Part shown: positions 1-36,482 of the stretch, one piece after another
How the letters are laid out: the number at the start of each line of letters is the position of its first letter
Numbering within the stretch: the first letter of the stretch is position 1
Virus record (IMG/VR): IMGVR_UViG_3300035180_003391
Location: 1 to 36,482 of that record
DNA from: a virus
Strand: one strand, 5' to 3'
DNA length: 36,482 nucleotides
Program-made: the position numbers and the translations under genes
The notes under the pieces: generated by a model
Told to the model about the DNA's origin: nothing
What the model saw: the letters and a program-made list of their open reading frames with translations, nothing else
Database searches by the model: none

Positions 1-289
1 CCTGCGTCGAGTAGAACTGGCTCATCTGGGGCTGGGCCGCCGTTGCCTGCGAACGAGCCACCTCGTTCTCGAGGTCCGACTTCTCGAGGGCCAAGGCCTG
101 GTCCCAGAGCTCGGTGCCCTTGTACTTCTCGAGCCACTCCTCGTTCTCACCGAAGGCGAGCTTCAGCTTGCCGGTGGCGATCCCGTAGAGGACTTCGTTG
201 GGCAGCCGCTTCAAGTCGGAGGCGAGCTTGATCGACTGCTTCTGCTTGGCGTCGTGGTCACAAGCAACCTTCAGGAACTCGTCCAACAT
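1..289 (-). CDS. Unknown virion-type protein, 3' end cut by window edge
   Basis: An open frame of about 96 codons starts at the ATG at 289-287 and runs off the left edge without a stop. GGAGG lies 6 bases upstream of the ATG, and the preceding gene stops 2 bases before it. The protein begins MLDEFLKVACDHDAKQ and is mostly charged helix. It carries three copies of the K-[V/L]-A motif seen in the neighbouring virion proteins (FLKVA, SIKLAS, KLKLAF). I do not recognise the family. Its place at the end of the minus-strand structural string suggests another structural or virion-associated protein. Confidence 0.75.
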   Translation of the reverse strand, partial: MLDEFLKVACDHDAKQKQSIKLASDLKRLPNEVLYGIATGKLKLAFGENEEWLEKYKGTELWDQALALEKSDLENEVARSQATAAQPQMSQFYSTQ

Positions 290-291
290 GA

Positions 292-3075
292 TCAGCCTCC
301 GAAGATCGTACGAGCATGGGGAGCGAGACGAGCTCCGACACTTGCGCCTGCACCTGCACTGAGAGCGGTCCCAGCAACCGGGTGACGCTCCTCGAACTCA
401 CCGACAGCCAAGCGAGCCTTTGCCTGGGCCAGGAGCAGTGCGTTGACGAACCCGCCCCCTGCCTTGTCGGCCTCGTCGAGCTTCTTCACCTTCGCCCGCA
501 GGGGGTCGTTGGACATCTGACTGCCCACGGCCCCGAGACCTGCCCCAGCTGCGCCGCCCATGATGGCCCCGATGAGACCGTCGTGTGCAGAGGCGACCTT
601 CGGGGGCTGCTGCTGCATCCCCTGCTCGGACTGCGGCTGCGCCCCCTCCATCGTCGGAGTGGCTCCTGCCCCTGCGCTGGGGCTCGTGCCTGCCCCGCTG
701 CCGTCTCCCGGGGTTGCGGAGGCAGGCGGAGTGCCCGCATCCGGGGAAGCCCCAGGCTGTCCTGCCTGGTTCGGGTCCTGCGGCGCACCGTCCGGACCCG
801 GCTGCTGGGTGTTGTCCTGACCCGGAGGTGCTCCAGGAGCTCCTGGCTGCATCCCCGTGGCGGCTGCCTGCTGGTCCACCTGAACGGCCTGACTCTCGGC
901 CGGCGTCGCCGGGGGGAGCTCCTGCTGCACCATCTGGAGCAGGCTGTGGCGCATGGCGTGAACCGAGTCCCGCATCCCGATGGCGAGCTGGGCCTGCTCG
1001 GTGCTCTCGCTCTGGGCCTGGAGGGACTGCTGCATGGCCTGCGTCGCAGCCTGATGGGAGGCCTGCGCGTTCTGCATCGCAGCCTGCTGAATCTGCTGCG
1101 CCTGGGCCATCGTCTGCTGCTGCATCTCGCCGGTCTGGTCGGCCTGCTGCTGCAGCTGCGCCATCTGCTGATTCGCAGCCTGGAGCTGCTGGTTCGCAGC
1201 ATCGAACTTCTGCTTGTAGAAGGTCTCTTCCTGCTGCTTCTCCACAGCCATGCCTTCCTGCTCCTGCTGCATGTACTGCTGGAAGGCGGGGTCCACCTGG
1301 GGCTGCTGCTGCGGGACTCCCTCTTCCTCCGGGGGAGCTTCCTCTGCGCCGCCGCCGCCCAGGGCCGGAGCCCCTCCTGCCGGAGAGACGCTCTCGAGCG
1401 CCAGCTTGAACGCCGAGCCGTACTTCTCCTCGAAGTTGCGGGCGTCCATCGAGGACCCGGCAGCCCGACCAACACGCCCACCCAGGTGCTGCCCGAGAGC
1501 TGCGCCACCGATGGTGCTGGCCGTACTGACCGCCTTGCCGCCACCGGCTGCGAGCAGGTGCCCCATGGCCCCGCCACCGACGACGCCAGCAAGCCGACCG
1601 ATCAGGTCCCCCGCCTGCTCCCCTCGGGTGTGCTTGTCCGAGGTGAACCCGCTTGCGAGGTTGGCGAGAGCTCGGGAACGCCCAGCCTCGACCTGCTCGG
1701 AGTCCTCCTTGGCCATCTTCAGGAAGGCGCTGGCGAGCTTGTCTGCGAAGGCCCGATCGACCTCCTCCTCACCGCGCTTCTTGCCGGACTTCCCCCCGCC
1801 GTGGTGCCCGAGCATGCCGCCACCAGCTCCCCCTGCGAAAGCTCCCATGGCAGCAGAGACAGGACCCCGACCAGCTGCGTAGCCGAGAGCTCCACCCCCA
1901 GCTGCTCCGAGGATGCCCCCGCCGATCATCCCGCCCAGAGCACCCGAACGCTCGGCCTCCTGAACGTGCTGAGCGAGGAGGGCGTCCTTGATGTCCGGAT
2001 TGCGATTGATCTTGCCCTGAAGGGCTTCGACGTGAGCCCGCGTCCGGAGCTGCTTGGCAGCCTCCTCGACGAGGGGGTCCTTGCCGTGGAGTCCGTACTG
2101 AGCGCCGTAGGGGTCTTTGTATCCGATGAAGGAACCCTCCCCGAGCTTCACGGCATTCGAGCCAGCCGAGGAACCCGCCAGTGCGGGAGGTGCCGGGGGG
2201 GGAGGGGACTGCATGCCCATTCCCGTTGCCGGCAGCGAAGGCATCTCCGAGACCTTCACCTTGGCCTTGGCGGCGGTCTTGTACTCCCCGTCGAGCCCGA
2301 TGCTGGGGACGAAGACCGTGCCTCGCACACCCTTCGCCAGGGCGAGCTTCATCGCCTCCCCGTGGTAGCGGAAGGTGTCCGGGTGGAACCGCTCGATCTG
2401 CACCGACGCCGTCTTGTGATCCGGCGGGGAGGGTGACGTGTCCGGAGCACTCGGGGGGACTGCCGGAACTTCCGAGCTCGTCGGCGTGGTCGACCCGCTG
2501 GGCTGCATCAGCAGTGCGGGGTTCGCCTCATGCGGCAGCAGCTGCCAGAGCTCGTCGAGGTGTTCCTGCTCCGAGGTCAGGTACTCCTCGATCTTGAACT
2601 TCATCGGGTTGTCGTCCCCGACGAGGGTGCGCAGAGCTCGCCAGCTCTCGATGCCTTCCTGCTCCATCCGGATCATCTTCTGGATGATGTCGTGCGGGTC
2701 GGTGGAGGCCGGAGGTGCCGGGATGTCCGGGAGATTGACCGGCCCACCGAGCACACCCATGCGACGCATCAGCCAGTCGGCGTGATCCGTCTCGTCATGG
2801 GCATGCTCCTCGAACTGGTCGGCGATGGCGTTGTGCGAGAGGTCCCGGAGCGAGTGGGCGTAGACCATGTACGCGAAGTTGGTCTTCAGCTCGTTCTGGA
2901 CGTGGTGCGCCATCTGCTCGAGCACCCGCTCCACGGGGGCAGCGAACTGACCCTCGAGCGTGCCCGTCTGGTCCGGGGGAGCGAGCTCCTCGGCCGTCTT
3001 GTCGAAGGTGCGGAGCTTGATGAAGAACGCCGCAGCCTCTTCCAGGGGGATCCCGTGCGCGAGCTTCTCGAACAT
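292..3075 (-). CDS. 927-aa virion-type protein with N-terminal bacterioferritin-like domain and glycine zippers
   Basis: Residues about 50-182 read as a four-helix ferritin-like domain. Candidate di-iron ligands are E62, E95 with H98 (ETDH), E138, and E169 with H172 (EQEH). The spacings 62-95-138 match those of bacterioferritin (18-51-94). After a Pro/Ser linker come several Gly/Ala zipper segments (around 380-430, 490-550, 830-860 and the C-terminus), a Gln-rich helical stretch (about 590-700) and a Pro/Gly-rich low-complexity region. The K-[L/M/T/V]-A motif recurs (FEKLA, DKLASAFLKMA, SAFKLA, PKVAS). The ATG follows GGGAG and lies 3 bases after the upstream stop. What is seen: a catalytic-looking ferritin fold fused to membrane-active-looking repeats. 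The virion role is inferred from position; iron binding or oxidation is inferred from the ligands. Confidence 0.85.
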   Translation of the reverse strand: MFEKLAHGIPLEEAAAFFIKLRTFDKTAEELAPPDQTGTLEGQFAAPVERVLEQMAHHVQNELKTNFAYMVYAHSLRDLSHNAIADQFEEHAHDETDHADWLMRRMGVLGGPVNLPDIPAPPASTDPHDIIQKMIRMEQEGIESWRALRTLVGDDNPMKFKIEEYLTSEQEHLDELWQLLPHEANPALLMQPSGSTTPTSSEVPAVPPSAPDTSPSPPDHKTASVQIERFHPDTFRYHGEAMKLALAKGVRGTVFVPSIGLDGEYKTAAKAKVKVSEMPSLPATGMGMQSPPPPAPPALAGSSAGSNAVKLGEGSFIGYKDPYGAQYGLHGKDPLVEEAAKQLRTRAHVEALQGKINRNPDIKDALLAQHVQEAERSGALGGMIGGGILGAAGGGALGYAAGRGPVSAAMGAFAGGAGGGMLGHHGGGKSGKKRGEEEVDRAFADKLASAFLKMAKEDSEQVEAGRSRALANLASGFTSDKHTRGEQAGDLIGRLAGVVGGGAMGHLLAAGGGKAVSTASTIGGAALGQHLGGRVGRAAGSSMDARNFEEKYGSAFKLALESVSPAGGAPALGGGGAEEAPPEEEGVPQQQPQVDPAFQQYMQQEQEGMAVEKQQEETFYKQKFDAANQQLQAANQQMAQLQQQADQTGEMQQQTMAQAQQIQQAAMQNAQASHQAATQAMQQSLQAQSESTEQAQLAIGMRDSVHAMRHSLLQMVQQELPPATPAESQAVQVDQQAAATGMQPGAPGAPPGQDNTQQPGPDGAPQDPNQAGQPGASPDAGTPPASATPGDGSGAGTSPSAGAGATPTMEGAQPQSEQGMQQQPPKVASAHDGLIGAIMGGAAGAGLGAVGSQMSNDPLRAKVKKLDEADKAGGGFVNALLLAQAKARLAVGEFEERHPVAGTALSAGAGASVGARLAPHARTIFGG

Positions 3076-3078
3076 CGC

Positions 3079-3543
3079 TTACTCCCTCACCATGAGAACG
3101 TGGTGGCCGTCCATCGGGTACGCCGCCACGAAGTGGGGGGCGACCGCTGCGGAAGAACCGTCAGCGTAGTTGTACACCAGGCCCGTGGCCCCCAACGGAT
3201 CGAACCCGAGAATGGAGAGGCCCGTGCCTCCCGTGATCTTCACGCCCAAGGAGGGAGTGGTCTCGATGATGACGAGAGAGTTGTCGAGGGCGTAGACCTT
3301 GATGACGCTGCCTGCGAGGCCTGCCTCGAGCTGCGCCTTCACTTCTGCGAAGGTGAGGTCTTGCGGGCCGAATGCGCCGGGCGTGAAGGTGACCGTCTGC
3401 ACCGAGGGCTTGCTGAAGATGACCGTCTTGCCGACGAGCCACCGATAGCCCTTCGACGTGTTGGCCCCTGCGGTCACAGCGCCCTGCAGGTGACGCTCCA
3501 ACGAGGAGATGTCCTTGAACTTGTAGAGCTTGAAGACGGACAT
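3079..3543 (-). CDS. Unknown small beta-rich structural protein (154 aa)
   Basis: This acidic-neutral protein is rich in short beta-strand patterns and Gly turns. It has no Cys, signal peptide or membrane segment. The middle contains a VKITGGTGLSILGFD-type stretch that I associate only loosely with phage virion proteins. GAGG precedes the ATG by 7 bases, and the upstream gene ends 9 bases away. It sits in a run of small genes after the major capsid protein, a usual place for head-completion, neck or fibre-base proteins. Function is not identified. Confidence 0.8.
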   Translation of the reverse strand: MSVFKLYKFKDISSLERHLQGAVTAGANTSKGYRWLVGKTVIFSKPSVQTVTFTPGAFGPQDLTFAEVKAQLEAGLAGSVIKVYALDNSLVIIETTPSLGVKITGGTGLSILGFDPLGATGLVYNYADGSSAAVAPHFVAAYPMDGHHVLMVRE

Positions 3544-3552
3544 GTGCGGACC

Positions 3553-4056
3553 TCAGTAGGCAGCGTATGTGGCGTTGACGGCCCAGAGCTCGGAGTGCAT
3601 GCCGCTGTTGCTCGGCCCGAGGATGGCGCCGATGTTCAGCGCCACTTTCACTCGCAGCTTCATCTGGTCGGTGGTGGCCTTGTAGTACTGCAGCCAGTTC
3701 ATCAGCATCGGGGTCTTGTCGTTGACCCCGACGGTGATGCCACCGTTCGAGTAGTTGATGTGGTTGCGAGTCTGAAGAAGACCGACGGACTCGATGACGT
3801 TGCAGATGGTCATGCGCAGGAGCAACGAGTGCTGCTGCGCTGAGAGCATCCCGTCGAGAGTCATGGCCCCGATGAACGGCGGGGTGCCGTTGAAGTCCGA
3901 CAGCGCGTCCAGGACAGCCCACGCAATCTGCCGGTCGCTCGACTCTTCACCTGCAACCAGGCGATTGAGCTCCGGGAAATCGCGCATGTAGAACCGGACC
4001 ACCTGAACGAACTCCCGGAAGGAGTCGCTCATGCCGGGGATGCCCTGGAGAGCCAT
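3553..4056 (-). CDS. Unknown phage structural protein (167 aa), possible head-tail connector
   Basis: The protein is helical in its first half (FREFVQVVRFYMRDFPEL) and mixed in its second half, with a C-terminus ending in aromatic and alanine residues. The ATG overlaps the upstream stop (TGATG), and a strong GAAGGAGAGG lies upstream. Size and position among small genes behind the capsid gene fit an adaptor, neck or tail-completion protein, but no diagnostic motif was found. The assignment rests on gene order only. Confidence 0.8.
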   Translation of the reverse strand: MALQGIPGMSDSFREFVQVVRFYMRDFPELNRLVAGEESSDRQIAWAVLDALSDFNGTPPFIGAMTLDGMLSAQQHSLLLRMTICNVIESVGLLQTRNHINYSNGGITVGVNDKTPMLMNWLQYYKATTDQMKLRVKVALNIGAILGPSNSGMHSELWAVNATYAAY

Positions 4057-4301
4057 CAGCTCTTCCTCTCCTTCTTCGACTGAAGCGCCTTGTGACGAAC
4101 GTACGCCATGGGAGGGGCGTCGAAGGCCAGTACGCCAAGGGAGGCGTAGTGCTCCGCATCCCTCCGGGAGATGGGGTCCTCGTGGACGTCCACGGCCTCT
4201 CCCGGATGGATGACGGCGGTCCTGACCGTGATGGTCATGTTGACGAGCCCAAGCTTCACGAGCTCGGGCGTCTCAACATCGGTCAGGTTGAAGCACTTCA
4301 C
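4056..4301 (-). CDS. Small unknown protein (81 aa), GTG start
   Basis: The gene starts with GTG at 4301 and overlaps the previous stop (GTGA). GAGG lies about 6 bases upstream, which supports this start. The protein has a short beta-rich core followed by a basic C-terminal tail ending KKERKS. It is sandwiched with overlaps between two structural-type genes, so it is probably co-translated with them. No family is recognised. Confidence 0.7.
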   Translation of the reverse strand: MKCFNLTDVETPELVKLGLVNMTITVRTAVIHPGEAVDVHEDPISRRDAEHYASLGVLAFDAPPMAYVRHKALQSKKERKS

Positions 4302-4810
4302 CGGCCGCCTCGACGCTTGCCCGTCTGGGCCTGCTGGGTCGGAGCGGTGAGGGCCTCGAGCTCCTCGTCCGAACCCTCTGCGGGTACGAGCGGGTTGTTC
4401 TCGAGAGCAGCTGCGGGCGCACCCACCGGCATGGTGAACTCCGCGGGGGGCGGGAGCTCTCCACGGTTCGGGAGCATGGGGTCACCCACCAGTCGATCGT
4501 TCTTCGCCGAGTCCAGCGGGGGGTTGGGGAGGGGGCTCGCGGGAACAGGCAGAGCGGAGGGCTGGAGGGTGTCCAGATCCACCGGGATCATCTGCTCCGT
4601 CGTGACGTAGAGAAGGCCCTTGCCCTCCTTCACCTTGAGCTCCGAGAGGTGTTCCTTGATCTTCTCCTCCGTGACCACCAACGGACGTCCTCGAATCAGA
4701 CGGTGGTTGGCGTCGAGGATGTACTGCTTGTGGCCACCGTGTTCGGGCTGCTGTGCTCGAAGCGTCCGGTTGTGCGTGGCCCGCGAACCGTTGTGAATCA
4801 GGAAGTTCAT
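4298..4810 (-). CDS. Unknown protein (170 aa) with proline-rich acidic C-terminal half
   Basis: I chose the ATG at 4810 because GAGGA lies 6 bases upstream. An in-frame upstream extension to 4879 would be translated from the intergenic hairpin region and has no ribosome site. Residues 1-85 form a compact alpha/beta region beginning MNFLIHNGSRATHNRTL. The rest is rich in Pro, Ala and acidic residues and ends in a basic GKRRGGR tail. It is the first gene after the major capsid protein. A head-completion or capsid-associated role is possible but not shown. Confidence 0.75.
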   Translation of the reverse strand: MNFLIHNGSRATHNRTLRAQQPEHGGHKQYILDANHRLIRGRPLVVTEEKIKEHLSELKVKEGKGLLYVTTEQMIPVDLDTLQPSALPVPASPLPNPPLDSAKNDRLVGDPMLPNRGELPPPAEFTMPVGAPAAALENNPLVPAEGSDEELEALTAPTQQAQTGKRRGGR

Positions 4811-4843
4811 CGTTGTCCTCTTGACCCCATCAAAGCAGAAGGC

Positions 4844-4856
4844 GCCGGCACCCGGC
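4844..4856 (-). terminator. Possible hairpin attenuator after the capsid gene
   Basis: Read on the minus strand, GCCGG-GTG-CCGGC forms a 5-bp GC stem with a 3-base loop. It is followed after three bases by a moderately U-rich stretch (TTCTGCTTT). It lies in the 94-base gap between the capsid stop and the next start. Such hairpins often trim read-through after highly expressed capsid genes, but the U-tract here is imperfect. Confidence 0.35.
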
Positions 4857-4904
4857 AATCCGGTACCGACGCCTCCCACTCTGTGAGCCGGTCGGCTTCG
4901 TCGA

Positions 4905-6020
4905 TCAGTACGAAGCGATCTGCGGGAAGTTCATGCCGGCATCGACACGGTTGTTGACCGCGCCGATGGCGTCTTCGCTCACCGGGATGAAGTTCTGCAG
5001 CAGGGCGTCGGCGTTCGTCGCCGGGTTCGCATCGGCCGAGTAGAGCTCGAGCTTGCGGACCGCGGCGATGTTGACCATGCCCATGCCGATGTCTTCCCAC
5101 GCCTGGAACGTGATCAGGTTCGCGATCTTGTCGATGTAGAACTTGGTGTTGTTCAGGACGTAGAACTTGCCGAAGAACTCCGGCTTGGTGAACGCGTAGA
5201 TGTTGCCCGGACGCAGGATGTCCGTCTTGATCGTGCGGATGTACGCACGCCCGAGGAGCGTGTTGTACTTGTAGCCGTCGACGACCGTCTCCGACTGGAT
5301 GCGGTCGCCGAAGTCCTCGACGGTCCACTGGAGAACGTCGTCCCAGTCGACCTCCGTCATGAGCAGACGCTCCGCACGAAGGCGGTTGCCGTCCAGCATC
5401 TTGAAGAGGTTGACGAAGTCCGGACGCTGGACCGGGCGGACGACTGCGTCGTTCGTGCTGGCCATACGTGCGAGCTCGCCCTTGCGGACCGAGAACTCGG
5501 CGCAGGTGCCGATGGTGCCGTGGTGCAGGGCGGTCGGGATCGCGTTGTTCGCTTCCACCTGGAGGGCCTGGACGGCCGACTCGATGTGGCTGGTGAACTC
5601 ACGGTCCTCGATCTCCTGGATGTCCTTCACCGAGTTCTCCTCGATGATCTTGGTGATGGGCATCTCGTAGGCGAGCAGCTCCTGCTCCGTCTTCTGGAAC
5701 ACCTCGGAGGCGATCGTGAAGAACGCGATCTCCGCCTTGGGGCCACGGATGAAGCGGGCCGTCGGCTGGCCACGGAACGTCATGCTCATGGCACGCGAGC
5801 GGGGCTCGACGTCCACGATCTTCACGAGCGTGTCGTGGTTGACCGACCGCTGGCAGTCGGCGCGGGTGACCTGCTCCGGCGGCAGGATCTTGCGGGCGAA
5901 GCTGACCTCGCGGAGGCGGTCTCGGACGTAGGAGCCGCCGTACTCGGCGATCTTCTCCTTGCCCTCCGCCGACCCGAGCTTGGTCGCGAACATCTCATTC
6001 AGGACGCGTGCGGGAACCAT
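4905..6020 (-). CDS. Major capsid protein (HK97-fold type, 371 aa)
   Basis: The start at 6020 follows AAGGAGAGAGACC, a strong ribosome site. The longer frame to 6104 runs back through that site and is rejected. The length suits an HK97-type capsid protein. The sequence has a helical N-terminal arm, a long helix near an EIEDREFTSHIESAVQAL stretch (a spine-helix candidate), and a C-terminal beta-rich segment (DGYKYNTLLGRAYIRTIKT) of the kind seen in capsid proteins of large phages. It follows the protease and a putative decoration gene, the usual order. The fold is inferred from length, pattern and context. Confidence 0.85.
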   Translation of the reverse strand: MVPARVLNEMFATKLGSAEGKEKIAEYGGSYVRDRLREVSFARKILPPEQVTRADCQRSVNHDTLVKIVDVEPRSRAMSMTFRGQPTARFIRGPKAEIAFFTIASEVFQKTEQELLAYEMPITKIIEENSVKDIQEIEDREFTSHIESAVQALQVEANNAIPTALHHGTIGTCAEFSVRKGELARMASTNDAVVRPVQRPDFVNLFKMLDGNRLRAERLLMTEVDWDDVLQWTVEDFGDRIQSETVVDGYKYNTLLGRAYIRTIKTDILRPGNIYAFTKPEFFGKFYVLNNTKFYIDKIANLITFQAWEDIGMGMVNIAAVRKLELYSADANPATNADALLQNFIPVSEDAIGAVNNRVDAGMNFPQIASY

Positions 6021-6051
6021 GGTCTCTCTCCTTCTTCCTTGCTCGGGTGGT

Positions 6052-6600
6052 TCAGGTGGCGCCGTTACGAACGGCCCACCCGGACATGAAGCGGAGCTGC
6101 CCACCGTTGCCGCCGGGGAGACGCGTCACGTAGCCGACGATCGGGGCGTTGTCGGCGTACGACGAGCCAACCAGGCCCACGTACTTCCGACCGAGGTCGA
6201 TGGTCGCAACCTTCACCGGCTGGAGCATCGTGTTGATGGCAGCACCGCTGCCGATGGCCACTGTCGCATCGAAGATGCGGGTGTTGAACTCATACTGGCC
6301 GAGGAAGAGGATCGGCATCTTGCGATCCGCCAGGGCCTGCACGTCGTAGCGGCCACGCTCTGCGAAGAGCGGGAAGCTGACGGTCGTCGCCGCAGCACCC
6401 AGGGTGGTCACGTCCGCAGCGCGAACGAGCTTGCCCTGGTTGATGCCAGCGGTGTTGTCCAGCGTCATCCACTCACCGTCGACCAGCGCGTACAGCGCCT
6501 GAGGGTTGCTCAGGGTCGGGTCGGTGAGGGGAAAGTCACGGCGGTGGATCGGGCTGACGTCCGAAACCGGCTCGAAGTTGACCCTCTGCACGGTGCTCAT
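6052..6600 (-). CDS. Putative capsid decoration or head-stabilising protein (182 aa)
   Basis: This beta-rich protein has few charged helices and no Cys. It lies directly upstream of the major capsid gene, 31 bases apart. Its AAGGAGAGAACGAC ribosome site is almost the same as that of the capsid gene, suggesting matched high expression. Phages commonly place a decoration protein next to the capsid gene, so that is the best guess. It could also be another surface or fibre-base protein. No family motif was identified. Confidence 0.75.
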   Translation of the reverse strand: MSTVQRVNFEPVSDVSPIHRRDFPLTDPTLSNPQALYALVDGEWMTLDNTAGINQGKLVRAADVTTLGAAATTVSFPLFAERGRYDVQALADRKMPILFLGQYEFNTRIFDATVAIGSGAAINTMLQPVKVATIDLGRKYVGLVGSSYADNAPIVGYVTRLPGGNGGQLRFMSGWAVRNGAT

Positions 6601-6649
6601 GTCGTTCTCTCCTTTTTCCTTTTCAGGTCGGACTTGGGCCCCGTGGGCG

Positions 6650-7021
6650 TCAGCCGACGCCTCCCATCAGAAACCGCTCGAAGTCGTTCGAGACGGCCCC
6701 ACTCGACGCAGTCGAATCGTCACCGGTGAGGTGAGCGATCTTCTGCCCCATGTCGGGGCCGATCATCTCGACAGCATCCGCAATCTTCTCGAGCTTCCCC
6801 TGGGCCGCCGCCTTCTCGAGCGACTCCACGAGGGTTGCGAAGGGGACATCGGTGTCGATGCCCTTGTCGTGCATGGCGTGGGCGACCTTCTCGGCCGCAT
6901 CCCGCGTCATGTGCGTCTGTGCTTCCTTCTTCCAGTAGTCCCGTTCGGCGGCCAGCTTCCGCAGCGTGCTGGGAACCGATCCGAGGACCTGCTGCAGTTG
7001 ATTGCTGCTCAGCTTTTCCAT
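6650..7021 (-). CDS. Small helical virion-assembly protein (123 aa), function unknown
   Basis: This is a highly helical, charged protein with four K-[L/V/I]-A motifs (RKLAAERD, EKVAHAM, EKIADA, QKIAHL). The helical character and position just before the decoration and capsid genes could fit a scaffold-like or packaged helper protein, though it is short for a scaffold. The ATG is preceded by AGAGGAC about 10 bases away and lies 16 bases after the previous stop. Confidence 0.75.
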   Translation of the reverse strand: MEKLSSNQLQQVLGSVPSTLRKLAAERDYWKKEAQTHMTRDAAEKVAHAMHDKGIDTDVPFATLVESLEKAAAQGKLEKIADAVEMIGPDMGQKIAHLTGDDSTASSGAVSNDFERFLMGGVG

Positions 7022-7037
7022 GTTCTGCTTGTCCTCT

Positions 7038-8519
7038 TCAGCGCCCGCCGCAGGAGCACTTCTCTTTGCCGCACTTCTCGCACTTCTCCTTGCCTTCCTC
7101 GGCGAGCTTCGCCAGGAGGGAACGAGCAGCAGCCGACTTCACCAGCTGCTGCGAGGAGATCTTGACCCCGGCTTCACCCGTGTGGGCGAACGCTTCGTGG
7201 AGGGTCTTGTCCGTGGCCGCCGAGAGGGCAGGCTCACTGAAGTACTGCGCGAGCTCCGCCTTGCGGGGGCTGTACGCCGTCTGCTTCTTGTAGTTGATGG
7301 CCGACTCGTTCGAGCCAACCAGCGAGCTCGGACCCTGGGGCATGCCGCCGACAGGAGCGCCACCGGGCTCACCGGCTGCGTTGGTGTCCGGAGGAACGGC
7401 CGGACCTGCCGAGATGCTGGCCGGGTTGATCGCATCCTCGGCCTGCTTGATGTACGCGTGCATCTCGTCGACGATGGAGAGCTTGGCGGGGTTCGCCCCC
7501 GCGACCTTCGAGAGGAACTCGAGGTTCTTCTGCTCGAGGTCTGCACTCGCACCCTTCTCGCCGTCGTACTTGCTGGCCCGACCTGCTGCGACGCCAACGC
7601 CCAGGCCTGCTGCACCAACGGCTGCATGGGGAGCGTACTTGCGGGCGGTGGCGCCGACCGTTGCTGCTGTCGGGGCCTTCTTCGCAAGGGCCTTGCCTGC
7701 GCCCTCGGCCTTCCAGCCCTTGGCCACGTCCCCGAGCATCTTCTTGCCCTGGTCGATGATACCGGGGGCCTTCGCTGCCGTCTTGCCCTTGCCGCCGCTC
7801 ATCGCGGTGGTCTGCTCACCAGCGACGTGATGATCGATGGTGTTCTCGAGCTGGGTGGCTCCGTGCTCCTGGGACATCGCCTTCTGCGTGCCCGGGTTGG
7901 TCGGGGGCTGGTGGTGCCCCTTGCCCTGCTGCCCCGGACCGGGGGGAGTCCCGCTGACGTGCGAGTGGCTGACGCCCTCAGGCCCCGTCTGCTGGGTCTC
8001 AGTGATGTGAGCCGGAGGGGCGTTCGGTGCCGCCTTCTTCGACATGTCGACGACGGCCGGAGTCGCGAACTCGATGGCTGCTGCCAGCTTGAGGGCGTAG
8101 TCCGTGGACACGCTCCCTGCCGACGTGTCCTCGGGAGACTCCTGGGTCTCTGCCGAAGCGAGCTTCATCTGACGCGAGCCCTCGCTGGCGATCTTGGTTC
8201 GGTTGTTGGCGCTGGCCATCGCCTGCTTGACGAGGTCCTGCACGAGGGGTCGGGACGTCATGTTCATGTTCGGGGTCCTCACGGAAAAAGCTTGGGCCGT
8301 TTTCGGCAGTGCCTGTGCACCCATCGGAGCCAGCGACTTCTGAGCTGTCGAACCCGCATCTGGAACAGGCGGGGTGCTGGCATTCACTCTGGTGTACGCG
8401 ATGGGGGGCACCATCCCGGTGAGCGTGTTCTTGTCCTGTGCAGGATACGAAGGAACCGAGATTGTAGGAAGGACCGAGGCAGTCTCGTCGCCAGCTGACT
8501 TGTACTTCACGGACGACAA
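7038..8519 (-). CDS. Unknown virion-type protein (493 aa), TTG start, Cys-rich C-terminus
   Basis: The start is taken as TTG at 8519 because GGAGG sits exactly 5 bases upstream; GTG three codons later is the alternative. The protein is low-complexity for 280 residues (Pro, Gln, Gly, His). It then has an Ala/Gly-rich zipper (around 300-330, VGAAGLGVGVAAG) and a helical domain. It ends with a four-Cys tail (CEKCGKEKCSC) that could bind zinc. K-[L/I/V]-A motifs recur (TKIAS, MKLAS, LKLAA, LSKVAG, AKLAEE). It lies between the glycine-zipper protein and the capsid cluster. It is probably an internal or capsid-associated protein of unknown function. Confidence 0.8.
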   Translation of the reverse strand: MSSVKYKSAGDETASVLPTISVPSYPAQDKNTLTGMVPPIAYTRVNASTPPVPDAGSTAQKSLAPMGAQALPKTAQAFSVRTPNMNMTSRPLVQDLVKQAMASANNRTKIASEGSRQMKLASAETQESPEDTSAGSVSTDYALKLAAAIEFATPAVVDMSKKAAPNAPPAHITETQQTGPEGVSHSHVSGTPPGPGQQGKGHHQPPTNPGTQKAMSQEHGATQLENTIDHHVAGEQTTAMSGGKGKTAAKAPGIIDQGKKMLGDVAKGWKAEGAGKALAKKAPTAATVGATARKYAPHAAVGAAGLGVGVAAGRASKYDGEKGASADLEQKNLEFLSKVAGANPAKLSIVDEMHAYIKQAEDAINPASISAGPAVPPDTNAAGEPGGAPVGGMPQGPSSLVGSNESAINYKKQTAYSPRKAELAQYFSEPALSAATDKTLHEAFAHTGEAGVKISSQQLVKSAAARSLLAKLAEEGKEKCEKCGKEKCSCGGR

Positions 8520-8524
8520 GACTG

Positions 8525-8529
8525 CCTCC
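8525..8529 (-). promoter_or_regulatory. Shine-Dalgarno site deciding a TTG start
   Basis: GGAGG on the minus strand is followed by five bases and then TTG at 8519-8517. It lies between the stop of the upstream gene (8544) and the TTG. This makes the TTG the most likely start of the 493-aa protein. Confidence 0.6.
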
Positions 8530-8543
8530 GACCCTCTCTCAGC

Positions 8544-9419
8544 TCACTCTCCCCACGTGACCGGGTAGCCCGCTGCCTCGAGGAGCTCGACCGAGCGGAT
8601 GTCCACCGCCGTCTCGAGGTTCTCCGCCGAAGCCACCTTCTCGCTGTCGCCGACCAGATCGAGGTTGATGACGCCGGCGATGCGGCCAGCGGCCTCTTCC
8701 TCGTTCCAACCCGCCGCCGCAGCCTTCTCGACCGCCAGCTCTGCCGCGAGCTCGTCGAGTGCCGAGGACTCCTTCTTCTTGCTGAAGTGGTGGGCCGCAG
8801 CGGCCCCACCAGCGACGGCAGCGGCCCCTGCCCCGAGGGCGGCAGCGCCGGTCCCCTTGGCATGACGACCGAGGAACTTGCCGGCCTTCGGGGAGGCCTT
8901 GCCTGCCACCGAAGCCACGCCCTTGCCCACTCTCTCGACGGCCTTGCCGGCCTTGTCGCCCGCCTTGTGGGCGCCCGAACGGACCTTGTCGAGGAAGCTC
9001 GGCTCCTTCTTGGCGGCGATCTTGCGGATCTCGTCCGTCATCGCATGAGCCATGAAGCGACCGATGTACTCGGCCTCGGCGAGCTTGGCGGCGCTCTCCT
9101 TCTTCTGGAGGAACTCCTCGTCGGCCGCCGCCTTCTTGTCGTGTTCCTCCTTCTCCTTCTCCTCCTCCTCCTCGTCCTTCTTCGACTCGTCGTCGCCGGC
9201 CTCCTTGGAGAAGGTCTCGTTCCAGAGGTAGGCGATCTGCTGCTCCGAGAGCTTCTCGAGGTCGATGCCGTTGGTGGCCGCGAGCTTCGCGAAGAGCTCG
9301 ACCTGAGCCTCCTTCTCGAAGTTGGAGTTGCCGTTGTCCTGCGCGAAGTACTCGGAGATGAGGTTGTCCATCGACGACATGGGGATGTGATCCTTCGGGT
9401 CTGAGTGTCGGGGAGTCAC
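8544..9419 (-). CDS. Unknown glycine-zipper virion-type protein (291 aa), GTG start
   Basis: GTG at 9419 overlaps the protease stop (GTGA) and has GAGGA four bases upstream. ATG at 9380 is the alternative but lacks a ribosome site. The N-terminal half is helical with a run of Glu/Lys residues (about 75-95). Around 150-190 it is Lys/Gly/Ala-rich, followed by an Ala/Gly hydrophobic segment (about 180-205, AAALGAGAAAVAGGAAAA) that could span a membrane. K-[L/I/V]-A motifs recur (FAKLAA, AKLAEA, RKIAAK, EKVASA). It directly follows the prohead protease. Possible roles are an internal or ejection protein, or a scaffold-like protein. Confidence 0.8.
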   Translation of the reverse strand: MTPRHSDPKDHIPMSSMDNLISEYFAQDNGNSNFEKEAQVELFAKLAATNGIDLEKLSEQQIAYLWNETFSKEAGDDESKKDEEEEEKEKEEHDKKAAADEEFLQKKESAAKLAEAEYIGRFMAHAMTDEIRKIAAKKEPSFLDKVRSGAHKAGDKAGKAVERVGKGVASVAGKASPKAGKFLGRHAKGTGAAALGAGAAAVAGGAAAAHHFSKKKESSALDELAAELAVEKAAAAGWNEEEAAGRIAGVINLDLVGDSEKVASAENLETAVDIRSVELLEAAGYPVTWGE

Positions 9420-11581
9420 GTGTTCCTCGAGGGGAATCCCCTCTCCACGCCGGCGACCGTCGCCAGTTTGTTCTGCCTGCTCTCACGCCGCGGTCCGACT
9501 TCGTTGAGGAAGGCGGACTGGAGGTACGCGACTGAGAGGGGGCTGAAGATCTCCTCGGGGTCTGCAGAGGACAGCTTACGGAACTCCGACTGGAATGGGT
9601 AGGCCGATTCCGAAATCAGAGTCTGGCTGTGAGCAGCGAGGTTCATGAGCTGTCCGCGATACGAGTTGTACGCAGCACCAATCTTACGCAGCAGTTCCGT
9701 TGAATGGGAAGAAGACCCCTTCTTCTCTTTGCCGGAGGCGCCCCCGCCACCAGTGACAACCCGCTTCTCGATGGCGGGTGCCAGGGCCGAACGCTTCGAG
9801 AAAAGAGGCATCAACAGCTTTGCGAGAGCTCCCAGAAAGTGCCCAGGACCCAGGTCCATAGGTACCGTCTCGTCCGACTCAGGAAAGATCGTCCCGCTCT
9901 CTTCGTAGTCATCCGCCAGGTCCCGCTTGCCGATGTTGATCAGAACGATGCGCTGGAACTCCCGAGGGCGGAGAACCATACCTAGTCCACCGGACGTCGA
10001 GAGGGCCTTCTCGAGCGGTGCCTTTGCCATCGTCTCGAGCAGGTCACGAGGAAGATCTTCTTCGGAGGCTGCGAGAGCAGGAATGGCCTTGCCCGCAAAC
10101 TGCGAAGGAACGACATCCTTGATGATCTCCCCACTCTTGCTCTTCGCAGCCTTGCCCAAGAAAGCGACCTTGAGCGCGTCCTCGACCTCGGAGATCTTCT
10201 CGAGCTTCTTCTTGCTGTCGATGAGGGCCTTGAGCCTCTCCAGCGGAACAGCGGAGATGGGGCCGAGCATTTTCTTACCCTTCGCGTCGTAGTGCGCGAG
10301 GTAGCCAGCCCGAGCCGCAGCTTCATCCTTGAAGCCGAGCATCACCTTGTCTTCATCGTGCCCCTTGCCGTTCTCCTTGTGCTGATGCACCACGAATGCG
10401 ACAGGGGCATCTTTCACCGGGCCGACGTAGGCATCAACTGCCTCCCCGTCTTTGCCCTTGGTCCCAACGATGTACCCGTATGGGTGTTTCATCTCGGTGC
10501 GCCACGGAACACCCTCCGAGGAGACGCCCTTACGGACGGACCCCTTTTGATTTTCGATGGCGATGGGCAGACCCTGGTGAGTGGTGTGCCCCTCGAGCTT
10601 GTAGGCGACCTTCTCGCCTTCCTCTGAGTACCCGAGCTTCTCTGCGAGCTCGGCGCTCCCACCGATGTCCCAGAAGCCACCGATGCCGGAGCCGGCAATC
10701 TTCATCATCACCTTGGCGGTCTTGTCCGCACCGATGAAGACGAAGCTGATGTCGAAGAACTTGGGATAGTCGTTGTAGACGAACACCTTCCGGCCATCCG
10801 GAAGGATCTTGTTCATCTGCTTCTTCGCGTGCTCACAGTAGTCCGCTCGAGTGACGGAGAGCCCGCGGATCTTGCCCTGGCCGACCCAGACCAGCTTCCC
10901 CTTGTCGTCCTTCTTCTGGTGCTGCGTGGACCTGTGGACAGCGAGGATGGCCTCACCTGGGGACTTGTGCTTCCCAGGGTGGAAGGTGCCCATCGCATCG
11001 CGGTACATCTTCCAGTCGAGGCAGATGCTGCAGGTGTCGAAGGGGACCTTGCAGCCCATCGACACGTCGGGGTGCATGCCGTTCTGGAGCTTGTCCCAGA
11101 CAGACACACCGCCGAACTCCTCGCACTTCTTCTTGTCCACGCGGCACACGAGCTCAACCCGCTTCATGCGGTCGTTCCACACGGAGAGCTCGACCTCCCC
11201 GAACGCCTTCGCATCGTCCTTGTTGCGATGGTGAGCGTACGGGTGGGCGTAGTAGAAGGTCGGGTAGCCGTAGGCCCAGTCCTTCGCCCGCACCTTGTCG
11301 ATGAGCGGGTTGCCCGTCCAGTTGTCCGGCCTGTGGATCAACGAGGCTTCGGTGAAGTAGTCCCCGTTGATGTTTGAGCCGAAGTACTCACCTGCTCCCA
11401 TCGCGTTGACGAGGACGTACTGAGCGTCCTGCCTCGGACGAAGGGAGTCGATGTAGCGGACGACATCCGGCATCAACGTCGCGGACGCAGCCTTCTCAAA
11501 AGCTGCGTCGTTGTTCGTGAACAGAGGAAGGACCGTCGGTCCATTTTCTGTTTCGCCGGCGAAGAGACTGACCTTGATCAT
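9416..11581 (-). CDS. Putative prohead maturation protease fused to an InPase-like polyvalent-protein domain (721 aa)
   Basis: Residues 1-300 resemble phage prohead proteases. A GSNINGDYF motif (68-76) is followed by a His-rich segment (YAHPYAHHRNKDD, candidate H117/H118) and a PDVSMGCKV segment with candidate nucleophile S174. A Cys cluster (C177, C184, C187) may bind metal. Residues about 345-465 match the pattern of the inorganic-pyrophosphatase-like domain found in phage polyvalent proteins: GHTTHQGLPIAIEN, PYGYIVGTKGKDGEAVDAYV, DEDKVMLGF. The C-terminal third is helical and Lys-rich with K-x-A motifs. The ATG has AGGA upstream. Protease identity is inferred from these motifs and from the position ahead of the capsid genes. 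Whether the second domain is active is unknown. Confidence 0.75.
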   Translation of the reverse strand: MIKVSLFAGETENGPTVLPLFTNNDAAFEKAASATLMPDVVRYIDSLRPRQDAQYVLVNAMGAGEYFGSNINGDYFTEASLIHRPDNWTGNPLIDKVRAKDWAYGYPTFYYAHPYAHHRNKDDAKAFGEVELSVWNDRMKRVELVCRVDKKKCEEFGGVSVWDKLQNGMHPDVSMGCKVPFDTCSICLDWKMYRDAMGTFHPGKHKSPGEAILAVHRSTQHQKKDDKGKLVWVGQGKIRGLSVTRADYCEHAKKQMNKILPDGRKVFVYNDYPKFFDISFVFIGADKTAKVMMKIAGSGIGGFWDIGGSAELAEKLGYSEEGEKVAYKLEGHTTHQGLPIAIENQKGSVRKGVSSEGVPWRTEMKHPYGYIVGTKGKDGEAVDAYVGPVKDAPVAFVVHQHKENGKGHDEDKVMLGFKDEAAARAGYLAHYDAKGKKMLGPISAVPLERLKALIDSKKKLEKISEVEDALKVAFLGKAAKSKSGEIIKDVVPSQFAGKAIPALAASEEDLPRDLLETMAKAPLEKALSTSGGLGMVLRPREFQRIVLINIGKRDLADDYEESGTIFPESDETVPMDLGPGHFLGALAKLLMPLFSKRSALAPAIEKRVVTGGGGASGKEKKGSSSHSTELLRKIGAAYNSYRGQLMNLAAHSQTLISESAYPFQSEFRKLSSADPEEIFSPLSVAYLQSAFLNEVGPRRESRQNKLATVAGVERGFPSRNT

Positions 11582-11587
11582 GGAGTC

Positions 11588-12076
11588 CTACCGGGGGGAC
11601 TTCATGGAGCCGATGAAGCTGCCCTTTGCTGCGCTCTGACCCTCTTCGAGAGCTCGCCCCATGGTGCTGGGGAACTTGTCTCGAGAGGCGACGGTGTTGA
11701 CGAGAACGCCACCAGCCGACGAAGGACTGTCGACCATCTGCCGCATGTACGTGCCTGCGACGATGGGGTCCTTAGAGAAGGTCGGGTTCATCGCACGCAG
11801 CGACGAGTACATCTGGTTGAACATGCGGGGATCACGATCGTGATGCTCCTGCAGGTCCGCGTTGTACTCCATCATGTGCTTGAAGTCCCTGGCCTTGGTG
11901 GCTGCGTCGTAGATCTTCGAGGCGGCCATGCCCACTGCGCCGATGCCGCCAGCGATGGCAGCCGTGCCCGCACCGACGCCAGCTCCTCGGAGCATCTGCC
12001 GACCAAAGCTAGGAGTGCCGGTGGCGAGCTTCACGTCCCCGTACTCTTGAACGAAGTCTTCGATCGGGTTGTTCAT
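11588..12076 (-). CDS. Unknown virion-type protein with N-terminal glycine-zipper membrane segment (162 aa)
   Basis: I chose the ATG at 12076 because GGAGG lies 5 bases upstream and the previous stop ends one base before it; a longer frame to 12103 has no ribosome site. After MNNPIEDFVQEYGDVKLATG comes a Gly/Ala hydrophobic segment (about 28-52, GAGVGAGTAAIAGGIGAVGM), then a charged domain with HHDRDPRMFNQMYSSLR and DPIVAGTYMRQMVDSP. I loosely recall this architecture from uncharacterised proteins of large phages. A membrane-interacting virion or ejection protein is plausible. Confidence 0.8.
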   Translation of the reverse strand: MNNPIEDFVQEYGDVKLATGTPSFGRQMLRGAGVGAGTAAIAGGIGAVGMAASKIYDAATKARDFKHMMEYNADLQEHHDRDPRMFNQMYSSLRAMNPTFSKDPIVAGTYMRQMVDSPSSAGGVLVNTVASRDKFPSTMGRALEEGQSAAKGSFIGSMKSPR

Positions 12077-12077
12077 C

Positions 12078-13292
12078 TCAGCCTCCACCGTAGCCCATGT
12101 CACGTGCGGCGAGCTCCATCTCCCGCTGACGATAGTCCTCGGTGCCGGGGACCTTAGAAGCGATCCCGTGAATCGTCCGCTGCACCGCAGGCTTCCGACG
12201 GATCTCGTTGGCCCCTACGAGCGCAGCTGCGTAGGGAGCTGCCTTGCCGGCAGTGCCGAAGTGCTTGACCCACTCATGGTCTTTTCCCAGGAGGGATCGT
12301 CCCACAGCCTCCCCGCCCCTCTGTGCCTTGCCACTGGCCCACTGGAGAGCGTCCTCGCCGTGGTGAATGAGGCCCTTGCCCGTTGCAGCTTCCTTGAGGA
12401 ACGACGTCAGCCGGGCCACTCCCTCTCCGTACTGCTGCTGCTCCTCACGAGCCTCTGCCATCTTGGAGAGGACGTCGCAGAAGTCCTTGAAGTGAGTGAC
12501 CAGCGGATGATCGGGGTTCACCAGGCCGACCGAGGCGTGCTTCGAGAGAGACTGCGCCACGGCCTCGTGGTTCTGGAACACCCCGTTGGCCACGAGGGGA
12601 TCCATCACCACCTGGAAGGCGACCTTCACGTGTTCGTCGCTCGGTGCGCACTGCTGCCAGATCTGGGCGATCTCCGAGAGCGCATGCCCGCTGAGAGCTG
12701 CCTGCTTCACCTGGTTGAAGATGTGCGTCGACAGGTCCTCGTACATCACCTCGAGCGACGAGAGCATCGAAGTCGAAGTCTCGTAGCTGCTGGCGAGCTT
12801 GTCCCGGAGCGTAAGAACATCCCCAAGGGGGTTCACCTCCGGATACTCCTGCCCCGAGCTCGCGAACATCTGCTCGAAGGACGCCTCGTCCCAAGCAGAT
12901 GCCGTCTTCGTCTGGGGCGGCGGATGGTTGTACTCGAGCGAGCCGGTATCGTAGCTCGATCCCCCACCACCATCGTTCAGGTCCTGGATGACCGCGCTCG
13001 GATCTGCGAGGCCGCCCGCCCCGAAGTCCACCACCCGGTGCAGCGAGCCTTCCTTCTTGAAGTCGGTGAGGTAGGCCGCCGTGTTGGCGAACTCGACGAC
13101 CCGCTTGACCTGCTCGGGGGAGAGCCCGGCGGTCTTCACGGTGGACACCACCGCGTTGCCCAGGGTCTTCTCTCGTCCCGCTGCCCATCGGGCGGCGGCA
13201 TGCTTGCCGAGGACCTCGAGGTGCTCTCCACTCACAGCGCGGGCATTCATGTTCTGCAGGATGCCCTGAGTCGGAAGGTTGTGGTCGCTCAT
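12078..13292 (-). CDS. Unknown virion-type protein (404 aa)
   Basis: This is a mainly helical protein with several K-[T/L/V/M]-A motifs (VKTAG, TKTAS, DKLAS, VKVAF, LSKMA) and an Ala/Gly-rich C-terminal part ending DMGYGGG. AGGAGA lies 6 bases before the ATG. The gene starts back to back with the plus-strand HTH gene, 33 bases apart, and runs into the glycine-zipper gene downstream. No enzymatic motif was seen. Composition and neighbours suggest a packaged or scaffold-type protein. Confidence 0.8.
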   Translation of the reverse strand: MSDHNLPTQGILQNMNARAVSGEHLEVLGKHAAARWAAGREKTLGNAVVSTVKTAGLSPEQVKRVVEFANTAAYLTDFKKEGSLHRVVDFGAGGLADPSAVIQDLNDGGGGSSYDTGSLEYNHPPPQTKTASAWDEASFEQMFASSGQEYPEVNPLGDVLTLRDKLASSYETSTSMLSSLEVMYEDLSTHIFNQVKQAALSGHALSEIAQIWQQCAPSDEHVKVAFQVVMDPLVANGVFQNHEAVAQSLSKHASVGLVNPDHPLVTHFKDFCDVLSKMAEAREEQQQYGEGVARLTSFLKEAATGKGLIHHGEDALQWASGKAQRGGEAVGRSLLGKDHEWVKHFGTAGKAAPYAAALVGANEIRRKPAVQRTIHGIASKVPGTEDYRQREMELAARDMGYGGG

Positions 13293-13325
13293 CGAGGTCT
13301 CCTGGGTGGCGCTTCAAGGAATAAC

Positions 13326-14042
13326 ATGGCGGGAAAAAGCATGGGAAGCGACGAAGCCTTCGTCACGGCAGACGAGGCCGCCAAAATGCTGGTCGTCTCA
13401 GTCGGTCAGATCCACTCTTGGAGCCGAACTGGGCTGATTGAGCCTCACTACCCTGCGGGTCACAGCCCCAACCAAGTCAGTCGAAAAAAGTTCCGACGCG
13501 AGGACGTTCTGAGCCTGCAGGAGCTCCGAGAGCTGACTCGAGGCTCGCCAAAGCAGAAGGTACCCCAACTTGCCATGCGGGCCTTCGTGTCGAGCAGGCG
13601 GACGGAGCGTCGCCTCGAGGAGCTGATGCTCTACCTGGGGCTGACCACGACATCCCTTGGCATCGAGGACGAGCAGGTGCGGTCGTTCCACGCAGCCGCT
13701 ACGGACTTCCTCGTCAACCCGGGCATCCTGGCCCAGACCGAGATCGTGGAGTGGGCGCAGAAGCTCCTGACCATCACCGAGGAGTACCTGGCCCTCGTGG
13801 TGCGGACCACCGGGGACAAGGACGCCTGGAAGATGTTCACCGCAGTGGTGCTCGAGCTCGCAAAGCAATGCTCGGAAGGAAGCACTGCCCGGATGTACGT
13901 CGAGCACTCGCGCAGAAACCTGCGCAACGCCTCGTACTTCCACATCAGAGACGTGAAGGGCACCAGGGAAGCCGACAAGACGTTCCCTCGAGAAGGCTAC
14001 ACCTTGCGACTGGCTCGCACGTTCTTTCCGCAACAGACCTAG
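13326..14042 (+). CDS. MerR/excisionase-like helix-turn-helix DNA-binding protein (238 aa)
   Basis: The ATG at 13326 has AAGGA five bases upstream. A frame open back to 12069 is only antisense to the neighbour. Residues 12-65 match a MerR- or excisionase-type winged HTH (VTADEAAKMLVVSVGQIHSW, then a basic KKFRRED wing leading into a helix). Residues 85-238 are a helical domain of unknown function, possibly for dimerisation. The gene stands alone on the plus strand inside the minus-strand structural block, divergent from the 404-aa gene and overlapping the end of the terminase gene by 4 bases. It probably regulates transcription. A terminase small-subunit-like DNA-recognition role is an alternative, since it adjoins terL. 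Confidence 0.8.
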   Translation: MAGKSMGSDEAFVTADEAAKMLVVSVGQIHSWSRTGLIEPHYPAGHSPNQVSRKKFRREDVLSLQELRELTRGSPKQKVPQLAMRAFVSSRRTERRLEELMLYLGLTTTSLGIEDEQVRSFHAAATDFLVNPGILAQTEIVEWAQKLLTITEEYLALVVRTTGDKDAWKMFTAVVLELAKQCSEGSTARMYVEHSRRNLRNASYFHIRDVKGTREADKTFPREGYTLRLARTFFPQQT

Positions 14043-15883
14043 CCCTGATAGAGCGGGCCCTTGTAGCTGCCCTGGTTCGGCCCCTGCTGATCGAACTCCC
14101 GCTTCGGCACGATGATGTCCGGGCGGGGGATGACGATCATGGACGCGAGGAAACAGTACAGGATGGCGTGGAACGCATCATCCGGTCGGTCCGGTCGGTG
14201 GTTGTACTGAATCATCCGCAGCGTGTTGTTGTACTCGCTGTAGATGTTCAGCAGGTCCTGTGCGAACGGCTCCCGGAACTCCTCGAAGCGAGGGAACTCG
14301 ATCTGTTTTCGCTTGATGGCGGCAAAGATGTCGCTCATCACCTCAGTCCGGTGAACGATCCAGCGCTGAAGCTGGGGGTTCATGAAGACCTTCTTCTTTG
14401 CCCGGCCCGCGTACTGGAAGCGCTGCACTCGAGCCTGCCCGAACTCACGAAGCAGAACGTTGTTCGTAGCGAAGCCACCGCCGTAGTCCGACCCGATGAT
14501 GCGCACGTTGAAGGCCCGGAAGATGGCCGTCAGCTTCTTCACCTGAATCTGCGGATCAGTGTCCTCCCCAGTGAACCGATGGATCCAGAAGATACGAAAC
14601 TTCGATCCCTCGTAGTACCCAAGGCAAGCGACGGAGTAGCTGTTCTCTCCGGTGCCATGGTCTAGGCCTGCGAAGATCTGATGACCCGTCAGCTTCTTGC
14701 GGGTCCGCTCGAGCACATCTGGGTGCATCGTGATGTCTGGGTTGCAGCACTCCTTCACCTGCCCGAGGGTGAGAGGACGCATGCCCGAGTCGTACGAGAT
14801 GCCGAGGACCTCGTTGTAGAACTTGTCTCGAGGGTATCGGCTGTAGTCGAGCATGATCTCGTCCCACGACCGCCAGGGCACCATGAGCTGGGGAATGCGG
14901 TAGCTCTCAAAGATGCCGTCCTTCACCATGTTCGCCCACTGGGCGTCCTTGTGACTGGCGTCGATGGGCTTGCCGCACTTCTCACAAATGAGGCCACGCC
15001 GCCCCATGTTCTTCTCGCCGAGGACGTTCCAGTAACGCCCTCCTTCCCCACCATGCGCATCGCAGGGCACGACCCACTCCCCCTGCGTGGACATCGGGCG
15101 GCCGTCCTTGGAGACGCCAGACCGGTAGTACTCGAGGGAGTTGTCCAGGCCCTTGGGCGTGCCGGAGTAGATGTACCGCTTCAGTGCTTCCGGTGCGTGG
15201 GAGGTGCACTGCTCGATGACCGGGATGTTGTCGGAGAGGATGTCCTGGAGCTCGTCGATCGCGAGGCACATCGCAGGGATGCCTCGGGTACGGTCGGCGT
15301 TGAGGAAGGCGTACCGCAGGGTGATCTTGGCCCGGTTGACGAACTGCTTCTCGAAAATGTTCTGCGAGAGCATGCTCGTCGTGTACGCCCTCAGAACATC
15401 GCTCGTCTCGATGGGCTCCTTGATGCGGTCGGCGCTGAACACCTTCGTCTGCGTCGCTGACGGCGAGACGTAGAGCGTCTTGTACGCCGTGATGATGCAC
15501 GAGTAGGTGAGGATGATGTTCCCGAGCAGGGTGCTCTTTTCGACCTGTCGGCCGCAGAACAGGAGCATGCGCTTGGCGGGAGTGTTGTACGGACGGCGCA
15601 TGTGGCGCCTGCCCTCGAAGCTGAAGTTCTCGTAGCCGAGCCCATCCTGCCTGGGCATCCGGAACGCGAACTCTGTGAACTGGCTCGGGTAGACCGACGG
15701 CAGCTTGGTCAGCCTCTTGGCCTGCGCATCGATGTCGATGAAGTCCTCGAAAGCCTCGGGCTCCGGCATCCAGGGCACGCCGTTGTGCATCCGGGCGAGC
15801 TCTTCGTCCGTGAACTCCACCGGCTCGAGGTCTTCCTCCGCTGTCGGTTCGCCCTTCTCAATGTCTGTCTGGTGAGAGAACAT
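14039..15883 (-). CDS. terL: Terminase large subunit (614 aa)
   Basis: This is the DNA-packaging motor and nuclease. The ATPase domain has Walker A GRQVEKST (111-118), Walker B CLAIDE (D210/E211) and the YSGTP coupling motif. The RNase H-like nuclease domain shows Asp-bearing motifs AGLDHGTG (near 405), IIGSDYGG (near 463) and RPDDAFH (near 567). A Cys/His insertion between the domains (VPCDAH then CEKCGKPI) resembles a zinc-binding hairpin known in other large terminases. The Walker A has Glu where Gly is commonest. The start at 15883 lacks a strong ribosome site; ATG at 15790 is an alternative. K-x-A motifs are absent, in contrast to the virion proteins nearby. Confidence 0.95.
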   Translation of the reverse strand: MFSHQTDIEKGEPTAEEDLEPVEFTDEELARMHNGVPWMPEPEAFEDFIDIDAQAKRLTKLPSVYPSQFTEFAFRMPRQDGLGYENFSFEGRRHMRRPYNTPAKRMLLFCGRQVEKSTLLGNIILTYSCIITAYKTLYVSPSATQTKVFSADRIKEPIETSDVLRAYTTSMLSQNIFEKQFVNRAKITLRYAFLNADRTRGIPAMCLAIDELQDILSDNIPVIEQCTSHAPEALKRYIYSGTPKGLDNSLEYYRSGVSKDGRPMSTQGEWVVPCDAHGGEGGRYWNVLGEKNMGRRGLICEKCGKPIDASHKDAQWANMVKDGIFESYRIPQLMVPWRSWDEIMLDYSRYPRDKFYNEVLGISYDSGMRPLTLGQVKECCNPDITMHPDVLERTRKKLTGHQIFAGLDHGTGENSYSVACLGYYEGSKFRIFWIHRFTGEDTDPQIQVKKLTAIFRAFNVRIIGSDYGGGFATNNVLLREFGQARVQRFQYAGRAKKKVFMNPQLQRWIVHRTEVMSDIFAAIKRKQIEFPRFEEFREPFAQDLLNIYSEYNNTLRMIQYNHRPDRPDDAFHAILYCFLASMIVIPRPDIIVPKREFDQQGPNQGSYKGPLYQG

Positions 15884-15889
15884 CAGCGC

Positions 15890-16168
15890 ATGTTCCCGCC
15901 TGCAAACACCGACAACGTAAACAAATGGCTGGAGGACATGCTCTCTTCACTGACGCGTGCCGGTTTGATTGCGAACCCAGAGGTCGTGGTGGACAAGATC
16001 GAGGACGGCAAGCTCTCGGTCCTCATCCGGCTGCACGACTCCATCCCGAAGTCTGGCTGGTCTCCGCTCCGAAAGTACCTGGAGCAGTACGGCAAGGCCT
16101 CGGGATGGCGGGTGGAGAAGATCCGTCAGCCTCGAGGGGCCTTGCTGTTCTTGGCCTCGAGGGCCTGA
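15890..16168 (+). CDS. Small unknown protein on the opposite strand (92 aa)
   Basis: The ATG at 15890 lies only 6 bases from the divergent terminase start. The ribosome site is weak (GGTGAGAGAAC at a loose distance). The protein looks like a small alpha/beta domain: a helix with WLEDMLSSLTRAGL, a KIEDGKLSVLIRLHD strand pair, and a basic end. Its 3' end overlaps the convergent 138-aa gene by 43 bases. If it is not real, 15884-16125 would be a non-coding gap ahead of terL on the minus strand. Confidence 0.5.
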   Translation: MFPPANTDNVNKWLEDMLSSLTRAGLIANPEVVVDKIEDGKLSVLIRLHDSIPKSGWSPLRKYLEQYGKASGWRVEKIRQPRGALLFLASRA

Positions 16169-16542
16169 TCGAGCTCGGAGTAGAAGCGCTTGATGCGCTC
16201 CTCCGGCAGACCCTCATTGGCGAAGCCGTTGCAGCGAAGCCACCAGGACTCGACCTCCTGGGTCCAGGCGGCCTTCAGTCGGGGGAAGCCGGCCTGAAAG
16301 ACGGCCTGAGCGACGTCCGACATCGTGTTCGGAAAGACATCGTCCCAGTACCCCTTCGCGGGGCACTCGGCAGTCTTGAAGAAATGAAAGACGATGTCTT
16401 CGTCCTCGAAGGCATGCTCCGCACGGAACGTCGTGTAGCTCTCGTCCTTGATGAACTGAAGGGGCTGAACCCCCTGGTCATTCTGACTCGAAAGCAGGCT
16501 CGTCGCCTCCGTCTCCCCCATCGAAGTCGGCTGGAAGTTCAT
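16126..16542 (-). CDS. Unknown protein upstream of terminase (138 aa)
   Basis: The ATG at 16542 has GGAG about 7 bases upstream and overlaps the end of the previous gene by 65 bases in another frame. The protein is acidic with an aromatic-rich core (DEDIVFHFFKTAEC, YWDDVFPN, ESWWLRCNGF) and a helical C-terminus. It is the last minus-strand gene before terL. A terminase small subunit or packaging partner is possible from position only; no DNA-binding motif was seen. Confidence 0.75.
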   Translation of the reverse strand: MNFQPTSMGETEATSLLSSQNDQGVQPLQFIKDESYTTFRAEHAFEDEDIVFHFFKTAECPAKGYWDDVFPNTMSDVAQAVFQAGFPRLKAAWTQEVESWWLRCNGFANEGLPEERIKRFYSELDQALEAKNSKAPRG

Positions 16543-17455
16543 TAGTCGTCTCCATCTTCACAACTTCGGCAGTGTGCTTGCCTTGGCTTAGTACGTGGAT
16601 ACTGGGCAGCTCTGCATCATCGGTGCGCATCGCGATGGTTGCAAGCTCATCTCGCAGCTGGCCCTGCGGGTCCGCCATCTCCTTGGAGACGTTGGCCATC
16701 TTCTCCATCACCCCGGCGTAGTCCAAGGCCTTCTTGCTGTCGCCCGGACCGTCAGTCCACATCGATTGAAGGGCGCGAGCTGCGGACAAGGCCTTGGCCT
16801 GTTCCATCATCCGCTTCAGATCAATCTGTGCTGGGAAGACTCCGATGCGAGTCTGCGTCAGCATCGCACCCACCGGAGAGAACGGGAGCTCCGCCGCCGT
16901 CTTGCGGGGGTCCTTGTAGTAGGCGTTCTTCATGGCACTGTGCTGTGCCTTGATCTCCTTGTCCGGGTGGTCGGCCAGTCGATCGAGCCTGAACTTCAGG
17001 ATGCCCCGCAGCTCGCTGGAGTCCAGCAAGTCAACGTTCCAGAAGAAGTCCCGATACCGATCGATCGTGGCCACCGCGCACGGGAACCGTTGGTACTTGG
17101 TCACGGCGTGAGAGATGGCCGCACTCGGGGCCCCAGAAATGATGGCCGACTCAACGTACTCCTTCACTCGGGGAGTCTCGAGAATGTCCCACGCACGAAG
17201 GGCGGGAGCATCGGGCCGGTACATCCAGTACAGGCCCGACATCCGCAACCACTGCTGCGAAGGATCGTGCTTTCGGTTGAACGGCTGGAACGGGGAGGGA
17301 GGCTTGAGCTTCGCGCGCAGCCGCTCGACGTACCAGTTGCCCAAGAAGTCGAGGTGAGCAAACTGAAGGATCTCTTCGATCTGCTCGTTCGTGTACTTCT
17401 TCGGATGGGTGCAGAGGTACTTGATGTACAGCTCCGCAGGAGATCGACGAATCAT
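16478..17455 (-). CDS. Unknown protein in the structural/packaging block (325 aa)
   Basis: I chose the ATG at 17455, beginning MIRRSPAELYIKYLCTHPKK, just after the previous stop (17467). The longer frame to 17593 lies inside the upstream gene and has shadow-like composition. The N-terminal 200 residues are helical with many aromatic and basic residues. The C-terminus is acidic and Gly/Asp-rich. The KYTNEQIEEILQFAHLDFLG stretch could be a helix-turn-helix-like segment. Being two genes before terL, it might be a terminase small subunit or assembly factor, but that is only a guess. Confidence 0.75.
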   Translation of the reverse strand: MIRRSPAELYIKYLCTHPKKYTNEQIEEILQFAHLDFLGNWYVERLRAKLKPPSPFQPFNRKHDPSQQWLRMSGLYWMYRPDAPALRAWDILETPRVKEYVESAIISGAPSAAISHAVTKYQRFPCAVATIDRYRDFFWNVDLLDSSELRGILKFRLDRLADHPDKEIKAQHSAMKNAYYKDPRKTAAELPFSPVGAMLTQTRIGVFPAQIDLKRMMEQAKALSAARALQSMWTDGPGDSKKALDYAGVMEKMANVSKEMADPQGQLRDELATIAMRTDDAELPSIHVLSQGKHTAEVVKMETTNELPADFDGGDGGDEPAFESE

Positions 17456-17466
17456 GACGACACGCC

Positions 17467-19593
17467 CTAGCTCTTCTGGAAGGCCAGAATCTTCAGGCCG
17501 TCGACGACTTCCTCGAGCGACTTGATGCACTTCTCGAGGGGCGAGGTCGGGATGTCCGACATGCCCATGCGTGCTGCCACGAGGAGCTCGCAAAGACGGC
17601 CCTGCGTCTGATCGAACTGCGGCAGGTAGCTCACGAAGGTCATGATGTTCTCGGGGTTGATGAACCCGACCGAGAGCACCGTGTCGACGGCGAGCGGGTC
17701 CGGAACGAACGCCGCCTCCTTGATGAGAGAACGCCGCAGGTCCGGGAAGGAGGCCAGCTTCATGGCCGCCAAACTCGAGGCCTCACGCTTCTGCTCCGCG
17801 GCCGTCTTGATGGTACGGCCGATGCGGATCTGAACCGGAGAATGGCTCACCAGGGCCTGCCCGATCTTCTCCGAGGCGTACTGGAGGTTCGTCCCCAGAC
17901 CCGCCAACAGGAAGAGCGTGTCGTCGAACGAGAGGAAGTTACGTTCGTCCGATGCGAGCTTGTTGAGGGGGATGCCCTCGAGCGAGAAGCTGTTGTTCCC
18001 GCCAGCCCGCAGCGTGACCGAGGCGTAGGCCCTCGAGGCTTCCTTGGCCTGACCCCACTCCTCCGGGCGATCGACGAGGACGGTCTCTTCCCCGCCGAGC
18101 GGGAGCCACTTGAAGTCCTCGGGGATGATGCAGGTGCCCTCGACTTCGGTCGGGTGCTGGATGTTCGGCTGCACCTCGATGAAGGTCTCACGCCCGTCGT
18201 AGGTCTCGACGTGCATCTTGTGCGAGCCGCCCTCGGAGTACCCGCCCTTGATGGTCATCGGGACCATCGCGTCCACGGCTCCGTTCCCAAGCTGACGAAC
18301 GAACATGCCGTGGCCAGTGGTCGGCCCGAAGACAAGACCTGAGTCCTTGCCCACCAGCTCTCCAGCCACCGACTCCTGGATGGCAGAAGCGGAACCATTG
18401 GTGAATGCGGCGATGGGCAGGGAGGTCCCATCGAGGTCGATGAGGTTCGGGAAGACATAGCCGACGAGCTCCTGCCCCTTTTCGTCCTTCACCCGGTACA
18501 CGCCGAAGCTCTCCACGATCTGCGGGCCTGCCTCGGGGCTCTCCTCGTCTTCCTTGACGTCGGCGCCATCGGCGAGAGTGACCGAGCCTGCCGCATCTGC
18601 AGCGAGTGCGATCTTCTCTCCGAACATACGGACCACGCCGCCACGGTCCATCTCCTTGGAGCTTGGCTCCCAGTACTGCACGCTGGCGATCTTGACCTGA
18701 TAGCCGCTGGCGAGCTTGATGACCTGCAGCACGTCGGGTCGCACGAGTCCCTTGATGGCAGCGGCCGTCTTGCTCAGATCGACGGGCTCGTATGCAGCGA
18801 GCTTGGCCAAGGACGGGCCAGTGAAGACGCGTGCCTGGACGTAGCGTGCCTGCAGGCCCGGCTCCTCGAAAGCCGCGGCGAACTTCACGTGGTCTTCGAT
18901 GTTGATCGACGGAAGGATGGCCGCGAGCACCGAGCCGGTCTTCCACTTCGGGACCATCTTGTTGATGGTCGATCCCGTGGTCTTCAGCGCAGTGCTGTTG
19001 GGCACGCCCACGCTTCCGGCCTTCTCGGCGAGGAACTCCTCGAGCGCCGAGCTCTCCTTGCCCATGCCGACACTCATGCCGGCGCCGCCACCCCCACCGC
19101 CACCACCGTAGTTCTGGCGGTACGGCGGGTAGAGCTGCCCGACCATCGACATGTCGCCGGGGGTCCTCGAGGTGACGTCGAACGCCTGCGGCCGGAAGAG
19201 GGCCTGGCGCATGCGCCCCTCGTTGAGCGGCAGCATCTTCGAGTCCGCCGTGACGATGACGTCGAACGGATAGAGCTTGCGGTCCTTGATGACGACCGGG
19301 ATGCGCACGGTCTGAACACCAACAGCGTCCTGAGCTCCCTGAGCTGCGTTGCTCTGGAGCTCGGACTTGTTCTTCACCTCGACGTGGCCGAAGCCGTAGC
19401 CCCGCTCCGCGTCGACGCGGTCCATCACCACCTCGGGCTCGAAGTCACTGATAAAAGGAACTTGCTTGTACAACTCCTGCATGATTTCGTTCGACCAGGA
19501 GTTCGCGTCCTCAGGAAGAGTCACCTCCGCTGCGTTCTTCTCGAAAACGATGGCGGCAGGCTCGACGTAAAGGGGCTGCATGAGGGTCTCCAT
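17467..19593 (-). CDS. Large unknown virion-type protein (708 aa)
   Basis: ATG at 19593 overlaps the previous stop (TGATG); a TTG one codon earlier is a weaker alternative. The N-terminal 130 residues include beta-rich parts (VRIPVVIKDRKLYPFDVIV). A run of eight glycines follows at about 163-170. The rest is a long mixed domain dense in K-[L/I/T]-A motifs: AKLAA, SKTAA, IKLAS, VKIAS, NKLAS, IKTAA, MKLAS. No catalytic motif was recognised. It lies between tail-side genes (spike and the 216-aa gene) and packaging genes. Its size and position suggest a virion structural or inner-body protein. Confidence 0.8.
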   Translation of the reverse strand: METLMQPLYVEPAAIVFEKNAAEVTLPEDANSWSNEIMQELYKQVPFISDFEPEVVMDRVDAERGYGFGHVEVKNKSELQSNAAQGAQDAVGVQTVRIPVVIKDRKLYPFDVIVTADSKMLPLNEGRMRQALFRPQAFDVTSRTPGDMSMVGQLYPPYRQNYGGGGGGGGAGMSVGMGKESSALEEFLAEKAGSVGVPNSTALKTTGSTINKMVPKWKTGSVLAAILPSINIEDHVKFAAAFEEPGLQARYVQARVFTGPSLAKLAAYEPVDLSKTAAAIKGLVRPDVLQVIKLASGYQVKIASVQYWEPSSKEMDRGGVVRMFGEKIALAADAAGSVTLADGADVKEDEESPEAGPQIVESFGVYRVKDEKGQELVGYVFPNLIDLDGTSLPIAAFTNGSASAIQESVAGELVGKDSGLVFGPTTGHGMFVRQLGNGAVDAMVPMTIKGGYSEGGSHKMHVETYDGRETFIEVQPNIQHPTEVEGTCIIPEDFKWLPLGGEETVLVDRPEEWGQAKEASRAYASVTLRAGGNNSFSLEGIPLNKLASDERNFLSFDDTLFLLAGLGTNLQYASEKIGQALVSHSPVQIRIGRTIKTAAEQKREASSLAAMKLASFPDLRRSLIKEAAFVPDPLAVDTVLSVGFINPENIMTFVSYLPQFDQTQGRLCELLVAARMGMSDIPTSPLEKCIKSLEEVVDGLKILAFQKS
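19084..19107 (-). repeat. GGN simple repeat encoding an oligo-glycine linker
   Basis: Eight consecutive Gly codons using GGT, GGC and GGG separate the N-terminal part of the 708-aa protein from its large C-terminal part. It reads as a flexible interdomain linker. Confidence 0.6.
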
Positions 19594-20243
19594 CAAGTCC
19601 GAAGGATAGCTTGGATGGCCGTCCAGGTAGAAGGCACCTTCGTCAGGATGACCAGTCCGTAGACGTGTTCACCCGGAAGAATGACCGCAGGACCGTAGCT
19701 CAAAGGCACGGAGAAACTACCGGAGATGTTGCCACCAACGACGTTCATCGGCACATCCTCAAACGAAAGCAAGAAGGCATCTCCTGCAGACAAATGCTCT
19801 GCGAGGGACCCGGCAAACGACGCAGCGGGGATCTTGGAGTTGAGCAGCGCCTGAATGAGGGCGAGGAGATTCCCGAGCTGCACTCCGATGGAAGCTGCCA
19901 CCTTCGCGAGAGCAGAGACCTGCGTGGTGGCCTGAATCGATGCAGAGGGAATGCTGCCCAGGGCCAGAGCTCGAATGAGGTTGGCCTCGAGCTGCTTGAT
20001 GCTGATGAGCGCCTGTTGGAACGCCGCCAACGGATTCACGATGTTGAGACTGATGTGCGCAGAGGCGCTGATGGCTGCGTTCATCTGCAACTGCAAGTTG
20101 TCCCTCAACGCACCGATGCCGAGCGGACCGAACAAGGACTGGTCCACATTCGCCAACAATGGCTTGAGCACCAACAGCGACCCCGCGCATGCGGTGTTGA
20201 TGTCGACGAGGCCACCAGCGAAGACGACGCCGTTGTAGGCCAT
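19593..20243 (-). CDS. Unknown low-charge helical protein (216 aa), probable tail or baseplate component
   Basis: ATG at 20243 follows the spike stop with no gap (TAGATG), so translation is probably coupled. The ribosome site is weak. The protein has very few charged residues over residues 1-150 and long Ala/Leu/Ile/Ser helices (LGNLLALIQALLNSK), then a beta-rich C-terminal domain. It is not a classical multi-span membrane protein, since polar Asn/Gln/Ser are interspersed. Immediate coupling to the spike gene suggests a baseplate, hub or ejected component. Confidence 0.75.
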   Translation of the reverse strand: MAYNGVVFAGGLVDINTACAGSLLVLKPLLANVDQSLFGPLGIGALRDNLQLQMNAAISASAHISLNIVNPLAAFQQALISIKQLEANLIRALALGSIPSASIQATTQVSALAKVAASIGVQLGNLLALIQALLNSKIPAASFAGSLAEHLSAGDAFLLSFEDVPMNVVGGNISGSFSVPLSYGPAVILPGEHVYGLVILTKVPSTWTAIQAILRT

Positions 20244-21455
20244 CTACGTGAGCACCGTGGGCTCGCCTGCGGTGACCGACAGGGTGACGGGGAAGGGAAC
20301 CGGAGCTCCCGGCATGGGCATCGGCGTGTAGGGCAAGAAGCCCTCCACCAGGCAGCCAAGGTAGGCCACCGGCCTGGAACCAGGGCCGAGCTTCACGACG
20401 CCTCCCTTGATGTGCGTGTGCGAGCCTCCGTCGATGATGGCCCCCGCTTCCGCCGTCATGGTGAGGGTCTTGCCCGAGATGAACTCCATCTCTTCAGTGG
20501 ACCGCACACGCAGACGCTTCTTCGTCGACAATGACATGCTGCCGTTGCAGCGAAGGAACGTGCCACCAGCTCGGTCGAAGAAGAACCGGAAGACGGTCTT
20601 GGCTCGGATGTCCGCAGGGTCCGGATGGCCAGTCTCCGGATTGAAGCTCTCCGGGGCGACCACCACTTCCGCCACGATGTAGCTCGGGTCTGTGCCAAGA
20701 CCGAGGGCATCGATGTCCTCTTGGTTCCCGCGCGCCTTGTCCGTGGGCTCCGCGATGGGGTCAGAGACCTTGCCAACCTTCACTCGAATGTCCGCCGACT
20801 TGTTGTCCGCGAAGACCCTGAAGCTGTGCGTGTACTCCGTGGGGAGGTGAGCAAGCCCTGCTCCCTCCTGCATGCTCCACAGGATCGAACCGCCCATATT
20901 GTGGTGGGCGTAGTTGTTCGAGATGTCCATGATGAGGTGATTGAGCGGGATGTAGAGCCGCTGTGCGAGCTCCGAGCATCCGATCTGCACCACCCCGCCA
21001 CGATGGAGGATGACGAAGTTGTCGTCCCGCGTGCGCATCCAGATGTCACCGGGCTTAGCCTGCGGTCTGCCACCAGCAAAGGAGGCACCGCTCGAGCTCG
21101 AACCTGACGAGCTCTTGCTGGTCGTACCCTGTAGCGCATCCGGCGCCGCCAGGTCCACGTTCTCGACGGGCATGAGGAACGCGCCCACGAAGGGCGCGCT
21201 CGAGTCCGACGGGATGCACACCACGCACTTCGCCCCGACCTCGGGGAAGATGGAGATGCCTTCCCCATTCGAGTAGTGCATGTACGGGCTGGAGACCTGG
21301 ATGTCGAAGTATCGCTTGCGGTCAAAGTCCGCAGCCACGTCGACCGTCCAGTTCACCAGATTGACGTTGACGATCTTCCCCAGCACCCACTCGGCGGGAA
21401 CGTTGCCCTCCATGTAGCTCATGGAGGTACGGAATCTGGTTTCTCCACCGGGCAT
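20244..21455 (-). CDS. Baseplate spike protein (gpV/gp5-like, 403 aa)
   Basis: Residues about 22-95 look like the OB-fold of phage spike proteins (EWVLGKIVNVNLVNWTVDV, then FPEVGAKCVVCIPSDSS). A Ser/Gly linker (about 108-122) leads to a beta-rich region with RTRDDNFVILHRGGVVQIG. The C-terminus has SHTHIKGGVVKLGPGS, typical of needle-like triple-stranded beta spikes. The ATG overlaps the RNAP stop codon (TAATG). A spike implies a cell-puncturing baseplate, usual for contractile-tailed and some siphovirus-type phages. The fold is inferred from pattern. Confidence 0.75.
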   Translation of the reverse strand: MPGGETRFRTSMSYMEGNVPAEWVLGKIVNVNLVNWTVDVAADFDRKRYFDIQVSSPYMHYSNGEGISIFPEVGAKCVVCIPSDSSAPFVGAFLMPVENVDLAAPDALQGTTSKSSSGSSSSGASFAGGRPQAKPGDIWMRTRDDNFVILHRGGVVQIGCSELAQRLYIPLNHLIMDISNNYAHHNMGGSILWSMQEGAGLAHLPTEYTHSFRVFADNKSADIRVKVGKVSDPIAEPTDKARGNQEDIDALGLGTDPSYIVAEVVVAPESFNPETGHPDPADIRAKTVFRFFFDRAGGTFLRCNGSMSLSTKKRLRVRSTEEMEFISGKTLTMTAEAGAIIDGGSHTHIKGGVVKLGPGSRPVAYLGCLVEGFLPYTPMPMPGAPVPFPVTLSVTAGEPTVLT

Positions 21456-24400
21456 TAGTAGTTGGCCTTGGGCACGTTCTTCAAGTGCCCGTACCCGGGC
21501 AGGTTGGACTTCTCGCTGGTGACGCCGAACTCAGCGCCGTACACCATGCCAGGAATCGGATGAGTGCCGTGCAGGTGCGAGATGGCCGAGATGGCGGCAG
21601 CGTCGGAGATCGTGGTCTTCAACTTCTGATGCTGCAGCTTGGCCATCCAATCTTCCTGCAACGACAGCGGCAGCATGTTCACACCCTTGAGCGTAGGCGT
21701 GTGCTCGATGGGACGCAGCCCCTGTTTCACCAGATCGCTGTTCTTCTTCTGGATCACCGAGAGCGGCTGGAACTCACCACGGAGAATACCTTCTGCGTCA
21801 CCAGGATGAACGATCTTGGTGAGGTTCGACATCGCCTTCACGACCGTCTCGATGTGTCGGCGCTTGATGCCCTCATCACGATACACGTCGTAAATCTCAG
21901 ATGCGAGGTGGTTCTGCACCTTGTCGATGCTGCCCGTCGCTGCGTACAAGTCATGCGGGTTGATGACTGTACGCGTGGGGTCGGACAGCGAGGACCCTGC
22001 GTCCACGTGCATGCCAACGTGCAGACCTCCCCAGTCACTCAAGCCGAGCGGCTTGTGCAGGGCGTTGCCCGCCGTGTCCTTGCCGATGAAGTGACGGAAC
22101 CCACCGACCGACACGTTCACGCCCGTTGACGTGGGATCAATCTTGTCGATCTTCCCGGACCGCATTGCCAGCGTTGCCGCATTCGCGATCTTCTTCGGCA
22201 GCATGGTGAGCTGCTCGAGCATCGAAAACTTGTCGACGGCCTTGCCGCCTCCTTGCTCCGCCACGCCGCCCGTGTGGAAGGCCTTCATGGGAAGCTGCAC
22301 CGCACGCTCGCCGATGGTCTGTGTGGCGATGATGCCGATGTTCGTGCCCATCGGGTGGAAGTCCCCGTTGGCCGACAGCCCCACGCACTTCTGACACAGG
22401 CCGTGATCGTGCTCGCACTTCAGCGGGCTGCGCACCAACATCTTGGCGTTCTTGTCCGCTGCTCGAACCTTCCCAACGACGTCAGGAGTGAGCGTCGAAC
22501 CTGCAGCCAAATGGATGTGCCCGGACTTGTAGTCCTGCGCGAGGACTCGGTCGTGGATGTCCTTCTCGCCCACCCCGAGGAGGATGCCTCGAGTGGTGCC
22601 GCAGTCCGGGCTGGCCACCATCATGTCCATCGTGCTGGCCATGAGCAGCTTCGAGAGAGCTCCAGGCCCGCTGGTCTCCTGAACCTTCATGACGGTGCCT
22701 CGACGAGCTCCGTGCATCTGCGTCCAGTAGCTCGCGAGGTCCAAGCCTTCTGAGTACGACCTGTCCACAGGCGTGGCGATGGTGCGGTTGGCAGAGTCCT
22801 GCACGAGCATCGGCGCAATGACCATCTGCTTGTACTGGTTCCACTCCGGCTTCATCCCAGCCTTGTGCATCATGTAGAGATTGGAAGGGTTGTCCTTCAT
22901 CTTCTCATCATGCTTCTCGTGCATCTTCTGGTCGGCCTTCATGTAGACGTCGACCACCCGACGGTGCTGTTCCGCCGGAGTGAGGGTCAACTTCTTGATG
23001 GCCACCACCTCACCGTGCGCCTTGTCGAGAACTTCGTCTCGCATCTTCGCATCGGGTATGAAGTCCTTGAGTGACAGCGTGTGCGTGCCGATGGGGACGA
23101 ACACGTTCTTCTTCGGATCTGTCAGGTTCGCCGCGGTGTTGCCCGCCATGGGGATGGGAATGATGCCGAACGACGCGTGGTTGCCGAGGTCCTTCAGCTT
23201 GTTGATGGACTTGTCGAACTCCTCCTTGTGGTTCTTGCCGAGCGTGGAGGCCAAGACGCTCAAGCCCTTCTTGTCGAGCGGCGTCTCGATGTCGTGCAGG
23301 ATGTGACTCTGCATGGCCTCGGGCATCGTCGTCGACAGAAGCACGCGCCCTGCAGTGGTCTTCTTTCCGTTGAGCGAGACCACGTCCGCATAGTGCAGGC
23401 TGCCGGACTTCACATCGCTCAGGATCTCTCCAGGATTCTTGAACGACTTGCCGGTGTCCTTGCCCTTGAGCGACAGCTTGTAGACGCCAAGCGCCGACTC
23501 GAGCGACGGCATGTAGGCCACGTTCCCAGACGACTCCGCAAAGATGTTCTGCGAAGGCTTCATCTTGTGAACCTCCGCCACCGCCTCCTTCGAGATGGGA
23601 ACGAAGACGCTCATCGTGTCGCCGTCGAAGTCGGCATTGAAGCCACCGACGACGAGCGGATGAATCTTGATGGCGTTGCCTTCCACGATCTTCGCGTTGA
23701 ATCCCTGGATGCCGTACTTGTGCAGCACCGGGTCACGCTTGAGCATGACCGGCCGCTCCTCCATCACCTTCTCGAGAGCTCGATGCACGTGAGGATTGTC
23801 GGTCTTCAGGAGCAACTTCTGAGCATCGAGTGGCGTAGGAGCAGCGCCCATGTCCTGCAGCTTCTTCACGATGAAGGGGCGGAACAGATCGATGGCGTGG
23901 TGCTTCGGCAGGCCCATCTCGTCGAGGCCGAGAGCGGGCTCGGGCACGATGGTCGAACGCATCGTGAGGTCCTGCCGCTTCTGGGCGAGGACGTTCTGGA
24001 AGAAGCCGGTCTTCGGGCTGGCGCCTGAGAGCTGGTGCAGCAAACCCTTGTGCTCCGCCTTGCTGTACGGAACACCATAGCCCGTGAGGGCCTTCATCCC
24101 ATCGTAGAGGTTCCGACGGAGCTCCTTCTTGCCGTCGTCGGTGAGGTTCCTCGAGAGAATGGGATCCTTGAGCTGCTCGTTGACCTGCGCGAAGTCCGAG
24201 TAGAGCTGGTTGATGTCGGCGTACTTCACGTTGCCGTCTGCCATCGGCGACGCAGGACGCATCGACGGAGGCAGCACAGGCACGTGGTGCAGCACGTAGG
24301 CTTCGCTCGGCTTCATGTCGAGCTTGTCGAGAGCCTGCAGGTACTTGACCTTCTTCAGCGTCTTGTCGATCTCTGAAGGCTTCGCTTTCTTCAGCAGCTC

Positions 24401-27400
24401 CGACGACTTCGCCAAGTCCTTCTTGACGTCGATGTTCTGCAAGAGCTGCTTGATGGCAGCGCCTCCAGTGATCGCACCCCTGCCCACGTCAGCGAGCTGA
24501 CCGTTCGAGTGGATGCCCTTCTCGCCGGAGACGAGGGACATGTAGTCCTTCCCCGAGAGCCCGGTCAGCGCCATGATGGGCCGCTCGAACACAGGGTTCG
24601 GGATGGGCTCTGCAAGATCGATGCGGGACCACTTCTGCCCGCCGTGTCCGCCCGTGAGTTTCTCGTCGAAGAGACCCCCGGTGCGGGCCTTGAGCTCGCC
24701 GGTCTTCTTGTCGATCTTGGCCTCGAGGCGCTCCCCTGCCTTCGGGAGAGCTCGAGCCTCCGTCATCGCCAGGATGTGCCTGTCGGTGAGCGGGGACACC
24801 ATGAACTGGTTGCCCTGCTTCTCGATGTTGACGCCCGAGCCCTTGAGCAGGTCCTCGAACTTCTTGAAGGCGAAGGTGGACTTCGGCGTGGGCAGCGGGG
24901 AGCCCGTCTGGATGGCCTTCCACACCTCACCGTGCTGCGAGGGCCACCGCTTCGACTCCGCCTTCGAGGCATCGTCCGGCCCTTCCCCCTTCCACGTCTG
25001 CATCTCCCGCAGGTTCGCCTTCGCCCCATGGGCGAGCATGGCGTAGAGGCCGAGGGAGCCGATGCGCTGCCCGTGCTTCGGCTGCAGGTTGATGTCGTAG
25101 GTGGCCGGATTGTGCGGAGCAGGCATGCCGCTCGAGACAGCAACCTTCTTGTCGACCTGGTGCACGAGCTTGATGATGTGCTGGAAGCCGACAAGGGTCT
25201 GCCCGAGGGACTGCCCGGTGCCGGGATCGTGGAGCTCCTCTGTGTCGGAGATGCCGTGCTTCTTGAGCTCATCCTGCACGTGATGAATGACGTCGGCATC
25301 CTTGGTGAAGGACGGCACCACGATGGGCTTCCCCGTCTTGAGGGCCACCTTCGACAAGGCCGTCTCGAGCACCTGCCCGACGTTCATTCGGCCAGGGATG
25401 CCGGACGGGTTGAGCGCCACCTCGATGTGCTTACCGTCCTTCGTGTGGGGCATCTCCTTGTCCGGCAGGACCATCGTGATGATGCCCTTGTTGCCGTACC
25501 GGCCCGCCATCTTGTCGCCGACCTGCATCGGCTCGATGGTCTTCACGTGGATGTGGACGCCGTCCTTGTTGTGCGCGATGCCGACGACCTCGCCCTCGGT
25601 CTCCCCATCCCACTTGAGGGAGCGGTCCGTGTGAGCTCCGGTCAGCGACTTCCGGATGGCCGCTTCTCCCGTACGGTCCTTCAACGAGAAGGGCTTCACC
25701 GCCAAGATGAGCGGGTCTCCGGGCTTCACCTTCGAGCCCATCTTCGGCAGACCGTCGTCACCGATGTGAACGATCTGGTCCTTGCTGTAGATGCCCGGCT
25801 GGTGAATCAGGAAGGAGCTCTTCGAGAGCTTCACCCCGCCGTCCGTTGCGAGGCTCGGCTTGTAGAGGTGAACGCTCGAGAGCTTCCGAGCAGCACTGTC
25901 GCTGATGACAACGCCGTCCTCGAAGTTGTAGCCCTTGAAGGGCATGTACGCGACACGCAGGTTGGTGCCGAGGGCGATGGACCCATTCTTCGAGAAGTTC
26001 GTGTCGGCGACGAGCTGCCCAGACTTGACCTTGTCGCCCACCTTCACGACAGGGGTCGAGTGCAGCACGCTCTTCGCATCGTTGAGCGGATAGTTGTTGT
26101 AGATCTGCACCTCGTGCGTGATGCCCGAGTCTCCATGGATGACGATGCCGTCGTCCTTCACCTGCTTCACGGTGCCGGCAATCGGGGTCGAGTGCGATGC
26201 GTACGAACCCACGACCTCCTCGAAGCTGCGCATCCCGTGCTTGTCCACGCCCGTCGATACCTGAACGAGCGGCGCCTCACGGTGCAGCAACGAGATGGAC
26301 TGCTCCATGTGGCGAGTGGCCATTGAGGCGCGGTTGCCGTTGGAGTTGCCCAGATAAGGGATGAGGTTCGACGTCATGTCGAAAAGCTGACTCGGGTGGC
26401 GCATTGCGTACTGCGCCTCAGACAACTTCCCCTCTACGATGTCGTTCCCGTGCCCCGCCATCTTCACCGTGGCGCTGATGGCGTGCGGCTTGCCATCCTT
26501 CCACGTGATCTGGTCCGGCAACACCACCTTCGACGTGAAGAACGTGCCCGGAGGAACATCCTCCGTGTGCCCCGTCTTCAGGTTGTACAGAGGGATCATG
26601 GGCTGGTTGCCCACCTTCTTCACGCCGACAGGAAGGCGCAGACTCACGCCTGTCTTGCTGCCTTCGGGCGTGTTGATGGGGTCGAGATACCCGAGATGGC
26701 TCGGGTTCACGAACTTCGCCTCCTGCATGATCTGCTGCTCGGACTTGATGCCGCCCGGACCCATGATCGTCGTCTGCTGCGACTTGGCGATCATCTCGAT
26801 GGGGTTGATCTGCGTCGCAGGATTGCAGGCACTGTTCTTGTTGAACGCCTGCTTGACCGGCTCGTTGAACGTGTCGAACTTGATGATGTCGTGGATGTTC
26901 TTCGCGGTGTTGAGCTTACGCATCGACTTGAGGTTGATGGACTTCGCGGCCCCCCTCATCTTGTCGTAGACGTAGTCACCGCCCGAGCGCAGGTCCTTGA
27001 AGATGAGAGAATCACGGTCGTCCTCGGGGTGACCGGCCTGCACCTGCATCAGCTTCTTCGCGGCGAGGAGCATGGCCTCACCGTTGACGTGATCGAGAGG
27101 CTTGCCGAGAGTGATTGCTGTCGCCTCGGGCTTCATCTTCGACGCTTGCATCGTCTCGATGAAGTGCTTCTCGGCTTCGGCCTTGGATGGCGCCTCTACA
27201 CGCTTCTCGGTCTTGTAGAACTTCTCGAGGGTACCGGCCAAGCCACGAGCGGCCTTGTTCGCCTCGAGCACTTCCTTACCGAGATGCTTCTCGATGCTGT
27301 CGTCGTCCACGCCGAGTGACTTCAGCAGCGGGTAGACCGGCAGCTTCGCCTTGTTGTAATCAACCCTGAGCTGCTTGGTACCCGGATCGAAGACCATGTC

Positions 27401-27826
27401 GAAGGCGCTCTTGCCCACGACATTGAAGCGAGTCTCGAGCTCACCGTTCTGCCGCCGTCTCGTGTACGCGCCAGGCTTGAGCTGCCACTGGTTGTCGAAC
27501 TGATACTCGCGCCCGTTGAGGATGTACGAGTACCTCTGCGTCGTCTTCGGCAGCTCGGCGAGACGAATCTTCCGCTGGTCCACCACGGTGCCCGTGGCGT
27601 TGTCGACGAGGCGCATGTGCCCGTAGATGGGCACCGCAAAGCTCTCTCCTGCGAGCTTCGCTTTGTGCTGACCGCGGATGTCATCCGGGTGCAGGTCGTC
27701 CTTGGCCTCGACCTTATCGAGATGAAGGGTCTGGAACTTCCCCTTCATAGGAAAGTGGGACTGGATACCCTCGAGCGTCCGGTCGCGGAAGTGGGCGAAC
27801 GCTTCCTTCGTGTCGAGGTGTGACAT
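21455..27826 (-). CDS. rpoBC: Single-chain DNA-directed RNA polymerase, beta and beta-prime fused (2123 aa)
   Basis: The beta part (1 to about 1002) has the LNGREYQFDNQWQLKPGAY segment, a rifampicin-pocket-like region from 341 (NPIEMIAKSQQ, MGPGGIKSEQ, INTPEGSKTG), RVAYMPFKGYNFEDG, and VGDKMAGRYGNKG (769-781, catalytic lysines). It ends at a KGSGVNIE clamp segment. Within about ten residues beta-prime begins (SPLTDRHILAM, GLFDEKLTGG). The catalytic Mg2+ loop NADFDGD is at 1397-1403, the bridge-helix/trigger-loop region at about 1675-1750 (WTQMHGARRG), and the second zinc site is kept (CEHDHGLCQKC). The N-terminal beta-prime zinc finger is missing. At 2123 aa it is far shorter than the E. coli pair (about 2750 in total). 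GGAG lies 6-7 bases before the ATG. No alpha, omega or sigma gene was seen. It is coupled to the spike gene and so probably late-expressed. Confidence 0.97.
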   Translation of the reverse strand: MSHLDTKEAFAHFRDRTLEGIQSHFPMKGKFQTLHLDKVEAKDDLHPDDIRGQHKAKLAGESFAVPIYGHMRLVDNATGTVVDQRKIRLAELPKTTQRYSYILNGREYQFDNQWQLKPGAYTRRRQNGELETRFNVVGKSAFDMVFDPGTKQLRVDYNKAKLPVYPLLKSLGVDDDSIEKHLGKEVLEANKAARGLAGTLEKFYKTEKRVEAPSKAEAEKHFIETMQASKMKPEATAITLGKPLDHVNGEAMLLAAKKLMQVQAGHPEDDRDSLIFKDLRSGGDYVYDKMRGAAKSINLKSMRKLNTAKNIHDIIKFDTFNEPVKQAFNKNSACNPATQINPIEMIAKSQQTTIMGPGGIKSEQQIMQEAKFVNPSHLGYLDPINTPEGSKTGVSLRLPVGVKKVGNQPMIPLYNLKTGHTEDVPPGTFFTSKVVLPDQITWKDGKPHAISATVKMAGHGNDIVEGKLSEAQYAMRHPSQLFDMTSNLIPYLGNSNGNRASMATRHMEQSISLLHREAPLVQVSTGVDKHGMRSFEEVVGSYASHSTPIAGTVKQVKDDGIVIHGDSGITHEVQIYNNYPLNDAKSVLHSTPVVKVGDKVKSGQLVADTNFSKNGSIALGTNLRVAYMPFKGYNFEDGVVISDSAARKLSSVHLYKPSLATDGGVKLSKSSFLIHQPGIYSKDQIVHIGDDGLPKMGSKVKPGDPLILAVKPFSLKDRTGEAAIRKSLTGAHTDRSLKWDGETEGEVVGIAHNKDGVHIHVKTIEPMQVGDKMAGRYGNKGIITMVLPDKEMPHTKDGKHIEVALNPSGIPGRMNVGQVLETALSKVALKTGKPIVVPSFTKDADVIHHVQDELKKHGISDTEELHDPGTGQSLGQTLVGFQHIIKLVHQVDKKVAVSSGMPAPHNPATYDINLQPKHGQRIGSLGLYAMLAHGAKANLREMQTWKGEGPDDASKAESKRWPSQHGEVWKAIQTGSPLPTPKSTFAFKKFEDLLKGSGVNIEKQGNQFMVSPLTDRHILAMTEARALPKAGERLEAKIDKKTGELKARTGGLFDEKLTGGHGGQKWSRIDLAEPIPNPVFERPIMALTGLSGKDYMSLVSGEKGIHSNGQLADVGRGAITGGAAIKQLLQNIDVKKDLAKSSELLKKAKPSEIDKTLKKVKYLQALDKLDMKPSEAYVLHHVPVLPPSMRPASPMADGNVKYADINQLYSDFAQVNEQLKDPILSRNLTDDGKKELRRNLYDGMKALTGYGVPYSKAEHKGLLHQLSGASPKTGFFQNVLAQKRQDLTMRSTIVPEPALGLDEMGLPKHHAIDLFRPFIVKKLQDMGAAPTPLDAQKLLLKTDNPHVHRALEKVMEERPVMLKRDPVLHKYGIQGFNAKIVEGNAIKIHPLVVGGFNADFDGDTMSVFVPISKEAVAEVHKMKPSQNIFAESSGNVAYMPSLESALGVYKLSLKGKDTGKSFKNPGEILSDVKSGSLHYADVVSLNGKKTTAGRVLLSTTMPEAMQSHILHDIETPLDKKGLSVLASTLGKNHKEEFDKSINKLKDLGNHASFGIIPIPMAGNTAANLTDPKKNVFVPIGTHTLSLKDFIPDAKMRDEVLDKAHGEVVAIKKLTLTPAEQHRRVVDVYMKADQKMHEKHDEKMKDNPSNLYMMHKAGMKPEWNQYKQMVIAPMLVQDSANRTIATPVDRSYSEGLDLASYWTQMHGARRGTVMKVQETSGPGALSKLLMASTMDMMVASPDCGTTRGILLGVGEKDIHDRVLAQDYKSGHIHLAAGSTLTPDVVGKVRAADKNAKMLVRSPLKCEHDHGLCQKCVGLSANGDFHPMGTNIGIIATQTIGERAVQLPMKAFHTGGVAEQGGGKAVDKFSMLEQLTMLPKKIANAATLAMRSGKIDKIDPTSTGVNVSVGGFRHFIGKDTAGNALHKPLGLSDWGGLHVGMHVDAGSSLSDPTRTVINPHDLYAATGSIDKVQNHLASEIYDVYRDEGIKRRHIETVVKAMSNLTKIVHPGDAEGILRGEFQPLSVIQKKNSDLVKQGLRPIEHTPTLKGVNMLPLSLQEDWMAKLQHQKLKTTISDAAAISAISHLHGTHPIPGMVYGAEFGVTSEKSNLPGYGHLKNVPKANY

Positions 27827-27932
27827 CGATTCTCCGCGTTGAGGTTACTCCACGGCCCGGAAACGCTGCAAGACGAACGATAGAGCGGGCATAAGAGTTT
27901 TGAGGGGCGATTCACGCCCTAAGGAGAAGCAC
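27827..27932. promoter_or_regulatory. Divergent intergenic region between RNAP gene and plus-strand operon
   Basis: These 106 bases separate two divergent starts, so promoters for both directions are expected here or just inside the flanking genes. No convincing bacterial -35/-10 pair was found. A CATAAG and a GATAGA are the nearest AT-rich elements on the plus strand. The promoter may be phage-specific. Confidence 0.45.
27904..27920 (+). promoter_or_regulatory. Short hairpin directly upstream of a ribosome site
   Basis: GGGCG-ATTCA-CGCCC forms a 5-bp stem with an extra G-U pair at the base. It ends just before AAGGAG (27921-27926), which lies six bases from the ATG at 27933. It could shield or stabilise the leader of the plus-strand operon. 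Its role is inference. Confidence 0.4.
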
Positions 27933-28001
27933 ATGCACGCAGACAACAAGGGCCAGGAGTATCAGGACAAGGTCGACGAGATGCTCGGAAGGAAGAAGTG
28001 A
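27933..28001 (+). CDS. Leader-sized small ORF (22 aa)
   Basis: AAGGAG six bases before ATG gives one of the best ribosome sites in the window, opening a 22-codon frame MHADNKGQEYQDKVDEMLGR followed by two Lys and TGA. The peptide is charged and helical. It is the first frame of the plus-strand operon. It may be a real micro-protein or a leader peptide that couples translation into the next frame, which starts 3 bases after its stop. Confidence 0.5.
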   Translation: MHADNKGQEYQDKVDEMLGRKK

Positions 28002-28004
28002 AGC

Positions 28005-28157
28005 GTGTGGCCCATCTTCTGGGGCGGCGTTGCTGCTGGGGTCTTCAACGGGCTGCTCACATGGGCCGGCAACAGGATGAGAGAACCCGAGGAGGAGGAA
28101 GATGATCATCAACCCGTACCTCCATCGGGAGGCATTAGTTACATACGGTGGCACTAG
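28005..28157 (+). CDS. Small single-span membrane protein candidate (50 aa), GTG start
   Basis: GTG at 28005 lies 3 bases after the preceding stop and has AGGAAG upstream at a loose distance. Residues 2-22 (WPIFWGGVAAGVFNGLLTWAG) form one hydrophobic segment, followed by an acidic EPEEEEDD patch. The frame overlaps the next gene by 56 bases, including its ribosome site GGAGGAGGAAG. A holin-like or membrane-anchor role is possible. The overlap also allows translational control of the next gene. Confidence 0.45.
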   Translation: MWPIFWGGVAAGVFNGLLTWAGNRMREPEEEEDDHQPVPPSGGISYIRWH

Positions 28158-28692
28158 GATTCTTCAGCAGGACTTCGGCCTCATCGGCGTTGTCCTGCAG
28201 GATCCGAACAATCCCTACAGACCCTGGACCATCTCCGCGCTGTATGCCCCCGTCTCCGCTAGAGCGGCGGGAGGCATCAGGGCGAAGCTCGTAGACCAAA
28301 AGGACTACATCACGTTCATCAACCAGATGGACTTGGAGGTTCTTCTCGAACTGGGTCGGCCGGGAACCCTGTGCAAATGGGCCAACAAGAAGTACGCGGC
28401 ACCTGGCGAGAACACGTTCTACGGATTCTGCGCTGACGATGATGACCTCATCGATGACCTGTACGATCGAGAACTCCTGCTGCGTGGTTCGAGCCTTACG
28501 GGGATCTTGGACCAGAGCAATGAAGTTCTACGACGTGTCCACCTCGAGGACTACGTTGATGTGGAGGAGTACCACATCATGATGTGGGATGCAGACCCGG
28601 AGACGGGCATCTGCCCAGACGTGCGCATGGAGACGATCGAGAAACGTTGGTCCCGTGTTGAGCGAAAGAAGGCTCCCTGGGAGGACGTCTGA
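28102..28692 (+). CDS. Unknown protein (196 aa), first long gene of the MoxR/VWA operon
   Basis: The ATG at 28102 is preceded by GGAGGAGGAAG, a very strong ribosome site. The protein is a soluble alpha/beta type with an acidic middle (CADDDDLIDDLYDREL) and a C-terminal basic/aromatic tail ending APWEDV. No domain is recognised. Its stop overlaps the next ATG (TGATG), so it is a cotranscribed partner of the Cys-rich and MoxR proteins. Confidence 0.8.
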   Translation: MIINPYLHREALVTYGGTRILQQDFGLIGVVLQDPNNPYRPWTISALYAPVSARAAGGIRAKLVDQKDYITFINQMDLEVLLELGRPGTLCKWANKKYAAPGENTFYGFCADDDDLIDDLYDRELLLRGSSLTGILDQSNEVLRRVHLEDYVDVEEYHIMMWDADPETGICPDVRMETIEKRWSRVERKKAPWEDV

Positions 28693-29237
28693 TGATCTCA
28701 CTGGAAGAGAGTCCGGACCCGGATGCGGACGACCCTCTGTACTTCGAGACCAAACACATGTGCCCCTGCTGCCAGGAGTACCTGGTCTACACCGACGAGG
28801 GGTTCCTCGTTGAAGTCACGGAGGCCGCACAAGACCTGGGGAAACTCCTCACCCAGCCCTTGAAAGGCGAGGATGGGGACTACTCGTTCGAGCCCTACAT
28901 CATGCACCTCATGTGCTGGGAGGAGGTACTCGAGCAGATGCGCGAAGCCACGCAGGACACCCCTTCGGTTGAATGCGTGGACGGCATCATCTACTGCAAA
29001 AGCTGCCTGAGCACGATCGGCAGCTTCGAGCCTTTCGTGGCTGCGTACTTCGGAGAGATCCGGGTCTCCACAAGAAACCCGAACCTCGTGAAGGACGACA
29101 AGTTCGAGAAGGACCCGGGCATGGATGCGTACTGCCTGGCCTGCATTGTTCATGTCTTCGAGGAACACTTCGAGGACTGGGAAGACTTGTTCGCCGAGTT
29201 CAATATCGGCGTGGAGGATGACGAAGATGAGTCTTGA
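28692..29237 (+). CDS. Unknown acidic Cys-rich protein (181 aa), possible zinc-binding
   Basis: Cysteines occur as C24-x-C26-C27, C75, C95, C102-x2-C105 and C148-x2-C151, suggesting one or two zinc sites. The rest is very acidic, especially the C-terminus (VEDDEDES). The start overlaps the previous stop and the end overlaps the MoxR start by 11 bases. It may be an adaptor or substrate of the MoxR/VWA pair. No named family was recognised. Confidence 0.8.
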   Translation: MISLEESPDPDADDPLYFETKHMCPCCQEYLVYTDEGFLVEVTEAAQDLGKLLTQPLKGEDGDYSFEPYIMHLMCWEEVLEQMREATQDTPSVECVDGIIYCKSCLSTIGSFEPFVAAYFGEIRVSTRNPNLVKDDKFEKDPGMDAYCLACIVHVFEEHFEDWEDLFAEFNIGVEDDEDES

Positions 29238-30606
29238 GCAGATCCTGTCCACGGCATTCCTGGTCCCCATGGGGGACCCGACGAACCCCAAGTGCATCTG
29301 GGGGTTGAACACGATGCTGTGGGGAGAGCCCGGCATCGGTAAGTCGGACCGGGTCGAAGCTGCTGCAGGGATGTGCGGATTGCCCGCCCGTACGACGTAC
29401 ATCCCGACCTGCCAGCCCGAGGATGCCTCGGGCTCTCCGTTCCAGAACACCTCGAAGCTGGCGGCGATGCTCGACAGCATCATCTTCACCCTCGACGAAT
29501 ACCTCGAGGACAAAGAGGGAGGGCTCGAGCTCCCCCTGCAGCAGGGCATCTTCGAGAAGTGGATGTCGGGCCTGACGGGCCAGTACAAGCAGAAGCCCGT
29601 CGGCCTGTTCCACCGCATCATCAAGGGCATGGCGAAGGTCTCCCGTCGCTACGGCGGGAGCTTCAGTCGCATCGAGCCCATGCTGCCTGGCATCAGCGAC
29701 CTGATGCTCGATGGACAGGGCGTCTGGTTCCTCGACGAGATCTCGAGCGCACGTCCTGCGGTTCAGGGAGGCTTCCTCGGGGCCACCCTGGGCCGCAGCG
29801 TCGGCGGACAGAAGCTCCCTCCCGGCGTCCGCATCGTCGCCGCAGGCAACCCCTCCGAGTCCGCAGCGGGCGGCTGGGACATGGAGCCGCCCATGGCCAA
29901 CCGCTGGTGCCACTGGGAGACCAAAGTGCCCTCGGACGACGAGTGGTGTGAATGGCTGAACAACGAAGACGGCACCCCCTCGGAGAGCATCGAGGATGGG
30001 CAGCGCAAGGTCATGGCGGGCTGGAACACGCACTGGCCGATCATCCGGGGGCTCGCCACCGGCTACCGCAATGCGAAGGCTCACCCGCTGCACGTGCTGC
30101 CGGCAGAAGGCACGAAAGAACGTGGACGTGCTTGGTGCTCCCCCCGCACGTTCAGCTGGGCGCTGCGTGCTTGGGCCACCTGCCGATGCCTCGGACTCGA
30201 CGACAAGTTCGCCATGCAGTTCATCGAGGGCTGCATCGGTGAAGCTGCGACTACTCCGCTCGCCGCATGGATCATCAACGCCGACATCCCAGATCCTCGG
30301 GACGTCCTGAATAACGGGTGGGCCATCGACAAGCGTCGGATCGACCGATGCGTTGCCGTGTACACCTCCGTCAACAACTACGTCCTCACCCGCAAGGACC
30401 CCGAGGAGAAGAAGGCCCTCGCCATAAAGGCTTGGCGGCGACTCGAAGAGAGCATGCACGCCAACCTCCTCGACATCACCGCACAGTATGCGAAGGCTCT
30501 CGTCATCGCCGGCCTCGACCGACAGGGAGGAGCTGACCTCGCAGACGCTTCTCGTCCCGTGATGCTGCGCCTCGTGAAGACCGGCGCCCACCAGATGCCC
30601 GTATGA
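29227..30606 (+). CDS. MoxR-type AAA+ ATPase (459 aa)
   Basis: I chose the ATG at 29227, with GGAGG about 9 bases upstream; the frame is open further back without a better start. Walker A GEPGIGKS is at 33-40, Walker B GVWFLDE at 165-171, and a sensor-1-like IVAAGNPS near 203-210, followed by PMANRW. The C-terminal 200 residues are a helical lid. MoxR ATPases typically work with a von Willebrand A partner to remodel or metallate protein complexes. Here the partner gene overlaps the stop by 4 bases. Compared with short MoxR proteins it has an insertion after Walker A (about 55-160), possibly for substrate recognition. Confidence 0.9.
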   Translation: MSLEQILSTAFLVPMGDPTNPKCIWGLNTMLWGEPGIGKSDRVEAAAGMCGLPARTTYIPTCQPEDASGSPFQNTSKLAAMLDSIIFTLDEYLEDKEGGLELPLQQGIFEKWMSGLTGQYKQKPVGLFHRIIKGMAKVSRRYGGSFSRIEPMLPGISDLMLDGQGVWFLDEISSARPAVQGGFLGATLGRSVGGQKLPPGVRIVAAGNPSESAAGGWDMEPPMANRWCHWETKVPSDDEWCEWLNNEDGTPSESIEDGQRKVMAGWNTHWPIIRGLATGYRNAKAHPLHVLPAEGTKERGRAWCSPRTFSWALRAWATCRCLGLDDKFAMQFIEGCIGEAATTPLAAWIINADIPDPRDVLNNGWAIDKRRIDRCVAVYTSVNNYVLTRKDPEEKKALAIKAWRRLEESMHANLLDITAQYAKALVIAGLDRQGGADLADASRPVMLRLVKTGAHQMPV

Positions 30607-31985
30607 GCACACCTGCTGAAATCGAAGAGGCCGAGCAGAAACTCGCGCTCGCTCGAATGATCCTGAAGGCCAAGGCGCCGTACTTCAGCCACATCTTCTA
30701 CGGGTTCGTGCCCGTAGCAGTGCCGGGCCTGAACACGATGGGCGTCACCAAGAACCTGGTCCTCTACTACGACCCGACGTGGCTGTTGACCATCGATACT
30801 CCGGAGAAGATCGCAGGAGCACTCTTCCATGAGTGCACGCACGTGCCAGGCCAGCACTGCGAGCGTTGCGAGACACTCCTGGGCAGCGACATCACCAACA
30901 CCCACCTCAACAAGCTCGCGGGCATCGCCTCAGACTGGACCATCAACCCGAACAACCGCGAAGCTGGCTGGGTACTTCCCGACGGAAAGGGCACCTACCC
31001 AGAGGACAGGAAGCATCCGAACGGGCTGTTGCTCGAGCAGTACTACGAGCTCCTCAAGAAAGAGACGAGCAAGCAGAGGCCCGAGAAGCAGAAGCAGCCA
31101 GGGAAGAAGGGCGGGGAGAAACAACCCGGAGGGAAGTCCCCACCCGCGCCCCCACAAGATCCGCCCGAAGGGGGTGAGCCCGGAGATGCCGGGGAAGAGC
31201 CGGGCATCGGAACCGGTGGCTGCGGCGGCATCGCAGGCAACCCCCGACCGTTCGAGAAGGAGCTCGACGAGAAGTACGGCCGCTCCAAGATCGAACAGCT
31301 GGCCATCATCAAACAGACGGCACAAGCCATCAAAGAGCACGTCGCCCAACATGGTCGTGGCTCTGTGCCTGGCAACGTCCTCGAGGAGCTCGAGAAGGTC
31401 CTCGAGAAGAAGTCGAAGATTCGCTGGCAGAAAGAACTCGACGTCGTGCTCAAGAAGTGCTGCGGACGCATCGAGGCAGGCGGGACTGACTTCTCCATGG
31501 CCCGTCCCTCGAAACGTTCCTATGCACGACAGCAGCTTCGACCTGGGCTCGTCGCCTATCAGCCGGAGGTGTGCTTCATCGAAGACACTTCCGGCTCGAT
31601 GGGGAAGCAGCAGATCATCGAGTGCACCATCCAGATGGTGGGCATCCTCAAGTCGCTCGGCATCGAGTCTGCTTGGTTCATCCAGGCAGACACGACGGTG
31701 GCCGCGCCTCCGAGGAAGATCCGCACGAGGGACCTGCTGAAGACCATGAAGATTCATGGTCGTGGCGGGACTGACTTCGACGAGGCCTTGAAGGCCGCAG
31801 AGAGGCTGAAGCCCAAGCCGGACGTCATCGTCTACCTGACCGACGGCGACGGTGGCGCCACATACAAGCCTCGAGGCATCGAGGTCGTGTGGTGCATCGT
31901 GCCGGCGCACTACAACAGGAAGCCCGACGCTTCCTTCGGACACGTCATCCTCATCACCCCCGAGGGGACGAAGAAGGTCGAATGA
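30603..31985 (+). CDS. Metallopeptidase-like plus VWA-domain protein (DUF2201-like, 460 aa)
   Basis: The N-terminal domain (about 10-150) has H76-E-C-T-H80, an HExxH zinc-protease-type motif, after a helical segment with ARMILKAKAPYFSHIFYG. This matches the putative metallopeptidase domain of the DUF2201 family. A Pro/Gly/Lys linker (about 155-215) follows. The C-terminal VWA-like domain has the MIDAS motif DTSGSM (from D328) and a later GGTDF. Families of this architecture are usually encoded beside MoxR ATPases, as here (ATGA overlap). Whether it cleaves protein or is a chaperone-like adaptor cannot be told from sequence. Confidence 0.9.
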   Translation: MSTPAEIEEAEQKLALARMILKAKAPYFSHIFYGFVPVAVPGLNTMGVTKNLVLYYDPTWLLTIDTPEKIAGALFHECTHVPGQHCERCETLLGSDITNTHLNKLAGIASDWTINPNNREAGWVLPDGKGTYPEDRKHPNGLLLEQYYELLKKETSKQRPEKQKQPGKKGGEKQPGGKSPPAPPQDPPEGGEPGDAGEEPGIGTGGCGGIAGNPRPFEKELDEKYGRSKIEQLAIIKQTAQAIKEHVAQHGRGSVPGNVLEELEKVLEKKSKIRWQKELDVVLKKCCGRIEAGGTDFSMARPSKRSYARQQLRPGLVAYQPEVCFIEDTSGSMGKQQIIECTIQMVGILKSLGIESAWFIQADTTVAAPPRKIRTRDLLKTMKIHGRGGTDFDEALKAAERLKPKPDVIVYLTDGDGGATYKPRGIEVVWCIVPAHYNRKPDASFGHVILITPEGTKKVE

Positions 31986-32170
31986 AACACATCACCAGCC
32001 GGATGAGTTGGCTGCCTGCTGCGCCGAACATCGCGCTCCAGGTCATGCTGAGCCACCCCACCCCTGACGGGACGGGCCACATCATCGACAGCTTGGACCA
32101 GACGCTACTTCGCTGCTCGGACTCATGGCGCTGGTACATCGAGCGCTGGAAGCACTACGGAAAGAAGTAG
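31982..32170 (+). CDS. Small unknown protein (62 aa) ending the plus-strand operon
   Basis: ATG at 31982 overlaps the VWA stop (ATGA). The frame starts MKHITSRMSWLPAAPN and ends in a Trp/Tyr-rich basic helix (WRWYIERWKHYGKK). A terminator hairpin begins 20 bases after its stop. No family is recognised. Confidence 0.65.
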   Translation: MKHITSRMSWLPAAPNIALQVMLSHPTPDGTGHIIDSLDQTLLRCSDSWRWYIERWKHYGKK

Positions 32171-32190
32171 CAGGAGTGGAAGAAGTAACG

Positions 32191-32216
32191 GCCCCCATGT
32201 GGGGGCTGTTCTTTTC
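32191..32216 (+). terminator. Rho-independent terminator of the plus-strand operon
   Basis: GCCCCC-ATGT-GGGGGC forms a 6-bp GC stem (32191-32206) followed by TGTTCTTTTC. It lies in the 53-base gap between the end of the plus-strand operon and the end of the convergent portal gene. It could act weakly in the other direction, but the U-tract is on the plus side. Confidence 0.8.
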
Positions 32217-32223
32217 TAGCTAC

Positions 32224-35200
32224 TCAGACCAGCGCAGCATCTCGCCGAGGCGGGAGCTTGTCCGGCATCGGCCGCATGTCGATGGGGTTCTGGTCCTTCT
32301 TCTCCCCACCGCTGCCTGCCCGGATGATCTGCTCCACCAGGTCTGCGAGCTCGGAACTCTGAGCTCGCAGGTTTGCGATGGCGGTCTGCTGCTGGTCCTC
32401 GGGCATCTGCTGGATGGACTGAGCCTGCATGTACGCCAAGGCTTGGATGTCCATCCCCCCAGCAGCCCCAGGCGGCATCCTCTGCTTCGAGCTCAGGGGC
32501 GACTGCATCGCCTGCATCGGGCCGGCCTGCTTCTGCTGTTGCTGGGCCTGCGCCGCCTGCTGGGTGCCCGGGGCCTCCCCAGGTGTCTGCCCAGACGGGT
32601 CCCCTGCCTCCTGGCCTCCAGGCGTACCCGCTCCCGAGTCTCCGGGACCACCCGGCTCACCAGCTGCCGCAGGCGCCGTCATGGCCTGCTGAGAGGCCTG
32701 CTGTGCCTTCACCTGGTACTTGGCCATGATCAGCTGCTGCTGGCCCTGGACTTCTGCCATGGCGAGCTGCTGCCGCTTCTGCGCCTCGATGCGAGTCGCA
32801 GTCTCCTTGATCATGATCTTGTTCTCCTCTTCCTGGTCGTAATCCGACCCGGCGAGGAGCGTGGTGTCCGAGAGCTTGCCGGCCTGGTTCAGCTGCAGGT
32901 CGAAGGCCTTGCGCTGCAGGTCATCTGCCATCTTGAACGGCTTGAACCGACCCGATGCGGTCGGCCAACGCAGGAAGCTTCCGATCTCCCGCATCACCCA
33001 CTTGAAGAGAGAGTTGTGCCGCATGATGTAGCCGAGGAATGCGTTCTCGAGCATGCGCATCGAGACGTTCGTACCGGCGTAGCTCATGCCGCCGAGGATG
33101 AACTCCCTCGGCACACCCATGCCCGTGATGATCTGCTCGCTCCACTGCTGAATCTCTCCAGCGAGCAGGAGCGCCTTGCCATCTCCGCCGACCGTCTGGT
33201 TGCCGATGGGCAGAGGGAAGATCGGGATGTAGTTGTTGTCCATGCGCCACCGAGCAATCTCGGCAGCGACATGGTCTCGCCAGTCGACGAGATTGACGGT
33301 GGTGTTGTGCGTAGCGACACCAGCGACGCAGAAGCTCTTGTCCTCCGCCATCTGGAAGCCGATGACCTCCGGAACGTCAGTGACTGCTTCCACGCCATCG
33401 ACACGCAGCAGCACGTAGTCACCACGAACGATGCCGCTCTTCTGAGGAAGCTCCTTCCAATCAACGCCGCCCTCACGACCGAACAAGAAGCGCAGCTTCT
33501 CTGCGGCGTGACCGTTGTAGTTCAACTGGTAGGACGTCGTACGGAACTTCGTCGACTCCGTAGGCTCTTCCCGCACCGTCCCACCAATGAGGCCGAACGA
33601 CAGGAGAAGACGACGTACTTCCATGATGAGCGACGGGTTCGCGAGCTTGAGTCCGACACGATCGGTGCTCGTCTTGAAGTCACACCCATCGCCCTGGAAA
33701 AGTGCGTTGAGCGTATTGAGAACGATCACGTCGCTACCCTCCGACACAACGTCGGGGATGCGCTTCGTCGCGAAACCTTCTCCGCACAACGAGACCAGCA
33801 CTTCAGAAAGGATAACGTCCTCGATACGCACAGAGCGACCGTTCTGTTCCGGGCGTTCGTGGTGCGAGACACCACGAAATCCCAGACCCTTCACGACCTG
33901 CTCGATAGTGTCCGCGATGCCCTTCTCCTTGATGTGGAGCGAGAAGGAAACCGTAGACTCGCTGTACGATCCCTCTGCGAGGTAATAGCCGATGAGGGTA
34001 CCGAGGGCAGCGCACATCGGCATGAAACGAGAAACACGATCGATCTTGTGCTCCTGCCGCATCGAGTACGCTGTCGCGTAGTCCGCCTCCGACCAACCCT
34101 TCTCTTCGAGAAGAGTCTTGCGTTCACCCCACGCGTGCGACGGATCCTTGTTCGCCTCGAGCCACTCGTATGCCTCCGCAGCGCCCTGCGAGAGTCGACG
34201 GTATACCCAGTTCTCAGTCACCGCTCGTTCGTAGATGTAATCCGAAAGATCGAGCATCTGCCCAGAACGGACCTGCCGCTTGATTGGGTACGCAACGTAG
34301 TCACCCTTCTTGAGCGACTTCGCTTCGATGAACGTCGGATCAACGAGCCCCGCTCGCGGAGTCTTTCGACCACCAACACGAGGCACCGCCAGGATCGGGT
34401 GCTCCTCGGAGACCTCGAACGGGAAGGCCGCAAGAGAAGCGACCTTGAACTTGAAGACCTTCTCACCATTCTTGATCGCTCGACGCTTCTGGTACTCGAC
34501 GCGACGCCACGCGCCAGTATGGCTGCGCAACATGTCTCCCGCATGAACCTCAGACGCGGGCAGCAGCCCGGCAGAAGTTTCCACCAACGTTTCAGGGGAA
34601 ACACAGTATGGATCTGAGGTCCCGCTCCCTGCCTGCGGAAAGAGGATGCGCAGCGGCACGATGTGCTCGAGGAGGATGGCCTCCTGCGCCTTCTTCATCA
34701 GCTGCAGGTAGAAGGTGTCCTTCATGACCGGCAGCAGCAGGGGGATGCCCCAGCCACGGTCGTGCGACGCGAGGGTCGGCCTGCGCAGGTGGAAGAGGTT
34801 GTCCTTCGAGAAGACGATGCCCTTCTGCTCACGAAGTGCGGCGATGAAGACCTGCGGGATCCCCTCGAGCACGTCCTTCTTCCCGATGACGATGTCGTTC
34901 CGGACCGTCGCGGGGATCGTGTAGAAGTACGTGTACTCGCCGGTGATGTCGTTGTACGTGATCTCGATGTCTTCCGGGTTCCAGCGGATCAACTTGATGC
35001 CGCTCGGATTGCGGAAGTAATAGTCCTTCACCGCCGCATCGCCGATCTGACCACACTGCGGACAGGTGAGGCGGAAGTTGTAGTTCGTGAACTGCCACGC
35101 TGCACGATGCTTGTCAGCAGAGCCTGACCACTTGCACTTCGTGCATGACAGATGCTTCTTGAACGGGTAGCCGATCGAGACGAAGGCGTTTCCGTACGTG

Positions 35201-35550
35201 AAGTAGTCGAGGCCGACTTCGATCTGGAACGCCCGGTAGTGCAGATGGTCCTGGAAGTAGTCCGTCCACTGACTCACAACCGACTTGGTCTCGTGGTCGA
35301 TGATGATGTCGGTGACCGGGTACTCCGCCATCTTGAAGACGACGGCGTTGATGAGCGGGTTCGTCAGGAAGTAGTACCGGCACCACCGGAACATCTGCTT
35401 GACGGTCGTCGGCAGGTACGTGTGCGCGACGTCGAAGAACGGGCTGGGGTAGTTGACCCCCTGCTGCCCGTTCCCTTGAATGCGGCCCCGCGTCTGGGAG
35501 AAACGGAAGTTGGCCGAGCCAGCTCCCCCCATTCCACTCAACCCGTTCAT
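32224..35550 (-). CDS. Portal protein interrupted by an intein (1108 aa precursor)
   Basis: The extein (residues 1-315 plus 750-1108, 674 aa) reads as a phage portal. It has a helical crown/stem pattern, segments such as WCRYYFLTNPLINAVVF and LLAGEIQQWSEQIITGMG, and a low-complexity Gln/Pro/Gly C-terminal tail. A CxxC-x23-CxxC zinc ribbon (C136, C139, C163, C166) sits in the first half. The intein spans residues 316-749. The ATG overlaps the preceding stop (ATGA). The portal forms the dodecameric DNA gate at the head vertex. The gene converges on the plus-strand operon. Confidence 0.9.
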   Translation of the reverse strand: MNGLSGMGGAGSANFRFSQTRGRIQGNGQQGVNYPSPFFDVAHTYLPTTVKQMFRWCRYYFLTNPLINAVVFKMAEYPVTDIIIDHETKSVVSQWTDYFQDHLHYRAFQIEVGLDYFTYGNAFVSIGYPFKKHLSCTKCKWSGSADKHRAAWQFTNYNFRLTCPQCGQIGDAAVKDYYFRNPSGIKLIRWNPEDIEITYNDITGEYTYFYTIPATVRNDIVIGKKDVLEGIPQVFIAALREQKGIVFSKDNLFHLRRPTLASHDRGWGIPLLLPVMKDTFYLQLMKKAQEAILLEHIVPLRILFPQAGSGTSDPYCVSPETLVETSAGLLPASEVHAGDMLRSHTGAWRRVEYQKRRAIKNGEKVFKFKVASLAAFPFEVSEEHPILAVPRVGGRKTPRAGLVDPTFIEAKSLKKGDYVAYPIKRQVRSGQMLDLSDYIYERAVTENWVYRRLSQGAAEAYEWLEANKDPSHAWGERKTLLEEKGWSEADYATAYSMRQEHKIDRVSRFMPMCAALGTLIGYYLAEGSYSESTVSFSLHIKEKGIADTIEQVVKGLGFRGVSHHERPEQNGRSVRIEDVILSEVLVSLCGEGFATKRIPDVVSEGSDVIVLNTLNALFQGDGCDFKTSTDRVGLKLANPSLIMEVRRLLLSFGLIGGTVREEPTESTKFRTTSYQLNYNGHAAEKLRFLFGREGGVDWKELPQKSGIVRGDYVLLRVDGVEAVTDVPEVIGFQMAEDKSFCVAGVATHNTTVNLVDWRDHVAAEIARWRMDNNYIPIFPLPIGNQTVGGDGKALLLAGEIQQWSEQIITGMGVPREFILGGMSYAGTNVSMRMLENAFLGYIMRHNSLFKWVMREIGSFLRWPTASGRFKPFKMADDLQRKAFDLQLNQAGKLSDTTLLAGSDYDQEEENKIMIKETATRIEAQKRQQLAMAEVQGQQQLIMAKYQVKAQQASQQAMTAPAAAGEPGGPGDSGAGTPGGQEAGDPSGQTPGEAPGTQQAAQAQQQQKQAGPMQAMQSPLSSKQRMPPGAAGGMDIQALAYMQAQSIQQMPEDQQQTAIANLRAQSSELADLVEQIIRAGSGGEKKDQNPIDMRPMPDKLPPRRDAALV
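33304..34605 (-). other. Intein with LAGLIDADG homing endonuclease inside the portal (434 aa)
   Basis: The intein begins at C316 (block A, CVSPETLVETSAGLL) and ends HN at 748-749 (block G, GVATHN), followed by extein T750. Block B-like VSEEHPILAV has H384. Two LAGLIDADG-like helices with acidic residues are seen: LIGYYLAEGS (near 517) and LNALFQGDGC (near 616). The frame continues through both junctions, so protein splicing should restore portal ...TSDPY-TTVNL.... Hand-counted 60-base blocks gave 55% and 58% GC inside, 58% and 63% in flanking portal, so any composition shift is slight. Confidence 0.92.
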
Positions 35551-36482
35551 GACGGCGAGCCCTCTCCGGCCGTTCCAGCGGCACGTTCACTCACAACACG
35601 TTCGCTTGGAACCGCCTGCCCGCTGTCTGCGGTGAGGTCATGCGCAACGGGGCCCATCACGGTCCCACTGCTGTCAGCAGCAAGGCGGGCTGCTCGACGC
35701 TTAGCCAAGCCTCTTCCGGGAATGCCGGCGACTTGCTGAATCGCGTTCTGCGTGGTCATGGGCATGGGTCCGAGAGCGAACCCAGCACCTGCTCCAACCA
35801 TGTGCCCCGCAGCCCGACGAAGGCGCCCACGTCCCCGCCCTTCCGGGTCCTCTCCGCTGGAGAGCTCTTGTGCTGCGGCGATGCCAGGGATGCCGACCAT
35901 CATCGCAGCGTTCACCGGGTTGCCGGTGATCTCGCTGTGAGCTGCAGTGCGAAGAGCTCCCTTCGCACCGAGCACGCCGGCAGGACCCTTCTGAACATCC
36001 TGCCCGAGAGCCTTGATGTAGCCGGGGATGTTGGTGAGACCACGGTTCTCTGCGGCCTGTGCTGCGTGGTAGGCGGTCAAGGCCGACTCGTTGGACTTGA
36101 TGGCGTCCTCCACCGCAGTCCGGCCCAGTACCCTTCCGATGAGACTGGGCTTCGCCTTGGGGTCTCTCTTGGCTCGAGCAAGGTCTGCCTTCGCTTCATC
36201 GACGGCACCCTTGCGAGTCTCCGACCCCATACCGATCTGCCCGAGGCGCTTGCCGACGCTGCCCTTGCCTTCGGGCAACCAGCCCGTCACGCCGTGAACC
36301 TGACGCTGCCCGAACTGCGAGCCGACTGCGAGCCGGCTCTTCGTGAGAGCCTGCCTCATGGCTTCTGCTTTCCTAGGAGCCATCAGGGCACCAGCCCCCG
36401 CACCCCCAAGAGCTCCAACCGCTCCACCGGCAAGAGCTCCAGGAATGACTCCACCGAGGCCTCCGAGGATGCCGTAAGCAGC
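35547..36482 (-). CDS. Unknown glycine-zipper protein, 5' end cut by window edge
   Basis: The frame stays open to the right edge (311 codons visible before the stop), so the Met at 36383 is probably internal. The visible N-terminal part is Gly/Ala/Val/Leu-rich (AAYGILGGLGGVIPGALAGG and onward), a membrane-active zipper like those of several neighbours. A charged middle and Ser/Gly-rich end follow. Its stop overlaps the portal start (ATGA). It may be an ejection or virion membrane-contact protein. Confidence 0.8.
   Translation of the reverse strand, partial: AAYGILGGLGGVIPGALAGGAVGALGGAGAGALMAPRKAEAMRQALTKSRLAVGSQFGQRQVHGVTGWLPEGKGSVGKRLGQIGMGSETRKGAVDEAKADLARAKRDPKAKPSLIGRVLGRTAVEDAIKSNESALTAYHAAQAAENRGLTNIPGYIKALGQDVQKGPAGVLGAKGALRTAAHSEITGNPVNAAMMVGIPGIAAAQELSSGEDPEGRGRGRLRRAAGHMVGAGAGFALGPMPMTTQNAIQQVAGIPGRGLAKRRAARLAADSSGTVMGPVAHDLTADSGQAVPSERVVSERAAGTAGEGSPS

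Follow-up and report, generated by a model that had tools for sequence, protein, structure and literature searches.

The literature on phage RNA polymerases (RNAPs) describes split or strongly diverged single-chain enzymes (PMC7598289, PMC7824862, PMC13282480, PMC10770324). Those of the phiKZ/AR9 type have two barrels and consist of at least four polypeptides in the non-virion form and at least five in the virion form (PMC7598289), and those of crAss (gp66), YonO and P23-45 carry two barrels on one polypeptide with little cellular similarity (PMC7481178, PMC10770324). In the multimeric RNAP-encoding Caudovirales (mReC; 97 listed contigs), phage β and β' branch apart from cells, the two are described as subunits, and fusion is mentioned for crAss phage only; the PF07068 capsid is reported in all eight detected, with PF03237 / VOG01069 for the large terminase subunit (TerL) (Weinheimer & Aylward 2020, PMC7481178). 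Two of the three named mReC representatives came from metagenome 3300017989 (PMC7481178), and an RNAP "beta and beta prime" gene, maybe a relative of the clade described below, has been placed at the mReC base (PMC10159854). No described fused β-β' phage RNAP was found in the open-access literature searched.

We analysed the whole of a linear IMG/VR virus contig of 36,482 bases (IMGVR_UViG_3300035180_003391; hereafter the window). One open reading frame (ORF) at 21455..27826 on the minus strand, where all window features lie unless stated otherwise, encoded a fused β-β' RNAP of 2,123 aa. A sequence-only reading had proposed that this was a distinct class of phage polymerase, but its list of known phage RNAPs omitted mReC (PMC7481178) and the deposited β-β'N fusion of phages Arash and D69. 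We propose, with a probability of about 0.7, that the fused protein is the working DNA-dependent RNAP core of a large tailed-phage lineage, which arose by a single linkerless joining of the β C-terminus to the β' N-terminus. The window resembled mReC in that its β and β' were readily alignable to bacteria, contained NADFDGD, and clustered in a clade apart from cells in our own sampling. However, the mReC markers PF07068 and PF03237 were not found in the window, whose TerL matched PF05876 and phrog_675. Since the metagenome of two named mReC representatives, 3300017989, also yielded another fused contig (L382), the fused clade probably overlaps mReC.

The fused gene and its predicted fold

The ORF ran from ATG to TAA through 2,123 codons without an internal stop, whereas the plus-strand reading contained stops. 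Its identity was established by translation, Pfam and NCBIfam, with strong sequence matches to cellular β/β' in Pfam, NCBIfam and the PDB, and by 133 distinct full-length single-ORF homologues. Pfam located Rpb2_3 (residues 338-397) and Rpb2_6 (576-898) in the β part, and Rpb1_1 (1130-1221, below cut-off), Rpb1_2 (best stretch 1351-1422) and Rpb1_5 (1694-2011) in the β' part, the domain order being that of bacteria, β and then β'. Translation and alignment identified the β catalytic lysine motif GDKMAGRYGNKG (residues 770-781; 25484..25519) and the β' catalytic NADFDGD with its Mg-binding aspartates (residues 1397-1403; 23618..23638), the latter also in the homologue set; GDK...NKG and NADFDGD, the β lysines and β' DxDxD aspartates that mark two-barrel, cellular-type DNA-dependent RNAPs, were both present and conserved. 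GARRG occupied residues 1706-1710. Zinc-binding site 2 (ZBD2; Cys 1742, 1804, 1811 and 1814; 22385..22603) was kept according to translation and alignment, and the clamp helices and flap were retained. The sequence-only reading was therefore right that the catalytic motifs and ZBD2 cysteines are intact and stand in β-then-β' order, as translation and Pfam indicated. At the level of sequence, the ORF was confirmed as a complete β plus β' RNA polymerase with intact catalytic motifs.

The window shares two barrels with the phiKZ/AR9-type enzymes, but holds them in one ORF instead of several polypeptides. It is one polypeptide with two barrels like crAss gp66, YonO and P23-45, but unlike these it has the bacterial domain set and clear cellular similarity along most of the chain. 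Membership of the phiKZ or crAss group was rejected on the single ORF and the recognisable cellular β/β' profiles, in agreement with the earlier view that the enzyme is neither phiKZ-type nor crAss/YonO-type.

AlphaFold2 (AF2) modelling was performed on the chain as two overlapping halves, residues 1-1115 and 940-2123. The model of the β half (residues 1 to ~1003; 24818..27826; pLDDT 84.9, pTM 0.74) matched bacterial β with a Foldseek E of 3e-70 and a VIA Z of 35.2 (rmsd 3.1, 855 aligned). Similarly, the model of the β' half (residues ~1004 to 2123; 21458..24817; pLDDT 87.6, pTM 0.83) matched bacterial β' with a Foldseek E of 9e-64 and a VIA Z of 31.9 (rmsd 4.5, 1025 aligned).

The junction and the natural fusion

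VIA placed the start of β' at window residues 1003-1005 (model residues 64-66), matched to bacterial β' residues 3-7. In the junction alignment, which also delimited the β' half, the β sequence ...GSGVNIEK passed directly into ...SPLTDRHILAM, which corresponds to bacterial ...ASPEMIKSW; there was no linker, and the spacing was near-identical in all members compared. The position where β' zinc ribbon 1 (ZBD1) has been lost (GGLFDEKLTGGHGGQKWSRID; 24617..24679) was located by alignment with cells and separate-subunit phages, all four cysteines being gone; the sequence-only reading had overlooked this loss. ZBD1 (CxC...CxxC) was missing from every fused or Arash-type sequence compared, whereas cellular and separate-subunit phage rows kept it, and a search for the motif in the 133 distinct fused sequences found it in none.

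Of the 276 related IMG/VR loci that gave a match, a single ORF spanned the junction in 252 and the whole enzyme was one ORF in 229. These full-length one-ORF RNAPs comprised 133 distinct sequences, whose median length was 2,106 aa; inteins were present in the longest, and the fused homologues were ~32-73% identical to the window RNAP where scored. The sequence-only reading of a natural, phage-encoded single-chain fusion was thus upheld by an uninterrupted ORF with 133 distinct homologues, and an assembly join of two genes was ruled out, as the same single ORF recurred in all of these. When the window RNAP was compared with four relatives, dS was 1.0-1.4 and dN 0.29-0.35, with dN/dS ~0.3 in both the β and β' halves; constraint across the junction was similar to that in both halves. 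These codon comparisons confirmed that the fused RNAP is under purifying selection, junction included.

In relatives L016, L060, L066, L090 and L098, inteins had inserted at the motifs NADFDGD, GNKG and FHTGG (the last in the trigger loop), either inside the motif or next to it. Inteins usually occupy such active-site positions in essential enzymes, and their presence at the active-site motifs suggested that the RNAP is an essential enzyme. The RNAP of L090 contained at least three inteins in an ORF of 3,259 aa. In two further relatives, L094 (5956-12030) and L092 (5920-11994), the RNAP frames were broken by TGA alone (11 and 1, respectively). As TGA is the only interruption of the L094 frame, this suggests that TGA is read as an amino acid in that phage.

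Phylogenetic placement and re-split relatives

Quick trees with SH-aLRT support were built with thinly and unevenly sampled bacteria, without archaea, the β tree having giant-virus RPB2 as outgroup. In the concatenated tree, the 31 fused and 10 Arash-type rows formed one group with 100 SH-aLRT, apart from the cellular rows. The RPB2-outgroup β tree and the β' tree concurred in placing the clade outside the sampled bacteria. The cellular rows included two hits filed as phages, H4 and H8 (L022 and L023; OR844998 and CAKLQH020000005), which were bacterial by sequence or gene content: both contained ordinary bacterial rpoB and rpoC, and L023 also ribosomal genes. Hits H10 and H11 were rejected as Salmonella records. 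Plasmid hits from C. difficile were likewise rejected; the one inspected contained a ribosomal operon and is therefore a chromosomal region.

The gene could in principle be a recent capture of a cellular fused rpoBC of the Helicobacter/Wolbachia type, or else an assembly join. Cellular β-β' fusions (Helicobacter, Wolbachia, Caldisericota) do share the β-then-β' order and the bacterial motifs with the window, and one was seen in a Caldisericota MAG (L134, 4426-12231; 2,602 aa, between rplL and rpsL). The NCBIfam fused β/β' models also ranked first for the window, though its scores missed their equivalog cut-offs about tenfold (NF007172, 530 vs 5372 bits; NF011417, 471 vs 4632 bits). However, the Caldisericota fusion belongs to a cellular clade and retains the linker and ZBD1, both absent here. 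Since the trees of both halves place the phage clade outside the sampled bacteria, as does the concatenated tree, recent host capture was rejected within the sampled taxa; with the same ORF in 133 distinct sequences against an assembly join, we regard this explanation as extremely improbable. The two outcomes that the sequence-only reading had named against itself, an assembly join and nesting in a cellular clade with broken catalysis, both failed in view of the 133 sequences, the trees and the intact motifs.

The polymerases of Cobetia phage Carin-5, Yersinia phage GN1, Rhizobium phage RHph_TM3_3_6 and Vibrio phage Va2, which have separate subunits, belong to the same superfamily as the window. 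In the β tree rooted with the giant-virus outgroup, the window clade grouped with separate-subunit phage RNAPs, Carin-5 and GN1 among them, with 99 SH-aLRT in a quick tree with long branches. Both the precise branching depth and the union of the two phage clades should be taken as tentative, given quick trees, thin bacterial sampling and the long separate-subunit branches. The idea of a distinct class stood in so far as the window fell outside the sampled cellular clade, but not in so far as it grouped with the separate-subunit phages. Because of this grouping, the window enzyme is more aptly regarded as a variant among the bacterial-like phage RNAPs that is fused and lacks ZBD1; judged by the sequences compared, this variant is widespread and of single origin.

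The separate-subunit phages differed from the window in having separate genes (in the order β' then β in Carin-5 and GN1), in keeping ZBD1, in encoding a PF07068 capsid and in giving no match to sigma region 2. This T4-type capsid was detected in 4/4 of them and in 0/29 of the fused or Arash-type set (the window, 26 other such IMG/VR records, Arash and D69), which indicated that the phages of the window's lineage are distinct from the T4-like ones. The Rhizobium phage β' used as query recovered no IMG/VR relatives.

Salmonella phage Arash (gp206+gp216) and Vibrio phage D69 encode a protein of 1,525-1,527 aa that comprises β and β' through the catalytic aspartates, with the C-terminal part of β' as a second protein of 606-609 aa. 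Arash and D69/D181/D148 belonged to the window's clade, with an identical junction, ZBD1 gone and the portal adjoining the RNAP, but differed from the window in this division into β+β'N and β'C proteins, which are not annotated as fusions. In D181 (L243), a homing endonuclease gene interrupts the β-β'N gene, unlike in D69. Uncultured kin with three RNAP genes were also found; their break lay inside β', and the β ORF still ended in the start of β' (GGLFD...NPLME...). Natural gene breaks in relatives fell after residues ~1110 and ~1477, and the fused, two-gene and three-gene relatives had one common junction position. The shared junction, together with breaks misplaced inside β', indicated that the splits followed an earlier fusion; on the alignments, the β-β' fusion is of one origin in the phage clade. 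It follows for phage RNAPs in general that multi-gene enzymes can arise through secondary splitting of a fused ancestor. A fuller scenario, in which a single old linkerless fusion was ancestral, ZBD1 was lost, and re-splitting inside β' came later in the isolates, with a bacterial-like, one-polypeptide, alpha-independent and possibly virion-carried enzyme, is put forward tentatively, at slightly under even odds.

The same gene breaks bear on whether the fused polypeptide might be cleaved after translation into β- and β'-like subunits that form an ordinary two-subunit core. They demonstrate that chain breaks are tolerated; however, they lie inside β' and not at the β/β' border, where the junction is linkerless and conserved. 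Cleavage is accordingly quite improbable.

Gene neighbourhood and proposed function

The RNAP gene was surrounded by phage structural genes. The terminase large subunit (14039..15883) was identified by phrog_675 (E 7e-46) and PF05876, and the major head protein (4905..6104) by phrog_2522 (E 9e-11) and a 26% homologue in D69. The portal protein, with a LAGLIDADG intein (32224..35550; weak phrog_2833 match, E 0.0066; PF14528), matched at 33% the portal-annotated Arash gene just upstream of the RNAP. A conserved divergent pair adjoins the RNAP on the plus strand (29125-31985), consisting of an ATPase (phrog_1297) and a DUF2201 metallopeptidase/VWA protein, and the window portal lies beyond this block, on its far side from the RNAP. 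On the other side, the start codon of the next structural-module gene (20244..21455; no family match, adjacency kept in close relatives) overlapped the RNAP stop (TAATG). Close relatives kept the entire block of portal, divergent ATPase/VWA block, RNAP, next structural-module genes and terminase, and portal-RNAP proximity persisted in many distant fused members and the Arash clade. By its terminase, major head protein and portal around the RNAP, the window is that of a tailed phage, and the earlier description of a gene embedded in phage structural genes was accurate. Contigs of the clade reached 199 kb.

A promoter-like element, TTATnCC-N15-CTTGC-N20-TAnnCT, was located upstream of the RNAP gene (27842..27894) and was conserved in diverged relatives. 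The whole three-box array was present in 10 loci with rigid spacing. Its right half occurred in 13/25 loci, always upstream of the RNAP, and in 0 cases in randomised sequence or elsewhere in the flanks. Some relatives had 12-15 extra bases between boxes 2 and 3. A generic sigma-70 promoter scan gave no match. The element may act forward or divergently, and host RNAP could equally use it.

Alpha (PF01193) was detected in 0/33 phage records, some of which may be fragments, and in 13/14 control genomes; the host might supply it, or a phage copy might have diverged beyond the reach of PF01193. Sigma-70 region 2 was matched in 7/23 long fused records and 5/5 Arash-type records, most fused records, some maybe fragments, having no match, and region 4 in 10 long fused and 3 Arash-type records.

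From these data we infer the activity, alpha independence, sigma partnership and timing of the fused RNAP. A single round of translation would give the whole crab claw: the two double-psi barrels, the bridge helix and the trigger loop, together with clamp helices and flap. In core RNAP assembly, an alpha dimer normally brings β and β' together. We propose that, with β and β' made as one chain, it would not be needed for their pairing. A sigma-70-like protein, or else an unknown phage factor, would most likely direct promoter choice from the flap and clamp helices that the enzyme has kept. The enzyme would be co-expressed with the morphogenesis genes from its own promoter and would transcribe phage genes, probably middle or late, since it is the first cistron before the morphogenesis genes and is preceded by a conserved promoter-like element of its own.

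The same location would suit a virion RNAP that is packaged, injected and active on early genes, like those of N4, phiKZ (vRNAP) and P23-45 (gp96). In the clade, the gene has the portal on one side and tail/terminase genes on the other, and its stop codon overlaps the start codon of a structural-module gene. A single chain would not have to be put together again once it had passed the tail, and P23-45 has a virion RNAP of the same superfamily (PMC10770324). However, the enzyme of the isolate relatives is re-split into at least two genes, and the full clamp and bacterial-like fold here differ from the much reduced P23-45 virion enzyme. We regard virion packaging as less probable than the reading above, yet as a serious alternative.

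The clade is large, with at least 133 distinct sequences, and mostly uncultured, and offers a compact, bacterial-like single-chain core. Such a core makes the need for alpha and zinc ribbon 1 directly testable, may serve as a simple expression tool, and adds an architecture to the debate on phage RNAP origin.

Two further genes of the window gave Pfam matches: a structural-module ORF had an N-terminal ferritin-like domain (292-3075; PF00210, E 5e-15), and a head-module protein had an inorganic pyrophosphatase-like domain (9416-11581; PF18823, E 8e-40). In several relatives the terminase ORFs were over-long, ~970-1,063 aa vs ~615, probably through inteins.

Follow-up and report, generated by a model that had tools for sequence, protein, structure and literature searches.

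A fused, bacterial-type RNA polymerase in the virion gene block of a phage as a candidate for packaging and injection with a sigma factor

The polymerase gene and its surroundings

The window, i.e., the whole stretch of 36,482 bases that was analysed, originates from a virus record and carries on its minus strand a gene for a single-chain RNA polymerase (RNAP), which is surrounded by the following features.

3553..4056, minus strand: homolog of Arash gp233 (E 3.6e-14)
4905..6104, minus strand: major capsid protein, homolog of Arash gp226 (phrog_2522, E 9e-11; Arash gp226, E 2.1e-38)
9416..13292, minus strand: homologs of Arash gp220, gp221 (via D69 d269) and gp222
14039..15883, minus strand: terminase large subunit (phrog_675, E 7e-46; GpA_ATPase; Arash gp1, E 2.7e-52)
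16126..19596, minus strand: three conserved proteins of 709, 371 and 138 aa, probably virion proteins (order kept in 17 loci)
19593..20243, minus strand: conserved 216-aa protein of the block
20244..21455, minus strand: probable baseplate/central spike protein, 403 aa (OB fold plus beta-helix, gpV/VgrG-like; family and structure matches)
21455..27826, minus strand: fused beta-beta' RNAP, 2,123 aa (Pfam, PDB and PHROG matches)
23618..23638, minus strand: catalytic NADFDGD motif, RNAP aa 1397-1403 (from the sequence; aligns with NADFDGD of bacterial beta')
28102..31985, plus strand: divergent unit of hypothetical genes, an ATPase (phrog_1297) and a DUF2201/VWA-like protein
32224..35550, minus strand: portal protein, homolog of Arash gp204 and of its D69 counterpart, with an in-frame intein inside (hmmsearch E 1e-102 to Arash gp204; alignment)
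33304-34605, minus strand: the intein in the portal gene, 434 aa (portal aa 316-749; LAGLIDADG domain)

The beta part of the RNAP extends over ~aa 269-1000 and the beta' part over ~aa 1089-2088 of a single chain, in which the Pfam domains Rpb2_6 (E 1.5e-58), Rpb2_3, Rpb1_2 and Rpb1_5 were recognised, Rpb1 domain 1 was matched below the Pfam cut-off, and phrog_24349 and phrog_25354 were the matching PHROG families. Residues 1089-2088 align over ~1,000 residues with the bacterial beta' chain 7l7b_D (E 4e-101), and this alignment includes the beta' clamp-helix region (aa 1189 onward), which in cellular enzymes is the binding site of sigma region 2. Judged by its sequence, the window protein is a bacterial-type (two-barrel) RNAP; the catalytic domains of beta and beta' are united in it, NADFDGD included, and it appears to possess the sigma-binding clamp-helix region in beta'. 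Large proteins of a virion block can be structural, and a pseudo-enzyme or structural relic might be envisaged for this reason; the retention of NADFDGD and of all main Rpb1/Rpb2 domains and the full-length open frame in all 18 loci of RNAP relatives in IMG/VR make this scarcely credible. In one of these loci (L018:14210-15775), an in-frame, intein-like insert of 522 aa is located in the RNAP immediately after NADFDGD; its first residues are QQLGQVV, its last VVLSN, and a T follows.

The first-pass annotation had assigned the RNAP to a block of virion genes, and this assignment is supported by the portal gene upstream and the genes for the spike, the large terminase subunit and the capsid protein downstream. 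The order portal-RNAP-gp220-gp221-gp222-capsid-gp233 is common to the window and Salmonella phage Arash, and it is mostly retained in Vibrio phage D69. Since the order has been kept despite an RNAP identity of ~31% between the window and these two phages (Arash: 31% over aa 18-1494), the RNAP has belonged to the virion block for a long time. A homologous RNAP lies after the portal gene also in Arash (Gp206/Gp216) and in the Vibrio phages D69, D148 and D181, but in Arash and D69 it is encoded by two genes separated by other ORFs, the break falling inside beta', whereas the window RNAP is one chain. The beta' splits with intervening ORFs were located at 24506-25145 in L002 and 24500-29271 in L003 (Vibrio and Salmonella phages), and the match in D148 and D181 is underlain by a homing endonuclease.

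Some further observations concern the block itself. The portal intein begins with CVSPETLVET and ends with VATHN, the next residue being T, and it is also present in the relative G002 and absent from the relative G001, Arash and D69. In the Arash gp222 homolog (9416-11581, minus strand), aa 324-453 form a Pfam InPase domain (E 7.9e-40), and the protein also matches several phage families, among them those of minor head proteins and of virion structural proteins; a 927-aa protein of the block (292-3075, minus strand) has an N-terminal ferritin-like domain (E 4.6e-15). No useful family matches were found for the 709-, 371-, 138- and 216-aa block proteins. The ORF at 13398-14033 was rejected as a gene, with no relatives and a poor coding signal.

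The gene after the RNAP had previously been called a spike, which is likely right. A strong single family match for the 403-aa protein is lacking, and a direct scan of the collection with it returned no relatives; homologs were seen beside the RNAP in other loci. The baseplate assembly family phrog_9992 was matched by 7 of 14 of these homologs (best E 1.6e-4), and 5 of 14 had weak matches to the Phage_base_V OB domain (best E 0.014). The best matches of the predicted structure, a moderate model with a mean pLDDT of 62, were 7aef_q (E 4.7e-4), the R2 pyocin protein 4s37 and P2 gpV (3qr8). The features of gpV and VgrG, an N-terminal OB fold and a C-terminal beta-helix, are tentatively indicated by weak family matches and a moderate model whose closest structures are spikes, and the protein is likely a credible spike of the contractile-injection type.

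The RNAP-spike junction and promoter-like elements

The regulatory signals considered in this section are located at both ends of the RNAP gene.

21453..21457, minus strand: TAATG, one base common to the RNAP stop and the spike start (from the sequence)
27842..27871, minus strand: promoter-like element TTGCAG-N18-TAACCT pointing toward the RNAP, whose ATG is 15 nt away
27866..27901, plus strand: divergent class A promoter-like element GCAAG-N15-GGCATAAG (PWM score 24.4; conserved in relatives)

The overlap reported earlier is real: on the minus strand, the TAA of the RNAP (21457-21455) and the ATG of the spike (21455-21453) share one base, and the two ORFs extend over 21455-27826 and 20244-21455. 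The conclusion that had been drawn from it, namely, that translation of the RNAP is coupled to that of the spike and that the RNAP is hence a late, packaged protein, is not supported by the overlap. Coupling would run from the RNAP to the spike, because the RNAP is the upstream gene, heads the transcription unit behind 275 nt of divergent intergenic DNA (27827-28101) and has its own promoter-like site, which is conserved. Moreover, the one-base overlap (TAATG or TGATG) was found in 9 of the 18 readable junctions of relatives (7 of 14 non-redundant ones), the remaining junctions having gaps of +2, +3, +9 or +21 nt. Within the block, another 1-nt overlap (3553-4056/4056-4301) and three 4-nt overlaps (4298/4301, 9416/9419 and 19593/19596) are present. 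As evidence of timing the overlap was therefore rejected, being frequent in the block and missing in half of the relatives.

One-base overlaps permit stop-start re-initiation. The TAATG junction may accordingly do no more than keep the start of the spike within the message of the RNAP, where ribosomes may re-initiate. TAATG could also be the key regulatory feature of the locus, translational coupling setting the stoichiometry of RNAP to spike, and such re-initiation together with the adjacency of RNAP and spike in all readable junctions of relatives would agree with this proposal; it is nevertheless improbable, given that half of the relatives do without the overlap and that in Arash and D69, unlike the window, the gene after the RNAP does not encode this spike. 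The stretches of Arash and D69 that were searched contained no homolog of the spike, and a strict sigma-70 scan around the junction yielded nothing above chance.

Upstream of the RNAP, the pattern TTGCNN-N18-TANNYT occurs in 7 of 14 non-redundant relatives, compared with 0.03 in shuffles. It was not picked up by the strict sigma-70 scan around the RNAP, which detected nothing above chance, and in the relatives of the window the element could be a host-type promoter that is active at any time. The divergent class A element, which belongs to a phage-specific, genome-wide class, overlaps the RNAP element at the -35-like box of the latter, and this back-to-back arrangement is conserved in relatives. 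The pair of genes for the ATPase and the DUF2201/VWA-like protein (29125-31985, plus strand), which lies under the class A element, is found opposite the RNAP in nearly all relatives. In the relative G002, 22 of 33 class A core matches are intergenic, versus 9% expected, and with the class A PWM 58 sites were located in the window and two genomes together, versus 3-4 per genome shuffle.

A comparable pattern emerged in Arash, where GGTATAAG came out first among the 8-mers preceding non-structural-strand genes in a word count without a prior motif. Of 346 frequent 8-mers it shows the strongest strand skew, 30 of its 31 copies being located on the non-structural strand, most of them within ~70 bases of a gene start, and TATAAT precedes only 2 of 140 genes in the block on this strand. 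The sole copy on the structural strand (L056:11588) lies 12 bases before gp9, ahead of the sigma gene gp10, and self-control of sigma is possible. The counterpart word in D69 is GTTATAAG (13/194 vs 0/81). The structural strands of Arash and D69 have TAAAATA or TAAACTA instead; e.g., CTAAAATA with the TAAAATA part at -34 is located upstream of Arash gp216, which encodes the C-terminal part of beta' (beta'C), and D69 d262, which precedes beta'C by two genes, has TAAAATA at -32. The motif words were selected after inspection, the upstream tests in Arash and D69 giving p ~0.01 each before any correction, and it is the strand skew, along with the recurrence of the pattern in three groups, that gives the case its strength. 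Early/non-structural and structural genes carry two classes of promoter-like motifs. The phage-specific class is located on the non-structural strand and is a candidate target of the RNAP.

The sigma factor, the Arash virion and a scheme for transcription

The number of polymerases and sigma factors was assessed in 13 records, i.e., 11 IMG/VR records of 107-196 kb, Arash and D69. PF00562 had one match per record in 13 of 13, and PF04998 matched only the same gene(s), so that no second RNAP was found with either profile; the RNAP is a single chain in 11 of the 13 records, none of the IMG/VR records being certified complete. A T7-type RNAP (PF00940) was found in no record, a weak negative in that the control matched nowhere. 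A sigma of the Arash Gp10 type, shared by Arash, D69 and the relatives of the window, is present in 12 of the 13 records and missing only from the shortest, and several records contain a further sigma beside it. Sigma70_r3 was matched above the cut-off and regions 2 and 4 weakly, with additional matches to phrog_351 and to sigma factors in the PDB; by these criteria the Gp10 type is a real sigma-70-family protein with sigma regions 2-4. The Gp10 type would pair with the fused RNAP. In G001 and G002 the sigma gene is situated outside the virion block, which speaks against the packaging scheme described below.

Direct information on packaging comes from the published virion proteome of Arash, in which the RNAP Gp206 (beta plus N-terminal beta') is the top protein with 128 unique peptides and 3,516 spectra, followed in fifth place by Gp216 (beta'C) with 40 unique peptides and 1,210 spectra (PMC10585845). 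The sigma Gp10 (24/467), the SNF2-type helicase Gp217 (38/1,148), the portal protein (32/877) and the capsid protein (30/1,333; unique peptides/spectra in each case) were also detected, as were gp220-222 and gp233 (the latter in Table 2); Gp196, the second sigma of Arash, is missing from the proteome (PMC10585845). Taking spectral counts as a rough measure of quantity, Gp206, Gp216, Gp10 and Gp217 have similar densities of 2.31, 2.00, 2.00 and 2.43 spectra per residue, respectively, above that of the portal (1.51) and below that of the capsid protein (4.34).

The list comprises 116 proteins, replication enzymes included, and its authors allow for carry-over, leaving both options open (PMC10585845). 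An RNAP that is synthesized in mid or late infection and acts inside the cell as a non-virion polymerase for the structural genes, with its Arash signal due to carry-over of an abundant enzyme and the early genes read by the host RNAP with a phage sigma, would accommodate this long list, and it has precedents in the non-virion enzymes of phiKZ-type phages (PMC7598289); the phage sigma could also bind the host RNAP. We nevertheless regard this explanation as unlikely. The Arash RNAP does not look like carry-over: it ranks first by spectra with a density close to that of the capsid protein and above that of the portal, while many other enzymes in the list have just 2-5 unique peptides (PMC10585845). 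Furthermore, virion genes flank the RNAP across distant phages, and no second RNAP was found, though the host enzyme could serve. Of the earlier proposal that the RNAP is packaged, the conclusion is supported, mainly by the distant relative Arash, whose homolog was detected more than any other protein in purified virions, while the overlap argument for it has to be given up; packaging of the RNAP in the window phage would follow by analogy.

Overall, a likely course of events is that the particles carry the RNAP and sigma into the next cell, where the enzyme reads early promoters, the structural and RNAP genes being transcribed later. The single-chain, bacterial-type RNAP would be synthesized late alongside the virion proteins and then packaged, by homology together with a Gp10-type member of the sigma-70 family as its dedicated partner, and both would enter with the DNA as a holoenzyme, which in the new cell would read the phage-specific promoters (core GG-N-ATAAG) before the early/non-structural genes. 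The RNAP and structural genes would be transcribed later from the different promoter class, read either by the same polymerase after a factor switch or by the host enzyme, both of which are conceivable because one RNAP was found per genome. Since the RNAP and the matching sigma are abundant in purified particles of a cultured relative, this group of large phages probably injects its own transcription machine to switch on early genes.

An extension of this explanation would have the same fused, sigma-dependent RNAP serve the whole cycle, packaged for the early promoters and newly made and redirected to the late ones, with different sigma or accessory factors choosing the promoter. Sigma, and in Arash also the SNF2-type helicase, would be co-packaged, another factor would redirect the enzyme, and the two-polymerase scheme of phiKZ would thereby be replaced. 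One RNAP per genome alongside at least two promoter-like classes (class A; TAAAATA or TTGC-N18-TANNYT) is consistent with this possibility, as is the further sigma in several records, Arash Gp196 being missing from the virion list; the second class, however, could be read by the host RNAP, and we put the extension forward tentatively, as an idea whose chances fall a little short of even.

Comparison with known phage polymerases

The vRNAP of coliphage N4 is a T7-like enzyme with a fold unrelated to that of the window RNAP. It is a packaged and injected polymerase for early genes, as proposed here (PMC4496689). Single-chain, two-barrel RNAPs, as in the window, are known from the crAss-like phage phi14:2 (gp66) and from P23-45 (gp96), the latter being present in the virion and transcribing pre-early genes, while phi14:2 gp66 is called a virion RNAP in the title of a paper cited in the same article (PMC10770324). 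Both are very divergent from cellular RNAP, whereas the window RNAP, unlike the crAss/YonO/P23-45 type, aligns to bacterial beta and beta' (beta' with the E value given above) and is accompanied by a sigma-70-family gene. Phage-encoded, cell-like beta and beta' have also been described from metagenomics for the multimeric RNAP-encoding Caudovirales (mReC; Weinheimer and Aylward 2020, PMC7481178), in the text of which virion, sigma and synteny do not occur.

The phiKZ-type jumbo phages likewise package an RNAP related to cellular enzymes, which has its own early promoters, and they possess two RNAPs (vRNAP and nvRNAP), each assembled from four or five polypeptides, and lack a sigma (PMC7598289, PMC7824862). 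The window group differs from them by one fused RNAP with a sigma. The SNF2-type helicase packaged by Arash belongs to a class that is linked to the RNAP in the phiKZ type. In the Arash paper, the motifs, the sigma and the RNAP are not joined into a transcription scheme (PMC10585845). Arash is a cultured phage that grows on a Salmonella laboratory strain, and the idea is therefore testable now. The known multisubunit-type virion polymerases of jumbo phages are paired, consist of many chains and lack a sigma factor; if our proposal is true, a bacterial-like polymerase that consists of one chain and is packaged along with a sigma represents a simpler design, whose closeness to the cellular enzyme permits a direct comparison of promoter recognition. 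What is new here would be a variant of the packaged phage RNA polymerase that is fused and accompanied by a sigma factor.
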